Both the position numbers and the translations under genes were made by a program. From Allohoeflea poritis (lineage in GTDB: Bacteria > Pseudomonadota > Alphaproteobacteria > Rhizobiales > Rhizobiaceae): a stretch of 64,000 nucleotides of DNA. Under the pieces are notes generated by a model. The model did no database searches and was not told the origin of the DNA. It saw only the letters and a list, made by a program, of their open reading frames with translations. The stretch lies in assembly GCF_027889715.1 (NCBI RefSeq), contig NZ_JAPJZH010000011.1, positions 124,001 to 188,000 of the forward strand, given 5' to 3'. Positions 1 through 64,000 of this stretch are shown in pieces (the first letter of the stretch is position 1; each line of letters opens with the position of its first letter).

Positions 1-1342
1 TGCCGTTGATCAGGTAGTTGCCGCGCAGGGATTCGAAAAGTTCCGACATGGTCTTGTCGACATCGGCTGCGTCGCGAACGTCGCGAATGAAGATCACGAA
101 CTCGTCGCCGCCGAACCGCGACAGCGTCATGCGTTCATTCGCCAGGCCGGAAAGCCGTGCCGATATGGCGCAGAGGAGCCGGTCGCCGGTCATATGGCCA
201 TTGGTGTCGTTGACATGTTTGAAATCGTCGAGATCGATCACGGCCAATGCAAACTTCTCGTCATCGCCCATATTGCGAACAGCGGTCTCGACGATCTCCG
301 AAAAATAACCGCGGTTGGACAGGCCTGTCAGGCTGTCGTAGCGGGCCATGTGGACGATTTTCTCCTCGGCCTTGATACGGGCGGTCACGTCTTCGAAAAT
401 CAGGACAACACCGTTGCCCATCCGCCGCTTGGCGCTGAATTCGAGATACAGCTCTTCCGAAAAATAGACGAGAGCGCGCGATTCTTCGCCGGCGATCAGG
501 GACTTGAGCTGACGCTCGATGATCTTTGCCCGCCCGGACGTGATGACACCCCTGCGGACCCCGTAACGCAATACGGCCATCAGGGAGTGGTTGCGCAGCG
601 AGTCCCGCTCAGGCGCAGAGAGCAGCTCCGCAGCCTTCTTGTTGGCCACGACAATGCGGCCGTCTTCATCGAGCATGAAAAGGCCGTGCGGCATGTTGTT
701 CAGCGCCGCGTTGAAGCGGTCGGCGATGATGGCGATTTCCCGGCGGCTCAGGACATTTTCATAAAGGAACTCGCGAACGCCGTTGGCCATGGCCCGCGTG
801 GTCACGATCAGCGGAATGACCATGAAACCGAGAATGGCCATGTAGATGCTGCCGGCAAACAGCAGACCGATCATGATCGGCAGGCAGGCTGCAAGCGAGA
901 TGATGTCGACATTGGTTTTCGAGCCGAAATTGCGGCCGACGACGGAAACCATGGTGCCGATCGTAACGGACAGCGCGGCGAGTTGGGCGAACGTGTCCTG
1001 CGAGACCAGGAACGCATATCCGTTCATCAGACCCAAAGTCAGCGTGACCAGGCCTGACCCGGCAATATAGCGCCATTCCCATTTACTGATGAGATCCCGG
1101 TCGGTATCGGCGAATTCCACCTTGTCGAACCATCGCATCGACATCGCGCGGATGAACCAGAGGGCAAAGATTATGCCGCCGAATGCCAGATAGACCGGAT
1201 CCTGGACCTTGAAATAAATCAGGCCGCATGTGAGCACGTGAGAAATCATGCCGGCACGAAGCGTCATCCGGTTGCCGTAAAGCGACCGGACGAACGACAG
1301 ATAGACGTCTGTCGGTATTTGCTCGTGCTGTCTACCGCCCAT
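1..1342 (-). CDS. Membrane-bound PAS-GGDEF diguanylate cyclase (3'-truncated by window edge)
   Basis: Reading the minus strand from an ATG at 1342 gives an open frame that runs off the window at base 1, at least 447 residues. The first ~190 residues hold about six hydrophobic segments. A PAS-like sensor region follows, roughly residues 205-310 (NNMPHGLFMLDEDGRIVVANKKA). A GGDEF domain follows, with the catalytic motif RFGGDEF encoded near bases 98-118. The residues ahead of the motif do not form an RxxD inhibitory site, so product inhibition through the I-site is not expected. The family makes cyclic di-GMP from two GTP at the inner membrane. Because the C-terminus lies outside the window, a trailing EAL (phosphodiesterase) domain cannot be excluded. 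It is the last gene before the lower-GC operon and is probably a separate transcription unit. Confidence 0.9.
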   Translation of the reverse strand, partial: MGGRQHEQIPTDVYLSFVRSLYGNRMTLRAGMISHVLTCGLIYFKVQDPVYLAFGGIIFALWFIRAMSMRWFDKVEFADTDRDLISKWEWRYIAGSGLVTLTLGLMNGYAFLVSQDTFAQLAALSVTIGTMVSVVGRNFGSKTNVDIISLAACLPIMIGLLFAGSIYMAILGFMVIPLIVTTRAMANGVREFLYENVLSRREIAIIADRFNAALNNMPHGLFMLDEDGRIVVANKKAAELLSAPERDSLRNHSLMAVLRYGVRRGVITSGRAKIIERQLKSLIAGEESRALVYFSEELYLEFSAKRRMGNGVVLIFEDVTARIKAEEKIVHMARYDSLTGLSNRGYFSEIVETAVRNMGDDEKFALAVIDLDDFKHVNDTNGHMTGDRLLCAISARLSGLANERMTLSRFGGDEFVIFIRDVRDAADVDKTMSELFESLRGNYLING

Positions 1343-1429
1343 AGATCACATCCTTGAAGATGCAATCAGACGTATCGGAAAAGCATTAAAGAAGGCTTGA
1401 GAAAAGGGGAGCCGGCGGGTCAGCAAAAC

Positions 1430-1445
1430 TGCATCCGACGATGCA
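1430..1445 (-). terminator. Short hairpin after the PP-loop gene, weak terminator candidate
   Basis: TGCATC-CGAC-GATGCA forms a six-pair stem 20 nt beyond the PP-loop stop codon. On the minus strand it is followed by GTTTTG, a poor U-tract. It is the only hairpin I see in the 122-nt gap before the GGDEF gene, so it may end the three-gene operon, but the evidence is thin. Confidence 0.3.
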
Positions 1446-1464
1446 TGGGACCAAATAACCCCCG

Positions 1465-2706
1465 TTATGGCCCAGTTTGGCCTTCCGGACCCCGAGAATC
1501 CGCCAGATATCGTCGGCGTCTCTTAAACTGCTTATAGGCTTTATGAAGTGTGTAGATATGCAGGGCATGTTTCCAAGCCCAGTTGATTTGATGCTTCGAA
1601 GCAGCCTTCTCGATCGCTTCGACCAGATCCGCCCGCCGGTTCCTCTGCAAAGCTGCGTCGCGCAGGCTTAACCAGTCAGATTCCGAAGATGGTCCGGAGA
1701 TATTTATCCGTCGGCGATCGGGACGGTGGCCGGCAAATACGGACGGCACATCGCGGACCTGAAAAACGTCGAGCGCAAACAGGACGAAGGTGCATTTGTC
1801 ACACCTGCCGCAACTCCCGGCTTCAGATCGATCGCATACCTGCAGATGCTGCAGCAGCACAGGTGCGTCAAGCAGCCTTTCAAATTTGGCCGCCCGGGCA
1901 ACAAGACCATGGTGCAGAATCTTCGCTCCGGACGTGCCGAAAAGAGGGTCTAGCAACGGATGCGAGCCCCAGGGGCGCAAATACGAGTTTTCGTCGCCTG
2001 AAGCAGCGATCAACTGCTCCTCGATTTCATCGCTTAGCAGGTGCCTGACGGCCGACAGCAATGCACCGTGATACTCCACCCAGCCAATCAAACGATCCGA
2101 GACGTCTCGAATATCGGTTTCGATAATTATCGGGTCGAGCCCAAACCGCTGCGACACGCCGATGGCTGTTTGCCGCAATCTTTCGGACGATGGGGAATCC
2201 GGCCTTGAGCTATTGGCACCTATGATCGTGACGATCTTTTCCAGCCGGTCGATTTCCGTCGCCAGGGAGTATGAAGAATCGATTCCTCCTGAATAGAAAA
2301 CACCGCGGCACCTGCCTGAAGGATATGAGCGGGATTCGGTGTCAGCCTGAATTGCAACGGGCCTGCTATTCGGATTCCACGAACATATCAGTTTTTGGAT
2401 TTTTTCTGCGTTTGCAAGAAGTTGAGGATCAACTGCACTCTTTACGATCAGTTCCGCACCCAGCTCGACGGCTGGCAGCAAGCCAAGGCAGAAAAGTGCA
2501 TCGCCGGATCTGCGAAGGGGCGTGCCATTACTCGAGAAACGGACGTTTTTGCGTTGCCCGTTACCGAATTTGAAGCTGACGACCGCTTGCGACGGATCCG
2601 CGACCTCATCCGAAAATGAAACCGTTAGGGGTGGTATTTTCACGCGATGGTCACCGACATTCTGCCTGATATTGGAATCCGTTTTTTTGCCGACGGCCCG
2701 GCTCAC
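1465..2706 (-). CDS. QueC-like PP-loop ATP pyrophosphatase of unknown substrate
   Basis: A protein of about 413 residues if it starts at the GTG at 2706, which overlaps the P450 stop codon as GTGA; a second in-frame GTG at 2724 is possible. The PP-loop SGGIDSS sits near residue 139, the signature of enzymes that adenylate a carboxylate or a tRNA base. Further on are a PWGSHPLLDPL block (about 245-255) and a four-cysteine cluster ending CGRCDKC (Cys about 291, 299, 302, 305), like the zinc site of QueC. This combination resembles a widespread uncharacterised PP-loop family. QueC itself is shorter and converts a carboxylate through an amide to a nitrile, so activation of a carboxyl group is the most reasonable guess. 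It is the last gene of a translationally coupled operon with a P450 and a GNAT-like protein. The substrate is unknown. Confidence 0.75.
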   Translation of the reverse strand: MSRAVGKKTDSNIRQNVGDHRVKIPPLTVSFSDEVADPSQAVVSFKFGNGQRKNVRFSSNGTPLRRSGDALFCLGLLPAVELGAELIVKSAVDPQLLANAEKIQKLICSWNPNSRPVAIQADTESRSYPSGRCRGVFYSGGIDSSYSLATEIDRLEKIVTIIGANSSRPDSPSSERLRQTAIGVSQRFGLDPIIIETDIRDVSDRLIGWVEYHGALLSAVRHLLSDEIEEQLIAASGDENSYLRPWGSHPLLDPLFGTSGAKILHHGLVARAAKFERLLDAPVLLQHLQVCDRSEAGSCGRCDKCTFVLFALDVFQVRDVPSVFAGHRPDRRRINISGPSSESDWLSLRDAALQRNRRADLVEAIEKAASKHQINWAWKHALHIYTLHKAYKQFKRRRRYLADSRGPEGQTGP

Positions 2707-3911
2707 GCGGTCCACTCGACGCACAATCGATCCAGCCCCCGTAATGAACTGTTGTCGTGCCAGCTGATACTCGACGGCTTGACCTTGAAAGATTTCCAGC
2801 GCTGCAGAAGGGTCGACAGCAGCGTCTCGGCCTCCAGGACAGCCAGATTATCCCCCAGGCAACGGTGCAGGCCAATCCCAAACGCCACATGCCTGTTGTC
2901 GCGCCGAGTCACGTCAAACCGGTCAGGGTTGGGAAAGCGGGCCGGATCCCGGTTGGCCGCACCCAACAACAACACGATCATTTCCCCTTCAGGGATCCGC
3001 ATGCCCGCCAACTCAATCGGCCTGACAGCTGTCCTGCAGATCTTTTGAACCGGACTTTGATGACGCAGCGCCTCAATCACGGCGTTTTTGACCAGCTCCG
3101 GGTGGGATTTCAGCTGCTGCCACGCATCGTAATATTCCGATAGCGACAGAAGCATGGACCCCAATAGATGCACGGTTGTTTCGTGGCCGACAAACGCAAG
3201 CATGGCAAGATTTGACGCCGCTGTCTTGCTGTCGAATGTCTCCGCCAATTCATCCAGCCCTGATTGCGCTGAAACGCGCCGCCAGGTCGGGCTTTTCACG
3301 AGATCACGGAAATACGTCATCATTTCCTCAAGGGCAGCCACATCTTCATGACTTAGGCTGTCGAGTCCGACATCGAATCCGCGCCGAATGCAGTCTGACC
3401 AATCGGATATGCGCTGCTGATCTTCTTCTGGAAAGCACAATATCCGGCTGACCACCGCGACCGGCAAGACCCTCGCAACCGAGTCGACGAATTCACATGA
3501 GCCGAAATCGCTGTCCGGGACGATCTTGCCGCAAACATCTTCAATGACCGGTTTGAGACGCTTCAAAGAGCGTCCTTTTACGGCGCGTGAAAATGCGCGC
3601 CGCAGTTCCGCGTGCTGAGGCGGGTTTGAAAACAACAGCCATTTATCGAAATCGCGCGCCAGGTCTCTGGTCTGTTCGTGAACAAAGCTGCCCGCGCCGC
3701 GCTCCGCCGGAGGCGATTGCAGGAAATCGCGGTTCATAAGGACATGACAAACGGCTTCGTAGCTGGAAACATACCAATCTCCCCATGGACTTTTCCAGAC
3801 CGGATAACGGCCCTGCAGCTTTCTGAAAACCGGATAGACATCAAATCCCGGCGGCGCTGAACCCGCTTTAAGATATTGAAAAAATTCATCTTCAGGGTGA
3901 AGATCCAGCAT
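2703..3911 (-). CDS. Cytochrome P450
   Basis: A soluble bacterial-type P450 of 402 residues, full length for the class. The heme-binding loop FGIGLHRCLG places the thiolate ligand at Cys351. The I-helix oxygen-activation motif GHETT lies near residue 240 and the K-helix ExxR (EALR) near 285. SNPPQHAELRR near residue 95 corresponds to the usual DPPEHxxLRR substrate-loop region. It starts one base after the stop codon of the GNAT-like gene and overlaps the PP-loop gene by four bases, so the three are almost certainly co-translated. No ferredoxin or ferredoxin reductase is adjacent, so electrons must come from elsewhere in the genome. Substrate unknown; the context suggests tailoring of a small molecule or an acylated amino acid. 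Confidence 0.9.
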   Translation of the reverse strand: MLDLHPEDEFFQYLKAGSAPPGFDVYPVFRKLQGRYPVWKSPWGDWYVSSYEAVCHVLMNRDFLQSPPAERGAGSFVHEQTRDLARDFDKWLLFSNPPQHAELRRAFSRAVKGRSLKRLKPVIEDVCGKIVPDSDFGSCEFVDSVARVLPVAVVSRILCFPEEDQQRISDWSDCIRRGFDVGLDSLSHEDVAALEEMMTYFRDLVKSPTWRRVSAQSGLDELAETFDSKTAASNLAMLAFVGHETTVHLLGSMLLSLSEYYDAWQQLKSHPELVKNAVIEALRHQSPVQKICRTAVRPIELAGMRIPEGEMIVLLLGAANRDPARFPNPDRFDVTRRDNRHVAFGIGLHRCLGDNLAVLEAETLLSTLLQRWKSFKVKPSSISWHDNSSLRGLDRLCVEWTA

Positions 3912-3912
3912 A

Positions 3913-4689
3913 TCAAGGCAAGTCCCGCTGCAGTCCGGCCGTAAAGTATCGCCTTAAACCTGTCCTGATATTCCGCTGGTCCAGCAAACCCAGGCACAAC
4001 AGTTCGTCGCCGAATTCGTAATTGCCGTTCCGCTTGAGAAAATACCGGACATCCGGCCTCTTCAAGTCCTTGGCCGGAATCGCATACGGCTCGGACTTAA
4101 CCGTATAATTTGAACCGCCATATACAATCAGCCCGCTATCGGAATGGTAATTTTCTTTGAAAAAGCGTTGTCCGATCGCATCTCCAAGCCGTTCATACTC
4201 CGATTGCTGGCATGCGCGCTCCCAATGAGGCCAGAAATCCCGGAAAAACAGCGGCATGAAACGGTAAGTTCGATAACCTTTTGTCGTCAGCAGCCAATAG
4301 AGTTTTGTCTCAGGCGCCTCTGAACGGATTGTCCCGGCAAATCTCATCCAGGTGATCGGCAATGCCATGTGACCCTGTGCGTTGGAATCTACCGCTGTAT
4401 CTCCGGAAAACAGGATTCTGATCGGTTGATCGTTGTGGATATGGTGCCAGACCACCGCGGTGGAAAATCCGCGCACCCTGTTGTCCTGGTCCCGAACCAG
4501 AATAACGTGGGTCTTCTCGGACAGGTCGTTCCAGAACTGCCGTCTGTTCACACAGTCATACTGCCCTTCAAAGACGGCGAGCATTTCCTCCCTGATCTGA
4601 TCCGTCAGGTCTTCCACGCGCCTGCAGGTTCCGCTCAACCTGAGCGAATCGCCATTGTGAATATGGGTATCCGAACTCTCAAAATTCAA
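3913..4689 (-). CDS. GNAT-like acyltransferase-fold protein, function unknown
   Basis: A 258-residue soluble protein starting with TTG; the start is supported by GGAG seven bases upstream, and no in-frame ATG or GTG is usable. Recognisable blocks are LFSGDTAVD (about residue 93), LLTTKGYRTYRFMPLFFRDF (about 140) and FGDELLCLGLL near the C-terminus. I recall these as the signature of a widespread, uncharacterised GNAT-like family; an acyl-CoA pyrophosphate-binding loop is not obvious, so transferase activity is an inference. It is the first gene of the P450/PP-loop operon, followed after one base by the P450. Its codon use and base composition match the other two genes and are poorer in GC than the flanks. 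It may supply or condense an acyl group in the same pathway. Confidence 0.6.
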   Translation of the reverse strand: MNFESSDTHIHNGDSLRLSGTCRRVEDLTDQIREEMLAVFEGQYDCVNRRQFWNDLSEKTHVILVRDQDNRVRGFSTAVVWHHIHNDQPIRILFSGDTAVDSNAQGHMALPITWMRFAGTIRSEAPETKLYWLLTTKGYRTYRFMPLFFRDFWPHWERACQQSEYERLGDAIGQRFFKENYHSDSGLIVYGGSNYTVKSEPYAIPAKDLKRPDVRYFLKRNGNYEFGDELLCLGLLDQRNIRTGLRRYFTAGLQRDLP

Positions 4690-4769
4690 ACAACCGCTCC
4701 AGTCACAGCTTCGGTATCCGCCGATTAATTCACGTGGCAGACACTATTTTCTGAGACTTTTTTGCACAA

Positions 4770-4796
4770 CCGCAAATTTAGATTCTCATTTTGCGG
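4770..4796 (-). promoter_or_regulatory. 27-bp dyad upstream of the P450 operon, likely operator
   Basis: Arms CCGCAAA (4770-4776) and TTTGCGG (4790-4796) are perfect. The inner bases extend the symmetry about a centre at 4783, with AGA and TCT also matching. It lies 81 bases upstream of the TTG start of the GNAT-like gene, in a 242-bp gap. It is not followed by a T-run on either strand, so a protein-binding site is more likely than a terminator. No regulator gene is adjacent, so the cognate protein is unknown. Confidence 0.45.
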
Positions 4797-4931
4797 ATTG
4801 AGCCTTGTGAACGAATGTAACGCGCACATAAGTTGCTTTGCGCAACACCGGAAGCATTGGAAAACACAGATATTCCGCCCCAGCCGGATCGTGGATCGCC
4901 TAATTGTACAATCGCTTGCCCGGTGGCCGGA

Positions 4932-7900
4932 CTATTCAGCCGCTTGCGGAATCTTGGCGTTGCCGTCCACAAACGCCTGCTTCAGGACCTCCCGCTCGGC
5001 CTCGGCCTGCCCTATGCTGGCGTCCTTGACATGCCCGTAGCCGCGGATCTTCTGCGGGTAGCTCAACAGCGCGACGCCGGCCTCCACCCGATCGCCCGAC
5101 AGCGTATCGATAACTTCGTCGAGCAGGGCTTCGTACTCGCGCAGGAGCCGCTTTTCGTTGCGCCGCTCGGCCTGGTAGGAGAACACGTCAAGCGGGGTAC
5201 CGCGCAGCCGCCGCAGCGACGCCAGCACGGAAAAAAGCCGCATCATCCAGGCGCCATATTGCCGTTTGCGCGGACGGCCTCCCTCATCGCGTCCGGTCAG
5301 CATGGGCGGCGCGAGGTGAAACTCCAGCCGGTCCCAGCTCTCGAACTGGTTCTTCAACTCGGCCAGGAAAGCGCCGTTGCTGTAGAGCCGCGCCACCTCG
5401 TACTCGTCCTTGATCGCCATAAGCTTGAACAGGTTCCGCGCCGCCGCTTCGGTCAAGGCGCCGGGCTTGCCTGTCACTTTCTCTTCGGCCTGCCTCACCC
5501 GATCAATGCGATTGCCGAACCGGCGCGCATAGCGGCGGCTCTGGTACTCGGTCAGAATTTCGGTCCGGCGCTCGACCATCTCGTCCAAAGACCGCGAGAT
5601 TTGCCGCACCGGATCGGGTTCGCGCGTCGCCGCCATCAGGTCGCGAACGGCTTCGGGCTCATGCGCCGCCCGGCGCCCCCACCGGAAGGCAGCGATGTTC
5701 ATCTCTTTCGCCTGACCGTTGAGCGCGATGGCGCGTTCCACGGCCTCCGGCGACACCGGCAGCCCGCCCCTCTGACAGGCCATGCCCAGCATGAACATGT
5801 TCGCCGCAATGGCATTGCCGAACAGGCGCGTTGCCGCTCCCGTACCGTCGAAATAAACGGTCCGGTCGTCTCCCGCCGCCTTGACGATTGCCCGTTTCAG
5901 CCGCTCGATCGGCAGCGAGAAATCGGCGTCCCTGGTGAAGTCGCCCGGCATGACCTCGGCCGTATTGGCGACAAACAGTGTTTTGCCTTCACTCACCGAC
6001 GCCAGGACCTTTTGCGATCCGGAAACCACCAGATCGCATCCAAGCACCAGATCCGCCTTACCGGCCGGTACGCGGATCGCCGCGATGTCGTCGGGACGGG
6101 CCGCTATGCGGACATGGGACAGCACCGCGCCGCCCTTCTGCGCGAGCCCCGCCATGTCGATCATGCCGCAGCCCTTGCCCTCCAGATGCGCGGCCATTCC
6201 CAGGATCGCGCCAATCGTGACGACGCCGGTGCCCCCGACACCGGTGATCACGCAGGCCCATCCGTCCGCCGGCAGGGCGACGGGCGCCTGCGGCACGCCG
6301 TCAAGCGGATCGCCGGTCAGAACGGTTCCGCCGGCCTTCCTGATCTTCGCGCCGTGTACGGTCACGAAAGACGGGCAGAACCCGTCAACGCAGGAGAAGT
6401 CCTTGTTGCAGCTCGACTGGTCGATGCGCCGCTTGCGGCCGAATTCGGTTTCCACCGGCTGAACCGAAACGCAGTTCGACTGCACGCCGCAATCGCCGCA
6501 GCCCTCGCAAACCTGTTCGTTGATGAAGACCCGCTTGTCGGGATCCGGATAGGTGCCGCGTTTGCGCCGGCGTCTTTTCTCGGCCGCGCAGGTCTGGTCA
6601 TAGAGAAGCACTGTGACGCCCTTGATTTCCCGCAACTCGCGCTGCACGGCGTCCATTTGCGAGCGATGGTGGAACGTGGCGCGTGCCGGCCACTCCATGC
6701 CGCTCGGATATTTGTCCGGCTCGTCGGAGACGATCGCGATCCGCTCCACACCTTCGGCCCGCACCTGCCGCGCGATGGCGTCGACGGTCAACCCGCCGTC
6801 CAGATGCTGTCCGCCGGTCATCGCAACGGCGTCGTTGAACAGGATCTTGTAGGTCATGTTGGCGCCGGAGGCGATCGCGAAACGCAGCGCCAGAATGCCG
6901 GAATGGTTATAGGTGCCATCGCCGAGATTCTGGAAAATGTGCTTTGTCTCGGTGAAAGGCTGCTGACCGACCCACTGGGCGCCCTCGCCGCCCATTTGCG
7001 TGAAGCCGCGCGTATCGCGGTCCATCCATATCGCCATGAAATGACAGCCAATGCCGGCCGCGGCGCTCGATCCATCGGGAACGTTGGTTGAGCTGTTGTG
7101 CGGGCAGCCCGAACAGAAATAGGGTGTGCGCACCGCGATATCGGTGATGTCGGAGAGCATGGCCTGCGCCTGCCGGATGCGCTTGACGCGGTTGTCGATT
7201 TCCTCCGAATGACCGATTGTCCGCAGAATGCGTTCGCCGACAGCAACCGAGATGTCGTTCGGATCAAGCGCGCCCTTTACCGGGAACAGCCAGCCGCCCG
7301 TCTCGTCGCGCTTGCCGACGACCATCGGCTGATGCGCGGTGCCATAGAGCTCTTCGCGCAGTTGCGCTTCGATCAGCGAGCGCTTCTCTTCGACCACGAT
7401 GACCATCTCGAGACCTTCGGCGAAGGCGCGGAAATCCTCATGACCGAGCGGCCATGGCGCGGCGATCTTCATCAGCCGGAGGCCAAGGCGGTCGGCCTGC
7501 GCTTCGTCGATGCCGAGGTCCGAAAGGCTCTGGCGCACATCCAGATAGCTCTTGCCGACGCTGATGATCCCGATCCTGGCATTGGCGCCACCGCTCCAGA
7601 CGATCCGGTTCAGCCCGTTGGCCCGGATGAAGGCGCTTACCGCATCGCGCTTGTAATCGTGAAGACGCGCCTCCTGGCCGAGCATGTCCAACTCCCCGGG
7701 GCGGATATTGAGCCCGCCGGGCGGCATGTCGAACTCCGGAAAGACAATATTCAGGCGCTCAAGGCCGGCCTCGACCGATCCGGTCGATTCAACATTGTCC
7801 TTCACGCATTTGAGCGCGGCCCAGGTACCGGCAAAACGTGACAGGGCGAAACCGTAGAGACCGTAGTCGATGATTTCCTGGACACCGGCCGGATTGAGGA

Positions 7901-8408
7901 TCGGTATCATCGTATCGACAAATGCGAACTCCGTCTGATGGGCGTTTGTCGAGGATTCCGCCGTGTGGTCGTCGCCCATGAGCGCCAGCACGCCGCCATG
8001 TTTCGAACTGCCCGCAAGGTTGGCGTGACGAAAGACATCGCCGGAACGGTCCACGCCCGGGCCCTTGCCGTACCAGACCGAGAACACGCCGTCATATTTG
8101 CCCGCGCCGTAAAGACCGGGCTGCTGCGTTCCCCAGCAGGCGGTCGCCGCCATTTCCTCATTGAGGCCGGGTTGAAAGACGATGTCATTCGATTGAAGCA
8201 GGGATCCGGCGCTGAAAAGCTGCTGATCAAGCCCGCCCAGCGGTGAGCCGCGGTAACCCGACACGAAGCCTGCCGTGTTCAGCCCGGCCCGCCGGTCCCG
8301 CTCTTTCTGCATTAGAAGCAGCCTGACAATCGCCTGCGTACCGGTCAGGAAGATCCGGTCTTTCTCCAGGTCGAACTTGTCATTGAGCGAGACATCGTGC
8401 AGCGTCAT
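4932..8408 (-). CDS. Fused indolepyruvate (2-oxoacid):ferredoxin oxidoreductase
   Basis: A single chain of 1158 residues that joins the alpha (IorA) and gamma (IorB) parts of the archaeal-type enzyme. The N-terminal pyruvate-oxidoreductase domain contains GFVSGYRGSPLGG near residue 48. A thiamine-diphosphate region with CSGCPHNSST is near 432. The cluster CEGCGDCGVQSNC with downstream cysteines (about 633-680) should bind [4Fe-4S]. The gamma domain starts near 719 with GVGGTGVVTIGA. The family oxidatively decarboxylates aryl- or branched-chain 2-oxoacids with CoA to acyl-CoA, reducing ferredoxin or another acceptor. The start has GGAGGA six bases upstream. A full-length paralogue lies at 58910. 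The next gene upstream is a TakP-like 2-oxoacid binding protein, which fits the substrate class. Confidence 0.9.
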   Translation of the reverse strand: MTLHDVSLNDKFDLEKDRIFLTGTQAIVRLLLMQKERDRRAGLNTAGFVSGYRGSPLGGLDQQLFSAGSLLQSNDIVFQPGLNEEMAATACWGTQQPGLYGAGKYDGVFSVWYGKGPGVDRSGDVFRHANLAGSSKHGGVLALMGDDHTAESSTNAHQTEFAFVDTMIPILNPAGVQEIIDYGLYGFALSRFAGTWAALKCVKDNVESTGSVEAGLERLNIVFPEFDMPPGGLNIRPGELDMLGQEARLHDYKRDAVSAFIRANGLNRIVWSGGANARIGIISVGKSYLDVRQSLSDLGIDEAQADRLGLRLMKIAAPWPLGHEDFRAFAEGLEMVIVVEEKRSLIEAQLREELYGTAHQPMVVGKRDETGGWLFPVKGALDPNDISVAVGERILRTIGHSEEIDNRVKRIRQAQAMLSDITDIAVRTPYFCSGCPHNSSTNVPDGSSAAAGIGCHFMAIWMDRDTRGFTQMGGEGAQWVGQQPFTETKHIFQNLGDGTYNHSGILALRFAIASGANMTYKILFNDAVAMTGGQHLDGGLTVDAIARQVRAEGVERIAIVSDEPDKYPSGMEWPARATFHHRSQMDAVQRELREIKGVTVLLYDQTCAAEKRRRRKRGTYPDPDKRVFINEQVCEGCGDCGVQSNCVSVQPVETEFGRKRRIDQSSCNKDFSCVDGFCPSFVTVHGAKIRKAGGTVLTGDPLDGVPQAPVALPADGWACVITGVGGTGVVTIGAILGMAAHLEGKGCGMIDMAGLAQKGGAVLSHVRIAARPDDIAAIRVPAGKADLVLGCDLVVSGSQKVLASVSEGKTLFVANTAEVMPGDFTRDADFSLPIERLKRAIVKAAGDDRTVYFDGTGAATRLFGNAIAANMFMLGMACQRGGLPVSPEAVERAIALNGQAKEMNIAAFRWGRRAAHEPEAVRDLMAATREPDPVRQISRSLDEMVERRTEILTEYQSRRYARRFGNRIDRVRQAEEKVTGKPGALTEAAARNLFKLMAIKDEYEVARLYSNGAFLAELKNQFESWDRLEFHLAPPMLTGRDEGGRPRKRQYGAWMMRLFSVLASLRRLRGTPLDVFSYQAERRNEKRLLREYEALLDEVIDTLSGDRVEAGVALLSYPQKIRGYGHVKDASIGQAEAEREVLKQAFVDGNAKIPQAAE

Positions 8409-8609
8409 CCAGTCCTCCGCGGCTCAGCCAGGAAGGCCGGCACTGTTATGCGCCCTTGCGGCGCAACACTTATTTTGGGTTTGCTTCGCACCGCGTCAAA
8501 TGAATTCGATTGTGCACTGCACATATCCGTAACCGGTTTCGATACCGCCAAAACTGGCCGAACGCACCGAAACCACGGCACATCTTTCGCACCGGCGTGA
8601 CCGGGACCG

Positions 8610-9716
8610 TTACAGGCGCCCCGCTCTTTGCTGCAGCATCAGGAACGTGTCCTGGGCATATTCAGAGATCTGGAACCACAGATAGGCCTCGCCGCGGTAG
8701 CTCATATAGGAATCGTGTAGCGCCTTGAAATCCTCATTGTCCTCCGAAAGCTCGGTATAGGTTTCCTTTGCGGCGTTGAAGCAGGCCAGCATGATGTCGC
8801 TGGAATAGGGCCGCAGGACTGTTCCGAACTGCACGAGCTCGCGCAGAATAGGCGGATTGAGCGTGTCGTAGCGGGCCATCATGACCGAATTGGCAAGCGC
8901 TGACGCCGAGCGGATCGCGGCCTGATAGCTTTTGGGCAGCGCGTTCCACTTTTCGAGATTGATCAGGTTCATGACGGTCACGCCGCCTTCCCACCATCCC
9001 GGATAGTAATAGTACTTTGCCACGCGGTTGAGGCCCAGCTTGTCGTCGTCATAGGGGCCGACGAACTCAGCGGCATCGACCGTGCCGTTTTCCATCGCCC
9101 CGTAAATGCGCTCGGCCGGCAGGCTGACGGGATTCACGCCGATCTTCCTGACGATCTCGCCACCGAAGCCGCCGATCCGGAACTTGATCCCCTGCATATC
9201 GTCCAGCGTATTGATTTCCCTGCGGAACCAACCGCCCATCTGGGCACCGGTATTGCCGGCGGGAAATCCGATAATGTTGAACTTGCTGTAGAATTTGTTG
9301 AGCAGATCAAGGCCTCCGCCCTCATAGAGCCAGGCGTTCATCATCCTCTGGTTCAGGCCGAAAGGCACACCCGTTCCGAATGCGAAAGCCGGATCCTTCT
9401 CCCAGAAATAGTTGGAGGCGGTGCTTGCAATATCGATCTTGCCTTCCTGAACCGCGTCGAGGCCGTCAAGCGCATTCACCAGTTCGCCGTCCGGAAAGAC
9501 CTTGATATCGAATTTTCCGTCGGTCAGCTCACGAACGGATTCGGCAAACACTTCCGCTGTGCCGTAAATCGTGTCCAGCAGCTTCGGATAGCCGGACGAA
9601 AGCTGCCATGTGATGTTCGGCAGGGACTGCGCCACCGCCGGTGCCGCCAATGCCACCGACGCCGCTGCGCCCGTGCCTGCCACACCCGCCCTCCTGATGA
9701 ATGAGCGACGGTTCAT
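8610..9716 (-). CDS. TRAP transporter solute-binding protein, TakP-like (2-oxoacid)
   Basis: 368 residues with a twin-arginine leader (MNRRSFIRRAG, then a cleavage-like AAPAVAQ), so a folded periplasmic protein. The body is a DctP-family binding protein. The blocks EFVGPYDDDKLG and YYYYPGWWEGG are those of TakP of Rhodobacter, which binds monocarboxylate 2-oxoacids such as pyruvate and longer keto acids. GAGGAGG precedes the ATG. Unusually, no DctQ or DctM membrane subunits are adjacent. The gene stands between a 2-oxoacid oxidoreductase and a divergently transcribed hydrolase. The separate dctPQM genes at 31-34.5 kb have their own binding protein, so this one must pair with a membrane unit elsewhere. 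The 201-nt gap to the oxidoreductase shows no clear signal. Confidence 0.88.
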   Translation of the reverse strand: MNRRSFIRRAGVAGTGAAASVALAAPAVAQSLPNITWQLSSGYPKLLDTIYGTAEVFAESVRELTDGKFDIKVFPDGELVNALDGLDAVQEGKIDIASTASNYFWEKDPAFAFGTGVPFGLNQRMMNAWLYEGGGLDLLNKFYSKFNIIGFPAGNTGAQMGGWFRREINTLDDMQGIKFRIGGFGGEIVRKIGVNPVSLPAERIYGAMENGTVDAAEFVGPYDDDKLGLNRVAKYYYYPGWWEGGVTVMNLINLEKWNALPKSYQAAIRSASALANSVMMARYDTLNPPILRELVQFGTVLRPYSSDIMLACFNAAKETYTELSEDNEDFKALHDSYMSYRGEAYLWFQISEYAQDTFLMLQQRAGRL

Positions 9717-9980
9717 GCTTGTCCTCCTCTGGGATTTTCGAAAGGCCGGTTTGTCGGAAGCTGGGCCGCGAATCAGACTACACCTTGTTCATGTTCATGC
9801 AAATGAATCGCATGGGTATTTTCAACCAACGGAACAATATTTCAAAGCCTGCGAAAGCGCACATCGGCGTACGCCGCATACAGCGCCCCGCACTTGTTAC
9901 ATGTGCCGTAAATCGGCGGTTGCAAGATCGTGCGCATACGCTAAATAGCCCGCAGCCGAGCAACCGATCCGGAGGCTGAA

Positions 9981-10748
9981 ATGCGCAGCGCCATTGTCGC
10001 GATCCCTGCCGATACCAGAGAAATGGATGGATATGTCTGGCATGCCAGCCCGTCCCAGTATGCATCAGCCGCCTTCAAGGCCGCGGACGTCATACCGCTG
10101 ATCGTACCGGCTCTTGGACGCGACCTGTCCGGCTATACCGAGATCGACGAGATCCTCGATCGCGTCGACGGCGTCATGATCAGCGGCGCCCGCAGCAATG
10201 TCGGCCCGGAACTCTATGGTCAGGAACCGACGCCGGAGAACGGGCCCTACGATGCGGACCGCGATGCGACGAGCCTGCCGCTGATCCGGCGAACAATCGA
10301 AAAGGGCATTCCGCTTCTCGCCATCTGCCGCGGCATCCAGGAGCTTAATGTCGCGCTCGGCGGAACGCTTGCGACCGAAATCCAGGAAACGCCCGGAAAT
10401 CTGGATCACCGGCGGCCGGAACATGACGATCCCGATATTCGTTTCGGCATCCGCCAGGAAATCGCGGTCGAAAGGGAAAGCTGCCTTTTCGACATACTCC
10501 AGGAGGAAACCGCGCAGGTGAATTCGCTGCACCGGCAGGCGATCGGGCAGATCGCGCCCGGTCTGACTATCGAGGCGCGGACCGAAGACGGCGTTATCGA
10601 GGCCGTTTCGGTGGACGGTGCCAAGGCCTTTGCCCTCGGCGTCCAATGGCATCCCGAATACTGGGCGCAGTCCGATCACGCATCCTACAGGCTGTTGAAG
10701 GCTTTCGGTGACGCCGCGCGCGAATATGCATGGAAGAAACGCGGCTGA
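9981..10748 (+). CDS. Gamma-glutamyl-GABA hydrolase-like class I amidotransferase (PuuD family)
   Basis: 255 residues, the normal length for PuuD/peptidase C26 hydrolases. The nucleophile elbow LLAICRGIQELNVALGG gives the catalytic cysteine near residue 115, and VQWHPE near the C-terminus carries the catalytic histidine and glutamate. Family members remove the gamma-glutamyl group from gamma-glutamyl-GABA in polyamine breakdown, or act on related gamma-glutamyl compounds. The start ATG is preceded by CGGAGG. No puuA or other polyamine-catabolic partner is adjacent, so the exact substrate is open; an ornithine decarboxylase sits 12 kb away. It converges on a LacI regulator gene with only 19 bases between them. 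Confidence 0.85.
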   Translation: MRSAIVAIPADTREMDGYVWHASPSQYASAAFKAADVIPLIVPALGRDLSGYTEIDEILDRVDGVMISGARSNVGPELYGQEPTPENGPYDADRDATSLPLIRRTIEKGIPLLAICRGIQELNVALGGTLATEIQETPGNLDHRRPEHDDPDIRFGIRQEIAVERESCLFDILQEETAQVNSLHRQAIGQIAPGLTIEARTEDGVIEAVSVDGAKAFALGVQWHPEYWAQSDHASYRLLKAFGDAAREYAWKKRG

Positions 10749-10767
10749 TCCGGAGTGACTTCGGCAG

Positions 10768-11787
10768 TCAGGCCTGTTTCAAGGGCGACGTGGACTGGCG
10801 GATGCGCATTTCCGGCCGGATAAGATGCAGACCGTCCGCGTCGGAGGATCCGTTGAGCTTGTCGAGAAGCGCGCGGGCGGCCATCCGCCCGACCTCCGCC
10901 TGCCCGTTCCAGACCGTGGTCAGCGAAGGCGTCGCGATGGATGCTTCCTCCAGGTCATCATAGCCGGTGACCGAAATATCCTTGCCCGGCACAAGGCCGG
11001 CCCGGGCAATTCCGTTCATCAGCCCGATGGCGACGAGGTCGTTCCAGCATACGGCCGCGGTCGGCTTCTGGGGCAGCGACAGGAAATTGACGGCCGCCTC
11101 GAACCCGGCTTGCTTCGTGCGCGGCCCGGGTATGCGCAGGTCGGGATCGACCTCGATATTGGCCTTCTGCAAGGCATTGACGTAGCCCTGATAACGGTGC
11201 CGCCCGGTGGAGGTCTGATCGGTGCCGCCGACCATCGCGATGCAGCTGTGACCAAGACCGATCAGGTGGTTGGTCGCCAGCGCGATCCCATAGGCATCAT
11301 CGCCCCGGTAGATCGGCACATCGACCTCGTCGACCGAGCGCGCGATCAGGATTGCCGGCATACCGTTTTCCTCGGCAAGCGCGATATCGCGTTTCGGCGT
11401 GCCGATCGCCGGAGACATGATCACGCCGTCGCCGCCAAGCTGCAAAAGGGTCTCGATGAAGTTGCGCTGCTTCTCGACTGAATCATAGTGGTTCGACAAG
11501 ATGAAGGTCTGCCGGTTGCGGTCGAGCTCGCCTTCGATGGCACGCAGGATTTCGGCATAGAACGGGTTCATGATGTCGTGGACCACGACGCCGATGATGC
11601 CAGAGCGCGATGTGCGCAGGCTGGCCGCGCGCCGGTTGTAGATATAGCCGAGGGTCTGTGCCTGTTCCTTGATTTTCTCGCGCGTCGCATCCGCGACAAG
11701 CGGGCTGTCGCGCAGCGCAAGGGAGACCGTCGCCGTCGAAAGGCCAAGTGAATCGGCGATCGTCGAGAGTTTGACCTTCTGGCCCAA
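10768..11787 (-). CDS. LacI-family transcriptional regulator
   Basis: 339 residues. The N-terminal helix-turn-helix (KLSTIADSLGLSTATVSLALR) and the YIYNRRAASLRT hinge are typical of LacI. A periplasmic-binding-protein-like sensor domain follows, with GIIGVVVHDIMNPFYAEIL and VTGYDDLEEA. Translation probably begins at TTG 11787, because an in-frame TGA lies directly before it and AGGGG is suitably spaced. No sugar gene is adjacent: the neighbours are a PuuD-like hydrolase (convergent) and a MarR regulator. The target is therefore unknown; autoregulation is likely for the family. Confidence 0.88.
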   Translation of the reverse strand: MGQKVKLSTIADSLGLSTATVSLALRDSPLVADATREKIKEQAQTLGYIYNRRAASLRTSRSGIIGVVVHDIMNPFYAEILRAIEGELDRNRQTFILSNHYDSVEKQRNFIETLLQLGGDGVIMSPAIGTPKRDIALAEENGMPAILIARSVDEVDVPIYRGDDAYGIALATNHLIGLGHSCIAMVGGTDQTSTGRHRYQGYVNALQKANIEVDPDLRIPGPRTKQAGFEAAVNFLSLPQKPTAAVCWNDLVAIGLMNGIARAGLVPGKDISVTGYDDLEEASIATPSLTTVWNGQAEVGRMAARALLDKLNGSSDADGLHLIRPEMRIRQSTSPLKQA

Positions 11788-11904
11788 TCAATACCCCTAG
11801 AGCAAATCTGGCACCCGGCCGCGACACGGCACGGCTCTGACCGTTTGTTTGTCGGACCGTTTTAAACGAAAACTAAATTTTTTAAAGGGACGAACCGGTC
11901 GCGC

Positions 11905-12375
11905 TCAGCCCAGAGCCGAGGCGATGTTATGTTCGACCTTCTTCAGCAATCGCATCAGCGACTTGACGTCTTTCACGCTGAGTTCCTGCAGCGCAATCTT
12001 CTGCGACTTCCTGATCGCCTTGCGAACCGATTTCACGGCATCATGACCGGCTTCGGTCAGATAGACGTGCGACAATCGTGCATCGGTTTCGGATTCTCTT
12101 TTGTCGACAAATCCCTGAGCGGCAAGCCGGTTAATCGTTTTGGTCATCGTCGGAGCCCGAACGCCAAGTTGTTCTGCAATTGCCGAGAGCGAAAGCCCGT
12201 CATTGGCGTCAAGAGCAAGTATTACGGCATCTTGACCGGCATAAAGACCACAAGAAAGAAGTTGGCGCGATAATAATGTGCGCGAGTATCGAGCTGAAGC
12301 AGACAATTGGGAGAAAAGTTCAACCTTTTCCTCATTGTTTTTCTTGTCTTCACTGGATTTATTCTTCTTGGCCAT
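11905..12375 (-). CDS. MarR-family transcriptional regulator
   Basis: 156 residues from the ATG at 12375, which has GGGAGG six bases upstream; an in-frame TTG at 12420 lacks such a site. The N-terminus is unusually lysine-rich (MAKKNKSSEDKKNNEEK). The winged-helix core follows, with LSAIAEQLGVRAPTMTKTINRL as recognition helix and KRESETDARLSHVYLTEAG as wing. MarR proteins are dimeric repressors that usually respond to phenolic or other small ligands. It diverges from a creatininase-family hydrolase, which may be its target. The preceding LacI gene lies on the same strand about 120 bases downstream. Confidence 0.88.
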   Translation of the reverse strand: MAKKNKSSEDKKNNEEKVELFSQLSASARYSRTLLSRQLLSCGLYAGQDAVILALDANDGLSLSAIAEQLGVRAPTMTKTINRLAAQGFVDKRESETDARLSHVYLTEAGHDAVKSVRKAIRKSQKIALQELSVKDVKSLMRLLKKVEHNIASALG

Positions 12376-12424
12376 AGCGGCCTCCCTATCCGCCCGAGCT
12401 CTTGAGCCATAGTCGGGCAACTAA

Positions 12425-12452
12425 ATTATAACGCCAGACGGCACTATTTCAA
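12425..12452 (-). promoter_or_regulatory. Sigma-70 type promoter of the marR-like gene
   Basis: On the minus strand TTGAAA (12452-12447), a 16-base spacer and a consensus TATAAT (12430-12425) lie about 50 bases upstream of the ATG at 12375. The rest of the 338-nt gap up to 12713 shows no further convincing gene or signal; short frames in it are not supported by a ribosome-binding site or a recognisable protein. Confidence 0.55.
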
Positions 12453-12713
12453 AATCCGTCGGCAGTTTTCGAATCCGCTTGCTTCGATTCGTGGCCCGGC
12501 CTCTCTTCAGTGCGTCCGGCAAAGGCCCATCTGCGGATTCAATCCGGTAAACCGGCGGCCGGCGACGCAGCATCAAGGCGGTGCCCGGCCAATGGCGTAG
12601 CACGCCATGCCGGCAAAGGCGTTGCACAGTGTTTTTCAGGCTGCTACCTGTCGCGGACGCAATCACGCGCCGCTTCTGCAATGACAGATGCGGCGCGCCA
12701 GGAGTTTCACCGC

Positions 12714-13505
12714 ATGGTGTTCCCAGCGCGAAATTGGGATGAAAACGACCAGGATCTCGATCCGCAGGAACGGCACGATTGGATCGCTGTTCTACCGCTC
12801 GGCGCTCATGAACAACACGGCCCGCATCTGCCCTTCGAGACCGATACCATCATTGCCGACGGCATAGCCGACGCCGTTGCCGGGGCACTGCCGCCTCACC
12901 TTCCGGTGACGTTTTTGCCCACCGAGCCTGTCGGCTATTCGATCGAACACATGGACAGCCCCGGAACGCGCAGCCTGGGCTGGCAGGAGGCGGTGGAGCG
13001 ATGGATCGGCACCGCCGAAATGCTGCACCGGTCCGGTGTCCGCAAGCTCGTGATGCTCAACGCCCATGGCGGAAATGCCCCGCTGATGACGATCGTCGCC
13101 ACCGAGGCCCGGGTTCGCTTCAACATGCTGGCCGTGGCGACGAGCTGGACGCGCTTCGGCGTTCCGGAGGGCATCGTGACCGCCCGCGAAAAGGCGATCG
13201 GCATTCATGCCGGCGAAATCGAGACGTCCGTCATGCTGGCGCTGCATCCGGACCTTGTCGATATCGCGCGCGCCGCCGATTTCGACTCTTTCCAGGAGAC
13301 GATGGAGCATTCCGCAACGCATTTGCGCGCCTATGGCCCACATGCTTTCGGCTGGAAAATGGCGGACCTGAATCCGGCGGGCGCCACCGGCAATGCGCTT
13401 GCGGCGACGGCGGACAAGGGTCGCGCCCTGATCGCCCACAGCGCCCGCGGCCTCGTCGAACTGCTGGAGGATGTCCACAGATTCGACACCGGCCGGCTGC
13501 GCTAA
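12714..13505 (+). CDS. Creatininase-family amidohydrolase
   Basis: About 263 residues if translation starts at ATG 12714, which has AGGAG nine bases upstream; an in-frame ATG at 12681 has no ribosome-binding site. Metal-binding motifs of the creatininase fold are all present: LGAHEQHGPHLPFETD, MLNAHGGN and HAGEIETS. The family hydrolyses cyclic amides, for example creatinine and formamide intermediates in riboflavin and mycofactocin pathways. No neighbour identifies the substrate. It diverges from the marR-like gene and is followed after 66 bases by the COG0523 GTPase on the same strand. Confidence 0.87.
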   Translation: MVFPARNWDENDQDLDPQERHDWIAVLPLGAHEQHGPHLPFETDTIIADGIADAVAGALPPHLPVTFLPTEPVGYSIEHMDSPGTRSLGWQEAVERWIGTAEMLHRSGVRKLVMLNAHGGNAPLMTIVATEARVRFNMLAVATSWTRFGVPEGIVTAREKAIGIHAGEIETSVMLALHPDLVDIARAADFDSFQETMEHSATHLRAYGPHAFGWKMADLNPAGATGNALAATADKGRALIAHSARGLVELLEDVHRFDTGRLR

Positions 13506-13571
13506 ACGGCTTGTGACTAGGCGGTCGTGACCATTTGGCCTATATGCGGGATCAGACCACAGGAGCCGCCC

Positions 13572-14618
13572 ATGAGCGAGGCCTACAATCCCATACCCGT
13601 TACCGTGTTGACCGGTTATCTTGGATCCGGCAAGACGACCTTGTTGAACCGCATCCTTTCCGAAGACCACGGCAAGCGCTACGCGGTGATCGTCAATGAG
13701 TTCGGCGAGATCGGTATCGATAATGACCTGATCGTCGAATCGGACGAAGAAATCTACGAGATGAACAATGGCTGCGTGTGCTGCACGGTGCGCGGCGACC
13801 TTATACGGGTCGTCGAGGGACTGATGCGGCGCCCCGGCCGTTTCGACGCGATCGTGGTGGAGACAACCGGGCTTGCCGATCCGGCGCCCGTCGCCCAGAC
13901 CTTCTTCATGGATGACGACGTGCGCCAGAAGACCCGGCTGGATGCAGTCGTCGCGCTGGTCGATGCCAAGCACCTGCCGCTGCGGCTCAAGGACAGCCGG
14001 GAGGCCGAAGACCAGATCGCCTTCGCTGATGTCGTGCTCCTCAACAAGACGGACCTTGTCGGCGAAGACGAGCTGCGCGAGCGCGAACAGGCGATCCGGG
14101 CGATCAATCCGTCAGCGCGCATCCATCGTACCGAGCGCGCCGGGATCGGCCTGGATGACGTGCTCGATCGCGGCGCCTTCGATCTGCAGCGCGCACTCGA
14201 CAACGACCCGCATTTCCTCGATCACGATCATCCGGATCACGTTTGCGGCCCGGACTGCGATCACGATCACGATCATGATCATGATCACCACCACCATCAC
14301 CACGCGCCGGCCGATATTCATGATGCAACGATCCAGTCGGTTTCCCTGAGGGCCGGCCCGCTCAAGCCGGACCTGTTCTTTCCGTGGATCCAGAAGACGA
14401 CGCAGATCGACGGACCGAACATTCTTCGGCTCAAGGGGATCATCGCCTTCGACGAAGACGACGAGCGCTATATCGTCCAGGGCATCCACATGCTCGTGGA
14501 AGGGGACCATCAGCGTGCGTGGAAACCGGACGAGAAACGTGAAAGCCGCATCGTGTTCATCGGCCGCGATCTCGACCACGAAAAGCTCAAGCGCACATTT
14601 GAAGCCTGCCAGGCGTAA
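13572..14618 (+). CDS. COG0523/CobW-family GTP-dependent metal chaperone
   Basis: 348 residues from ATG 13572, with GGAG six bases upstream. The Walker [10 protein letters not shown] is near residue 12, the family's metal site GCVCC near 70 and the guanine-specificity NKTD near 170. A histidine/aspartate-rich linker (encoded about 14223-14305, including a run of six His) precedes the C-terminal CobW_C domain. COG0523 GTPases deliver zinc or other metals to client proteins in the cytoplasm. The next gene, eight bases on, encodes a WD40 protein, a pairing I recall from other alphaproteobacteria. I saw no Zur-like box upstream. The client and the metal are not proven; zinc is most likely. Confidence 0.9.
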
Positions 14619-14625
14619 AGTTTCG

Positions 14626-15597
14626 ATGCCGACCATCGCTCCGCTCCACCTCGACGGTCACTGTGTCGCCGCAAACTTTATTGGCGCGGTTCCGTTCTTC
14701 GCGCTTGCCGACGGCTCCCTGCACTGGCTCGATCACGGCGGCAAATCCGCAGACATTCATGACGGGCTGTTGTGCGCAACCCGCGACTGGCAGGGCCGGT
14801 CACTGCTGACCGGCGGCGAGGACGGCAAGATCGTCCGCACGACGTCCGACGGCGGCAGTGAGATCCTGGCGGACAATGCCGGCAAGTGGATCAACTGCAT
14901 CGCCGCCGGGCCGCAGGACGCGGTGGCGTTTTCAACGGGTCGCTCCACAATTGTGCGCAAAGCCGATGGAACCCTGTCAGAGTTTCAGGAAGAGCGCACG
15001 GTCGAGGGGCTCGCCTTCGCGCCGAAGGGCCTGCGCATCGCCGCGACGCGCTACAATGGCGTTTCGCTTCACTGGGCCGGCATCCAGGCACCGGCGGTGG
15101 ATCTGGACTGGAAGGGCGCACACACCCAGGTGATCTTTTCGCCCGATGGCAACTATGTCGTCTCAAGCATGCAGGAGAATGCGCTGCATGGCTGGCGTCT
15201 CAGCGACGGCAAACACATGCGCATGTCCGGCTACCCTTCCAAGGTCAAATCGCTGAGCTGGAGCGCCAGGGGCAAATGGCTTGCCTCCTCCGGCGCGCCG
15301 GCCGCGGTCGTCTGGCCGTTCTCGGGCAAGGACGGGCCGATGGGAAAGGCGCCCCTCCAGCTCGGCAAGCGCGACGAAGCCGTCACCTGTGTCGCCTGCC
15401 ACCCGACCGATGATGTCGTTGCCATCGGCTATGGCGACGGCACCATCCTTGCCGCAAGCTTTCCGGAGGGGAAGGAAGCCACGCTGCGGCGCAGCGGCAA
15501 AGGCGCAGTCAGTTCAATGCAGTGGAACGACAAGGGCGTGCAACTCGCTTTTGGTACGGAAAGCGGCGATTGCGGTATCATAGACCTGACGGCCTGA
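14626..15597 (+). CDS. WD40-repeat protein linked to the COG0523 GTPase
   Basis: 323 residues from the ATG at 14626, seven bases after the GTPase stop codon. The sequence is a series of beta-propeller blades of about 40 residues (for example VDLDWKGAHTQVIFSPDGNY and VTCVACHPTDDVVAIGYGDG) covering essentially the whole chain. There is no signal peptide, so it should be cytoplasmic. WD40 propellers are protein-interaction platforms. Position suggests it works with the metal chaperone, perhaps presenting clients. No catalytic residues are recognisable. Confidence 0.85.
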   Translation: MPTIAPLHLDGHCVAANFIGAVPFFALADGSLHWLDHGGKSADIHDGLLCATRDWQGRSLLTGGEDGKIVRTTSDGGSEILADNAGKWINCIAAGPQDAVAFSTGRSTIVRKADGTLSEFQEERTVEGLAFAPKGLRIAATRYNGVSLHWAGIQAPAVDLDWKGAHTQVIFSPDGNYVVSSMQENALHGWRLSDGKHMRMSGYPSKVKSLSWSARGKWLASSGAPAAVVWPFSGKDGPMGKAPLQLGKRDEAVTCVACHPTDDVVAIGYGDGTILAASFPEGKEATLRRSGKGAVSSMQWNDKGVQLAFGTESGDCGIIDLTA

Positions 15598-15613
15598 ACG
15601 CGGAGGACCGGCG

Positions 15614-16045
15614 ATGAACACAACACCCGCCCAGCTCATAGAGCGATTTTACCACGAGGTCTGGAACACCGGCGACGAGGACGTCGCGCGGCAGATCCTG
15701 CACAAGGATTTCGTCTTTCGCGGCTCCCTCGGTTCCGAACGCAACGGGCCTGAAGGTTTCATCGACTATCTGCGTGCCGTGCGCGGTTCGCTGCCGGACT
15801 TTGTCTGCAACATTCAGGAGATCGTGACGGAAGGTCACCGGGCGGTCGCACGCATGGAATTTGTCGGGACCCACGGCGGAACATTTTACGGCGTGCCGCA
15901 GACCGGCGCGAAAATCACCTGGGCCGGCGCCGCATTCTTCACAACCGACGGACGGCAGATAACCGAATTGTGGGTTCTGGGTGACATCGATGCGGTCAAG
16001 CGCCAGCTTGGGCTTCAGGACGGTGGCGATTTTTCGGCCGGTTGA
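15614..16045 (+). CDS. SnoaL-like / ester cyclase-like small protein
   Basis: 143 residues with the fold pattern of the SnoaL-like NTF2 superfamily: LIERFYHEVWNTGDEDVARQ near the start, a central FRGSLG, and the late strand GAKITWAGAAFF. Family members range from polyketide cyclases to uncharacterised hydrolases. It follows the WD40 gene by 16 bases with AGGA upstream of the ATG, so it probably belongs to the same operon. Nothing in the neighbourhood is a polyketide pathway, so a specific reaction cannot be named. Confidence 0.8.
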   Translation: MNTTPAQLIERFYHEVWNTGDEDVARQILHKDFVFRGSLGSERNGPEGFIDYLRAVRGSLPDFVCNIQEIVTEGHRAVARMEFVGTHGGTFYGVPQTGAKITWAGAAFFTTDGRQITELWVLGDIDAVKRQLGLQDGGDFSAG

Positions 16046-16079
16046 CTGACCGGCACACGTTTTCAGGCAGGTGCCGCGA

Positions 16080-17114
16080 TCAGGAATGATAAAAGTCGGC
16101 GACAGGCCGCTGGATGGTCTGTCCGGGCCTGTCGGCGCCCGCCAGCAGTTGCAGAAGCTGCCTGCCCATCAGATATCCGGCCTCCTCGATATCCTCGAAA
16201 ATCCGGTCGATGGTCGGATCGATCTGACTCAGGATCTGCGAGCTTGATTTGACCACGACCTCATAGGCGTCGCCGCGCAGCTTGCCGGCCGAGCGGAAGG
16301 CGCTCATGACGGCAAGATAGGAGGCCTCACCCGGACACACGAAACCGTCGGGCGCGTCATCCCGGGTCGCCAGCCCGCTTGCCCACGCGTTGATCTCGTC
16401 CATCGGGCTGATCAGCGAAACCTCTTCGGGGATGACATAGTCGAGACCCATCTTGCGCACCGCACGCATCAGCCCGTACTGCATGTGCTGGCTGAAGGTG
16501 AAACGGTCCGGCGGCTTGATCATGCAGATCTTGCGGCAGCCCTTTTCCGCCAGCCGCGTCGCCGCGAGATAGGCGAACTCCTCATTGTCGAAATCGACAA
16601 AGGAATGGCTGTGGCTGAACTCCGTGCGGCCGTGCGAGACGAAATGAAAATCGTTCTCGATCAGGAAGCGGACCCGCTGATCGAAAGGACTTGTCCGCGA
16701 GATCACCACGCCGTCAGCAAGATTGTTCTTGACGATGTGGTCGATAGGCGCCTTCGGATCGTCCTCGAATGCCGGCGTGATCGTCAGATGGTAGCTCGTG
16801 CCCCGGATCGCGCGGGTCAGGCCGCCGATCAGTGAGTTGCCGAACACCAGCAATTCGTCATGCGGATCGAGGATCAGGCTGATGACCCTGGTCTTCCCGG
16901 TGCGTAAGCGCTGGGCTGCCCTGTCGGGAACATAACCGATCCGCTCGGCGATTTCGGCGACCCGCCTGCGCGTGTCCAGGGCGATCTTCGGGTCGTCCGA
17001 CAAAGCCCGCGACACCGTGGTGACCGCCAGTCCCGCCGCCTCGGCCACCGTCTTGAGGGTCGGCCGCTTGCTCGTCTGCCGGGCGCGACTGATCTGCTGA
17101 ACTTCCCGGTTCAT
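16080..17114 (-). CDS. LacI-family regulator of the divergent sugar ABC operon
   Basis: 344 residues from ATG 17114, preceded by AGGGAG. The N-terminus has the LacI helix-turn-helix (LKTVAEAAGLAVTTVSRAL) followed by a hinge with YVPDRAAQRLRTGKT and a sugar-binding-protein-like sensor domain. It is transcribed away from the binding-protein gene at 17307. The 192-bp region between them holds a perfect 20-bp palindrome with a central CG, as LacI-family operators have. It is therefore very likely the local repressor of the sugar uptake and isomerase genes, relieved by a sugar or sugar phosphate. Confidence 0.9.
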   Translation of the reverse strand: MNREVQQISRARQTSKRPTLKTVAEAAGLAVTTVSRALSDDPKIALDTRRRVAEIAERIGYVPDRAAQRLRTGKTRVISLILDPHDELLVFGNSLIGGLTRAIRGTSYHLTITPAFEDDPKAPIDHIVKNNLADGVVISRTSPFDQRVRFLIENDFHFVSHGRTEFSHSHSFVDFDNEEFAYLAATRLAEKGCRKICMIKPPDRFTFSQHMQYGLMRAVRKMGLDYVIPEEVSLISPMDEINAWASGLATRDDAPDGFVCPGEASYLAVMSAFRSAGKLRGDAYEVVVKSSSQILSQIDPTIDRIFEDIEEAGYLMGRQLLQLLAGADRPGQTIQRPVADFYHS

Positions 17115-17243
17115 AAGCGATTGCTCCCTTGGTCTCTCGGACCTTATCATTATTGCAACGTTTTAAATATTGTTTTCTTGTTTTTCCAAAATTATTCCAT
17201 CTATTTAATTTAATTTGGTTTTTCGGAAAAATCAATTTCCGGA

Positions 17244-17276
17244 TTGACATATACCGTATTTATAACGTTATAAATA
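17244..17276 (+). promoter_or_regulatory. Promoter with perfect 20-bp LacI-type operator for the sugar operon
   Basis: TTGACA (17244-17249) is followed by the perfect palindrome TATTTATAACGTTATAAATA (17257-17276) with central CG. TTATAA (17268-17273), 18 bases from the -35, can serve as -10 and lies inside the palindrome, so binding would block RNA polymerase. A weaker related site with central CG at 17159-17160 (TTGCAACGTTTTAA) lies nearer the regulator gene and could give autoregulation or looping. The ATG of the binding protein is 30 bases downstream and has GGGAGG. Confidence 0.75.
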
Positions 17277-17306
17277 GCTTCTGATTTAGTCGCATGGGAG
17301 GAAAAA

Positions 17307-18554
17307 ATGAAACGTATACATGCACTCAAGGTAACCGCATCCGCCGCGGTTCTTGCAGCAATGATGGGCACCGCCGTCGCCGAAGAAGTTGAAGTGCTTC
17401 ACTGGTGGACATCGGGCGGCGAAGCAGCGGCCCTCAACGTCCTGAAGGACGATCTCGAAGGCAAGGGCGTCACATGGGCCGACATGCCGGTGGCCGGCGG
17501 TGGCGGCGAAGCAGCGATGACCGCACTGCGCGCCCGCGTTACGGCCGGAAACGCGCCGACTGCCGTTCAGATGCTCGGTTTCGACATCAAGGACTGGGCC
17601 AATGAGGGCGTCCTCGGCAATCTGAACGAAGTCGCGGCTGCTGAAGGCTGGGATACGGTCGTCCCCGAGGCTCTGCAGTTCTTCTCCAAGCATGACGGCA
17701 ACTGGATCGCAGCGCCGGTGAACGTTCATTCGACCAACTGGGTTTGGATCAACAAGGCCGCGCTTGATGCAGCGGGCGGCAAGGCGCCGGCCAGTTGGGA
17801 AGAGCTCGTCGCGGTTCTCGACGCCATGAAGGCAAACGGCATCACGCCGCTCGCCCATGGTGGACAGGCCTGGCAGGACGCCACCATTTTCGATGCCGTC
17901 GTCCTCAGCCTGGGCAACGACTTCTACAAGGCGTCCATGATCGACCTCGACGAAGAGGCGCTGGGCGGACCGAAGATGGTCGAGGCGTTCGACCGCATGG
18001 CCAAGCTGCGCTCCTATGTCGATGACAACTTCTCGGGACGCGACTGGAACCTGGCTTCCGCCATGGTCATCAACGGCGAAGCCGGCATGCAGATGATGGG
18101 CGACTGGGCCAAGGGCGAATTCCTCAAGGCCGACCAGGTACCCGGCAAGGATTTCGTCTGCATCCGTTTCCCGGGAACGCAAGGCTCGGTCACCTTCAAC
18201 TCCGACCAGTTCGTCATGTTCGACATCGATGAAGGCAAGGACAGCCAGAAGGCGATGGCCTCATCGGTCATGAACCCGGCGTTCCAGTCCGCATTCAATG
18301 TCGTCAAGGGCTCGGTTCCGGCACGCACGGATGTTCCCGACGCCGATTTTGACGATTGCGGCAAGAAAGGCATGAAGGACCTCGCCGAAGCCGGCGCCGG
18401 CGGATCGCTCTACGGATCCATGGCCCACGGCCATGCCGTTCCGGCCTCGGTGAAGAACGCCATGTACGATGTCGTCACCGCACACTTCAACGGCGAGTAC
18501 GATTCGGCAACCGCTGCCGAGGAACTCGTCAACGCGGTTGAAGCGGCCAAATAG
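17307..18554 (+). CDS. Sugar ABC transporter periplasmic binding protein (CUT1)
   Basis: 415 residues with a classical Sec signal peptide ([20 protein letters not shown]...AVAEE, cleavage about residue 25). The mature part is a group 1 extracellular sugar-binding protein: [16 protein letters not shown] at the N-terminus and [19 protein letters not shown] in the middle resemble the glucose/mannose-type binding proteins of proteobacteria. It is the first gene of an operon with two permeases, an ATPase and a lyxose isomerase-like enzyme. Ligand not proven; an aldopentose or aldohexose such as lyxose, mannose or glucose is plausible. A strong stem-loop lies just after the stop codon. Confidence 0.9.
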
Positions 18555-18596
18555 GTCTCTCCCGGACGCGACCGGCAAATAAACGGATGCGTCGAA

Positions 18597-18626
18597 AGGA
18601 TTGGCGGGCGCTTGCCTGCCAATCCT
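18597..18626 (+). promoter_or_regulatory. Intercistronic stem-loop after the binding-protein gene
   Basis: AGGATTGGCGGGC, loop GCTT, and GCCTGCCAATCCT form a 13-pair stem with one G-U pair, 43 bases after the binding-protein stop and 21 bases before the first permease. There is no U-tract. Such structures between binding-protein and permease genes commonly stabilise the upstream mRNA or cause partial termination, giving more binding protein than permease. That role is inferred. Confidence 0.55.
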
Positions 18627-18646
18627 GATTTACGGAAATTGTTTCC

Positions 18647-19522
18647 ATGCGAGACCGTCTTCAAAACTGGCTGCCGCGCATCGTACTGGCGCCGAGCTTC
18701 TTCCTGATCTTGTTTTTCGTCTACGGATTCATCGTCTACACGGGATATCTGTCGACGACGAACTCGCGCATGCTGCCCTCGAACGAATTCATCGGCCTGT
18801 CGAACTACGTCAAGCTGTTCGGGCTCAGCCACTGGGAGACGGCACTCACCAATCTTGCCATTTTCGGCATTCTCTATATCGGCATCAGCTCCGTGCTCGG
18901 CCTGGCGCTCGCCATTCTCCTGGACCAGAAGATCAGGGCCGAGGGAATCATCCGTCCGATCTATCTCTATCCCATGGCGCTGTCCTTCATCGTGACGGGC
19001 ACCGCCTGGAAGTGGTTCCTCGATCCCGGCATCGGCCTTGAACACACGCTTCACCAATGGGGCTGGGAGAGCTTCCATTTCGACTGGATCAAGAACCGCC
19101 ATTTCGCGATCTACACGGTTGTCATCGCCGCTGTCTGGCAGTCGTCCGGCTTCGTCATGGCCATGTTCCTTGCCGGCCTGCGCGGCGTCGACAACGAGAT
19201 CATCAGGGCCGCGCAGATCGACGGCGCATCGGGCTGGAGGATCTACCGCCGTATCATCATCCCGATGATGCGCCCGGTTTTCCTGTCGGCCTTCGTGGTG
19301 CTCGCCCACCTGGCGATCAAGGCCTATGACCTTGTCATCGCGCTGACCGGCGGCGGACCGGGTCGGGCCACCGAACTGCCGGCGACCTTCATGTATTCCT
19401 ACACCTTCACCCGCAACCAGATGGGCGTCGGCGCATCATCGGCGATTATCATGCTGATCATGATCTTCTCGATCATCGTGCCCTATCTCTACAGCGAATT
19501 GCGCAGCGAGGGCCGGCGATGA
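18647..19522 (+). CDS. Sugar ABC transporter permease 1
   Basis: 291 residues, mostly membrane-spanning (six predicted segments, the first at about residues 10-32). The cytoplasmic EAA loop is present near residues 185-205 as EIIRAAQIDGASGWRIYRRI, which contacts the ATPase. This is a MalF/UgpA-type inner-membrane subunit of a CUT1 sugar importer. It follows the binding protein after the stem-loop and overlaps permease 2 by four bases (ATGA). Confidence 0.9.
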   Translation: MRDRLQNWLPRIVLAPSFFLILFFVYGFIVYTGYLSTTNSRMLPSNEFIGLSNYVKLFGLSHWETALTNLAIFGILYIGISSVLGLALAILLDQKIRAEGIIRPIYLYPMALSFIVTGTAWKWFLDPGIGLEHTLHQWGWESFHFDWIKNRHFAIYTVVIAAVWQSSGFVMAMFLAGLRGVDNEIIRAAQIDGASGWRIYRRIIIPMMRPVFLSAFVVLAHLAIKAYDLVIALTGGGPGRATELPATFMYSYTFTRNQMGVGASSAIIMLIMIFSIIVPYLYSELRSEGRR

Positions 19523-20400
19523 GCATTCCCTCCCAGGACAACGCCATTCAGGGCAGCCGGCTGATCAGGGCGCTGATCTACACGGTCCTGATCGTCTTCG
19601 TGATCTACTACCTGCTGCCGCTCTACGTGATGCTGGTCAACTCCTTCAAGCCGCTGGAGGAAATCCGCGGCGGCGACATGCTGTCCCTGCCGGATCAGTG
19701 GACCATCGCCCCGTGGCTTTCGGCCTGGAGCACCGCGCAGATCGGCGTCGAACCGACGGGCCTGCGGCCCTATTTCTGGAACTCGATCATGATGGTGGTA
19801 CCGGCCGTCGCCATATCGACGGTCCTCGGCGCCCTCAACGGCTATGTGCTGACCAAATGGCAGTTCCGCGGCCACGGCATCGTCTTCGGCATGCTGCTTC
19901 TCGCCTGCTTCATCCCGTTCCAGATCGTCTTGATCCCGATGGCGCGGGTCCTTGGCTTCCTCGGTATCGCCGGAACTACCGGCGGTCTCGTCCTCGTCCA
20001 CATGGTCTACGGGCTCGGCTTCACCACGCTTTTCTTCCGCAACTACTACGCCGCCTTCCCGACGGAACTTGTGCGCGCGGCACAGATCGACGGGGCCGGA
20101 TTCTTCACCATTTTCTGGCGCATACTGGTGCCGAGCTCAGCGCCGATCGCGGTGGTGACGATCATCTGGCAGTTCACCAATATCTGGAACGACTTCCTGT
20201 TCGGCTCGTCATTCGCCGATTTCGATTCCGTGCCGATGACCGTTGCGCTGAACAATCTGGTCAGTTCCTCGACCGGCGTGAAGGAATACAACGTCCACTT
20301 TGCCGGCGCCGTTCTGGCGGCGCTGCCGACCCTCGTCGTCTACATTGTTTCCGGACGTTATTTTGTGCGCGGTCTCATGGCCGGCGCAGTCAAAGGATAG
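19519..20400 (+). CDS. Sugar ABC transporter permease 2
   Basis: 293 residues, MalG/UgpE-type. Hydrophobic segments run from about residue 16 to the end. The EAA loop reads ELVRAAQIDGAGFFTIFWRI (about residue 190), close in sequence to the loop of permease 1 as expected for a heterodimeric channel. Translation is coupled to permease 1 through an ATGA overlap, and the ATPase gene starts three bases after its stop codon. Confidence 0.9.
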   Translation: MSIPSQDNAIQGSRLIRALIYTVLIVFVIYYLLPLYVMLVNSFKPLEEIRGGDMLSLPDQWTIAPWLSAWSTAQIGVEPTGLRPYFWNSIMMVVPAVAISTVLGALNGYVLTKWQFRGHGIVFGMLLLACFIPFQIVLIPMARVLGFLGIAGTTGGLVLVHMVYGLGFTTLFFRNYYAAFPTELVRAAQIDGAGFFTIFWRILVPSSAPIAVVTIIWQFTNIWNDFLFGSSFADFDSVPMTVALNNLVSSSTGVKEYNVHFAGAVLAALPTLVVYIVSGRYFVRGLMAGAVKG

Positions 20401-20403
20401 ATC

Positions 20404-21516
20404 ATGGCGTCTTTGACCATCGAAAATCTCCACAAGTCTTACGGCAGTGTCGAAGTGCTCAAGGGCATCGACATTGAAATCGAGGACGGCGGCTTCCTTG
20501 TGCTGGTCGGCCCTTCGGGCTGCGGCAAGTCCACGCTCTTGAACACCATCGCCGGCCTCGAGGACATCACCAGCGGCGACATCCGCATCGGCGATCGCTC
20601 GGTCGCCGGGCTGCATCCATCCAAGCGCGACATCGCCATGGTCTTCCAGTCCTACGCGCTCTATCCGAACATGTCGGTCGCGCAAAACATCAGCTTCGGC
20701 ATGGAGATCCGCGGCATCGACAAGGCAAGCCGCGAAAAGGCCATCCGCGACGTCGCCGACATGCTGCAGATCGGCCAGCTTCTCGACCGCAAGCCGAGCC
20801 AGCTCTCCGGCGGCCAGCGCCAGCGCGTCGCCATGGGGCGCGCCCTTGTGCGCGATCCGATGGTCTTCCTGTTCGACGAACCGCTCTCCAATCTCGATGC
20901 CAAGCTGCGCGTCGACATGCGCACCGAGATCAAGCGGCTGCACCAGCGCATGGGTACCACCATCGTGTATGTCACCCACGACCAGATCGAGGCCCTGACC
21001 CTGGCCACCAAGATCGCGGTTCTCAAGGACGGCATCCTGCAGCAATTCGGCACGCCGGCGGAAATCTACAACGATCCGAGCAACATGTTCGTCGCCGACT
21101 TCATGGGCTCACCCTCGATGAACCTGATCGAGGCGACCGTCGCAAAGAACGGTTCGGACCACGCCATTGAGCTCGAATCCGCCGACGGATCGAGCCTTTC
21201 ACTGCCGGTCAACGGCCTTGCGTCACTTGCCGACTACGCCGGCCGCAAGATCGTTTTCGGCATCCGGCCCGAGGCGCTGACCGATCCGGAAGGCGCCGAC
21301 CGGAACGAGACCCGTGTGGTCGAGCAGTCCTGCCTGATCGAGGTCGTCGAACCTGCCGGCTCCGATACCTTCGCGGTCACGCGGCTCGGCGGCAAGGAAG
21401 CCATCGCCCGGCTGCGCGCCGATGCCAAGATCGAGCCGAACCAGCAGGCGCGGCTGGCTTTCAACATGGCCAAGGCGGTGTTCTTCGACCCCGAATCCAC
21501 CAATCGCATTCACTAG
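20404..21516 (+). CDS. Sugar ABC transporter ATP-binding protein (MalK/UgpC type)
   Basis: 370 residues, typical of MalK-like ATPases. The Walker A GPSGCGKST is near residue 36, the Q-loop in VFQSYALYP near 82, the signature LSGGQRQR near 135, Walker B VFLFDEP near 155 and the switch histidine in VTHD near 192. The last ~130 residues form the TOBE/OB regulatory domain, which in MalK binds regulators. It energises the two permeases encoded immediately upstream. Confidence 0.93.
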   Translation: MASLTIENLHKSYGSVEVLKGIDIEIEDGGFLVLVGPSGCGKSTLLNTIAGLEDITSGDIRIGDRSVAGLHPSKRDIAMVFQSYALYPNMSVAQNISFGMEIRGIDKASREKAIRDVADMLQIGQLLDRKPSQLSGGQRQRVAMGRALVRDPMVFLFDEPLSNLDAKLRVDMRTEIKRLHQRMGTTIVYVTHDQIEALTLATKIAVLKDGILQQFGTPAEIYNDPSNMFVADFMGSPSMNLIEATVAKNGSDHAIELESADGSSLSLPVNGLASLADYAGRKIVFGIRPEALTDPEGADRNETRVVEQSCLIEVVEPAGSDTFAVTRLGGKEAIARLRADAKIEPNQQARLAFNMAKAVFFDPESTNRIH

Positions 21517-21550
21517 AGCAAATCATTGGCCGCGAGCGGCGGGAAAGACG

Positions 21551-22228
21551 ATGAAACGGTCTCAGATCAATGAAATCCTTGCGCGCGGCGACGCGTTCTT
21601 CCGCTCCTTCGGCTATGTGCTGCCGCCCTTTGCCTATTGGAGCCCCGACGCGATGCGGGCACCCGAAGCCGCGATGATCGTCGAGCGCGGCATGGGCTGG
21701 GACATCACCGATTACGGACAGGGAAAGTTCGACGAACTCGGCCTGTTCCTGTTCACGGTCCGCAATGGCGATCCGGCCGATCTCGGATCCGGCAGCGGCA
21801 TGCTCTATGCGGAAAAGATCATGATCTCCCGCAAGGATCAGCTCAGCCCCATGCACCGCCACATCGTCAAGGCCGAGGACATCATCAATCGCGGCGGCGG
21901 CAAGCTGGTCCTGGAACTCTTCCAGTCGGCGCCGGATGGTTCCATCGACCGGCACAGCGATGTCAGCGTTCCGGTCGACGGACGCATGCGCACGCTCGCC
22001 GCAGGCGGCCATCTCAAGCTCGATCCCGGCGAGAGCGTAACGCTGATGCCGAGCGTCTGGCATGCCTTCTGGGGTGAAGGCGACGACGTCCTCATCGGCG
22101 AGGTCTCCACGGTCAATGACGACCGCACGGACAATGTCTTCGAAATGCCGATCCCCCGCTTCACCACCGTGGAGGAAGACGTGCCACCGGTTCACCTGCT
22201 GGTGTCGGACTACGAGAATTTGGGCTGA
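21551..22228 (+). CDS. D-lyxose ketol-isomerase-like cupin enzyme
   Basis: 225 residues from ATG 21551. The cupin metal site is visible as MHRHIVKAEDI (His-x-His-x4-Glu, about residues 101-108) with a further histidine in VWHAFW (about residue 173), matching the manganese ligands of the D-lyxose isomerase family (lyxose to xylulose; also mannose to fructose). The GGGAAAGACG upstream gives a weak ribosome-binding site. As last gene of the ABC operon it indicates that the imported sugar is an aldose with lyxose/mannose configuration. No kinase for the resulting ketose is present nearby. Confidence 0.83.
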   Translation: MKRSQINEILARGDAFFRSFGYVLPPFAYWSPDAMRAPEAAMIVERGMGWDITDYGQGKFDELGLFLFTVRNGDPADLGSGSGMLYAEKIMISRKDQLSPMHRHIVKAEDIINRGGGKLVLELFQSAPDGSIDRHSDVSVPVDGRMRTLAAGGHLKLDPGESVTLMPSVWHAFWGEGDDVLIGEVSTVNDDRTDNVFEMPIPRFTTVEEDVPPVHLLVSDYENLG

Positions 22229-22241
22229 GTTGTCCTTTTAA

Positions 22242-22492
22242 TTTGCGCTCACGGCCGCACGCCGCTGCGCGGCTGGCCTGCGCGGGCGCGCCGCATAAGC
22301 GGCGACGGCCGGTCGGCCTTGCGAAGCCTGCGGCTTCGGGTTCTTTTCCCATGACAAGCTGTACAGGGGAAAGGACTACGGTGCGCAGCACCGCAAGCGC
22401 GACCGCGCGGCGGCCACGGCGGGTTTACCCGCCGGTATTGGCCGCCCCCGCGGAGCATAGGCCCGACAGGGCCGCTCATGCGTGAGCGCAAA
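22242..22492. mobile_element. 251-bp MITE-like element with perfect 12-bp terminal inverted repeats
   Basis: TTTGCGCTCACG at 22242-22253 and its exact reverse complement CGTGAGCGCAAA at 22481-22492 bracket a very GC-rich, palindrome-rich stretch without a credible gene. Inside is a hairpin GGCGGG-TTTA-CCCGCC (about 22418-22433). The element fills the gap between two convergent genes (lyxose isomerase, stop 22228; decarboxylase, stop 22522). I see no target-site duplication directly at the ends (flanks A and C). It could be a non-autonomous element or an extragenic palindromic repeat; only one copy is seen in this window. Confidence 0.5.
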
Positions 22493-22521
22493 CAAATGCG
22501 CGGCGCGCCGCGTGAGAACAA

Positions 22522-23655
22522 TCAGATCACATAGCTCCGCAGCGGCTCGAAGCCGTTGAACGCGACGGACGAATAGGTCGTCGTGTAGGCGCCCGTGCCT
22601 TCGATCAGCACCTCGTCGCCGATGGTCAGCGAAACGGGAAGCGGATAGGGCGTCTTCTCATAGAGAACGTCGGCGCTGTCGCAGGTCGGGCCGGCAAGAA
22701 CGCAGGGCTCGGCGCGGTCATCGTCGCGTGCCGTACGGATCGGATAGCGGATGGCTTCGTCCATCGTCTCGGCGAGACCGCCGAACTTGCCGATGTCGAG
22801 ATAGACCCACCGCACATTGTCGTTGTCGGCCTTGCGCGATACCAGCACCACTTCCGCCTTGATGACGCCGGCATTGCCCACCATGCCCCTGCCCGGTTCG
22901 ATGATCGTCTCCGGGATGCGGTTGCCGAAATGCCGGCTAAGCGCCTCGAAGATCGCCTGGCCATAAGCCTCGGCCGCCGGAACGTCCTTCAGGTACCGGG
23001 TCGGGAAGCCGCCGCCCATATTGACCATCCGCAGCACGATCCCGTCTTCGGCGAGATCATCGAATACGCGGCGCGCATCGGCCAGAGCGCTGTCCCAGGC
23101 ATCGAGGTCCGTCTGCTGCGAGCCGACATGGAAGGAAACGCCAAAGGCTTCCAGGCCCAGCGCATGGCCGTGGCGCAACACATCGCAGGCCATATCCGGC
23201 ACACAGCCGAATTTGCGCGACAGCGGCCACTCGGCGCCCTCGCCGTCCGTCAACACACGGCAGAAGAAGCGTGACCCGGGCGCAGCGCGGGCAACCTTCT
23301 CGACCTCTTCCTTGCTGTCGACGGCAAACATCGTCACGCCGAGCGAGAAGGCGCGGGCGATATCCCGCTCCTTCTTGATCGTATTGCCGAAGGAAATGCG
23401 CTCCGGCGTCGCGCCGGCCTCCAGCGCCATCTCGACCTCGGTGATCGAGGCCGCATCGAAATTCGATCCCATCGAAGCGAGCAGGCGCAGGATTTCCGGC
23501 GCGGGATTGGCCTTGATGGCGTAATAGATCGCGCTGTCCGGCAGCGCTCGGCGAAAGGCGGTGAAATTGTCGCGCACGACGTCAAGATCGACGACGAGGC
23601 AAGGCCCGTCCGGTCGTCGCGTGTTCAGAAAGTCGATAATGCGTTCAGTGGTCAT
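22522..23655 (-). CDS. Ornithine/lysine decarboxylase (alanine-racemase fold)
   Basis: 377 residues from ATG 23655 with GGGAGA seven bases upstream. The fold III PLP decarboxylase motifs are clear: YYAIKANP carries the PLP lysine near residue 50, VSFHVGSQQTD binds substrate, and GPTCDSAD supplies the catalytic cysteine from the other subunit. The length matches short alphaproteobacterial and eukaryotic-type ODCs. It makes putrescine (and possibly cadaverine from lysine). The start is separated from its likely promoter by a leader of almost 400 nt, which suggests RNA-level control. It is convergent with the sugar operon. Confidence 0.92.
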   Translation of the reverse strand: MTTERIIDFLNTRRPDGPCLVVDLDVVRDNFTAFRRALPDSAIYYAIKANPAPEILRLLASMGSNFDAASITEVEMALEAGATPERISFGNTIKKERDIARAFSLGVTMFAVDSKEEVEKVARAAPGSRFFCRVLTDGEGAEWPLSRKFGCVPDMACDVLRHGHALGLEAFGVSFHVGSQQTDLDAWDSALADARRVFDDLAEDGIVLRMVNMGGGFPTRYLKDVPAAEAYGQAIFEALSRHFGNRIPETIIEPGRGMVGNAGVIKAEVVLVSRKADNDNVRWVYLDIGKFGGLAETMDEAIRYPIRTARDDDRAEPCVLAGPTCDSADVLYEKTPYPLPVSLTIGDEVLIEGTGAYTTTYSSVAFNGFEPLRSYVI

Positions 23656-24049
23656 CGGTTTCTCCCAACAACCCGGATTGCTCCGGATGACAAAGGGCAT
23701 ACGATCACTGGCCATGGAGCCGATTGGTGGAAACACCGGTTCCGCAACGAATGGTCGATGCGACGATGGAACCGCGTACCCGAAGGGTTCGCGAATTCCG
23801 CTTTGTCTGCCTTGGATTGGTTGGGAGACCCAGCCGCACTTCCGGCAATGAAGGTGTGCCTCTGCAGTAACCCCGGCCTTTGGACAGCCGGCAGACACCA
23901 TAAAGGCCCGCACCGTCGTTGCTTCAAGATGTCCTCGATTTGACGGTTGGCCGGCAAACCGACTGGAGGGGTTAATTCCAGGTACCTTACCGATTTCCTC
24001 ACCTTATCGAGGGTCGGCGGACACCCACAGGCACGTGCGACTTTGGGCA
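23656..24049 (-). ncRNA. Long structured leader of the decarboxylase, candidate speF motif
   Basis: From the predicted transcription start (about 24049) to the ATG the mRNA has a ~394-nt leader. It contains a perfect seven-pair stem GGCCTTT...AAAGGCC around 23875-23906 and other GC-rich inverted repeats. The speF RNA motif was described upstream of ornithine decarboxylase genes in alphaproteobacteria, which fits gene and clade. I identify it by position and structure, not by a covariance-model match. In one frame the leader stays open and joins the decarboxylase, but that N-terminal extension resembles no protein. Confidence 0.5.
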
Positions 24050-24055
24050 GCTGCG

Positions 24056-24084
24056 GACATAAGGCGTCACGCTGTCACAATCAA
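24056..24084 (-). promoter_or_regulatory. Promoter of the decarboxylase leader
   Basis: On the minus strand TTGATT (24084-24079) and TATGTC (24061-24056) are separated by 17 bases. No better-spaced pair is seen between here and the decarboxylase ATG. It lies back-to-back with the amidase gene, whose own promoter is not clear. Confidence 0.4.
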
Positions 24085-24178
24085 GCGGTTTTTTGCCCAA
24101 GATACTATGGACAAAGGCCCGCTTTTGTAAAAAATGAACGATCTTGGCATCCGGGTTCAATATCTTGAGACAATTGAC

Positions 24179-25393
24179 ATGAATCTCGTTCAAAGCGACC
24201 CGTTCAACGCGTTTATCGAAACCGGCGGTCCGGCCATACCTGCCGGGTCCGAAGGGCCGCTTGCGGGCTGCAGACTTGCGGTCAAGGACATATTCGATGT
24301 TGCCGGACACATCACCGGCCGCGGCAATCCGCACTGGCGCGATGAAAGCGAGCCCGCCGCCGCCACGGCTCCCGCAGTCCAGACGCTGCTCGACGCGGGC
24401 GCACAGTTCATCGGCAAGACCCAGACGGACGAGTTCGCCTTCTCGCTGAACGGCCACAACGCCCACTACCCGCAGCCGGTGAATCCGGCCGCGCCTGAAC
24501 GGATCACCGGAGGCTCGTCATCGGGATCGGTCGCCGCCGTTGCAGCCGGCCTTGCCGATATCGCCACCGGCTCGGATACCGGCGGATCGATCCGAGCGCC
24601 GGCATCCTATTGCGGCCTGGTCGGCCTGCGCACCACGCATGGGCTGATTTCCCTTGATGGAACCATGCCCCTCGCACCGAGCTTCGACACATTCGGCTGG
24701 TTCGCCCGCAACACCGATCTGTACATAACCGTTGCCGAACTGCTGCTGCCCGCCTCGGATTTCACGGCATCGCGGCTTCTGCGCATTCCGGAACAGGAGG
24801 CCATGCTGGCCGGCACGACGGAACAGAACGCCTATGCGGACGCGCTACGCCTTGTCCAGGACGTGGTCGGTGGCGCAACCGGATTGCAACTGACCGCACT
24901 TGATATCGAGGAACGCTACTGGTGCCTGCGAAAACTGCAGGCCCGCGAGGCCTGGGAATCACACGGCGCATGGATCAGCGCCGCGGAACGCAATCTCGGC
25001 CCGGGCGTCAGGGAACGCTTCGCCTTCGGCACCACGATCGACGATGAAACCGTCAATTCGGAGACCGCCAAGCGGACCGCGCTGACAGACGAACTGGCCG
25101 ATCTCATCGGCAATGACGGTCTGGTCGTCATGCCGACGGTTCCAGGCGCCGCACCGCTCGCCGCCGCCTCGTTCGAGGACATCCAGGATTACCGCGAGCG
25201 CGCTATCCGATTGCTTTGCCTGTCGGGCCTGACGGGATTTCCGCAACTCACCTTGCCGGTCGCCTCCGTCGACTGCGCGCCCTTCGGAATTTCACTGATG
25301 GGGCCGAAAGGCTCGGACCGGTCGCTGCTCGACATCGGCAGGAAGATTATCGACCGGGCGTCCGAAAACGGGACAGATCCATGGACACGCTGA
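24179..25393 (+). CDS. Amidase (amidase-signature family, AtzF/GatA-like)
   Basis: 404 residues if started at ATG 24179, which places DPFNAF near the N-terminus as in relatives; an in-frame ATG at 24134 is possible and neither has a strong ribosome-binding site. The Ser-cisSer-Lys triad is visible: VKDIFDVAG (lysine near residue 48), GGSSSGS (about 124) and GSDTGGSIRAPASYCGLVG (nucleophile serine near 150). These enzymes hydrolyse amides such as allophanate or aliphatic amides in the cytoplasm. It overlaps the LysR gene by 13 bases, so the two are probably co-expressed. Confidence 0.87.
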   Translation: MNLVQSDPFNAFIETGGPAIPAGSEGPLAGCRLAVKDIFDVAGHITGRGNPHWRDESEPAAATAPAVQTLLDAGAQFIGKTQTDEFAFSLNGHNAHYPQPVNPAAPERITGGSSSGSVAAVAAGLADIATGSDTGGSIRAPASYCGLVGLRTTHGLISLDGTMPLAPSFDTFGWFARNTDLYITVAELLLPASDFTASRLLRIPEQEAMLAGTTEQNAYADALRLVQDVVGGATGLQLTALDIEERYWCLRKLQAREAWESHGAWISAAERNLGPGVRERFAFGTTIDDETVNSETAKRTALTDELADLIGNDGLVVMPTVPGAAPLAAASFEDIQDYRERAIRLLCLSGLTGFPQLTLPVASVDCAPFGISLMGPKGSDRSLLDIGRKIIDRASENGTDPWTR

Positions 25394-26289
25394 CACGCAT
25401 ACGCGCATTCATCGACGTTGTGGAAGCGGAGGGCTTCTCCGCGGCGGCGCGCAGGAACGGCCGTTCCAAGGCGCTGCTTTCGAAATATGTGCGCGAACTT
25501 GAGGACGATCTCGGCGCGCTGCTGCTCAACCGCACGACACGGCAGTTCTCGCTCACCGAAGCCGGACACACCTATTATCGCTCCGCCTCCGACATCCTGA
25601 AGGAGATCGACAATCTCGCCGACCTGGTGCGCGAAACGAGCCGCGACCTGAAAGGCACGGTGCGCGTCTCCGCGCCGCGAACCTTCACCGATGCCGATAT
25701 CGGTCAGTCAATGATCGATTTCGCGATGGAAAATCCCGAGATCAAGCTCGAGATCACCTCCGACGACCGATTTGTCGACCTTGTCGAGGAAGGCTTCGAC
25801 GTCGCCATCCGCATCACGCGGCTGGCCGATTCCGGCCTGATCGCCCGCAAGCTGGCGCCCTTCAAGGCCTATGTCTGCGCCAGCCCGGACTTCCTGCAAC
25901 GCTATCCCGGTCTCAAGGAACCGGCAGACCTCGTCGACGTGCCCTGCATCATGGACACCAATGCCCGTTCTCTCAACAACTGGCACTTCCGGGGCAAGGA
26001 CGACGCGACGGAAACAGTCACCGTGAAAGGCCCCATCGAGGTCAACAGCCCGACTGCCAGCATGAAGGCCGTGCGTGCCGGTCTCGGCGTGTCCATGCTG
26101 CCGGATTTCGTCGTATGGCCGCTGCTCAAAAGCGGTGAGATCGTCACATTGTTCGAGGACCGGGTGCCGGATGGTGCGGCTATTTACGCCGTCTACCCGC
26201 ATCGCCGCTACCTGCCGGCCAAGGTCCGCGCCTTCGTCGATTACCTCGCGGTCTGGTTCAAGCAATATGGTGGATATTGCGACCGTTAA
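25381..26289 (+). CDS. LysR-family transcriptional regulator
   Basis: 302 residues starting at ATG 25381 inside the end of the amidase gene. The N-terminal winged helix (MDTLTRIRAFIDVVEAEGFSAAARR start; SLTEAGHTYY wing end) and the C-terminal substrate-binding domain with IRITRLADSGLIARKL are typical of the LysR subgroup related to CrgA/DsdC-like regulators. Unlike most LysR genes it is downstream of and overlapping its neighbour rather than divergent. It may regulate the amidase or the divergent decarboxylase; no target is proven. Confidence 0.88.
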   Translation: MDTLTRIRAFIDVVEAEGFSAAARRNGRSKALLSKYVRELEDDLGALLLNRTTRQFSLTEAGHTYYRSASDILKEIDNLADLVRETSRDLKGTVRVSAPRTFTDADIGQSMIDFAMENPEIKLEITSDDRFVDLVEEGFDVAIRITRLADSGLIARKLAPFKAYVCASPDFLQRYPGLKEPADLVDVPCIMDTNARSLNNWHFRGKDDATETVTVKGPIEVNSPTASMKAVRAGLGVSMLPDFVVWPLLKSGEIVTLFEDRVPDGAAIYAVYPHRRYLPAKVRAFVDYLAVWFKQYGGYCDR

Positions 26290-26445
26290 GCGCCATATCG
26301 GAACCAGCAACGACTGCGATTCCAATGGGTGGGCAATTGCGGTAAAGTGACAACGCACGGATTCGGAAGCGGAAATGTCACGCCAGTCCAATTCCGGCCC
26401 AATTCTTCAGGCATGGGGCAAGACCGAACGGGAACCCGACCGACG

Positions 26446-27099
26446 ATGATCCGAAGTGTCAGCATAAAACGACTGGGGCTTGCCTGCGCATTTACGACCG
26501 CGACAGCGTCGGCGGCGTTTTCGCATCCGCATGTTTTTGCCGAGGCGCGGATGGAAGTGATGATCGACGATCGGGAAACGGTGCGCGAGTTGCGGCATGT
26601 GTGGCGGTTCGACGAACTGTTCTCCGCCACGGTCATGCTTGAGTTCGATGCCAATGCCAATCTGAAGCTTGAACCGGAAGAGCTCGCCGAGGTCGGCAGG
26701 ATCGTGCACGCCTCGCTCGCCGATTTCGACTACTACACATCCATCATCCACAATGGCAGGGACATCGGCATCCTCGCGCCGGATGGAATCAATGTCGATT
26801 TCCGGGACGGTCAACTCCTGATGTTCTTTGCCGTGCAGCCCGAGGGTGGCCTGTCGCTGGACGGAACGACGAGCTTCGGCGTCTATGATCCGACAATGTA
26901 TACGGCGATCGACTTCCTCAATGACTCGGATTTGGTGGTTGCCGGCAACACGAATGGCTGCAAGAGCGCGGTGGTGCGCCCCGATGTGGATGAAATCCTC
27001 GCCCAGAATCAGGAATCGCTGACCGAAGCCTTCTTCAACGATCCGGCAGGCAACGATTTTTCCAAGTTCTTTGCAACACGGCTCGAGCTGAAATGCTGA
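26446..27099 (+). CDS. DUF1007 periplasmic protein, partner of the NicO transporter
   Basis: 217 residues from ATG 26446 (an in-frame ATG at 26413 is an alternative). A Sec signal peptide (about residues 1-26, ending SAAFS) is followed at once by HPHVFAEA, the conserved histidine-containing start of mature DUF1007 proteins. It overlaps the nickel/cobalt-type transporter gene by seven bases. DUF1007 with NicO is a recurrent pair thought to act in zinc, nickel or cobalt transport; the periplasmic histidines could hand metal to or from the membrane protein. The metal is not determinable from the sequence. Confidence 0.82.
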   Translation: MIRSVSIKRLGLACAFTTATASAAFSHPHVFAEARMEVMIDDRETVRELRHVWRFDELFSATVMLEFDANANLKLEPEELAEVGRIVHASLADFDYYTSIIHNGRDIGILAPDGINVDFRDGQLLMFFAVQPEGGLSLDGTTSFGVYDPTMYTAIDFLNDSDLVVAGNTNGCKSAVVRPDVDEILAQNQESLTEAFFNDPAGNDFSKFFATRLELKC

Positions 27100-28205
27100 C
27101 AACCCGTTTTCGGTTCACTGCCCTTGCCGCGTTGTGTGTGTGCCTTCTTGCGCCGCTTGTTTCGCCTGCCCTCGCGCAGTCGTCCCTGGGCATCGGCTCC
27201 GCAGAGCCCGGTTTCCAGGCGACCGGCACATTCGGTTCCTGGTTCGGCTGGATCAACACACAGCAGCAATCCTTCTACCGCGCGCTATCGGGCACGCTTC
27301 AGGCCATGCGCGAGGATCCGCAAAAGCTGTGGCTGCTTATTGGTCTGTCCTTCGCCTATGGCGTCTTTCACGCCGCCGGACCGGGGCACGGCAAGGCCGT
27401 CATCTCTTCCTATGTAATCGCCAATGAACAGACCCTGCGTCGCGGCGTCGTCATCTCTTTCCTGGCGGCATTGATGCAGGGCACGGTCGCTATTCTCATC
27501 GTCGGCGTGACCTATTTCGCACTGCGCGGCACCGGCATTTCCATGACGGAGGCGACCCATACACTGGAAATCGCAAGCTATGCGCTGATCGCCGGATTTG
27601 GTGGCTGGCTCCTCTACCGCAAGCTGCGGCCCGCCGCACGCAAGGTGGCGCGGGAGGTTCACCTGAGTGCCGGCACCCCGCTGTCATCCCATGCCCCGGC
27701 TCTGGCCCATGCCCATGCCCATGCGCACCGGCATGACCACCATGGGCACGATCACCATGATCATCATCACCACCATCATGGGCATGATCACCACGATCGT
27801 CATCACCATGACCATGGCCCGGACGGCGTCTGCCCGACCTGCGGCCATTCCCACGCACCCGATCCCGCGCTCCTGCAGGCTGAGAAACTGGAGCTGCGCG
27901 AAGCCTGGTCGGCGATCGTCGCGATTGGCCTGCGGCCCTGTTCCGGCGCCTTGATCGTCCTGACTTTCGCGCTCCTCAACGGCCTTTATCTCGGCGGCTT
28001 CCTGTCGGTCCTGGCCATGTCCATCGGCACCGCGATCACCGTCTCCATTCTCGCGACGCTGGCGGTTGTCGCCAAAAACACCGCCGTGCGGTTTGCCTCC
28101 AGCGAGTCGGCCGCATCAAGGATCGGCGGCGCCATCGAGATCGCCGGCGCGACTCTTGTTCTCGTGCTTGGGCTTGTTCTTCTGATGGCCGCATTGCAGG
28201 CTTAA
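27093..28205 (+). CDS. NicO/RcnA-family nickel-cobalt transporter with His-rich loop
   Basis: 370 residues. A signal-like N-terminus is followed by about six membrane segments. The family motif FHAAGPGHGKAVISSY is near residue 92 and GLRPCSGALIVLTFALLNG near 280. Between them, encoded about 27700-27870, lies a loop with some 40 histidines mixed with Asp and Gly, ending in CPTCGHSHAPDP, a probable metal sensor or buffer. RcnA exports nickel and cobalt; the DUF1007-linked forms may carry zinc. It is co-translated with the DUF1007 gene. No RcnR-like regulator is adjacent. Confidence 0.87.
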   Translation: MLTTRFRFTALAALCVCLLAPLVSPALAQSSLGIGSAEPGFQATGTFGSWFGWINTQQQSFYRALSGTLQAMREDPQKLWLLIGLSFAYGVFHAAGPGHGKAVISSYVIANEQTLRRGVVISFLAALMQGTVAILIVGVTYFALRGTGISMTEATHTLEIASYALIAGFGGWLLYRKLRPAARKVAREVHLSAGTPLSSHAPALAHAHAHAHRHDHHGHDHHDHHHHHHGHDHHDRHHHDHGPDGVCPTCGHSHAPDPALLQAEKLELREAWSAIVAIGLRPCSGALIVLTFALLNGLYLGGFLSVLAMSIGTAITVSILATLAVVAKNTAVRFASSESAASRIGGAIEIAGATLVLVLGLVLLMAALQA

Positions 28206-28354
28206 GGGTACTCTCGCTCCCCTGAACCACCCTGCACTGTCAGGAGTGTTGCCGGGCGATACCAACCATTGGTGGCGCTTTTGACGGAATCGGTCTAAAA
28301 GGGCGACCTTCCCAAGGGCGCCAATGCCTGCGCCGAACACCGAAAGAGATTGCC

Positions 28355-29551
28355 ATGTCAGCCGGAATGATGCGTTCGGCCGTAATCCTCGGCCTCCTGG
28401 CCTGTGTCGGTCCACTGTCGATCGACATGTATCTGCCCGCCCTGCCGTCGATCGCTGACGGGCTCGGCTCGACGGTTGCCTCCGTGCAGATGACGCTGAC
28501 GGTGTTCTTTCTCGCCTTCGGCGCGGCACAGCTCGTTTACGGTCCGATTGCCGACCAGGTCGGCCGCAAACCGCCGCTCTATTTTGGCCTCGGGATTTTC
28601 ATTCTTGGCTCGATCGGCTGCGCGCTCGCGCCGAACATCGAGATCCTGACAGTGGCGCGTTTCGTCCAGGGGCTCGGCGCGGCGGTCGTCATGGTCATTC
28701 CGCGCGCCATCATCCGTGATCTTCACACCGGTGTCGCGGCGACGCGCCTGATGGCGCTGATCATGCTTGTGATCAGCGTTTCGCCGATGCTGGCGCCGCT
28801 GGCCGGCAGCGGCGTGATCCTGCTTGCCGGCTGGCGCGCGATCTTCATTCTGTTGTGCGTCGCCGCCGTGTTCAGCCTGCTGTTGACCGGCTTCATGCTG
28901 CCCGAAACGCTGAAGCCCGAGAACCGGGTCGTCTTCAACACGCGCAGCTTCCTGCGCGGCTCGAAAACGCTGCTCACCGATCCGGAATTCATGGGCCTGA
29001 CCTTCATCGGCGGCTTCGGCATGGCGATCTTCTTCGTCTTCATCGCCAGCGCCTCTTTTGTCTATACCGGCGAGTTCGGCCTCTCGCCGACCGGCTTCAG
29101 CCTGGCATTCGCCATCAATGCCCTTGGATTTTTCTCGGCCTCACAGGCCGCGGCCGGTCTCGGCCGACGCATCGGCATGGTCCGGATGGTATCGCTCGCC
29201 GTTGCCGGCTTTGCCCTGTTCACGATCATTCTGCTGGCCATTGCACTGGCCGGCCATGCGACGCTGTTCGTCATCGTCGGCCTGCTGTTTTGCGCCAATG
29301 CCTGCCTCGGCCTGGTCATTCCGACGACGATGGTGCTGGCGCTCGACAATCATGGCGATATTGCGGGCCTCGCCTCGTCGCTCGGCGGAACGCTGCAGAT
29401 GGTGGCCGGAGGCGTGATGATCGCCGTTGCAAGTCCTTTCTTCGACGGCACCGCGACACCGATGATAACGGCCATCGCCCTGTGCGGCATCGCCGCCTTC
29501 ATCCTGTCGCGCCTGACTGCCGCCAAGGCCACAGCGCACCAGCCGGGATAA
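28355..29551 (+). CDS. Bcr/CflA-type MFS drug efflux transporter
   Basis: 398 residues with twelve hydrophobic segments. The segment-1 signature CVGPLSIDMYLPALPSIADG and the loop 2-3 motif GPIADQVGRKPPLYFGL are those of Bcr/CflA drug:proton antiporters (bicyclomycin, sulfonamide, chloramphenicol). Motif C-like VISVSPMLAPLAGSGVI lies in segment 5. It stands alone between the NicO gene and a small membrane-protein gene on the other strand. The ribosome-binding site is weak (AAAGAGA). Actual substrate unknown. Confidence 0.9.
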   Translation: MSAGMMRSAVILGLLACVGPLSIDMYLPALPSIADGLGSTVASVQMTLTVFFLAFGAAQLVYGPIADQVGRKPPLYFGLGIFILGSIGCALAPNIEILTVARFVQGLGAAVVMVIPRAIIRDLHTGVAATRLMALIMLVISVSPMLAPLAGSGVILLAGWRAIFILLCVAAVFSLLLTGFMLPETLKPENRVVFNTRSFLRGSKTLLTDPEFMGLTFIGGFGMAIFFVFIASASFVYTGEFGLSPTGFSLAFAINALGFFSASQAAAGLGRRIGMVRMVSLAVAGFALFTIILLAIALAGHATLFVIVGLLFCANACLGLVIPTTMVLALDNHGDIAGLASSLGGTLQMVAGGVMIAVASPFFDGTATPMITAIALCGIAAFILSRLTAAKATAHQPG

Positions 29552-29566
29552 TCGGACCGCGTTTGC

Positions 29567-29791
29567 TCAGCCGGCGTCGGAGGGGCCGCCCCGCCGGCGC
29601 TGATAGCGCGCGCGCAGCCAGAAAATCGCGAAGAAGCCGAGAATGAACAGGGCCGTAACGCCATAGCCCAGCCAGGGCGATATATCGCCCAGCGCCAGGA
29701 CGATCCTCGGCATGGCAAGGAACAGGATTGCCACGACCACGAGAATGATCGCCGCCGCGATAGCCGATGATTTTGCGCTGCTGCCGGACAT
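29567..29791 (-). CDS. Small two-helix membrane protein, unknown function
   Basis: 74 residues: a short polar N-terminus (MSGSSAKSS), two hydrophobic helices (about residues 9-32 and 38-58), then a basic tail RARYQRRRGGPSDAG. By the positive-inside rule both ends are likely cytoplasmic. I recognise no family. AAGGAAGGGACACGCCAT upstream offers a ribosome-binding site. It converges on the MFS gene with 15 bases between stop codons and diverges from the aminotransferase. Confidence 0.65.
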   Translation of the reverse strand: MSGSSAKSSAIAAAIILVVVAILFLAMPRIVLALGDISPWLGYGVTALFILGFFAIFWLRARYQRRRGGPSDAG

Positions 29792-29899
29792 ATGGCGTGT
29801 CCCTTCCTTTTTGCCGGCCCCTCTTCACATACATCGCATTGAAATAACAGTCCCGATGCGCCAAGAAAGGGCCGGACCGGAAAACCACGAGGTGCATAC

Positions 29900-31078
29900 A
29901 TGCAGACCGTCGCAGCCTTTGACCGTATTGGCGAGGAAAACGCTTTCGCCGTTCTCGCGCGCGCCGCGGCGCTGCAGGCCGGTGGCCGCGACATTGTCAA
30001 TCTGGGCATCGGCCAGCCGGATTTCAAAACCCCGTCGCATATTGTCGAAGCCGCGATCAAGGCGCTGCGCGACGGCCATCACGGCTATACGCCCGCCAAC
30101 GGCCTGCTCGAGACGCGCGAGGCGGTGGTGCGCCGCACGCTGACGACCACCGGCATCGAGGTCTCGCCCGACAATGTCATGATCATGCCAGGCGGCAAGC
30201 CGACCATGTTCGCGGCGATCACCATGTTCGGCGAACCGGGCGCCGAGATTCTCTATCCCGACCCCGGATTTCCCATCTACCGCTCGATGATCGACTATAC
30301 CGGCGCCAGGGCGGTTCCCGTGCCGATCCGCGAGGAAAACGGCTTTGCCTTTTCAGCCGAGGAGACGCTTTCGAAGATCACGCCGCAAACCCGGCTCCTG
30401 ATCGTCAATTCGCCGGCCAACCCGACCGGCGGCGTCACACCGAAAGCCGAGATCGGGAAGCTGGTCGAGGGTCTTGGGAACCATCCGCATGTGGCGGTTC
30501 TGTCGGACGAGATCTACGACGTCATGACCTATGACGGCGAGGAACATACATCGCTGCTGACCTATCCGCAGATCCGCGACCGGCTGATCGTGCTCAACGG
30601 CTGGTCCAAGACCTGGGCAATGACCGGTTGGCGCATGGGCTGGTCGATCTGGCCGAATGGTCCGCAAAGCGCCAATCTCTACGACAAGGTCCGCAAACTC
30701 GCCGTCAATTGCTGGTCCTGCGTCAACACGCCGAGCCAGTATGCGGGCATCGCCGCCATTGACGGCCCGCAGGACGATGTCGAAACGATGCTGGAAGCCT
30801 TCGACCGCAGGCGCCGTCTGGTCACCGACCTGCTGAACGCTCTGCCCGACGTGCGGTGCGCGACGCCCAAGGGCGCCTTCTACGTCTTCCCGAATATCTC
30901 GGCGACGGGCTTCAAGGCCAAGGATCTCGCATCGCGGCTGCTTGAGGAGGCCGGTGTCGCACTCGTCGGCGGCCCTGATTTCGGCGATTTCGGCGAAGGT
31001 TATGTGCGCCTGTCCTGCGCCGCGTCCGAAGACCGCATCGAAACGGCCATCGAACGCATCGGCAGTTTTCTTGAATAA
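29900..31078 (+). CDS. Class I/II PLP-dependent aminotransferase
   Basis: 392 residues. The PLP lysine lies in NGWSKTWAMTGWRMGW (about residue 236). Other conserved blocks are NLGIGQPDFKTP near 35, NSPANPTGG near 173 and DEIYDVMTY near 200. This is the aspartate/alanine/aromatic subgroup of fold I transaminases. The 2-oxoacid partner cannot be told from the sequence. It converges on the dctM gene; a strong hairpin lies between the two. Confidence 0.88.
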   Translation: MQTVAAFDRIGEENAFAVLARAAALQAGGRDIVNLGIGQPDFKTPSHIVEAAIKALRDGHHGYTPANGLLETREAVVRRTLTTTGIEVSPDNVMIMPGGKPTMFAAITMFGEPGAEILYPDPGFPIYRSMIDYTGARAVPVPIREENGFAFSAEETLSKITPQTRLLIVNSPANPTGGVTPKAEIGKLVEGLGNHPHVAVLSDEIYDVMTYDGEEHTSLLTYPQIRDRLIVLNGWSKTWAMTGWRMGWSIWPNGPQSANLYDKVRKLAVNCWSCVNTPSQYAGIAAIDGPQDDVETMLEAFDRRRRLVTDLLNALPDVRCATPKGAFYVFPNISATGFKAKDLASRLLEEAGVALVGGPDFGDFGEGYVRLSCAASEDRIETAIERIGSFLE

Positions 31079-31108
31079 AAAGCCGGCGGCGGTTGAACCC
31101 GCCGCCGG
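31076..31108 (-). terminator. Rho-independent terminator of the dctPQM operon
   Basis: CCGGCGGCGG (31083-31092) pairs perfectly with CCGCCGCCGG (31099-31108) around a six-base loop. On the minus strand the stem is followed by CTTTTTATT, a good U-tract, seven bases after the dctM stop codon. The opposite orientation lacks a U-tract, so it serves mainly the TRAP operon. Confidence 0.8.
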
Positions 31109-31114
31109 TCGCGG

Positions 31115-32731
31115 TCACTGCGTGACGATTTCCGGCCCCATCAGCGCATAGGGCAGCATGGTCGAAAGCTCCGGTATGTAGGTCACCAGGATCAGGAAGA
31201 CGAAGAGCACGGCCACGAAGGGCAGCGCCGCCTTCACGACCTGGATCAGGCTCATGCCTGTGATGCCGGAGGTCACGAACAGATTCAGTCCGATCGGCGG
31301 CGTGATCATGCCGATCTCCATATTCACCACCATGATGATGCCGAGATGGACCGGATCCACGCCGAGTTCGATGGCGATCGGAAAGACGACCGGCGCGACG
31401 ATCAGCAGCAGCCCGGACGGCTCCATGAACTGGCCGCCGATCAGAAGCAACACGTTGACCGCGATCAGGAAGGTGAACCAGGTAAAGCCGGCATCGAGCA
31501 TGACCTCGGTGATCGCCTGCGGGATCCGTTCGCCGGTCAACACATGAGCAAAGAGCAGCGCATTGACGATGATGAACATCAGCATGATCGTCGTCTTCGA
31601 GGCGTCGACCATCACCTTGCGCGTGTCCTCGTTGAAGAAGACCGTGAAGATGTTGCGGCCCATCAGCGCCAGGTTGCGGCCCCAGATCGGCAGGCCGGCG
31701 ACAAGATGGGCAGGCACCTTGGCGATGCCCTCCTGGCCGCGCCACATGACATAGGCCGTCATGATGACCAGCGACAGAACCACGCCGAGCTGCGCCCGGC
31801 CGGCAACGGTAACGGTGCCGGATTCTGCGGTCGCGAAGAACGACAGGATCATCCATACGAAGAAGAAGGCGGCGCCGTAGACCGTGCCGTTGAAGCCGAC
31901 GCGTGCTCGTTTCGAATCGTCATCCGAGACCCAGGGCGTGTCTTTCATCGGCCCCATGTCGCGATAGATGAACAGGGCGATGAAGAATGCGTAGACGGCC
32001 GCCACGGCAGCTGCCTCCGTCGGTGTGAAGACACCGCCATAGATGCCGCCGAGGATGATGATGATCAGGAACAGGCCCCAGCCGGCTTCCTTGCCGCCTT
32101 CCATGAGTTCAAGGAAGCCCTTCCACGGTTCCGCCGGAAGGTTCTTGACCCGCGCCATGAAGTAGATGGCGATCATCAGCATCAGGCCGGCGACGATGCC
32201 CGGAATGACGCCCGCCAGGAACATGCGCCCGACCGACACGTCGGTCGCCGCCGAATAGACGACCATGACGATGGACGGCGGAATGAGGATGCCGAGCGTG
32301 CCGGCATTGGCGATGACGCCGGAAGCGAATTCCTTGGTGTAGCCGACCTGCCGCATGCCGGCGATGGCGATGGTGCCGATGGCGACCACCGTTGCCGGCG
32401 ACGAGCCGGAAAGCGCGGCGAAGAGCATGCAGGCAAGCACGCTCGCCATGGCCAGGCCGCCGCGGAAATGACCCACCGTTGCGATGGCGAAGCGGATGAT
32501 GCGCCGCGCCACGCCGCCGGTGGACATGAATGCGGACGCCAGCACGAAGAACGGAATGGCGAGCAGCGTGTAGTTCTGCGATGCGGTGAACAGTTGCAGC
32601 GCCACCGAAGACATGGAGTCTTCGGAGAAGAATGCGATCACCAGGATCGAAGAGAGCCCCAGCGATACCGCGACCGGCACGCCGACGAAGAGAAGTCCCA
32701 GAACCAGGACGAAGAGAATGATTGCGTCCAT
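31115..32731 (-). CDS. dctM: TRAP transporter large permease (DctM)
   Basis: 538 residues, longer than the usual ~430 because of an extra central region, roughly residues 240-390, that includes a polar loop (DMGPMKDTPWVSDDDSKR) and additional hydrophobic helices. N-terminal VPVAVSLGLSSILV and the LTPPIGLNLFV-type motif near residue 475 (GMITPPIGLNLF) are DctM hallmarks. The protein forms the ion-coupled transport channel in the inner membrane. It starts four bases after the dctQ stop codon. Such enlarged DctM forms are known in some dicarboxylate and other TRAP systems; the extra segment may alter coupling. Confidence 0.92.
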   Translation of the reverse strand: MDAIILFVLVLGLLFVGVPVAVSLGLSSILVIAFFSEDSMSSVALQLFTASQNYTLLAIPFFVLASAFMSTGGVARRIIRFAIATVGHFRGGLAMASVLACMLFAALSGSSPATVVAIGTIAIAGMRQVGYTKEFASGVIANAGTLGILIPPSIVMVVYSAATDVSVGRMFLAGVIPGIVAGLMLMIAIYFMARVKNLPAEPWKGFLELMEGGKEAGWGLFLIIIILGGIYGGVFTPTEAAAVAAVYAFFIALFIYRDMGPMKDTPWVSDDDSKRARVGFNGTVYGAAFFFVWMILSFFATAESGTVTVAGRAQLGVVLSLVIMTAYVMWRGQEGIAKVPAHLVAGLPIWGRNLALMGRNIFTVFFNEDTRKVMVDASKTTIMLMFIIVNALLFAHVLTGERIPQAITEVMLDAGFTWFTFLIAVNVLLLIGGQFMEPSGLLLIVAPVVFPIAIELGVDPVHLGIIMVVNMEIGMITPPIGLNLFVTSGITGMSLIQVVKAALPFVAVLFVFLILVTYIPELSTMLPYALMGPEIVTQ

Positions 32732-32735
32732 GGGA

Positions 32736-33416
32736 TCAGTCCTTCAGTACGTCTTTGTTTTCGGCCACCAGTTCTTCGGCCTCGTGGCTGGCGATAATCA
32801 TCTTGCGCTCGCCGCGCCAGATATCGACCATCGCCTGCAGGCTGCGATAGGCGAAGATGGCCAGGCCGATCGGCAGGATGAGATAGGCGATCCAGCGCTG
32901 CACGCGCTCCTGCAGGCCGAAGGTCTCCTGCATCCAGACGGGGTAGCGCAGATCGTCGAGACCGATGCCGATCTTGAACATGCGCTCCCAGTAGAACACC
33001 GCCCCGCCCTTCGTGTCGGCGCCGAAGAAATTCAGCCATGTCGAGGAAATCAGGATCACCGCGTAGAGGACGCAGCAAAGCGCGCCGATGACCGCGACAA
33101 CACGGAACACGCGCTGGGGCAGCAGGGTAATGACCGCGTCAACCCCCAGATGCGAGCCGATCTTGATCCCGTAGCTCATGCCGAAAAGGATCATCCAGGC
33201 AAACAGGATGCGGGTGAATTCGAGCGCTCCGCCCCAACCGGTGTTGAAGCCGTATCGTGCGATGACCTGGACGAACGACACGATGGTGATCATCGCGAGC
33301 AGCGTGGCGAGAACATTCTCCTCGAATCGCGTGACGGCTTCGGGCCGGACCCGCTCCACAAAATAGAGCGCGATCACAATCGCCACCATGCCGATATAGG
33401 GCCAAAAGGCTGCCAT
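32736..33416 (-). CDS. dctQ: TRAP transporter small permease (DctQ)
   Basis: 226 residues with about four membrane helices and the family pattern FVQVIARYGFNTGWGGALEFTRILFAWMILFG (quoted here only as landmarks at about residues 50-80). It is longer than typical DctQ (~170) through an inserted stretch around residues 120-170. GGGAGG precedes the ATG. DctQ acts with DctM as a membrane scaffold for the transporter; both subunits in this operon being enlarged suggests they co-evolved. Confidence 0.88.
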   Translation of the reverse strand: MAAFWPYIGMVAIVIALYFVERVRPEAVTRFEENVLATLLAMITIVSFVQVIARYGFNTGWGGALEFTRILFAWMILFGMSYGIKIGSHLGVDAVITLLPQRVFRVVAVIGALCCVLYAVILISSTWLNFFGADTKGGAVFYWERMFKIGIGLDDLRYPVWMQETFGLQERVQRWIAYLILPIGLAIFAYRSLQAMVDIWRGERKMIIASHEAEELVAENKDVLKD

Positions 33417-33508
33417 TTATCCCTCCCCTTGGAGCGCAGCGAAATGCGCGAATGCCCGCCGCGCACGGCGGGCATTGCTTTCATTCAAGTCAATCTTGGA
33501 CGCTGGTG

Positions 33509-34504
33509 TCAGCTGTTGGCGTCAACCGCGGCAGCGATGACATCCTTGCCGATGTCGTCTTCGAACTGGTCCCAGACCGGACGCATGGTCTCGACCCACT
33601 CCCGACGCTCTTCCGGTGTCAGCTGACGGATCGTGCCACCGGCGGCGAGAATACCTTCCTTGGCTTTCTCATTGATCTCCTCGGCCTTGGCGTTCGCCGC
33701 CGTAACCTCCTCGGCGAAGATGGTCACGAACTGCTCGCGCACATCCTGCGGCAAGCTGTCCAGCCACTCCGTCGAAGTGATGGCCAAATAGGTCAGAAGC
33801 TGGTGGTTGGTCTCGGTGATACCGTCCTGAACCTCGAAGAACTTCTGCTTGTAGATGTTCGACCAGGTGTTCTCCTGACCGTCCACGACACCCGTCTGGA
33901 GCGCGCCATAGACTTCCTTGAAGGCGAGTTTCTGTGCCGAGGCATCCATGGCCTCGATCATGGCGACGGCCACATCCGACGTCTGTACGCGGAATTTCAG
34001 GCCATGGGCATCCGTCGGCAGCATGAGCGGCTTGTTGGCCGAGAAATGCTTCAGGCCGTTATAGACATAGCCGAGGCCGGTATAGCCTTTATCCTCGATC
34101 GCACCGAGAAGCTCCTGCCCGACCGGACCCTGTGTGAACCGGTTGACCGATTCCATGTTCGAGAACAGGAACGGCAGGTCGAACAGCCGGTACTTTTTCG
34201 TATAGGCCTCGAATTTGGACAGCGACGGCGCGGCGACCTGAACATCGCCCAGAAGCAGCGCTTCCATCACCTTGTCGTCGTCGAACAGCGTGGAGCTCGG
34301 ATAGACTTCCATGCAGGCCTTGCCGTTCATGTCCTTGTTGATGCGTTCGGCGATAGCGCGCGCGGCATCGCCCTTCGGATGGCCCGAATCCGCCGTCACA
34401 TGGCTGAACTTGATGACAATCTCGCCATCATCGCAGTCCGCCAGGGCCTGGCCCGCGGACATCATCAATGCAATCGCCGAAACGGCGCCCAAAAGTTTCT
34501 TCAT
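33509..34504 (-). CDS. dctP: TRAP transporter solute-binding protein (DctP)
   Basis: 331 residues from ATG 34504 with AGGAGG eight bases upstream. A Sec signal peptide (MKKLLGAVSAIALMMSAGQALA) leads into a DctP domain: IKFSHVTADSGHPKGDAA near the mature N-terminus, the conserved arginine in LKFRVQTSD that binds substrate carboxylate, and YGALQTGVVDGQENTWSNI. This is the C4-dicarboxylate (malate, succinate, fumarate) type. It is the first gene of the operon controlled by the sigma-54 promoter and the DctB/DctD pair encoded just upstream. Confidence 0.92.
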   Translation of the reverse strand: MKKLLGAVSAIALMMSAGQALADCDDGEIVIKFSHVTADSGHPKGDAARAIAERINKDMNGKACMEVYPSSTLFDDDKVMEALLLGDVQVAAPSLSKFEAYTKKYRLFDLPFLFSNMESVNRFTQGPVGQELLGAIEDKGYTGLGYVYNGLKHFSANKPLMLPTDAHGLKFRVQTSDVAVAMIEAMDASAQKLAFKEVYGALQTGVVDGQENTWSNIYKQKFFEVQDGITETNHQLLTYLAITSTEWLDSLPQDVREQFVTIFAEEVTAANAKAEEINEKAKEGILAAGGTIRQLTPEERREWVETMRPVWDQFEDDIGKDVIAAAVDANS

Positions 34505-34673
34505 GACTAACCTCCTGAGGCGCGCAAGAAACACGCTCTGTTCTCCCGGACCGGCTGAGCCGGTCAGCTTGCTGCCGCCCTGCGAAAACGCTCCGCATGC
34601 GGCGAACGAAAATCGGCAACTGTTCGGATTTGTGTTCCTCCCACGTCGACGGTTTTCCGTCACCATTGCCTGA

Positions 34674-34688
34674 GCAAGCCGCGTGCCA
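34674..34688 (-). promoter_or_regulatory. Sigma-54 (-24/-12) promoter of dctPQM
   Basis: The minus strand reads TGGCACG (34688-34682), four bases, TTGC (34677-34674): the full RpoN consensus with correct spacing. It lies 170 bases upstream of the dctP ATG and directly follows, in the direction of transcription, the gene for a sigma-54 activator of the DctD type. Confidence 0.85.
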
Positions 34689-34784
34689 GTTTGAAAGAAA
34701 TTCAGGAGTGCTTCATTTTTAATAATTATTTCAATGCATTAAAAATGATGATCCGGAATGGGCAGAAATTCCGGGCGCCTCCAG

Positions 34785-34802
34785 TGTGTAGCTAGCTACA
34801 CA
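34785..34802 (-). promoter_or_regulatory. Upstream dyad 1, probable DctD enhancer site
   Basis: TGTGTAGCTAGCTACACA is a perfect 18-bp palindrome with core GTAG-N4-CTAC. It is about 100 bases upstream of the -24 element, the usual distance for an enhancer-binding protein. A second copy of the core lies 33 bp away at 34819-34834. Confidence 0.65.
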
Positions 34803-34818
34803 TTGCCGCCACCCGCCT

Positions 34819-34834
34819 GGGTAGTGTTCTACCC
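34819..34834 (-). promoter_or_regulatory. Upstream dyad 2, probable DctD enhancer site
   Basis: GGGTAG-TGTT-CTACCC repeats the GTAG-N4-CTAC core of the 34785 site. Centre-to-centre spacing is 33 bp, close to three helical turns, so both sites face the same side of the helix. It starts 16 bases after the dctD stop codon. Without a T-tract a terminator role for dctD is less likely. Confidence 0.6.
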
Positions 34835-34849
34835 GATGCAAGGCCGCTG

Positions 34850-36190
34850 TCAGGCCTCGTGGGAAATGCCGAGCCGCTTGATCTTGTCGTAAAGGCCCTT
34901 ACGGGAAATGCCGAGGGCCTCATAGACCGGCTTCAGCGCGCCGCCGTGGCGAGCAAGCTCGGCTTCGATGGCGGCCTTTTCGAATGCGGCCACGCGATCG
35001 GCCAGCGTCGGGTCCTGCCCCTCGGCTCGCGGCGCGTCCTGTTCGAAACCGCTCCACATGCCGAGAACGAAACGTTCCGCATAGTTGCGCAACTCACGCA
35101 CATTGCCGGGCCAGTCATGGGCAATGAGTTCCGATTCCAGGTGATGGTCGATTTCCGGGATCTCGCGGCGGTAGCGCGCCCTTGCGTCCCGCGCAAGATG
35201 AAAGAACAGCAGCGGGATGTCGTCCTTGCGCTCACGCAGCGGCGGAATGGTCAGCGTGATGACATTCAGCCGGTAATAGAGATCGGAGCGGAACGTGCCC
35301 TTTGCACCTTCCTTCTCCAGGTCGAACTTGGTTGCCGCCACAAAGCGCACATCCAGCGGGATGATTTTGTTGGAGCCGAGCCGCTCGATGGTCCGCTGCT
35401 CGATGGCGCGAAGCAGTTTCGCCTGGAGATCCAGCGGCATCGATTCGATCTCGTCCAGGAAGATGGTTCCGCCATGGGCGTGCTCGAGCTTGCCGATCCG
35501 CTGCCTTTGCGCGCCCGTGAAGGCTCCGGATTCATGACCGAAAAGCTCCGATTCGAAAATATCCGCCGGCAGCGCCGCACAGTTGATGGCAACGAAATTG
35601 CCCCCGGCGCGCGGGCCGTAGTCGTGCAGCGCGCGGGCGACAACCTCCTTGCCGGCTCCGGTCTCGCCGACGATCAGCACATCGGCATCCGTGTCGGCGA
35701 CGGCGGCGATCTGGCCACGCAGCCGAACGATCTGCCCGGAGCGTCCGACAAGACGCTGCGTCAGGTCATGCCGTTGGTCCAGCTCATTGCGCAGGGTGCG
35801 GTTTTCAAGCACCAGCCGGCGTTTTTCCAGCGCCCGCTCGATAACGGTCGACAGCCGCGACACAGGAAACGGCTTTTCGATGAAGTCATAGGCGCCGCCG
35901 CGCATCGCCTCGACCGCCAGTTGCACATCGCCATGTCCGGTGATCAGGATGACGGGATAGGTCGCATCGATCGCCAGCACTTTCTTCAACAAGGTCATGC
36001 CGTCGTCGCCCGGCATCCGGATATCGGTGACCACGACGCCATAATCCTCGCGCCCGATATGGTCGAGCACGCTTTCTGCGCTGTCGTAGACGCCGACCGA
36101 GAGGCCCTCGAGCTCCAGGCCCTGCGCCAGCGCATGGCGCAGATCGTCGTCATCATCGACGAGGTGTATTGTCGGAATGGCGCTGTCCAA
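34850..36190 (-). CDS. dctD: Sigma-54-dependent response regulator (DctD)
   Basis: 446 residues. The receiver domain (about 1-125) has the phospho-aspartate in VVTDIRMPGDDG. The AAA+ domain carries Walker A GETGAGKE (about 178), the sigma-54-contacting GAFTGA (about 227) and Walker B GGTIFLDEI. A Fis-type helix-turn-helix ends the protein (LARHGGALKPVYEALGISRKGLYDKI). The start is probably TTG 36190, since an in-frame TAG lies just upstream and GGAG is nine bases away. It is encoded after its kinase and before the dctP promoter, and should activate dctPQM when phosphorylated in response to dicarboxylates. Confidence 0.92.
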   Translation of the reverse strand: MDSAIPTIHLVDDDDDLRHALAQGLELEGLSVGVYDSAESVLDHIGREDYGVVVTDIRMPGDDGMTLLKKVLAIDATYPVILITGHGDVQLAVEAMRGGAYDFIEKPFPVSRLSTVIERALEKRRLVLENRTLRNELDQRHDLTQRLVGRSGQIVRLRGQIAAVADTDADVLIVGETGAGKEVVARALHDYGPRAGGNFVAINCAALPADIFESELFGHESGAFTGAQRQRIGKLEHAHGGTIFLDEIESMPLDLQAKLLRAIEQRTIERLGSNKIIPLDVRFVAATKFDLEKEGAKGTFRSDLYYRLNVITLTIPPLRERKDDIPLLFFHLARDARARYRREIPEIDHHLESELIAHDWPGNVRELRNYAERFVLGMWSGFEQDAPRAEGQDPTLADRVAAFEKAAIEAELARHGGALKPVYEALGISRKGLYDKIKRLGISHEA

Positions 36191-36230
36191 ATCACTCTAC
36201 TCCGCTGCCCAAATCATTCTACTCCGCTGC
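36187..36230. repeat. Tandem 22-bp duplication at the dctB-dctD junction
   Basis: Two adjoining 22-bp copies (36187-36208 and 36209-36230) differ at one base, C or T at position 9. Each copy contains, on the minus strand, a GCAGCGGAG ribosome-binding-like stretch, a TAG and a TTG. The upstream copy holds the dctB stop codon; the downstream copy provides the ribosome-binding site and start codon used by dctD. Confidence 0.85.
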
Positions 36231-37994
36231 AATGTCCGATGCGTCGGCAGCACGCAGGCGCACGGCAAAGCAGGCACCGCCGCTATCGCTTTCGCCGACG
36301 GCAATGCTGCCGCCGAAATCGGCGACGATGCTGCTGGCGATCGACAGGCCGATGCCGATGCCGGCACCCACATCCTTGGTGGTGAAGAACGGCTCGAAAA
36401 TGCTGTCGCGGCGTTCGGGCGGAATGCCGGGACCGTTGTCCTCGACCCGCACCACCACGGCATCGCCGTCCTCGCAGACCGTCAGCGTCACCTGACCGTT
36501 CTCCGTGCCTGCCCCAGCAATCGCATCAATGCCGTTGTTGATCAGGTTCACAAAGACCTGCGACAGACGGATCTGCCCGCCCAGGACCCGGTGTGGACCG
36601 CCCTCGATCTTCGTTTCCACTTTGACGCCGGCTTTGCGGGCCCTCGGCAGGACAAGCATAAGCGCCTCATCCAGCACCGGCGCAATGGGGATCGCCTTGA
36701 CCGTCGTGCCGGGTTTGCGCGAGAACGAAAGCAGGCTCTGGGAGAGCTGGGCCATGCGGTCGACAAGACCGCTGATCCGCGTCAGATTGTCTGAAACCGT
36801 TCCGGTATTGCCCTTGTCGAGGAAGCGGTGCGCATTGTCCGAATAGGTCCGAATGGCGGCGAGCGGCTGGTTGAACTCGTGGCTGATCGCCGCCGACATC
36901 TGGCCAAGCGCAGCCAGTTTGGCTGCCTGAACCAGTTCGGCCTGTGTCTTTCTTAGCTGTTCCTCGGTCTGCCGCCGTTCGTCGATCTCCCGCGACAGCG
37001 ACACATTCGTATCGCTGAGCGCCTTGGTGCGTTCGCGCACCAGCCGCTCGAGTCGCAGCGATGCGGCCCGGTCGCGGCGCATGCGCAACAATTGCCCCTC
37101 GCGCCGCATGACGACGACAAAGGCCAGGGCGCCCACCAGCAGGCTGACAAGCGCGGCAATAATTCCGCCGGTCCAGGCGGCGGTCACCAGCGGACGCTCG
37201 TCGGACAGCACGTGAAGCTGCCAGTCGAGCAGCGGCAGATGACGCGTAAGATCGCTGTGCAGGACCTTGCCGCCCACCAGGTAGTGGCCGGGGGTCCGGG
37301 CTTCGGACATCAGCGTGTCCAGATGCTGCAGCCGCCACAGCGGCTGGTTGGTCAGGAACACGGTTCCGGTCGGATCGGTGATAAAGATCGGATTTGTCGA
37401 CAAGGACCAGGTGGCCTCGACGGGATCGAAATCCACATAGACGGCTATGGCGCCGATCAGAACGTTGTCCTGCCGCACGCCGAAAGCAAAGGCGTAGGCG
37501 CGCTGCTCGGAGTCCAATGAAATCGCCTGCCGGCCGAGCCGGCCCTGGCGCACCGCCTCCAGCAGCCGGACATGCTCTTCCCTGTTGCCGGTAAAGAGCC
37601 CGCCCGCCGTCGCCAGAACACGCCCGTCCGTGTGAAGGAACGCGACCTCCTTGGCACCCGACCTGCCGGCGATCTCGATCGCCTTGCGTCGCGCTGCTTC
37701 GCTCATGTCGCGATCCGGATCGTCGAACAGCGCGATGATGGATTCCTCGCGCGAAAGCAGGGGCGGCAGCAGCCGGTACTTGTCGAGAATGCCCGACAGC
37801 GCCTCGGCCTGCACGGCGAGCGTCTCCGCCGCCTTCGATTCAAGCTGCTGCTCGGCCCGGTCGCGCCACCACTGCGCCGTGAAATAGACCGCCGCCAGAC
37901 CGAACAGGCAGACGGCACAGGCGGTGATCACCCGTGTGCGACGAAAATTGCGGCGATTTGAGGCTCCACTGACCATGCGGGAAAGATTATTCAC
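36219..37994 (-). CDS. dctB: Sensor histidine kinase (DctB)
   Basis: 591 residues. One transmembrane helix (about 21-42), a periplasmic double-PAS-like sensor (about 45-265), a second helix (about 272-296) and a coiled-coil linker precede the kinase core. The H-box SHEFNQPLAAIRTYSDNA (about 375) is that of DctB. N-box NLINNGIDAI, G1 DNGPGI, F-box FEPFFTTK and G2 GIGIGLS are all intact. GTG 37994 is the likely start, with ATG 37976 as alternative. DctB senses external C4-dicarboxylates and phosphorylates DctD. The stop codon lies inside the 22-bp tandem duplication ahead of dctD. Confidence 0.92.
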   Translation of the reverse strand: MNNLSRMVSGASNRRNFRRTRVITACAVCLFGLAAVYFTAQWWRDRAEQQLESKAAETLAVQAEALSGILDKYRLLPPLLSREESIIALFDDPDRDMSEAARRKAIEIAGRSGAKEVAFLHTDGRVLATAGGLFTGNREEHVRLLEAVRQGRLGRQAISLDSEQRAYAFAFGVRQDNVLIGAIAVYVDFDPVEATWSLSTNPIFITDPTGTVFLTNQPLWRLQHLDTLMSEARTPGHYLVGGKVLHSDLTRHLPLLDWQLHVLSDERPLVTAAWTGGIIAALVSLLVGALAFVVVMRREGQLLRMRRDRAASLRLERLVRERTKALSDTNVSLSREIDERRQTEEQLRKTQAELVQAAKLAALGQMSAAISHEFNQPLAAIRTYSDNAHRFLDKGNTGTVSDNLTRISGLVDRMAQLSQSLLSFSRKPGTTVKAIPIAPVLDEALMLVLPRARKAGVKVETKIEGGPHRVLGGQIRLSQVFVNLINNGIDAIAGAGTENGQVTLTVCEDGDAVVVRVEDNGPGIPPERRDSIFEPFFTTKDVGAGIGIGLSIASSIVADFGGSIAVGESDSGGACFAVRLRAADASDIAAE

Positions 37995-38028
37995 TCTCGT
38001 TGAAAAAAGCCACGCGGGCGCGAAGATC

Positions 38029-39123
38029 TCACTTCCTGCCGGACAGCATGCGCTGACCGATGGCGACCGATTTGATCATGGCAAACACCGGCAGGTCCGT
38101 TGAAATGCCCAGCGCATCGAAGGCATGGCGTGTGATGCGAGCCCGCAGCGCTTGCCCGCCGATATCGAGTACGATCTCGACAAACGGGCTTTCATCGAGC
38201 GCGAAGCTGCGCACCGTCGCCGGCAACACGTTGCGCACGCTGACATCTTGCGGCGCGGCGAGGGACAACGCCACATCGCGTGCCTTGATGCGCATGCGCA
38301 GCCGGTCTCCGGCACGCACCCTGTCGCTGACGATATGAAGTTCCTGCCCGCCTTCCAGTGAAACCGTGCACAGGCCGTATTGCGCGTCGATGGCGCTGAC
38401 GGTCCCGCTTACGAGAGAGCTTGCCTCGTGCCGGCCGAGCGCCGGACCGAATTCGAGCTTCGAGAACATCTCAACCGCATCGCCCGAGCCGAGCACTGTG
38501 CCGTCGGACAAAAGCACCAGCGTGTCGGCGAGGCGCGCCACCTCGTCCACCTCGTGGCTGACATAGACGATGGGAAGGCCCGTCTCGTCACGCACCTCCT
38601 CCAGATAGGGCAGGATTTCGCGCTTGCGCGCCTGATCGAGCGAGGCCAGCGGCTCGTCCATCAGCAGCAGGGCGGGATCGGCAAGCAGCGCGCGGCCGAT
38701 GGCGACACGCTGCATCTCGCCGCCCGACAGCGTCGCCGGATAGCGATCCATCAATCCGCCGATACCAAGCAGTTCTGTAATGCGGTCCAGATCCGCACTG
38801 CTGTTCCGGTTTCCGGCCCAGCGGCCATAGGTCAGGTTGCGGGCGACGGACATATGCGGGAACAGCCGCGCATCCTGGAAAACCATGCCGATGCGGCGCT
38901 TCGGCGGTGCGATATCCGTTCCCGCCTCGCTGTCGAACAGCGTACGCCCGTCAGCGCGGACGACTCCGGATTGCGGCCGGATCAGGCCGGCAATCATCTT
39001 CAGAATACTCGTCTTGCCGGAACCCGAATGCCCGAAGAGCGCAGTCACGCCAGCGCCTGCCTCGAACTCGGCCGATATCTCGAAGTCGCCGAGGCGCGAA
39101 TGCAGCCGGACCGCAAGGCTCAT
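38029..39123 (-). CDS. modC: Molybdate ABC transporter ATP-binding protein ModC
   Basis: 364 residues from ATG 39123, whose ATGA overlaps the modB stop. Walker A GHSGSGKTS (about 31-39), signature LSGGEMQR (about 126), Walker B LLLMDEP and the switch VSHE are present. The C-terminal ~130 residues contain a molybdopterin-binding (TOBE/Mop-like) domain with VRAGDRLRMRIKARDVAL and LPATVRSF, which in ModC binds molybdate and inhibits transport. Gene order modA-modB-modC on one strand is the standard one. The molybdenum cofactor is needed by the CO dehydrogenase encoded 11 kb away. Confidence 0.94.
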   Translation of the reverse strand: MSLAVRLHSRLGDFEISAEFEAGAGVTALFGHSGSGKTSILKMIAGLIRPQSGVVRADGRTLFDSEAGTDIAPPKRRIGMVFQDARLFPHMSVARNLTYGRWAGNRNSSADLDRITELLGIGGLMDRYPATLSGGEMQRVAIGRALLADPALLLMDEPLASLDQARKREILPYLEEVRDETGLPIVYVSHEVDEVARLADTLVLLSDGTVLGSGDAVEMFSKLEFGPALGRHEASSLVSGTVSAIDAQYGLCTVSLEGGQELHIVSDRVRAGDRLRMRIKARDVALSLAAPQDVSVRNVLPATVRSFALDESPFVEIVLDIGGQALRARITRHAFDALGISTDLPVFAMIKSVAIGQRMLSGRK

Positions 39124-39803
39124 CTGCGCCTCCTTTGTCCGATATGCCGGCCGACCCACTCCGACAAGAGGACAGAGCCGATCGCCAGGCAGGCGGAGAT
39201 CGCGATCAGCATCGCCATCGCCCGGTCGCCGGCCGGGCTCTGCAGCAGCGAATAGATCGCCAGCGACAGGGTCTGCGTCTCGCCCGGAATGTTTGAAACA
39301 AAGGTGATCGTCGCGCCGAACTCGCCGAGCGCCTTGGCAAAACCGAGCACCGCGCCGGCGATGACCCCCGGCATGACCAGCGGCAGGGTTATGGTCAACA
39401 GGCGCATCAGGCGTCCGGCGCCGAGTGTCGCCGCCGCCTCCTCGAGACCTCGGTCGAGCGTTTCGATCGACAGCCGCATCGGCCGCACCAGAAGCGGAAA
39501 CGCCATTACCCCGGCCGCCAGGGCCGCGCCCTCCCACCGGAAGGCGAAATCCAGTCCGACGGTGCGGAAGGCCCGGCCCGCAAAACCGCTGAAACCGAAA
39601 AGCACCAGCAGGAAATAGCCCGTGACGACCGGCGGCATGACCAGCGGCAGCGTCACCAGCGCCTGCAACAGGCTTTTGCCCCAGAATTCGTGCCGCGCAA
39701 GGACCCAGGCGACCGCGAAAGCGATCGGCACCGCAAACAGCATGGCGACCGCCGAAACCTTCAGCGACAAGAGAACAATGTCGGCCACTTCCACCTCGGA
39801 CAT
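39120..39803 (-). CDS. modB: Molybdate ABC transporter permease ModB
   Basis: 227 residues with about five membrane helices. The EAA-type loop LEEAAATLGAGRLMRLLTITLP lies near residues 135-155 (key residues Glu-Ala-Ala and Gly), and SLKVSAVAMLFAVPIAFAVAW forms the first helix. It starts three bases after the modA stop codon and overlaps modC by four bases, so the three subunits are translationally coupled. Confidence 0.93.
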   Translation of the reverse strand: MSEVEVADIVLLSLKVSAVAMLFAVPIAFAVAWVLARHEFWGKSLLQALVTLPLVMPPVVTGYFLLVLFGFSGFAGRAFRTVGLDFAFRWEGAALAAGVMAFPLLVRPMRLSIETLDRGLEEAAATLGAGRLMRLLTITLPLVMPGVIAGAVLGFAKALGEFGATITFVSNIPGETQTLSLAIYSLLQSPAGDRAMAMLIAISACLAIGSVLLSEWVGRHIGQRRRR

Positions 39804-39806
39804 TGG

Positions 39807-40559
39807 CTACGAGCCTGATCCGGCAGCGGGCTTTGTGAACCCGTAGGGCCCGAGCGCCCCATCCGCTGCCTGTGCACGCAGGAATGCATAAAAGTCCCGC
39901 GCATCCTCATGGGCGTTTGCGGTCAGGGCCGCCGGATAGACAATGGGCGCATGCGTTTCCGGCGGGAAGATATAGGCAACCGCGACATCCTCGCTCAGCT
40001 CGGCATCCGAACCGTAGACAATGGCAAAGGCGACATCGCCGCGCGCCGCCAGCGCCATGGCGACACGCACATTCTCACCGAAGGCCGCCATTGGCCGCAG
40101 GTCTTCCCACAGGCCGAGTTGGTCAAGTGCCTGCGCGGTGTAGACGCCCGCCGGCACATGCGCGGGATCGCCCATGGCGAAACGGCCGGAACGCAGGAGC
40201 GGCTCGGGATCGACAGGTGGAGCAATCGCGCCATCGCCGGTGACGACGACGAGTGTGTTGCCGGCGATGTTCGTGCGGCTCTCCACATCGATCAGCTTCC
40301 GGTCCTCGAGATAATCCATCCAGTCCGGATTTGCGGCGATGAAAAGATCCGCCGGCGCACCGGCTTCGATCTGCCGGGCCAGCGCGCCGGAACTGGCGAC
40401 GGAGACGACGACCGGATTTCCGGTCCGTTCCCGATAGGCGCGCGCCATCGCCTCCACGGCATCCTTCATGCTCGCGGCGGCGAAGACCAGCGTCCGCTCA
40501 GCCGACTGGGCGGCCGAGGACAGGAGAAGCAGTGTCAGAAACAGCGCCGCCATGCGCAC
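39807..40559 (-). CDS. modA: Molybdate-binding periplasmic protein ModA
   Basis: 250 residues with a Sec signal peptide (about 1-19, MRMAALFLTLLLLSSAAQSA). The oxyanion site residues fall in FAAASMKDAVEAMARAY, SSGALARQIEAGAPADLFIAAN and the late VAMALAARGDVAFAIVYGSDA, as in ModA. Translation may begin at GTG 40559 or ATG 40553. I see no ModE-type box in the ~95-nt gap upstream, which is shared with the tail of the DUF533 gene. Confidence 0.92.
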   Translation of the reverse strand: MRMAALFLTLLLLSSAAQSAERTLVFAAASMKDAVEAMARAYRERTGNPVVVSVASSGALARQIEAGAPADLFIAANPDWMDYLEDRKLIDVESRTNIAGNTLVVVTGDGAIAPPVDPEPLLRSGRFAMGDPAHVPAGVYTAQALDQLGLWEDLRPMAAFGENVRVAMALAARGDVAFAIVYGSDAELSEDVAVAYIFPPETHAPIVYPAALTANAHEDARDFYAFLRAQAADGALGPYGFTKPAAGSGS

Positions 40560-40656
40560 CTGTGTGCCGTCCCTTCATCAGTTCAAGACGGCGCCGACAT
40601 TAGAGCAATTGGCGTTGGAAAAGAACCATTTGGTGACTGCGATCGCCGCACTTGGT

Positions 40657-41358
40657 TTACGCCGACGCACCGGCCACCGTCGCCTCGATGTGATCCACCA
40701 GCGCATCGTCAAGGCCGAGCCGCCCGGCAAGCATATCGAGATAGCCGCGTTCGGCGCGGGTGTTCGGATCGATGGCGAGCCGCGACGCGGTATAGAGCTC
40801 GACCCGCTGCTCCTCCGTTCGCGCGGCAACAATGATGTCGTCAAGCACGGTCGGCTCTTCCAGTTCGCTGTTGATGAAGGCCTGCGCGTCATCGGCAATT
40901 CCGGAAACGGCCAGCTTGTCGGCTATGCGGCCCCGCTCGCTTTCGTCCACATGGCCGTCGCTCCGCGCCGCCGCGATCATCGCCCGCATCAGGGCAAGGG
41001 CGAAATCGTCGTTGATCGTAGCCACATCCGTATCGAAACCCGATTGCTCGGCTTCCGGCACGATATCGGCTTCGATCTGCGGCGGGGTCGCCTGCTCGGG
41101 CGATTTGCCGGCCTTGTAGTTCTTGTAGGCCTGGTAACCCAGCCCGGCGACCACGGCGAGACCGCCCAGTTTCAGGGCCGACCCCGTGACCGACCGGCCG
41201 GTGCTGGTGCCCAGAAGGACGGCGGCTATGGCGCCGGTCGCCAGGGGATTGTCCTTGGCAAGCTGCACCGCCTGCCCGGCCTTGCCGCGCACGGTGTCCT
41301 CGGTGCCGGGGACCTTTGAACCGAGAAACTGATCGAGAAGCTGCTTTGGATCGAACAT
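40657..41358 (-). CDS. DUF533/YebE-like protein with TerB-like domain
   Basis: 233 residues. The N-terminal half begins MFDPKQLLDQFLGSK and has a glycine/alanine-rich hydrophobic stretch (about 38-78, including LGTSTGRSVTGSALKLGGLAVVAG in pieces) typical of DUF533. The C-terminal half is acidic and helical, with MRAMIAAARSDGHVDESERGRI near residue 128, a TerB-like metal-binding pattern. Function is unknown; YebE in E. coli is an envelope-stress-regulated inner-membrane protein. It is probably a monocistronic gene. Confidence 0.83.
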   Translation of the reverse strand: MFDPKQLLDQFLGSKVPGTEDTVRGKAGQAVQLAKDNPLATGAIAAVLLGTSTGRSVTGSALKLGGLAVVAGLGYQAYKNYKAGKSPEQATPPQIEADIVPEAEQSGFDTDVATINDDFALALMRAMIAAARSDGHVDESERGRIADKLAVSGIADDAQAFINSELEEPTVLDDIIVAARTEEQRVELYTASRLAIDPNTRAERGYLDMLAGRLGLDDALVDHIEATVAGASA

Positions 41359-41465
41359 GGAGCCGCCTTTCTGAAGAAATTTTCTCCAGCATCAGATAAG
41401 TACGGCATTCGGAGATTCAAACCCGCCGCAGGCGACAAACGCATTCCGGATTGAAAAATCCGCTA

Positions 41466-42104
41466 TCAGCCGGCAAGCTTCGACGCATCCGCCGCAAGCG
41501 CGGTGATCGCCGCCCAGTCGCCAGCCTCGACCAGGTTCTTCGGCGCGACCCAGGAGCCGCCGACGCAAACCACATTCGGCAAGGCCAGATAGGTTCCGGC
41601 ACTCGCCGCGGTAATGCCGCCCGTCGGACAGAAACTGATACCGCCGAAAGGCGAGGCAAGCGATTTGAGATAGGCGGCACCACCGGCCTGTTCCGCCGGA
41701 AAGAACTTCATTACGGCATAGCCTTCCTCGCGCAATGCCATGATCTCGCTTGGCGTCGCCGCGCCGGGCAGCATGGGCACATCGGAACGAGCGGCGGCAT
41801 CAAGCAGTTCCTGGGTCGTTCCGGGGCTGACGATAAACTGCGAACCAGCCTTCACGGCAGCCTCATACTGGCGCGCATTCAAAATGGTGCCGGCGCCGAC
41901 CTCGGCGCCCTCGACTTCGTCCGCAACCGCCTTGATCGCGTCCAGCGCCGCCTCCGTGCGCAGCGTGATCTCGATCGCTTTCAGCCCGCCCTCGACCAAC
42001 GCGCGGGCAAGCGGAACGACTGTTGCCGCATTGTCGACCACCAGCACGGGTACGACCGGCTGCAGTTGCAGGATCGACAACAGTTTTTCGGTTTTCTTGC
42101 CCAT
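41466..42104 (-). CDS. eda: KDPG/KHG aldolase
   Basis: 212 residues from ATG 42104, preceded by AGGTGG. Class I aldolase motifs are all present: VVPVLVV, IEITLRT with the catalytic glutamate, VGAGTI, FIVSPG and the Schiff-base lysine in [11 protein letters not shown]. It splits 2-keto-3-deoxy-6-phosphogluconate to pyruvate and glyceraldehyde 3-phosphate in the Entner-Doudoroff pathway; some members act on 4-hydroxy-2-oxoglutarate. No edd or zwf is adjacent, and it diverges from trhO. Confidence 0.93.
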
Positions 42105-42258
42105 TTCGCGCCACCTGGAGTTTTTCAATCGATTAACCCGCGGCGGCAACGTTGTCCACCGCGCGGGTGACAAAATTCGCGTCATAGTTGGCGGCCTCCA
42201 TGCCGCGCCCATAGACACGGCGATTGCGCACCGGCAAAAGAAACGCTATGGCCAACCG

Positions 42259-43200
42259 ATGACCGATATCGACGGCAATGCCAGCGCGGCAGAAGGCGGA
42301 TTCCTGGTCGCCGCGCTCTATCATTTCACACCGCTGCCGCACTTCGAGGCCCTGCAGCAAAAGATCCAGGCTGCCTGTGACGATCACGGGGTCAAGGGAA
42401 CGCTGCTGCTCGCCGACGAAGGTATCAACGGAACAATCGCGGGCTCTGACGCGGGCATCGCGGCGGTGCTCGCCTTCCTGCGCGCCATTCCCGAATTCGC
42501 GGATCTGGAACACAAGGAAAGCCGCGCCGCGAAAAAGCCGTTCCACCGCATGAAAGTGCGCCTCAAGAAAGAGATCGTCACGATGGGCGTTGAGGGCATC
42601 GACCCGCTCGAAAGCGTCGGAACCTATGTCGACCCGGGGGAATGGAACGCACTGATCAGCGATCCGGATACCATCGTGATCGACACGCGCAACGACTACG
42701 AGACGGCCATCGGAACCTTTCGGGGCGCACTCGACCCGCACACGAAGACATTCCGCGAGTTCCCGGACTGGGTGCGCAACAATACCGGCCTGCACAACAA
42801 GCCGAAAATCGCCATGTATTGCACCGGCGGCATCCGCTGCGAGAAAGCCTCCGCCTTCATGAAGGCAGAGGGCTTCGAGGATGTCTTTCATCTCAAGGGC
42901 GGCATCCTGAAATATCTGGAGGAAGTCCCGGAAGAAGAGAGCCTGTGGAATGGGGCCTGCTTCGTCTTCGACGAGCGCGTTTCGGTGACCCACGGACTGC
43001 GGCAGGGCGACCACACGCTTTGCCGGGCCTGCCGCCATCCGCTGACACGGCGGGAGGTCGCGGATCCGGCCTTCGAGGATGGCGTTTCCTGCCCCTATTG
43101 CATCAATGAGCGCAGCGCCGACGACCGTGCCCGTTACCGCGAACGCCAGAAGCAGGTGGCCCTCGCCAAAAAACGCGGCAAGGCCCATATCGGTCGATAA
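42259..43200 (+). CDS. trhO: tRNA uridine(34) hydroxylase TrhO (rhodanese-like, UPF0176)
   Basis: 313 residues from ATG 42259. An N-terminal acylphosphatase-like part ([12 protein letters not shown], about 54-65) is followed by a rhodanese domain (about 125-225) with catalytic cysteine in [12 protein letters not shown], and a C-terminal zinc-ribbon-like tail with CRACRHPL and CPYCINER. TrhO hydroxylates U34 of tRNAs at the first step toward 5-methoxy- or carboxymethoxyuridine. It is a single gene, ended by a good bidirectional hairpin at 43205-43230. Confidence 0.92.
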
Positions 43201-43204
43201 CCGA

Positions 43205-43230
43205 AAAGGGCGATCCGAAGACCGCCCTTT
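43205..43230. terminator. Bidirectional terminator between trhO and the iron-binding protein gene
   Basis: AAAGGGCG (43205-43212) and CGCCCTTT (43223-43230) form an eight-pair stem with a ten-base loop, immediately after the trhO stop codon and 31 bases past the stop of the convergent gene. U-rich ends are built into the stem in both directions. Confidence 0.65.
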
Positions 43231-43260
43231 GGAAATCGCTATTACTGCTTTGAATCGCCG

Positions 43261-44286
43261 TCAGTTGTTGAAGCCGACCTTGTCCACAAGCTCGGAGGCT
43301 TTCGGACGGTTCTTGGCGATCTCGGCAAGCGGCAGCTTGTCCGGATTGATGTCGCCGAAATTCTTCACCGTGTCCGAGGCCTGGGCGTTCGGATCGACCG
43401 GGTATTCATAGACGCGTTCTGCGTAAAGCTCCTGGCCCTTGGGGCTGGCAAGGAATTCCATCAGCTTGACGGCGTCGTCCTTGTTGGGCGCATGCTTGGC
43501 GAGCGCCATGCCGGAGATATTGACATGGGTGCCGCGGTCGCCGGAATTGGGGAACAGCACCTTGATGGCATTGGCCCAGTCCTTCTGCTCCGGCTCTTTT
43601 TCATTGTTCTGCATCAGGCCGACATAATAGGTGTTGCCGATGCCGATATCGCATTCGCCGGCAAAGACGCCCTTGGCCTGCGCGCGGTCATTGCCGTTCG
43701 GCTTGCGGGCCAGATTGTCCTTGACGCCGGTCAGCCATTTTTCGGTTTCTTCCTCGCCGTGATGGGCGATCATCGAAGCGACCAGCGCGACATTGTAGAT
43801 GTGCTGTCCGCTGCGGATGCAGATCTTGCCCTTCCATTTCGGGTCCGCCAGTTCCTCATAGCTGATCGTGTCCTGCGGAACGCGGTCCTTGGAGGCATAG
43901 ACGACACGGCCGCGCGTTGTCAGACCGTACCAGTGTCCTTCCGGATCACGATAGTTTTCCGGGATCGTGCCGTTGATGGCGGCGCTGTCGACCGGCTGCG
44001 TGACGCCCTCGTCCTTTGCGTTGCTGAGCCGGCCGATATCGACCGTCAGGATCAGGTCGGCTGGCGAATTCTCGCCCTCGGCCTTCATGCGCTCGACGAG
44101 GCCCTTGTTCAGGAACAGGACATTCGTCTTGACGCCCGTTTCCTCGGTAAAGGCTTCGAGCAGGGGCGCGATGAGGTCCGGTTGACGGTAGGAATAGATA
44201 TTGACTTCCGCCGCAAGCGCCGTCGTTCCAACCGAGGCCGCAATCAGGGCGCTCAATCCGGCTGCATGGATCGATTTGACGTGCAT
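43261..44286 (-). CDS. Ferric-iron ABC transporter periplasmic binding protein (FbpA/FutA-like)
   Basis: 341 residues from ATG 44286 (AAGGGA upstream). A signal peptide of about 25 residues (ending TTALAA) leads into a class II ferric-binding domain: VNIYSYRQPDLIAPLLEAF, then RGRVVYASKDRV and GNTYYVGLMQNN, with the tyrosine pair typical of Fe3+ ligands. No permease or ATPase genes follow, as the gene is bounded by a terminator. It diverges from rirA, and the shared 282-bp region holds RirA- and Irr-type boxes, so iron-responsive control is very likely. Confidence 0.9.
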   Translation of the reverse strand: MHVKSIHAAGLSALIAASVGTTALAAEVNIYSYRQPDLIAPLLEAFTEETGVKTNVLFLNKGLVERMKAEGENSPADLILTVDIGRLSNAKDEGVTQPVDSAAINGTIPENYRDPEGHWYGLTTRGRVVYASKDRVPQDTISYEELADPKWKGKICIRSGQHIYNVALVASMIAHHGEEETEKWLTGVKDNLARKPNGNDRAQAKGVFAGECDIGIGNTYYVGLMQNNEKEPEQKDWANAIKVLFPNSGDRGTHVNISGMALAKHAPNKDDAVKLMEFLASPKGQELYAERVYEYPVDPNAQASDTVKNFGDINPDKLPLAEIAKNRPKASELVDKVGFNN

Positions 44287-44363
44287 TTTGGTTCCCTTAC
44301 TTATGGAGAATGACGATAACATGAGGCTGATACTCTATTTTTATAGCGCCGCGCAACGAAAGA

Positions 44364-44378
44364 TGAGAAAAAACGTCA
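44364..44378 (-). promoter_or_regulatory. RirA-type iron-responsive operator (TGA-N9-TCA)
   Basis: TGAGAAAAAACGTCA fits the IRO pattern TGA-N9-TCA exactly. It is 78 bases upstream of the ferric-binding protein ATG and overlaps a TTGACG that could be its -35 element on the minus strand. Confidence 0.5.
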
Positions 44379-44392
44379 ATTTTTTTTCGCCA

Positions 44393-44409
44393 TTTATAAT
44401 GGTTCTAAT
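44393..44409 (-). promoter_or_regulatory. Irr/ICE-like box 1
   Basis: TTTATAA-TGG-TTCTAAT matches the Irr iron-control-element pattern TTTAGAA-N3-TTCTAAA at 12 of 14 defined positions. It lies on the iron-binding-protein side of the intergenic region. Confidence 0.45.
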
Positions 44410-44491
44410 AAGTCGATGATTTCTTGTGATTATTGTCGATTTTTTGACGTGAAAAGCGGCTCCGGCCTGTAATCAGATGAATTGCAAAAAC

Positions 44492-44529
44492 TTGACAAAA
44501 AAAATCCCGTTAAATAGAACGATTCTAAA
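44492..44529 (+). promoter_or_regulatory. rirA promoter with overlapping Irr/ICE-like box 2
   Basis: TTGACA (44492-44497), 17 bases, TAGAAC (44515-44520) form a good promoter. AATAGAA-CGA-TTCTAAA (44513-44529) matches the ICE pattern at 12 of 14 positions and covers the -10 region, so Irr binding would be expected to repress rirA. The ATG follows 40 bases later. Confidence 0.55.
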
Positions 44530-44568
44530 TTCAATCAGAATTGCGCACGGTAGTGCCACGGAGAAAAC

Positions 44569-45033
44569 ATGCGGGTAACGAAGCAGACCAATTACGCGGT
44601 GCGGATGCTGATGTATTGCGCCGCCGATCCGCACGATCTGAGCCGCGTGCCCGAGATCGCCAGGGCATACGGTGTCTCCGAACTGTTCCTGTTCAAGATC
44701 CTCAAGCCCCTCGTCAAGGCCGGCATCGTTGAGACGGTCCGTGGCCGCAATGGCGGCATTCGCCTGGGCCGGCCGGCGGACAAGATCAGCCTGTTCGACG
44801 TCATTCGCGTCACCGAGGACAGCTTCGCGATGGCGGAGTGTTTTGAAAACGATGCCGCCGAATGCCCGCTGGTCGACAGCTGCGCGCTGAACTCGGCGTG
44901 GCGCGAGGCGCTGAACGCGTTTCTCGGCGTGCTGGCGACCTATTCCATTGCCGATCTGGCGGCGGCGCGCTTCAATATCGGCAGCCGCCTCGGGCTGGAC
45001 GATCTGCCGGCGGTGGCGAACGGCACGTCCTGA
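44569..45033 (+). CDS. rirA: Rrf2-family iron-responsive regulator RirA
   Basis: 154 residues. The opening MRVTKQTNYAVRMLMYCAA, the winged helix with IARAYGVSELFLFKIL and the block VRGRNGGIRLGRPA are nearly those of rhizobial RirA. The three cysteines that hold the [Fe-S] cluster are in AECFENDAAECPLVDSC (about residues 92-106). RirA represses iron-uptake genes when iron is sufficient. Its neighbour, a ferric-binding protein, is a natural target. The gene is convergent with nnrU-like, with ten bases between stop codons. Confidence 0.93.
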   Translation: MRVTKQTNYAVRMLMYCAADPHDLSRVPEIARAYGVSELFLFKILKPLVKAGIVETVRGRNGGIRLGRPADKISLFDVIRVTEDSFAMAECFENDAAECPLVDSCALNSAWREALNAFLGVLATYSIADLAAARFNIGSRLGLDDLPAVANGTS

Positions 45034-45043
45034 CCCTCGGAAT

Positions 45044-45715
45044 TCAGAAATAGGCCAGCGGATCGACCCCGATCAGGTCGCCATGCAAGGCGAGCATAAG
45101 GACATAAAGCGCGAGGCCGGCGGCGGTTTCGATAGCTAAACGCGGCGAAAGCGCCCTGCTGAGCCGGTCGCCGAACGATCCCGAACTCACCGACATCGCT
45201 TGCGCGAAGACATCTTCGGGCAGGCGCCGGCGTGCGCGCGCCTCGAGCGCCGGCCTGCTGATAACACAAAACACGGCAAAGCTGGCAAACATGACGACGC
45301 CCACCGCATCGCCATTGGCAAGCAGATGGGCAACGGACCAGAGAAACAGCGCCCATAAAACGGGATGGCGCGTCAGTGCCGATATGCCCGGGTGCCGTGG
45401 ATCAATCGTCCCGCCGCGCAGGCTTATCGAAACCGGCTGGGGCCGTGTCGCGCCGCAGGACAGAAGCACCGCCGCGATCGCGGTCAGAACAAGCGCAATG
45501 ACGACGGAAAGACGTGTCGTCGGCCAGAGTGCGATATGCGGCGCCCGTGTCGCCGCAGAGATCAGCCACGCCAGCAAAGCAAGCGACAACAACGAATAGA
45601 GGACCAGATAGGCGCGCCGGCCCAGACGGCCGATCAGCGTATCACGCAGACCGCTGCGCGCCGGAAGCACATGCGCGCCGATAAACACCAGAAAGGCGGC
45701 AGCGAATTCCATCAT
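45044..45715 (-). CDS. NnrU-family membrane protein
   Basis: 223 residues with about five to six hydrophobic segments. MEFAAAFLVFIGAHVLPA at the start and the central block HPGISALTRHPVLWALFLWS (conserved His-Pro) are typical of NnrU proteins, related to isoprenylcysteine methyltransferase-like membrane folds. NnrU was named from nitric oxide reductase clusters, but no nor or nir gene is present here, and related proteins act in carotenoid or steroid modification. Specific role unknown. Confidence 0.82.
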   Translation of the reverse strand: MMEFAAAFLVFIGAHVLPARSGLRDTLIGRLGRRAYLVLYSLLSLALLAWLISAATRAPHIALWPTTRLSVVIALVLTAIAAVLLSCGATRPQPVSISLRGGTIDPRHPGISALTRHPVLWALFLWSVAHLLANGDAVGVVMFASFAVFCVISRPALEARARRRLPEDVFAQAMSVSSGSFGDRLSRALSPRLAIETAAGLALYVLMLALHGDLIGVDPLAYF

Positions 45716-45794
45716 CGACAGCGGCCCTCGACATCACCCCTTCATAGGCGAAGGGAGGGATCGCAAAAAGGTGCTGCGGATGCGGCCAAATCGC

Positions 45795-46247
45795 TCAGAG
45801 TTCCTTCAGGCAGTCGATACAGGTCTTGCGGATCGCATGGAGCTCGCCAAGCGTGTCGTCGATCATCGCGCGTTTCCGTTCCAGTTCTTCGATCGCCTTG
45901 CCCGACTCGCTGACGACATATTCCAGCTGAGACTTCTGCCCCTCTCCATGCTCGCCGTAAAGATCGAGGAAATGCCGGATTTGTGCGAGCGTCGAGCCGA
46001 TCGCCTTGGCGCGCAGGATCAGCGCAAGCCGTGCCCGGTCGCGCCTTGTATAGACGCGGGCCCCATTCACCCGTGCCGGATGAATGAGATCCTTGTTTTC
46101 ATAGAAACGGATCGTGCGGGTGGTGATGCCGAATTCCTCGGCAAGTTCCGCGATCCCGAAGAGATCGCGGCCCTCCTCGGCCGGCCGCGGCTCGATCACC
46201 GCAACACCGCCGCTGTCCGCACGCCCGCCCTGGTCAGCCTGACTCAC
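45795..46247 (-). CDS. MerR-family transcriptional regulator
   Basis: 150 residues starting with GTG 46247, three bases after the SCP2 gene stop codon. After an acidic leader of ~28 residues comes the MerR winged helix (LFGIAELAEEFGITTRTIRFYENKD start) with wing RVYTRRDRARL, then a long dimerisation helix ending in CIDCLKEL. The C-terminal pair of cysteines could bind metal, but the subgroup resembles regulators of acyl-CoA metabolism such as LiuR/PsrA-linked MerRs. Co-transcribed with the SCP2 gene and divergent from an acyl-CoA dehydrogenase. Confidence 0.87.
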   Translation of the reverse strand: MSQADQGGRADSGGVAVIEPRPAEEGRDLFGIAELAEEFGITTRTIRFYENKDLIHPARVNGARVYTRRDRARLALILRAKAIGSTLAQIRHFLDLYGEHGEGQKSQLEYVVSESGKAIEELERKRAMIDDTLGELHAIRKTCIDCLKEL

Positions 46248-46250
46248 CGG

Positions 46251-46532
46251 CTAGAGCACCTGACCGAGCTTCATGGCGACGCTCATGTCGCCATCCACCT
46301 TGAGCTTGCCCTGCATGAATGCGCCTGTCGGATCGAGTTCGCCGGCGACAATCGATTGCAGGTCTTCGAGGCTGACACTGATCGTGCAGTCCGCTTCCTG
46401 GTCTTCCGTGCTGATGCTCTGATTGTCGATAACCAGCACGCCGTCGTCGCCGCAATCGAATTTGACGACACTGTCAAAGGATCCTTCGGCGACGCGGTCT
46501 TTCATCGATTCCGCAAGTTCAGCAACACTCAT
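46251..46532 (-). CDS. SCP2 sterol/lipid-carrier domain protein
   Basis: 93 residues from ATG 46532 with AAGGAG nine bases upstream, a free-standing SCP2 domain. SFDSVVKFDCGDDGVLVIDN and the C-terminal LDPTGAFMQGKLKVDGDMS are hallmark blocks of the lipid-binding fold. Such proteins bind acyl-CoA or other lipids in the cytosol. Its position between a MerR regulator and a divergent acyl-CoA dehydrogenase supports a role in fatty or branched acyl-CoA turnover. Confidence 0.88.
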   Translation of the reverse strand: MSVAELAESMKDRVAEGSFDSVVKFDCGDDGVLVIDNQSISTEDQEADCTISVSLEDLQSIVAGELDPTGAFMQGKLKVDGDMSVAMKLGQVL

Positions 46533-46723
46533 TTCCGTACTCCTTGGCTTTGGTGTGTTTGTCCCAATGATATACGCACACCGGCACTTCGCTGCAACGA
46601 GTTTTCGCATAGCCGAATTGATTGACCTATACGTCAGATAGTGAAATGATCGCCCGGCCCGCCCGGCGAAGAGAAGAATTGTCAGGGCGCGAATGGGCCG
46701 ACAAGGGCGACGAGGAGGAACGG

Positions 46724-47875
46724 ATGCAGCTCACCGAGGAACACGAGCAACTGCGTAACACGGTCACCCGGTTCGTCGACACGGAGATCAATCCCTTTGT
46801 CGACGAGTGGGAAGCAGCGGAGCAGTTTCCGGCCCATGAAGTGTTTGCAAAACTCGGTGCACTCGGCCTGCTCGGCATCAAATACGATCCCGACTGCGGC
46901 GGCCTGGGCCTCGACTTTTCCTATTCCATGGTGATGGCGGAAGCTCTGGGCAGCGTTCACTGCGGCGCCGTACCGATGGCCATCGGTGTCCAGACCGACA
47001 TGTGCACACCGGCGCTCGACCGCTTCGGCACCGAGGAGTTGAAGCGGGAATGGCTGGCGCCATCCATCGCCGGAGAAATGGTCGGATGTATCGGTGTCTC
47101 CGAAGCCGGCGGCGGCTCGGACGTTGCCGCCATCCGGACGACGGCCACGATTGACGGCGGCGATTATGTCATCAACGGCTCGAAAATGTGGATCACCAAT
47201 GGCCTGCAGGCCGACTGGTGCTGCCTTCTGGCCAACACCGGCGAAGGCGCCGTGCACAAGAACAAGTCGCTGATCATCGTTCCGCTCAATGCCAAAGGCG
47301 TCGAACGCCAGAAGATCCACAAGATCGGCATGCATGCCTCCGACACGGCGCAGCTTTTCTTCGACAATGTGCGCGTGCCGAGGCGAAACCTGATCGGCCA
47401 GGAGGGCATGGGTTTCACCATGCAGATGATGCAGTTCCAGGAAGAACGGTTGTGGGTGGCGGCATCAAGCCTTCTGGCGCTGGACCGGCTGATCGACCTG
47501 ACCATCGAATATACGCGCGAGCGCAAGACGTTCGGGCGAGCGGTCCTCGACAATCAGGTCGTGCATTTCCGGCTCGCCGAACTGCGGACCGAGGTCGAGG
47601 CCCTGCGCGCGCTGACCTGGCGCGCGGTCGACGAATATGTGCGCGGCAAGGACGTGACGAAAACCGCCTCGATGGCCAAGCTGAAGAGCGGACGCCTCTA
47701 CCGCGAAGTGGCCGATTCCTGTCTGCAATACTGGGGCGGCATGGGCTTCACCGCCGACAATCCGATCAGCCGCGCCTATCGCGACGGGCGTGTGGCATCC
47801 ATCGGCGGCGGCGCCGACGAAATCATGCTCGGCATCATCAGCAAGCTGGAGGGCACCCTGCCCGCCGGTGGCTGA
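46724..47875 (+). CDS. Acyl-CoA dehydrogenase
   Basis: 383 residues from ATG 46724, chosen because GAGGAGGAA lies just upstream; the longer reading frame has no supporting site. FAD-binding motifs CIGVSEAGGGSDVAAI and MWITNGLQADWC (about 118-165) and the C-terminal YWGGMGFTADNPISRAYRDGRV with the region that carries the catalytic base are intact. It should introduce the alpha-beta double bond in an acyl-CoA and pass electrons to ETF. Chain specificity is not evident. It lies between MerR/SCP2 genes (divergent) and a TetR gene (convergent), a small lipid-metabolism cluster. Confidence 0.9.
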   Translation: MQLTEEHEQLRNTVTRFVDTEINPFVDEWEAAEQFPAHEVFAKLGALGLLGIKYDPDCGGLGLDFSYSMVMAEALGSVHCGAVPMAIGVQTDMCTPALDRFGTEELKREWLAPSIAGEMVGCIGVSEAGGGSDVAAIRTTATIDGGDYVINGSKMWITNGLQADWCCLLANTGEGAVHKNKSLIIVPLNAKGVERQKIHKIGMHASDTAQLFFDNVRVPRRNLIGQEGMGFTMQMMQFQEERLWVAASSLLALDRLIDLTIEYTRERKTFGRAVLDNQVVHFRLAELRTEVEALRALTWRAVDEYVRGKDVTKTASMAKLKSGRLYREVADSCLQYWGGMGFTADNPISRAYRDGRVASIGGGADEIMLGIISKLEGTLPAGG

Positions 47876-47926
47876 CCGACGGAAACAACGGCATCCGGCG
47901 GCTGGCGAAGTCCCGCCGCCATCCGG

Positions 47927-48565
47927 TCATGAATTTCGCAGATATCCCCGCACAAGCTTGATCGCCTCGTCGAGGATCTGATCGGGATCGTATCTTCCGC
48001 TGTTCTGCATGAAATCGAACAATGCGCTGACCGCTTCCGAAATGACGCGCGCGCGCAGGCGTTGATCGCCGTCGAAATCGGGATCGGCCCGGCGCAGGAA
48101 ATCCTCCAGCCGCTCGGCGACCGTTTCGAGCGCTTCCTGGCTAAGCTCCAAAAGAACCGGGGTCGAACGCAGCGCGCTCATCACGGCCGCGGAACCGCGT
48201 TGCTCGGCCCGCAATATTGCCAGATCGCGCAGCGATTCCGCGAAGTTTTCGACCCAGTCCCCGTCGCGCAGCAAAAGCGCATCGAATTGACCGCGCCGGA
48301 TATCATCGCGTTCGACGACAAAGCGGCGGCTCAATTCGGCAATGACCTGGTACTTGTTCGGGAAATAGCTGTAGACCGCCGCCACGTTGATTCCGGCGCG
48401 GTCCGCAATTTTCTGCATCGTTACGCCGGAAAAGCCCTCCTCCTCCAGCATGCTCACGGTCGCCTCGAGAATTTGGCGCACGGTCTCCCTTGAGCGTCGC
48501 TGCTTGGGCAGGCGACGCCCGGGCACAAGCAACGGATTGGATTTCTGACCCTGACCAGTTTCCAT
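47927..48565 (-). CDS. TetR-family transcriptional regulator
   Basis: 212 residues. The N-terminal TetR helix-turn-helix is clear (TMQKIADRAGINVAAVYSYFPNKYQV, given as landmark around residues 48-72, key Tyr-Phe-Pro-Asn-Lys). The C-terminal ligand domain includes FLRRADPDFDGDQRLRARV. It is convergent with the acyl-CoA dehydrogenase gene and may control it or itself. The ligand is unknown; an acyl-CoA or lipid is a reasonable guess from the neighbours. Confidence 0.88.
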   Translation of the reverse strand: METGQGQKSNPLLVPGRRLPKQRRSRETVRQILEATVSMLEEEGFSGVTMQKIADRAGINVAAVYSYFPNKYQVIAELSRRFVVERDDIRRGQFDALLLRDGDWVENFAESLRDLAILRAEQRGSAAVMSALRSTPVLLELSQEALETVAERLEDFLRRADPDFDGDQRLRARVISEAVSALFDFMQNSGRYDPDQILDEAIKLVRGYLRNS

Positions 48566-49098
48566 TCGCCCCCCGGGGTTTAACGCCTATTTCTAACAGG
48601 TGCCGGTCGCTATCGCTACAAAACCACGGTTTTAATTGCATATGTGCATCTTAGGATATGTCGACATGCGAACCGATCGCTCGACTCACAAGTAATACGT
48701 GACAAGATATTGAATAATAAAAGAAAAAATTACGAAGCCGCGCGAGAATCGGAAATACGCCACGGCCGGACACGTCAAAATTCCTTCCGTTGCGCTTAAT
48801 ATTCGGCAAAAAATACTGTGAGAATCTGAAAAAAATTCGCGTTTTCCGCGAGCCCGGCAAAGAGGCCGATTCCCGCCCGGCTCTATTGCCCTCGCCATTG
48901 GTCTGTTGATAATCTCGACTTTGGAGTCGCTCTAAATTGGGCTGGCTCCTTGTTTCTCGATCAAGCGGCGCCACGGACCGGCTCACTCCTTCAGGACTGC
49001 ATCGACGGACTCAGCCGCCGGAACGAGAACGACAGCGGACGAACGCCGCCGGCGCATGGCCCGACGGGACGCGAAACCGGGAGGAAGAAAATCCGACA
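48566..49098. other. 533-nt intergenic region without a recognisable gene
   Basis: This gap separates two divergent regulator genes (TetR and MHYT-LytTR). Bases 48680-48850 are AT-rich and probably hold the promoters. No frame in it gives a recognisable protein with a ribosome-binding site, and I see no clear operator. An open frame continues upstream from the MHYT gene but its sequence has no family resemblance. Confidence 0.6.
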
Positions 49099-50259
49099 AT
49101 GGTGGAGGTGCACTACTCTCCTTTTCTGGTCGGTGCGTCCGTGCTTGTTGCCGTCATGGCCGCATTCACCAGCCTGCGGCTGACGAACGGGCTGCGAAAC
49201 CTGTCCGTGGCGCGCCGCAAGGTGCGGATCGCGCAAGCCGCCATTGCACTGGGCGGCGGCATCTGGTCCATGCATTTCATCGGCATGCTGGCGGTTACCC
49301 TGCCATTTCTGGTTTCCTATGATCCTTTGCTGACCTTGAGCTCGGCATTGATCGCCATTCTGATCACCGGATGCGGTCTTCTCCTGCTTCATTTCGGCGA
49401 GCGCACCAATCTGCGCATCCTGCTGTCGGGAACGATGACCGGCATCGGCATCGCCTCCATGCACTACACCGGCATGGCCGCGATATCGGCGAACTGCGTG
49501 GTCAGCTATCGTTCGCTCGGCATCGTGCTCTCGGTGCTGATTGCCATCGCCGCCTCGACGCTGGCCATGTGGCTGGCCTATTCGAACCGCTCGCTGCTGC
49601 GCACCGCCATCGGTGCCGTGGTGCTCGGCCTGTCGATCTCGGCCATGCATTACGCCGCCATGCTCAACACATCCTTCTCGCAGGCCGTCAATTTTGTCGC
49701 CGAGCCGATCCCGGCGCTCGATCCGCAGATCCTGGCGATTTCGGTCAGCCTGAGCGCTTTCGTCATATGCGGCCTGTTCCTGCTGCTGGCGGTTCCGATG
49801 GAAGAGGCCGATGCCCCCGCAGAAGAGCCCCGGCTGACGGAGCCTGAACCGGCCACCGTCAATTCCCGCAAGAGCGCCCGCGCGCCCAACGTATCGCTGA
49901 GCCGCGCCGGCAAGATGGTTCAGCCGGTCAAGAACAGCATTCCCTATGAAAAGGAAGGAACCGTCCGCTTCATGAACACCGACCGCATACTGGCGATCGA
50001 AAGCGACGGCCACTACACCAAGATACGTACGGACGAAGACGCGCTTTTCTGCCCGTGGTCCCTGTCGAAGGTCGAAAAGAGCCAGCTTGCCGACCGCTTC
50101 CTGAAAACGCACCGGCGCTACCTCGTCAATCCGGCCCATATCAACGGACTGAAGAAGGTCGGCGATCAGATGTTCTGCTATGTCGGCAAGGCCGCCGAGC
50201 TCGAGGTCCCGGTCAGCCGCTCGCGGGCAAAGGACCTGCGCAACCTGCTGGGCGTCTGA
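49099..50259 (+). CDS. MHYT-LytTR membrane regulator (CoxC/CoxH-like)
   Basis: 386 residues from ATG 49099. Six to seven membrane helices carry the MHYT signature three times: SMHFIGM (about 52), SMHYTGM (about 118) and AMHYAAM (about 183), a proposed metal-binding sensor of diatomic gases. A LytTR DNA-binding domain fills the last ~100 residues (RFMNTDRILAIESDGHYTKI ... FLKTHRRYLVNPAHI). Oligotropha CoxC and CoxH have this architecture next to the CO dehydrogenase genes. Here it immediately precedes coxM, separated by paired LytTR-type repeats and a terminator, so a CO- or oxygen-responsive regulator of the cox operon is likely. Confidence 0.9.
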   Translation: MVEVHYSPFLVGASVLVAVMAAFTSLRLTNGLRNLSVARRKVRIAQAAIALGGGIWSMHFIGMLAVTLPFLVSYDPLLTLSSALIAILITGCGLLLLHFGERTNLRILLSGTMTGIGIASMHYTGMAAISANCVVSYRSLGIVLSVLIAIAASTLAMWLAYSNRSLLRTAIGAVVLGLSISAMHYAAMLNTSFSQAVNFVAEPIPALDPQILAISVSLSAFVICGLFLLLAVPMEEADAPAEEPRLTEPEPATVNSRKSARAPNVSLSRAGKMVQPVKNSIPYEKEGTVRFMNTDRILAIESDGHYTKIRTDEDALFCPWSLSKVEKSQLADRFLKTHRRYLVNPAHINGLKKVGDQMFCYVGKAAELEVPVSRSRAKDLRNLLGV

Positions 50260-50267
50260 AAACACCT

Positions 50268-50299
50268 GCCGTTCGTGCACGAATAGGACCGTTTGTGCA
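50268..50299 (+). promoter_or_regulatory. Paired direct repeats fitting a LytTR-domain binding site
   Basis: GCCGTTCGTGCA (50268-50279) and ACCGTTTGTGCA (50288-50299) share CCGTTYGTGCA at a 20-bp period. The nine-base cores with an 11-base gap fit the LytTR-box pattern [TA][AC][CA]GTTN[AG][TG] spaced 12 or so bases, with only one mismatch. The pair lies about 85-115 bases upstream of the coxM ATG. Confidence 0.6.
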
Positions 50300-50333
50300 A
50301 AATGCCGCTCATTGGTGAAGCGGCATTTCTTTC
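50300..50333 (+). terminator. Terminator-like hairpin between the MHYT-LytTR gene and coxM
   Basis: AAATGCCGCT (50300-50309) and AGCGGCATTT (50319-50328) give a ten-pair stem with nine-base loop followed by CTTTCT. It would end the regulator transcript so that coxM needs its own promoter downstream of the LytTR-type repeats. Confidence 0.6.
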
Positions 50334-50383
50334 TCCCGATGTGACGCGCTCAAATTGCGGTCACCAGTTTTGGGAGGAACTTT

Positions 50384-51247
50384 ATGATACCCGGATCATT
50401 CGACTATCACCGGCCGCGCACGCTCAATGAAGCTGTCGGCCTTCTTGCCGATCATGCCGGCGACGCGTTCGTCCTGGCGGGCGGGCACAGCCTCATACCG
50501 ATGATGAAGCTGCGCATGGCAACGCCCGAGCATCTCATCGACATTCAGGACATCGGCGAGCTGACGGGCATCGATGTCTCGAACGGCACCATCGAGATCG
50601 GCGCCGCCGTGACCCAGGCCGCCCTGATTGCTTCCGATGCGCTCGCCGATGCCTGCCCGATCCTGCGCGAAACATCGCTGCAGATCGCCGACCCGCAGAT
50701 CCGCAATGTCGGCACGATCGGCGGCAATGTCGCCAATGGCGATCCGGGCAACGATATGCCCGCCGTCATGCAGGCGCTCGATGCCGACTACATGCTGCAT
50801 GGCAGCGGGGGTCAGCGCTCCGTTAAGGCACGTGATTTCTACGAAGCGGCCTATTTCACCGCTCGCGATGAATCCGAGATCCTGACCTCCATTCGCATAC
50901 CGGTCCCGGCGCAGGGCCACGGCCACAGCTACCAGAAGCAGAAGCGCAAGATCGGTGACTACGCAACGGCCGCGGCCGCCGTCATCCTGTCGGTGTCGGA
51001 CGGCAAATGCACAGGCGCGTCCATCGCACTTACCAATGTGGCCGACACGCCGCTTTGGGCGGAAGCGGCAGGAAATGCCCTGATCGGAACCGATCTCGGT
51101 CCAAATGCCGTTTCGGCGGCGGTCGATGCGGCGCGCGCCATCACAGATCCGGCCTCCGACGGGCGTGGCCCGTCCGAGTACCGCACCCATGTCGCAGGCA
51201 TCATGGTCAAACGCGCCATCGAAGCCGCCCACGAAAGAGCTGCCTGA
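50384..51247 (+). CDS. coxM: CO dehydrogenase medium (FAD) subunit CoxM
   Basis: 287 residues, the normal length of the flavoprotein subunit. FAD-binding motifs [14 protein letters not shown] (about 31-44) and [14 protein letters not shown] (about 107-120) are conserved. GGGAGG precedes the ATG. It transfers electrons from the iron-sulfur subunit to the quinone pool. First structural gene of the operon, in the standard order coxM-coxS-coxL. Confidence 0.94.
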
Positions 51248-51273
51248 GCAGCGCCGGAGTTTCGGAGATTTCC

Positions 51274-51765
51274 ATGTCGAAAACCCACGTAAAGATGACC
51301 GTCAACGGCAAGGCGGTCGAAGCACTCGCCGAACCGCGCACATTGCTTATCCATTTCCTGCGCGAAGAGCTTGATCTCACCGGCCCGCATATCGGCTGCG
51401 ACACCAGCCATTGCGGCGCCTGCACGGTCGATATCGACGGCAAGTCCGTCAAATCCTGCACCGTTTTCGTCGGCCAGGTCGAAGGCGCAGACGTGACGAC
51501 GATCGAAGGCATCGCCCAGCCCGATGGCACGCTGCACGCCGTCCAGGAGGCGTTCCGCCAGCATCACGGCCTGCAATGCGGCTTCTGCACGCCGGGCATG
51601 ATCACCCGCGCCTGGCGGCTCCTGCAGGAGAACCCGAATCCGACCGAGGAGGAAATCCGCTACGGCATCAGCGGCAATCTGTGCCGCTGCACGGGCTATC
51701 AGAACATCGTCAAGGCCATCCAGGCCGCCGCCGAGGAGCTTTCGGTCAAGGAGGCAGCAGAATGA
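51274..51765 (+). CDS. coxS: CO dehydrogenase small (2Fe-2S) subunit CoxS
   Basis: 163 residues from ATG 51274 with TTCGGAG upstream. The plant-type [2Fe-2S] ligands are CDTSHCGAC (about 44-52) plus a further cysteine, and the second cluster uses CGFCTPGM and CRCTGY. All eight cluster cysteines are present. It links the molybdenum centre of CoxL to FAD in CoxM. It overlaps coxL by four bases (ATGA). Confidence 0.95.
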
Positions 51766-54185
51766 ACGTCCAGACACCCCCCAGCGCCGAAGAGCGCGTC
51801 GAAAAACTCCAGGGCCTCGGCTCTTCGCGCAAGCGCGTCGAGGATGCCCGCTTCACGCAGGGCAAGGGCAATTATGTCGACGACATCAAGCTGCCCGGCA
51901 TGCTGTTCGGCGATTTCGTTCGTTCGCCCTATGGCCACGCCCGCATCAAGTCGATCAACAAGGATGCGGCACTGGCGCTTCCCGGCGTGGTCGCCGTATT
52001 GACGGCAGAAGATCTCAAGCCGCTCAACCTGCATTACATGCCGACACTTGCCGGCGACGTGCAGGCCGTGCTTGCCGACGAAAAAGTGCTGTTCCAGAAC
52101 CAGGAAGTCGCCTTTGTCGTTGCCGAGGACCGCTACATCGCCGCCGATGCGGTCGATCTGGTCGAGGTCGATTATGAGGAACTGCCGGCGCTCACCGACG
52201 CCTTCAAGGCGATGGATGCCGACGCGCCGCTGTTGCGCGAGGACATCAAGGACAAGATGGAAGGCGCGCACGGTCCGCGCAAACACCACAACCACATCTT
52301 CCACTGGGAAGAGGGCGACGAGGCCGGCGCCAGCAAAGCGCTCGCCGATGCCGAGGTAACGGTCGAGGAACTGATCACCTACCAGCGTGTTCATCCCTGC
52401 CCGCTGGAGACTTGCGGCTGCGTTGCCTCCATGGACAAGATCAACGGCAAGCTGACCCTTTGGGGCACCTTCCAGGCGCCGCATGCGGTGCGTACGGTCG
52501 CCTCGCTGATCACCAATATCCCGGAACACAATATCCGGGTGATCTCGCCCGATATCGGCGGCGGCTTCGGCAACAAGGTCGGTGTCTATCCGGGCTATAT
52601 CTGCTCAGCGGTCGCTTCCATCGTGACGGGTGTGCCGATCAAATGGGTCGAGGACCGCATCGAGAACCTGACGGCGACCGCCTTTGCCCGCGACTATCAC
52701 ATGACCGGCAAGCTGGCGGCGACGAAGGACGGCAAGATCACCGGCCTGCATTGTCACGTGCTTGCCGACCACGGCGCGTTCGACGCCTGTGCCGATCCGA
52801 CCAAGTTCCCGGCCGGCTTCTTCCACATCTGCACCGGCTCCTACGACATACCGGTCGCCTATGTGGGCGTTGACGGCGTCTACACGAACAAGGCGCCGGG
52901 CGGTGTTGCCTATCGCTGCTCGTTCCGCGTGACGGAAGCGGCCTACATGATCGAACGGATGATCGACATCCTGGCGCTGAAGCTGGAGATGGACCCGGTC
53001 GAGCTGCGCATGAAGAACTTCATCAGGAAGGAGCAGTTCCCCTACGCATCGGCGCTCGGCTGGGAATATGACAGCGGCGACTACCACACGGCCATGCAGA
53101 AGGCGCTGGACAGCGTCAGCCATCAGGCCCTTCGCGACGAACAGGCGCAAAACCGCGCCGCCTTCGACCGCGGCGAGACCCGCAAGCTGATGGGTATCGG
53201 CGTCGCGCACTTCACCGAGATCGTCGGCGCCGGTCCGGTCAAGAACTGCGACATTCTCGGCCTCGGCATGTTCGACAGCTGCGAAATCCGCATCCATCCG
53301 ACCGGATCGGCCATCGCCCGCCTCGGCACCATCAGCCAGGGCCAGGGCCATGCGACGACCTTCGCGCAGATCCTTGCCAGCGAGATCGGCATTCCCGCCG
53401 AGGACATCACGCTCGAGGAAGGCGACACGGACACCGCGCCCTACGGCCTTGGCACCTACGGCTCGCGTTCGACGCCGGTGGCCGGCGCCGCGACCGCCAT
53501 GGCCGGCCGCAAGATCCGCGCCAAGGCGCAGATGATTGCCGCCTATCTGCTGGAGGTGCACGAGGACGATCTCGAATGGGACATCGACCGCTTCCAGGTC
53601 AAGGGCAATCCGGAAGCGCACAAGACCATGAAGGAAATCGCCTTTGCGTCCTACAACCAGGCAATTCCCGGGCTGGAGCCCGGTCTGGAGGCCGTGTCCT
53701 ACTACGATCCGCCCAACATGACCTATCCCTTCGGCGCCTATATCTGCGTCGTCGATGTCGATGTCGACACCGGCGTCACGGATGTCCGCAGCTTCTACGC
53801 GCTTGACGATTGCGGCACCCGCATCAACCCGATGATCATCGAGGGTCAGGTCCATGGCGGCCTGACGGAGGCGCTGGCGATCGCCATGGGGCAGGACATC
53901 TCCTATGACGAGATCGGCAATGTCCAGGGCGGCAGCCTGATGGACTTCTTCCTGCCGACCGCCGTCGAGACGCCGGTCTGGCAGACCGACCATACGACGA
54001 CGCCCAGCCCGCATCACCCGATCGGCGCCAAGGGTGTTGGCGAGAGCCCGAATGTCGGCGGGGTCCCGGCCCTTTCCAACGCCGTCATTGATGCCTTTGC
54101 CCACAAGGGCCTGACCCATTCGCAGATGCCGCACGATCACTGGCGCGTCTGGAAGACGGCTCAGAGCCTCGGGCTGACCGGTTGA
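51762..54185 (+). CDS. coxL: CO dehydrogenase large (Mo) subunit CoxL, form I
   Basis: 807 residues from ATG 51762, close to the 809 of Oligotropha. The active-site loop reads AYRCSFR with Cys386, the form I signature AYxCSFR that carries the copper-sulfur-molybdenum bridge; form II proteins have AYRGAGR. Other landmarks are GGGFGNK near residue 267 and the catalytic glutamate in GAKGVGES near the C-terminus. The presence of coxDEF and coxG downstream, needed to build the Cu-S-Mo centre, supports true CO oxidation (CO + H2O to CO2). It gives the organism an energy supplement from trace CO. Confidence 0.96.
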
Positions 54186-54256
54186 GCCCGACGCCGCGCC
54201 GCCATTGAAATCCGGCTGCGCGGCGACACTTAATAACCATTAGGCTTCGGCTTTTG

Positions 54257-55135
54257 ATGACTATTCAAGACGATATCGGCCCCAAATTGCTGGCCGCCGG
54301 CTATGTGGCGGACGACACGCTGGCCACCGCACTGCAGCTCACCCTGTCGCTTCGGCGCCCGCTTCTGCTTGAGGGCGAAGCCGGCGTCGGCAAGACGGAA
54401 ACGGCAAAGGCCCTGGCCGCTGCACTCGATACCAGGCTAATCCGGCTGCAGTGCTACGAGGGCCTCGACGCAACGGCGACGATCTATGAGTGGAACTACC
54501 AGAAGCAGCTTCTGGCGATCCGCGCGCGTGAGCACGACAATGTGCCTGCCGACGCCATCGAGAAACAGATTTTCTCCGAGGATTTCCTCTTGCGGCGGCC
54601 TCTGCTGGAAGCGATCAGCCAGGACAAAAGCCCCGTCCTCCTGATTGACGAGATCGACCGCGCCGACGAGGAATTCGAGGCCTACCTTCTGGAAATCCTG
54701 TCGGATTTCCAGGTGACGATCCCCGAACTCGGCACCATCGCGGCGAGCAGCCGCCCCTATGTCATCCTGACGTCCAACGGCACGCGGGAGTTGTCCGACG
54801 CGCTGCGCCGCCGCTGCCTCTATTCCTATGTGGAATTCCCCGATCACGCCCGCGAGCTCGCAATCCTCAGCGCGCGCATGCCGGATCTTGAAAGCAGGCT
54901 CGCCAATGCGATCATCGGTTTCGTCCAACAACTGCGCAGGGAAGACCTGGAGAAGAAACCCGGCATTGCAGAGACACTGGATTGGGCAGCGGCATTGAGC
55001 GGCCTCGGCGTCAACAATCTCGGCGACGATATCGACAAGATCACGCAAACCATGATCTGTCTTCTGAAGACCGAACCCGATCTGAAGTCGGTCACCCGCG
55101 AGGTCGTATCCCGGCTGTCCGGAAAGGCCGCCTGA
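54257..55135 (+). CDS. coxD: MoxR-type AAA+ ATPase CoxD
   Basis: 292 residues from ATG 54257 (a TTG directly before it is also in frame). Walker A GEAGVGKTE near residue 37, Walker B LLIDEIDRADEEFEAYLLE near 132 and sensor VILTSNGTRELSDALRRR near 170 define a MoxR ATPase. In Oligotropha CoxD partially unfolds apo-CO dehydrogenase for sulfuration of the molybdenum and copper insertion. It overlaps coxE (TGATG). Confidence 0.92.
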   Translation: MTIQDDIGPKLLAAGYVADDTLATALQLTLSLRRPLLLEGEAGVGKTETAKALAAALDTRLIRLQCYEGLDATATIYEWNYQKQLLAIRAREHDNVPADAIEKQIFSEDFLLRRPLLEAISQDKSPVLLIDEIDRADEEFEAYLLEILSDFQVTIPELGTIAASSRPYVILTSNGTRELSDALRRRCLYSYVEFPDHARELAILSARMPDLESRLANAIIGFVQQLRREDLEKKPGIAETLDWAAALSGLGVNNLGDDIDKITQTMICLLKTEPDLKSVTREVVSRLSGKAA

Positions 55136-56322
55136 TGGCCGCCGGCACGGATAGGGCAACAAACGCCCCGTTGACGGACCGGATCATCGGTTTCGTCGAT
55201 CATCTGCGTGCCAACGGCTTTACCGTTGGAACGCAGGAGAGCGGGCGCATCGCCGCATATCTTGCCGAGCACCCCCTGCCGCAGCTCCCGAGAATCAGAC
55301 TGGAGCTGAAAATCCTGCTGACCGGCAACCGGGACGAATGGCTGCGCTTCGATGAATTGTTTGAAGCCTATTTCGTGGCGTCAGGGCGCGAGCGCACACA
55401 TATACGCAGAACCACATCGCCCCATGTGAAGAACCCGCTGCGCCACGCGCCGGTCTGGCGCGAGCATCTGGCCGACACGAACGCCGGTTCGGACGCCCCG
55501 CAGATCGAGAGCGATCATGCCGGCGACGTTTCGGGCGAGGCGACCGGCCGCCTGATCGCCGCAAAACAATCTGTCGACCGGAAGACGGACCTCAAGCACA
55601 TTGTCGATCCGGACGAGATGCGCGCCGCCGAGGACCTTGCGCTGCGCCTTGCAAAAGCCATGCGCTATCGCCTTTCCCGGCGCCACCGCGCAGCCCGCCA
55701 CGGTCGCCGTATCGATCTGCGCCGTACCATCCGACGCGCCCTGCCCCGCGGCGGCGAGCCCATCGAACTGTTCAGGCGCACGACGCCCGATCGCCCGGTG
55801 CATATTATCGTGTTTCTCGATGTCTCCGGATCGATGAAGCACTACAGCCGCTTCTTCCTGCAATTCGTCAAGGGCCTGGTGTGTTCTTGGATGCAGTCCG
55901 ACGCCTTTGTCTTCCATACCCGCCTGATCCGCGTCACCGATGCGGTGCGCGACCGCAACTCGGCACGCGCAATGACCCGCCTCGCCCTGATGGCCGAGGG
56001 GTTCGGCGGCGGCACGAAGCTTGGCGAAAGCATCGCGACTTTCAACCGGACCTACGCACGCCGGCTCACCAATTCACGCACCGTCGCCATCATCCTGAGC
56101 GACGGCTATGACACCGGTTCGGCCGACGAACTGGCGGCCGAACTGGCGCGGCTGAAACGCCATGTCCGCCGGCTTGTCTGGCTCAACCCGTTGCTCGGCT
56201 GGCAGAGCTACGAACCGGTCACAGCCGCCATGCAGGCGGCGCGGCCCTACATCGACCATTTCGCCGCCGCCAATTCGCTGGAAAGCCTCGCGGCCATCGA
56301 GCCGCAACTGGCGCAGCTTTGA
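55135..56322 (+). CDS. coxE: VWA-domain protein CoxE
   Basis: 395 residues from ATG 55135, one base overlapping the coxD stop. The C-terminal half is a von Willebrand A domain whose MIDAS begins IVFLDVSGSMKHYS (about 226) with GGGTKLGES and ILSDGYDTG further on. MoxR ATPases work with VWA partners, and CoxE acts with CoxD and CoxF in making the Cu-S-Mo cluster. The central region is rich in arginine (about 180-205). Confidence 0.91.
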   Translation: MAAGTDRATNAPLTDRIIGFVDHLRANGFTVGTQESGRIAAYLAEHPLPQLPRIRLELKILLTGNRDEWLRFDELFEAYFVASGRERTHIRRTTSPHVKNPLRHAPVWREHLADTNAGSDAPQIESDHAGDVSGEATGRLIAAKQSVDRKTDLKHIVDPDEMRAAEDLALRLAKAMRYRLSRRHRAARHGRRIDLRRTIRRALPRGGEPIELFRRTTPDRPVHIIVFLDVSGSMKHYSRFFLQFVKGLVCSWMQSDAFVFHTRLIRVTDAVRDRNSARAMTRLALMAEGFGGGTKLGESIATFNRTYARRLTNSRTVAIILSDGYDTGSADELAAELARLKRHVRRLVWLNPLLGWQSYEPVTAAMQAARPYIDHFAAANSLESLAAIEPQLAQL

Positions 56323-56331
56323 GACGAAGTC

Positions 56332-57174
56332 ATGAAACTTTCGCAAAACACGCTGGACCTGATCGAGACGTTGCGCAGCAGCGGTCGAAGCTTCTGCATC
56401 GCCACCATCGTGCGCACCAAGGATGCGACCTCCGCCAAACCCGGCGCAAAGGCCGTGGTGACGGAAGACGGCGAAATGCACGGTTTTCTCGGCGGCGGCT
56501 GCGTCACCGGCGCGGTGAAGAAGGAAGCCATCGCCGCACTTGAGAGCCAGCAGCCCAAGCTGATGCGCGTCAGGCCGAAGGACGAGGTGGTCGCACCGGT
56601 CGATACAGACGGCACCACACTGCACAAATCCTCCTGCCCCAGCGGCGGAACGGTCGAGATTTTCCTCGAGCCGATGAAGGCACGACGCCGGCTGGTTATC
56701 CTCGGCAGTTCGCCGATCGCACAGACGCTTGTCTCGATTGCCGGTGCGATCGGTTACCAGACCATCGCCGGCGCGCCGGGCGACGAGTCGGGGACGATGG
56801 GGAACGCCGATGTCTGTCACGAGGGCTTTGCGGAAGCCGCCGCGCAGGCGGGTCCGGGCGACGCCCTGATCCTTGCGACGCAGGGGCGGCGTGACCGCGA
56901 AGCCCTGCGCGCCGCGCTGCAATCACAAGCCGGCTATATAGGCATGGTGGCGAGCCGCCGGAAATTTGCCGCGCTCGCCGGAGAACTCGGTTCCGATCCG
57001 GATCTCGCCGAACGCCTCGAAACCGTGCGCGCACCGGCCGGCCTCGACATCAAGGCCGTGGAGCCTGAGGAAATCGCGCTGTCGATCATGGGCGAGATCA
57101 TCGCCCTGCGCCGGGCCGGCCAGCTCGGCAAAAAGGCGCCGGAACATGGCGGCACCAGGAAAGCGGCGCAATGA
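56332..57174 (+). CDS. coxF: XdhC-like maturation factor CoxF
   Basis: 280 residues. The N-terminal XdhC/CoxI domain has CIATIVRTKDATSAKPGAKA and GGGCVTGAVKKEA; a Rossmann-like C-terminal domain carries RRLVILGSSPIAQTL and GMVASRRKF. XdhC proteins bind molybdenum cofactor and promote its sulfuration; CoxF has the copper-related role in CO dehydrogenase maturation. It starts nine bases after coxE and overlaps the following nucleotidyltransferase gene by four bases. Confidence 0.88.
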   Translation: MKLSQNTLDLIETLRSSGRSFCIATIVRTKDATSAKPGAKAVVTEDGEMHGFLGGGCVTGAVKKEAIAALESQQPKLMRVRPKDEVVAPVDTDGTTLHKSSCPSGGTVEIFLEPMKARRRLVILGSSPIAQTLVSIAGAIGYQTIAGAPGDESGTMGNADVCHEGFAEAAAQAGPGDALILATQGRRDREALRAALQSQAGYIGMVASRRKFAALAGELGSDPDLAERLETVRAPAGLDIKAVEPEEIALSIMGEIIALRRAGQLGKKAPEHGGTRKAAQ

Positions 57175-57821
57175 AATCGGCGGCACGCAACATCGACGCC
57201 GTATTGCTGGCCGCGGGCCTGTCGCGCCGCATGGGCGCGGAAAACAAGCTGCTCCTGCGCTATCAGGGCCGGCCCCTCGTCCGGCATACCGCCGCAACGC
57301 TGATCAAGGCCCGCTTCCGGAGGCTTCTTGTCGTCACCGGCCATGACGCCATGCGGATCGAGGGCGCGCTTGCGGGCCTTGCCGTTACGACAAGCCGCAA
57401 TCCGCATTATCGCAAGGGTCAGATGTCGTCGGTCGTGCACGGCCTGCGGGCGCTGATGCCGGGCATGGGGAAGAACACGCCGGCGGACGGCATCATGATC
57501 GCTCTTGCCGACATGCCCTATCTGACAGCCGCGGATTATCGCGATCTCGCCCGCGCGTTTCGCGAGGATGGATGCGAGCACATCATCGTTCCCGAATTTC
57601 TCGGCCAGCGCGGCAATCCGATCGTCCTGCCGCCTCGACTGGCGGCAGTGGCATCCAATGGCGATCTGAACACCGGCTGCCGCAGGCTGATCGAAAACCG
57701 GCCCGGCGATGTGCGCACCGTCGAAGCTCGCAATTCCGCCTTCGTGCGCGACATAGACACGGCCACAGATTATGGCCACGCGGTGCGCTCGTCCTACCTT
57801 GCAGCGCCCTGCTGCGGATAA
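57171..57821 (+). CDS. MocA-like molybdenum-cofactor nucleotidyltransferase
   Basis: 216 residues. The nucleotide-binding signature LLAAGLSRRMGAENKLLL (about 12-29) and the metal-binding IALADMPYL (about 106) are those of the MobA/MocA NTP-transferase family. MocA makes the cytidine dinucleotide form of the cofactor (MCD), the form used by CO dehydrogenase. Coupled to coxF through an ATGA overlap, so almost certainly a dedicated cox maturation enzyme. Confidence 0.88.
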   Translation: MKSAARNIDAVLLAAGLSRRMGAENKLLLRYQGRPLVRHTAATLIKARFRRLLVVTGHDAMRIEGALAGLAVTTSRNPHYRKGQMSSVVHGLRALMPGMGKNTPADGIMIALADMPYLTAADYRDLARAFREDGCEHIIVPEFLGQRGNPIVLPPRLAAVASNGDLNTGCRRLIENRPGDVRTVEARNSAFVRDIDTATDYGHAVRSSYLAAPCCG

Positions 57822-57848
57822 TTCAAAAAACACAAGGAAATACGCCCC

Positions 57849-58301
57849 ATGGAAATGAGCGACTCGCAACGCATCCGCGCCTCGCGCCAGACCGTCTATG
57901 AAGCCCTCAACGACCCGGAAATCCTCAAACAGTCCATACCGGGCTGCGAGGAACTGGAAATGGTCTCCGACACGGAAATGACGGCCAGGGTCGTGCTGCG
58001 CATCGGTCCGGTCAAGGCCCGCTTTACCGGAAATGTGGAGCTGTCGGATCTGGTACCGCCCGAAAGTTACACGATCTCCGGCGAAGGCAAGGGCGGTGTC
58101 GCCGGCTTCGCCAAGGGTGGCGCGACGGTGAAGCTGGTGGAAGACGGCGAAGATACAATCCTCGAATATGAGGTGAAGGCCGATATCGGCGGCAAGCTGG
58201 CGCAGCTCGGCAGCCGGCTGATCGATTCCACCTCGAAGAAGCTCGCCGGCCAGTTCTTTTCCAATTTCAGCGCCATTGTCGAGAAAGAGGCGGCCGCCTG
58301 A
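57849..58301 (+). CDS. coxG: CoxG, SRPBCC-family membrane-anchor protein
   Basis: 150 residues with AAGGAAA upstream of the ATG. It has the polyketide cyclase/CoxG fold: RQTVYEALNDPEILKQSIPGCE near the start, GPVKARFTGNVEL and SGEGKGGVAGFAKGGA in the middle. In related systems CoxG extracts quinone and anchors the CO dehydrogenase to the membrane. Being shorter than forms with a C-terminal membrane tail (about 200 residues), it may lack the anchor. Last gene of the operon, convergent with the Lrp gene. Confidence 0.88.
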   Translation: MEMSDSQRIRASRQTVYEALNDPEILKQSIPGCEELEMVSDTEMTARVVLRIGPVKARFTGNVELSDLVPPESYTISGEGKGGVAGFAKGGATVKLVEDGEDTILEYEVKADIGGKLAQLGSRLIDSTSKKLAGQFFSNFSAIVEKEAAA

Positions 58302-58312
58302 TTGCCGCGCCG

Positions 58313-58771
58313 TCACACCGGGATATAGGCCTGCGACTTGATTTCCTTCAAAATCAAACTGGTCTTGATGTGCGCGACGCCGGGCAGCTGGAACAGGAAG
58401 TCCTCGAGAAGCTGATTATAGGCGGCCTGGTCTTCGCAGATCACCCGCAGATGGTAATCCGCGTCGCCGGTCGTCGCCAGGCATTCAAGCACCTCTTCGC
58501 GCTGCGTAACGGCGGCGATGAATTCCTTTAGCCGGCTCGTCTCGTGCCGCACCAGCGAGACATAGACGATGGCCTGGAAGCCCAGCCCTGTCAAAGGACC
58601 GTCGACGATTGCCGAATAGCGGCGAATAACGCCGGATTTTTCCAGCGCATTGACCCGCCGCCAACATACCGATGCCGAAAGGCCCACCTTGTCGGCCAGT
58701 GCCTGATTGGTGATCTGGCAGTCTTTCTGCAATTCGCGAAGCAATGCGCGATCATGCCGGTCGAGCTGCAT
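58313..58771 (-). CDS. Lrp/AsnC-family regulator of aromatic amino-acid breakdown
   Basis: 152 residues from ATG 58771, chosen because GGAG is six bases upstream; an ATG at 58792 has no such site. The helix-turn-helix (ITNQALADKVGLSASVCWRR) and the RAM sensor domain (CLATTGDADYHLRVICED) are typical. It diverges from the fused indolepyruvate oxidoreductase and aminotransferase genes. An AT-rich 138-bp region lies between. Amino-acid-responsive activation of those genes is the likely role. Confidence 0.9.
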   Translation of the reverse strand: MQLDRHDRALLRELQKDCQITNQALADKVGLSASVCWRRVNALEKSGVIRRYSAIVDGPLTGLGFQAIVYVSLVRHETSRLKEFIAAVTQREEVLECLATTGDADYHLRVICEDQAAYNQLLEDFLFQLPGVAHIKTSLILKEIKSQAYIPV

Positions 58772-58909
58772 GTGAGTCTCCAGATATTCCATGATTGGCC
58801 GCAGTTTAGGTTAAATTATCCTATTTCGGAGAAAATAACAAACAAAACGGACAAATTTACCGGCGCTTTCGGGTTAATCTAATTAAAACGATACTCAGGG
58901 GATGCGCCA

Positions 58910-61900
58910 ATGAACGTTCACGCTCCGATGCCGCTGGCGGCCTATGGCCTGGACGACCGTTACCAGCGACGCTCGAGCCGGGTTTACATGACCGGAACCC
59001 AGGCCATCACACGCATTGTTCTGGACCAGGCCCTGCGCGACCGGCAGGCCGGCCTCAACACCGCCGGCTTCGTTTCCGGCTATCGCGGCTCGCCCCTCGG
59101 CGGCGTCGATCTTGAAATGTGGCGCTGCAAGGCGCTGCTGAAGGATCGCAACATCGAGTTCCTGCCGGCCGTCAACGAAGACCTTGCGGCAACGGCCGTT
59201 CTCGGCTCGCAGCAAGTGGAGACGGACCCGAACAGGCAGGTCGAAGGCGTCTTCGGCCTCTGGTACGGCAAGGGCCCGGGTGTCGACCGGGCCGGCGATG
59301 CGCTCAAACACGGCAACGCCTATGGCTCTTCGCCCCATGGCGGCGTGCTGGTCGTCGCCGGCGATGACCATGGCTGCGTCTCCTCGTCCATGCCACATCA
59401 GTCGGATGTCGCCTTCATGGCCTGGTTCATGCCGACGCTCAATCCGGCCAGTGTCGGCGAATATCTGCAATTCGGCGAATATGGCTACGCGCTCAGCCGC
59501 TATTCGGGCATGTGGGTCGGCTTCAAGGCGATTTCCGAGACGGTCGAATCCGCCGCTTCGGTTGAAATCCTGCCTGACCGGGTCTTTCGAACGCCTGACT
59601 TCGAAATCCCGGCGACGGGTCTTCACTATCGCTGGCCCGACCTTCCCGGGCCCCAGATCGAAGAGCGCATGGAGGCAAAGAAACAGGCGGTCTTCGCCTT
59701 TGCCGAAGCCAATCCCATCGACCGGCGCATCTATGGTCACGAGGACGCAACCTTCGGCATCGTCACCACCGGCAAGGGCCATCTCGACCTGATGGAAGCG
59801 CTGCGCCTGCTCGGCCTTGACCGTCAGGCCTGCAGGGATCTCGGTATCGACATCTACAAGGTCGGCATGGTCTGGCCGCTGCCGAGGCGCGATGCCCTGT
59901 CCTTCGTCAAGGGCAAGCGCGAGGTGCTGGTGATCGAGGAAAAGCGCGGCATCATTGAAAGCCAGTTCAAGGAATACTTCTACGACTATCCGGGCGACAA
60001 GCCCGACCGAATGATCGGCAAGCGAGACGAGAATGGCGAACGGCTGGTGCCGTGGACGGGCGAGTTATCCCCGCTACAGCTCGCACCGCTCGTCGCCCGG
60101 CGCCTCGATCTGATTTTCGAGACCGATCGTTTCGGCAAACGGGCGCGGCAACTTGAAGAAAACCGGCTGGCGCCGATCGCGGTCGAGGGCGCGACCCGCA
60201 CCCCCTATTTCTGTTCCGGCTGCCCGCACAATTCGTCCACCAAGGTTCCGGAAGGCTCCAAGGCGCTCGCCGGCATCGGCTGCCACTTCATGGCAAGCTG
60301 GATGGACCGCGAAACCACCTCGCTGATCCAGATGGGCGGCGAAGGCGTCAACTGGGCTGCTTCGTCGAAATTCACCGGCAACGGCCACATCTTCCAGAAT
60401 CTCGGCGAAGGCACCTATTACCACTCCGGCTCCATGGCCATCCGCCAATCGATCGCCGCCGGCGCAAACATCACCTACAAGATCTTGTTCAACGATGCCG
60501 TCGCCATGACCGGCGGCCAGCCGGTAGACGGGCCGATCAGCGTCCAGGCCATCGCCCACGAGGTGCGTGCCGAGGGTGTCGAGCGCATCGCCCTTGTCTC
60601 GGATGATCCCGGCAAGTTCTCGCTGTCCGATTTTCCGGCCCGCACCACCCTGCACCATCGCCGCGAGCTCGATCCGCTGCAGCGCGAGTTGCGCGAAGTC
60701 CCGGGCGTTTCCGCGCTGATTTACGAACAGACCTGCGCCACTGAGAAACGCCGCCGCCGCAAGCGCGGACAGATGGAGGATCCGAAGCGTTTCGCCGTCA
60801 TCAACGAGCTCGTCTGCGAGGGCTGCGGCGATTGTTCGGTCGAGTCCAATTGTCTGAGCATCGAGCCGGTGGAAACGGAATTCGGCCGCAAGCGCCGCAT
60901 CAACCTTTCTTCATGCAACAAGGATTTCTCCTGCCTCGACGGCTTCTGCCCCAGCTTCGCGACAGTCGAAGGCGCCGAGCGCCGCAAGAGCCCCGGAACA
61001 CAAACCGATGCGGCGGCGCTGGCCGAGGAATTGCCCCTACCCCAGCCGCAGACGCTCGAAAACCCCTTCAACCTGCTGGTCACCGGCGTCGGGGGCACCG
61101 GCGTTGTAACTGTCGGCGCACTCATCACAATGGCCGCCCATCTGGAAAACAAGGGCGCCTCGGTTCTCGACTTCACCGGTTTCGCGCAGAAATTCGGCCC
61201 GGTGCTGAGCTATATCCGGCTGGCCGCCGATCCGGCCGCAATCAACCAGGTGCGCATTGATGACGGCTCGGCCGACGCACTGATTGCCGGCGACATCGTC
61301 GTTTCCTCCTCGCCCAAGGCCTCGCGCGCCTATCGCCCGGACATGCGGGCGGTGCTCAATCTGGCCGAATCGCCGACCGGCGACATCGTGCGTAACCGCG
61401 ACGCCAGCCTTGCCGTCGATCGTCGGCGCGCGGAGATCGAGAAAGCGGTCGGCGCGGACAATGTGGCGGCTCTCGACGCCAACCGACTGTCCGAAAAACT
61501 GCTGGGCGATACGGTCTTTGCCAACATCATTCTGCTCGGCTTTGCCTGGCAGCAAGGGCTGGTTCCTGTTTCGCTTCAGGCGCTGATGCGCGCCATCGAG
61601 CTGAACGGCGTCGCTATCGAAAAGAATGTCCAGGCCTTCTCGTGGGGCCGCATCGCCCTTGCACGGCCGGAGCTCCTTCCGGAAAGCGAGGATGCCGGCA
61701 AAGTCGAGGAACAAAGCCTCGAAACGCTCATCGAACGCCGCGAGGCCTTCCTGACGGATTATCAGGACACCGCCTATGCCGCCCGCTACAGGCAAACGAT
61801 CGATATGGTCGGCGCCCGCGAGCAGGCGATCGGCGCCGGCGGCCTTGCTGAGGCCGTCGCGAAATCCCTGTTCAAGCTGATGGCCTACAAGGACGAATAC

Positions 61901-62344
61901 GAAGTCGCGCGCCTGCATTGCGACCCGGCGTTCCTTGAAAAACTGAAGGACCGTTTCGACGGCGATTTCACCATCAAATACTATATGGCGCCGCCGCTTC
62001 TGCCGCTTGGCAAGGATGCGCGCGGCCGGCCGCGCAAGCGCCAGTTCGGCAACTGGATGCTGCCGGTCTTCCGCGTGCTCGCCCGCATGAAGCGTCTGCG
62101 GGGCACCGCCTTCGATCCCTTCGGATACGGTCACGACCGCAAACTGGAGCGGGGCCTGATCGCCTGGTTCGAGGCCCTGGTGCGCGACAATCTGGACAAC
62201 GTCACGGCGGACAATGCCGAAGACTGGCGCGAACTCTTCGAATTGCCGATGCAGATACGCGGCTATGGACCTGTGAAGGAAGAAGCGGTAGCTAAGGCCA
62301 GATCGCAGGCCGACGCCGGCCTCGCAAGACTCACCGCCGCATAG
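58910..62344 (+). CDS. Fused indolepyruvate (2-oxoacid):ferredoxin oxidoreductase, second copy
   Basis: 1144 residues with the same layout as the paralogue at 4932: GFVSGYRGSPLGG near 47, the thiamine region CSGCPHNSST near 434, the [4Fe-4S] cluster CEGCGDCSVESNC near 637 and a gamma domain from GVGGTGVVTVGA near 726. It differs clearly from the first copy along its length, so this is an old paralogue rather than a recent duplication. An Lrp regulator on one side and an aromatic-type aminotransferase on the other show its job: transamination of Phe, Tyr or Trp followed by oxidative decarboxylation of the arylpyruvate to arylacetyl-CoA. Confidence 0.93.
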   Translation: MNVHAPMPLAAYGLDDRYQRRSSRVYMTGTQAITRIVLDQALRDRQAGLNTAGFVSGYRGSPLGGVDLEMWRCKALLKDRNIEFLPAVNEDLAATAVLGSQQVETDPNRQVEGVFGLWYGKGPGVDRAGDALKHGNAYGSSPHGGVLVVAGDDHGCVSSSMPHQSDVAFMAWFMPTLNPASVGEYLQFGEYGYALSRYSGMWVGFKAISETVESAASVEILPDRVFRTPDFEIPATGLHYRWPDLPGPQIEERMEAKKQAVFAFAEANPIDRRIYGHEDATFGIVTTGKGHLDLMEALRLLGLDRQACRDLGIDIYKVGMVWPLPRRDALSFVKGKREVLVIEEKRGIIESQFKEYFYDYPGDKPDRMIGKRDENGERLVPWTGELSPLQLAPLVARRLDLIFETDRFGKRARQLEENRLAPIAVEGATRTPYFCSGCPHNSSTKVPEGSKALAGIGCHFMASWMDRETTSLIQMGGEGVNWAASSKFTGNGHIFQNLGEGTYYHSGSMAIRQSIAAGANITYKILFNDAVAMTGGQPVDGPISVQAIAHEVRAEGVERIALVSDDPGKFSLSDFPARTTLHHRRELDPLQRELREVPGVSALIYEQTCATEKRRRRKRGQMEDPKRFAVINELVCEGCGDCSVESNCLSIEPVETEFGRKRRINLSSCNKDFSCLDGFCPSFATVEGAERRKSPGTQTDAAALAEELPLPQPQTLENPFNLLVTGVGGTGVVTVGALITMAAHLENKGASVLDFTGFAQKFGPVLSYIRLAADPAAINQVRIDDGSADALIAGDIVVSSSPKASRAYRPDMRAVLNLAESPTGDIVRNRDASLAVDRRRAEIEKAVGADNVAALDANRLSEKLLGDTVFANIILLGFAWQQGLVPVSLQALMRAIELNGVAIEKNVQAFSWGRIALARPELLPESEDAGKVEEQSLETLIERREAFLTDYQDTAYAARYRQTIDMVGAREQAIGAGGLAEAVAKSLFKLMAYKDEYEVARLHCDPAFLEKLKDRFDGDFTIKYYMAPPLLPLGKDARGRPRKRQFGNWMLPVFRVLARMKRLRGTAFDPFGYGHDRKLERGLIAWFEALVRDNLDNVTADNAEDWRELFELPMQIRGYGPVKEEAVAKARSQADAGLARLTAA

Positions 62345-62365
62345 CCAAGTTCAGGATCCACCGCC

Positions 62366-63550
62366 ATGTTTGAAAAGCTCCAGCCCGCCCCGCCCGACAA
62401 GATCCTTGCGCTGCTGGCGCAGTACCGCGAGGACGGCCGCGCCGACAAGATCGACCTCGGCGTCGGTGTCTACAAGGACGAGCAGGGCGAAACGCCCGTC
62501 ATGCGCTCGATTCGCGAGGCTGAAAAACGCCTCTACGAAGAGCAGACGACCAAGTCCTATGTCGGCCTGCAGGGCGACAAGGCATTCTGCGCGGTCATGG
62601 GGACGCTGGTTCTCGGAGATGCTATCCTAGGCGAGCGGATGCGTGTATGCCAGTCGCTCGGCGGCTCGGGCGCGCTCAGCATCATCGCCATGATGATCAA
62701 CCGCGCCAGGCCGAACGCCACCGTCTGGCTGTCCGATCCGTCCTGGCCGAACCACATTCCGCTGCTGTCCGGCGCCGGACTGAAACCGCAATCCTATCCC
62801 TATTACGACGCGGCCACCGGCGCGATCCTCTTCGAAGAGATGATGGCGGCCCTGCGTGGCGCCGAAGCGGGCGATATCGTGCTGCTGCACGGCTGCTGTC
62901 ACAACCCGACGGGCGCCGACCTGTCGCTCGAGCAATGGGCGGCGATCGCCGATCTCTGCGCCGAGAAGGGCCTGTTCCCCTTTGTCGACCTTGCCTATCA
63001 GGGCTTCGGCGACGGGCTCGAGGAAGATGTCGCGGGGGTGCGGCTGATGGCGCAGAAAGTTCCGGAACTGGCCATCGCGGCAAGCTGTTCGAAAAATTTC
63101 GCCGTCTATCGCGAGCGCGCCGGCGCGGCGATCCTGGTCAGCAACGATGCCGGTGCACTCGACAACGCGTTCAGCCAGTTGCTCTCGGTCAAGCGCAGCG
63201 TCTATTCCATGCCGCCGGACCATGGCGGCGCCATCGTGCGCATCGTGCTGGAAGACGCAGGCCTGCGCGCCGACTGGATGGAAGAGCTGGAAGGGATGCG
63301 CAGCCGCATGGTGACGCTACGCCGCGATTTCGCCGATGCCCTGCGCCGCGCGTCGAACAGCGAGCGCTTCGATTTCATCGCCGAACAGAAAGGCATGTTC
63401 TCCCGCCTCGGCCTGACCACCGGGCAGATCGACACGCTGCGCAATGATCACGGCATCTACATTGTCGGCGACAGCCGTATCAATATTGCCGGCCTGCACC
63501 ACGACAAGCTGGATGATCTGGCCCGCGCCATCGTTGCGGTTTCCAGCTGA
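62366..63550 (+). CDS. Aromatic amino-acid/aspartate aminotransferase (TyrB/AspC type)
   Basis: 394 residues, class Ia transaminase. Conserved blocks are IDLGVGVYKDEQGETPV near the start, LLHGCCHNPTGAD (about 180), FPFVDLAYQGFG (about 207) and the PLP lysine in CSKNFAVYRERAG (about 242). TyrB-like members use aromatic amino acids as well as aspartate. It starts 21 bases after the oxidoreductase and likely forms an operon with it, generating the arylpyruvate substrate. Confidence 0.9.
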   Translation: MFEKLQPAPPDKILALLAQYREDGRADKIDLGVGVYKDEQGETPVMRSIREAEKRLYEEQTTKSYVGLQGDKAFCAVMGTLVLGDAILGERMRVCQSLGGSGALSIIAMMINRARPNATVWLSDPSWPNHIPLLSGAGLKPQSYPYYDAATGAILFEEMMAALRGAEAGDIVLLHGCCHNPTGADLSLEQWAAIADLCAEKGLFPFVDLAYQGFGDGLEEDVAGVRLMAQKVPELAIAASCSKNFAVYRERAGAAILVSNDAGALDNAFSQLLSVKRSVYSMPPDHGGAIVRIVLEDAGLRADWMEELEGMRSRMVTLRRDFADALRRASNSERFDFIAEQKGMFSRLGLTTGQIDTLRNDHGIYIVGDSRINIAGLHHDKLDDLARAIVAVSS

Positions 63551-63560
63551 CGAAATGAAG

Positions 63561-63584
63561 ACGGGGCCCTGCGGCCCCGTTTCG
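63561..63584 (+). terminator. Rho-independent terminator after the aminotransferase
   Basis: ACGGGGCC (63561-63568), loop CTGC, GGCCCCGT (63573-63580), then TTCGTTTCG. It lies ten bases after the aminotransferase stop codon and also serves as the far boundary for the convergent dehydrogenase gene. Confidence 0.75.
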
Positions 63585-63607
63585 TTTCGATCTCGAAGAA
63601 GGTTGGC

Positions 63608-64000
63608 TCAAGCGCCGATCCCACCGAAGCAGAGATATTTGATCTCGACGAAATCATCGATCCCGTATTTGGAGCCTTCACGCCCGAGGCCGGACTGCTT
63701 GACACCGCCGAAGGGCGCGACCTCGGTCGAGATCAGGCCGGTATTGATGCCGACCATGCCGTATTCGAGCGCCTCGGCCACCGTCCAGACACGCGACAGG
63801 TCGCGGGCGTAGAAATAGGACGCCAGGCCGAACTCGGTCGCATTGGCCAGCGCGATCACCTCCTCGACGGTCTCGAAGCGGAACAGCGGCGCCACCGGTC
63901 CGAAGGTTTCCTCGCGCGCCACCTTCATTTCGGTCGAAACGCCCGTCAGCACGGTCGGCTCGTAGAACGTGCCGCCATGCGCATCCGCCTTGCCGCCGGT
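63608..64000 (-). CDS. Succinate-semialdehyde dehydrogenase, C-terminal part (runs off the window)
   Basis: Only the last 130 residues are inside the window, read on the minus strand from base 64000. The block [13 protein letters not shown] and the end [22 protein letters not shown]...EIKYLCFGG are typical of the GabD-type NAD(P) succinate-semialdehyde dehydrogenases among the aldehyde dehydrogenase superfamily. The catalytic cysteine lies upstream, outside the window. It completes GABA breakdown; the PuuD-like hydrolase at 10 kb could feed the same route, but that is a loose link. Confidence 0.85.

Follow-up and report, generated by a model that had tools for sequence, protein, structure and literature searches.

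Three tightly packed genes on the minus strand of a 64,000-nucleotide stretch of Allohoeflea poritis DNA (the window; genome G000) encode a GNAT-like protein, a cytochrome P450 and a PP-loop protein. Do they form one functional unit, and if so, what might that unit make? An earlier note on this DNA proposed that the three products act together in small-molecule biosynthesis, with a QueC-like enzyme among them. We followed up these proposals by comparing the genes, their proteins and their neighbourhoods with those of other bacteria.

Results and Discussion

The three genes form a mobile cassette

The open reading frames were found packed as the earlier note had described them, with one base between the GNAT-like stop and the P450 start and a 4-base overlap, GTGA, at the P450/PP-loop junction. 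The PP-loop ORF as listed begins at 2724, but the GTG within this overlap (2706) is the likelier start.

3913-4689, minus strand: GNAT-like protein, 258 aa, first gene; long ORF with a TTG start and GGAG upstream of the start
2703-3911, minus strand: cytochrome P450, 402 aa; ORF, Pfam p450
2853..2882, minus strand: P450 haem-binding motif FGIGLHRCLG; sequence and motif scan
1465-2706, minus strand: PP-loop (N-type ATP pyrophosphatase) protein, 413 aa from GTG; ORF, alignments, tree and model
2275..2292, minus strand: PP-loop motif SGGIDS, residues 139-144; alignments and motif scan
1792..1836, minus strand: cysteine cluster C(x)7CGRCDKC, residues 291-305; alignment and motif scan
1400..4931, minus strand: inserted segment with the trio, low GC, ends approximate; empty sites in congeners and GC
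2-1342: GGDEF gene, insert flank; its retained leader element bounds the insert
4932-8408: indolepyruvate ferredoxin oxidoreductase-like gene, insert flank; its stop bounds the insert

The trio is a mobile cassette. Its two flanking genes adjoin without it in all six fetched congeners, G1012 included, where 114-158 bp separate them, and the GC content of the insert is 54.4% against 61.3% for the window, about 7 points lower. One of these congeners, G1012, carries the same trio in the same order and on the same strand elsewhere in its genome, with identities to the window's proteins of 56% (GNAT-like), 52% (P450) and 62% (PP-loop). Because the order is shared with another congeneric species and the block stands out as a separate insert, the trio is more than a chance arrangement, and the proposal that its products belong to one functional unit is supported. 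Conservation beyond close relatives, which the earlier note required of its proposed pathway, was not seen: the complete trio was present in two of the eight genomes in the PP-loop search (G1077 and G1078 among those searched), both within the genus, and it is therefore narrowly conserved.

The PP-loop protein and its relation to QueC

The window's PP-loop protein carries the loop SGGIDS, of the SGGxDS form that marks the PP-loop ATP pyrophosphatase superfamily. The cysteine cluster C(x)7CGRCDKC, described earlier as QueC-like, was recovered by motif scan; its four cysteines are invariant in all 19 aligned PP-loop proteins (the window's included), and from its sequence it is probably a QueC-like metal site. 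An excerpt of PMC13329287 defines the zinc motif of QueC as C(x)8CxxCxxC and gives a further motif, YxQxHxxE. Like QueC, the window protein has a C-terminal CGxCxxC cluster some 150 residues after its SGGxDS loop. Unlike QueC, its first spacing is C(x)7, one residue shorter, and it has about 410 residues rather than about 230, with some 120 extra N-terminal residues that are folded in the model.

Membership in QueC itself was rejected. Against the Pfam QueC profile (PF06508), the window protein scores 10.7 bits (E 0.37), below the curated cut-off of 22 bits; 10 of the 19 family members match with an E of 1 or lower, and the strongest of these reaches 17.1 bits (E 0.0041). A motif scan found YxQxHxxE in none of the 19 aligned proteins, and hhalign gave a probability of 76.1 over only 72 columns, round the P-loop, against a QueC profile of three rows. 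On the same evidence, the QueC-specific route from acid to amide to nitrile, suggested earlier, is not supported.

The earlier note would have read firm grouping with a tRNA-modifying family as counting against a new pathway, and the protein groups with none by Pfam, NCBIfam or profile comparison. As judged from sequence, then, it falls outside both QueC and the recognised tRNA enzymes. The family has no Pfam match above cut-off; DUF6395 matches 4 of the 19 relatives weakly, and no paper on that domain was found in the open PubMed Central literature. No Foldseek match to the structural model (pLDDT 77.5) reached E 0.001; a beta-lactam synthetase came closest, at 2.3e-3. About two thirds of the 50 matches listed are PP-loop enzymes by name, with low TM-scores and unrelated enzymes also present. 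Kinship with asparagine synthetase was rejected: profile similarity to the asparagine synthetase/beta-lactam synthetase group does not extend beyond the P-loop, hhalign giving a probability of 1.7 against a three-row AsnB profile, and the best hit of the PP-loop profile among PDB sequences (E 0.36) looks like chance.

The closest relatives come from other surroundings. In the tree, the window protein lies in a 13-row branch (100/100) with PP-loop proteins of envelope clusters (L010-L019, L077), within which the two trio proteins form a 100/100 pair of their own. The envelope-cluster proteins belong to the same family, with 35-48% identity and the same cysteines, but their spacing is C(x)6 rather than C(x)7. 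Their neighbours are varying sets of ATP-grasp-like, Acetyltransf_6/FemAB-like, Mur ligase, GT25 and pyruvyltransferase genes. G000 and G1012 each also keep an envelope-cluster paralogue. Since the closest relatives sit in clusters for cell-envelope polysaccharides, the ancestral substrate may have been a sugar acid.

The P450 and the GNAT-like protein

The middle gene encodes a cytochrome P450, as the earlier note had it: Pfam p450 matches with E 6.5e-24 and 85 bits (cut-off 22.8), and the haem motif is complete. P450s of the window, L085 and L042 form a 100/100 clade among 12 P450s, in a tree that excluded two weaker matches from the window's own genome (L008, L009). The trio P450 is closest to that of L042, which adjoins a pair of GNAT-like and GH3 genes, and the P450-GNAT link recurs together with GH3 in G105. 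The best relative in the PDB is P450BioI (3ejb; 1.4e-55, 192 bits), while the second match listed scores 163. P450BioI acts on acyl-ACP, which agrees with an acyl part as the target of the trio's P450, but the resemblance is at family level only.

The first protein has no Pfam or NCBIfam match. Its family shares the motifs SGDT and GxELxC in a 15-row alignment, and one of the 15 members matches Acetyltransf_9 at 6.7e-4; the label "GNAT-like" given earlier is weakly supported. With hhalign, 117 columns of the family align with a second acyltransferase-like family (60.9). Of the members of that second family, one carries the annotation N-acetyltransferase and another lacks a Pfam match. The single-sequence AlphaFold model (pLDDT 36) was too low for use, and the best PDB sequence hit of the GNAT profile (E 0.44) looks like chance.

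GNAT-like genes are usually paired with GH3

Of 16 related loci, 14 have a gene for a GH3 acyl-amide synthetase no more than 4 kb from the GNAT-like gene; in 12 the two are direct neighbours on one strand. The most distant locus, L076, has neither a GH3 nor a PP-loop match in the fetched stretch. The 16 loci represent 15 distinct proteins because those of L068 and L069 are identical; L072 was left out, having a weak profile match, no tblastn GNAT match and an AMP-binding enzyme as neighbour. In a plasmid collection, 12 records had a GNAT-like match, four of which were fetched, the other eight being seven from Azospirillum and one from Acinetobacter. Within the order, GH3 is found in 22 of 397 genomes (21 above cut-off) and in four of the five that bear the GNAT-like gene (Fisher P = 3.5e-5, uncorrected for kinship). 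No GH3 was found in G000 or G1012, which carry the PP-loop version. Near the pair, L070 and L075 carry an MFS transporter gene, and L075 also has HlyD and outer-membrane efflux genes, which fits an exported small molecule.

A proposed acyl-amide pathway and its alternatives

We put the probability at about 0.5 that the trio is a mobile cassette for one small acyl-amide, with the PP-loop enzyme in place of GH3 and the P450 oxidising the acyl part. The replacement is proposed from two related PP-loop loci. We infer the catalytic steps, substrates and product as follows. Using ATP and releasing PPi, the PP-loop protein would convert a carboxylic acid to its adenylate and then couple the acid to an amine, doing by another fold what GH3 does beside the GNAT-like protein in other bacteria. 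The P450 would add a hydroxyl group to the acyl part or oxidise it in some other way, and the GNAT-like protein would acylate an amine from a thioester donor. The product would most likely be of the N-acyl amino acid type, in oxidised form, or an amide related to it. Against this reading, no gene for a redox partner or carrier protein was recognised by eye in the insert. The earlier idea that the unit probably serves small-molecule biosynthesis, activating a carboxylate with ATP and forming an amide, is supported, its strongest evidence being the normal pairing of the GNAT-like gene with GH3.

It is rather unlikely, though worth weighing, that the cassette makes a small molecule by a reaction other than GH3's, either forming a primary amide or nitrile with ammonia like QueC, or activating a substrate for sulfur transfer like TtuA, MnmA and LarE. 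The QueC-like cysteines and the P-loop stand at both ends of the domain, and TtuA and MnmA are among the Foldseek matches, of which none reaches E 0.001. Against this, even the best family member stays under the QueC cut-off, YxQxHxxE is missing throughout, and the association of the partner gene with GH3 speaks for an amide made with an amine.

We consider it improbable that a glycan or glycolipid of the cell surface is what the trio modifies; in that case the PP-loop protein would keep the role of its envelope-cluster paralogue, having joined the P450 and GNAT-like genes only recently. The shared branch, the glycan-type neighbours of the relatives and the paralogues retained in both genomes agree with this, but the trio lacks a glycosyltransferase, its PP-loop proteins form a separate pair, and the GNAT-like partner is tied to GH3 and not to glycan genes.

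That one insertion brought together three unrelated genes is close to refuted; low GC and insertion would fit, but the trio recurs in order at another site in G1012 with 52-62% identity, and the P450-GNAT link appears again with GH3 in G105. We know of no P450 in defence systems of the CBASS or qat type. A defence module was rejected as least credible of all, as the three proteins have no PADLOC match at E 1 and no defence gene was seen by eye among the neighbours, even though the cassette is mobile, the cysteine cluster is QueC-like and QueC-family proteins are reported to act in anti-phage systems (PMC13279940, PMC11996544, PMC13329287).

Returning to the acyl-amide reading, we tentatively suggest, at somewhat less than even odds, a fuller version. 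The PP-loop family would be a class of amide synthetase for acyl-amino acids or acyl-amines, undescribed as judged against open PubMed Central papers. It would carry a QueC-like metal site, descend from an envelope-cluster enzyme and have replaced GH3 in a portable three-gene pathway, the product being a new signal or lipid of the oxidised N-acyl amide kind. If true, this would be the first function for a protein family without a Pfam model above cut-off. Three genes are also few enough for direct reconstitution of the unknown metabolite.

Comparison with known systems

An excerpt of PMC2922099 discusses operons for peptide formation in which P450, GNAT or asparagine-synthetase-like PP-loop genes occur; these centre on tRNA-synthetase-like proteins, none of which was seen at the trio. 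Another comparison is with the GNAT-GH3-B12 radical SAM clusters (L041, L043, L068, L069, L073, L084, L086, L087). Their first gene is homologous to the window's GNAT-like gene, but where the trio has its P450 and PP-loop genes they have GH3 and at least two radical SAM genes, to which most add a second acyltransferase-like protein. Whatever the trio makes, the GNAT-like/GH3 pairing spans alpha-, beta- and gammaproteobacteria and may point the way to a broader range of acyl-amide pathways that are still undescribed.

Judged by title and the start of the abstract, only OlsH looked relevant among the matches listed in a search of the open PubMed Central literature for GH3 clusters. This bacterial GH3 enzyme joins fatty acids to ornithine, preferring non-hydroxylated ones, a point against the acyl-amide reading with its oxidised acyl part, and works with an alpha/beta hydrolase, OlsI (excerpt of PMC12493201), whereas the trio's partners are a GNAT-like protein and a P450. 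Because OlsH makes N-acyl-ornithine, an N-acyl amino acid is suggested, by analogy, as the product of the trio. A GH3 of the OlsH superfamily, beside the GNAT-like gene elsewhere, holds the place of the trio's P450 and PP-loop genes. OlsH and the PP-loop protein differ in fold and family, and the reaction they may share is ATP-dependent amide formation. If so, the PP-loop enzyme would match the plant-hormone GH3 enzymes and bacterial OlsH in function, by another fold.

Layout and mobility of the trio

Three adjacent genes on the reverse strand of the window occupy the positions at which the earlier note had placed an operon. Both junctions that it described, a one-base gap between the GNAT-like and P450 genes and a GTGA overlap between the P450 and PP-loop genes, are present in the sequence. 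The trio and its flanking genes are as follows:

3913-4689, minus strand: GNAT-like gene (ORF)
2703-3911, minus strand: cytochrome P450 gene (ORF; Pfam E 6.5e-24; haem motif)
1465-2706 or 2724, minus strand: PP-loop gene (ORF; motifs SGGIDS and C(x)7CGRCDKC)
4932-8408: indolepyruvate ferredoxin oxidoreductase-like flanking gene (identified by eye)
2-1342: GGDEF flanking gene

By its Pfam match and haem motif, the P450 is an ordinary member of its family. The GNAT-like protein matched no family in Pfam or NCBIfam, and the sole Pfam match of the PP-loop protein was QueC (E 0.37-0.38).

We searched a genus sample of eight genomes with the PP-loop protein. The trio type was found only in the 5.58 Mb genome of the window and in one congener, G1012, with the remaining matches at 30-45% identity. 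The exact combination does recur, but its distribution is narrow. In G1012 the genes keep the order seen in the window on one strand (identity 62% for the PP-loop protein, 52% for the P450, and 56% for the GNAT-like protein), with a four-base overlap between the GNAT-like and P450 genes. The two flanking genes adjoin one another without the trio in all six congeners compared (G1012, G827, G1051, G902, G1077, and G1078; the contig of the seventh, G960, ends there), separated by 114-158 bp as opposed to 3.6 kb in the window. Judged by eye, the window still has the conserved element that precedes the GGDEF gene. The trio has a GC content of 54.4% against 61.3% for the window, ranking 2 of 152 among overlapping 3.2 kb windows, and the G1012 trio stands at 50.4% against 53.8% for the surrounding 19.5 kb. 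Empty sites in congeners, low GC, and a second trio in G1012 together indicate that the genes move as one, and the joint movement of this mobile cassette is strong evidence for a single function.

In G1012, at 6094-6735 of the trio's locus (L085), two short ORFs resemble transposase remnants by eye; they begin some 0.3-1 kb beyond the trio on its downstream side. Elsewhere in the window, 58940-59824 on the plus strand is a second relative of the oxidoreductase-like gene, with 46% identity over the N-terminal part searched.

The PP-loop protein and its relatives

Four cysteines were invariant in all 19 aligned PP-loop proteins. The predicted structure (mean pLDDT 77.5) had no PDB match at E 0.001; the best hits were beta-lactam and carbapenam synthetases, TtuA and MnmA were among those that followed, and the hits also included some unrelated enzymes. 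Profile comparison gave a probability of 76% against QueC over 72 columns, limited to the P-loop and using a QueC profile of three rows, one of them divergent, and 1.7% against asparagine synthetase. Distant relatives matched the QueC profile at the C-terminal cysteine region, under the cut-off. Because the QueC matches fall under the cut-off and the profile comparison is limited to the P-loop, the protein belongs to a PP-loop family close to QueC but not within it. The acid-amide-nitrile route proposed in the earlier note from QueC chemistry is without support.

A search of genome contigs returned nine relatives with 38-48% identity. By automatic gene clustering of these and the paralogue locus L010, ATP-grasp-like genes were neighbours at 8 of 10 loci (a label under the Pfam cut-off, E 0.062) and Acetyltransf_6/FemAB-like genes at 9 of 10. 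Varying sets of Mur ligase, GT25, pyruvyltransferase, formyltransferase, and asparagine synthetase genes (the last identified by eye) lie near the relatives, and the distant members L078 and L079 adjoin pyruvyltransferase genes. The two trio proteins form a 100/100 clade whose position among the envelope-cluster proteins was not settled by the tree.

This envelope polysaccharide cluster (L010, 1630-13498, on contig C8 of the window's genome; also L113-L115) combines a PP-loop paralogue with ATP-grasp-like, FemAB-like, Mur ligase, GT25, and pyruvyltransferase genes. It was present in four of the eight genus genomes, two of which also had the formyltransferase gene. The same genome encodes a QueC-family protein (78 bits; L104/L092, C18:10273-10836) whose gene overlaps that of a PfkB-nucleoside 2-deoxyribosyltransferase fusion, a pairing known as a QueC-family cluster (PMC13329287).

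Association of the GNAT-like family with GH3

The GNAT-like family is rare. A single-sequence search found it in 5 of the 397 genomes sampled from the order, and a profile search found it in 7 of 398 phylum genomes and 6 of 346 family genomes; each count includes the window's genome. The first protein of the trio is probably an acyltransferase, judging from sequence, and its GNAT fold is weakly supported.

We examined 17 GNAT loci, drawn from these genome searches and from 4 of 12 plasmid-collection matches; 16 matched the GNAT-like protein in a joint test. A gene of the GH3 acyl-amide synthetase superfamily lay within 4 kb at 14 of these 16, and at 12 it was immediately downstream on the same strand (gaps were computed from the longest possible ORFs, which overstates overlap). 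At L044 it was about 2.7 kb away on the opposite strand, and at L074 about 4 kb downstream. The remaining two, with no GH3 in that range, were the trio of G1012 and an Azospirillum locus, L076, whose protein is the most distant of the family. Pfam confirmed the GH3 assignment for L041-L044 and L084; in a Citrobacter plasmid it is the annotation, and elsewhere it is based on tblastn.

Across the order, GH3 occurred in 22 of 397 genomes (21 above the cut-off) and in 4 of the 5 bearing the GNAT-like gene (Fisher P = 3.5e-5, kinship ignored), the sole exception being the window's own genome. Direct searches found no GH3 there or in G1012, and one each in G105, from another genus of the family, and G768. 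A GH3 gene of the window's genome could sit in an assembly gap, as there are 54 contigs; yet the assembly was scored 100% complete, and G1012 is also without GH3.

Other genes accompany the family. Two or more radical SAM genes were present at 8 of 17 loci (L041, L043, L068, L069, L073, L084, L086, and L087; one on a Citrobacter IncF plasmid), and we found no description of such GNAT-GH3-radical SAM clusters in the open literature searched. Pfam placed B12-binding domains in both L041 proteins tested, one under the cut-off. Many loci have a second acyltransferase-like gene, L087 combines a fatty acid desaturase with a protein that weakly resembles AurF, and L070 and L075 have MFS and outer-membrane efflux genes. 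At L074 (Burkholderia arboris, 8932-16335), the GNAT-like and second acyltransferase-like genes are followed by a predicted metal-dependent hydrolase on the other strand and by GH3 and a Rieske oxygenase, another oxygenase in a GNAT-GH3 setting.

The P450 link and a proposed amide-forming step

P450 genes occur at two GNAT-GH3 loci. L044 has a distant one (27% identity) between GNAT and GH3, and L042, in G105, has a convergent one that is 38% identical to that of the window, above the 33.9% maximum among the 20 listed of 1363 plasmid matches. In a tree of 12 P450s (two trio, L042, six plasmid matches, and three from the window's own genome), the L042 and trio proteins formed one clade (100/100). 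Since the GNAT-P450 pairing is seen both with GH3 and with the PP-loop gene, the amide-forming slot is the part that differs. P450BioI, which acts on acyl chains carried by a carrier protein, was the best PDB match of the trio P450 (192 bits versus 163 for the next), making an acyl substrate plausible for this enzyme.

From the gene neighbourhoods and the absence of GH3 from the genomes of the two trio loci, we infer that the PP-loop protein replaces GH3. It would then perform the amide-forming step of a pathway leading to an oxidised acyl amide. Where the earlier note had proposed an unknown pathway, GH3 can now be named as a putative functional equivalent. GH3 enzymes adenylate an acid and then pass it to an amine, and asparagine and beta-lactam synthetases are PP-loop enzymes that carry out the same two half-reactions. 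The bacterial GH3-like enzyme OlsH joins a fatty acid and ornithine, using ATP, into N-acyl-ornithine (PMC12493201).
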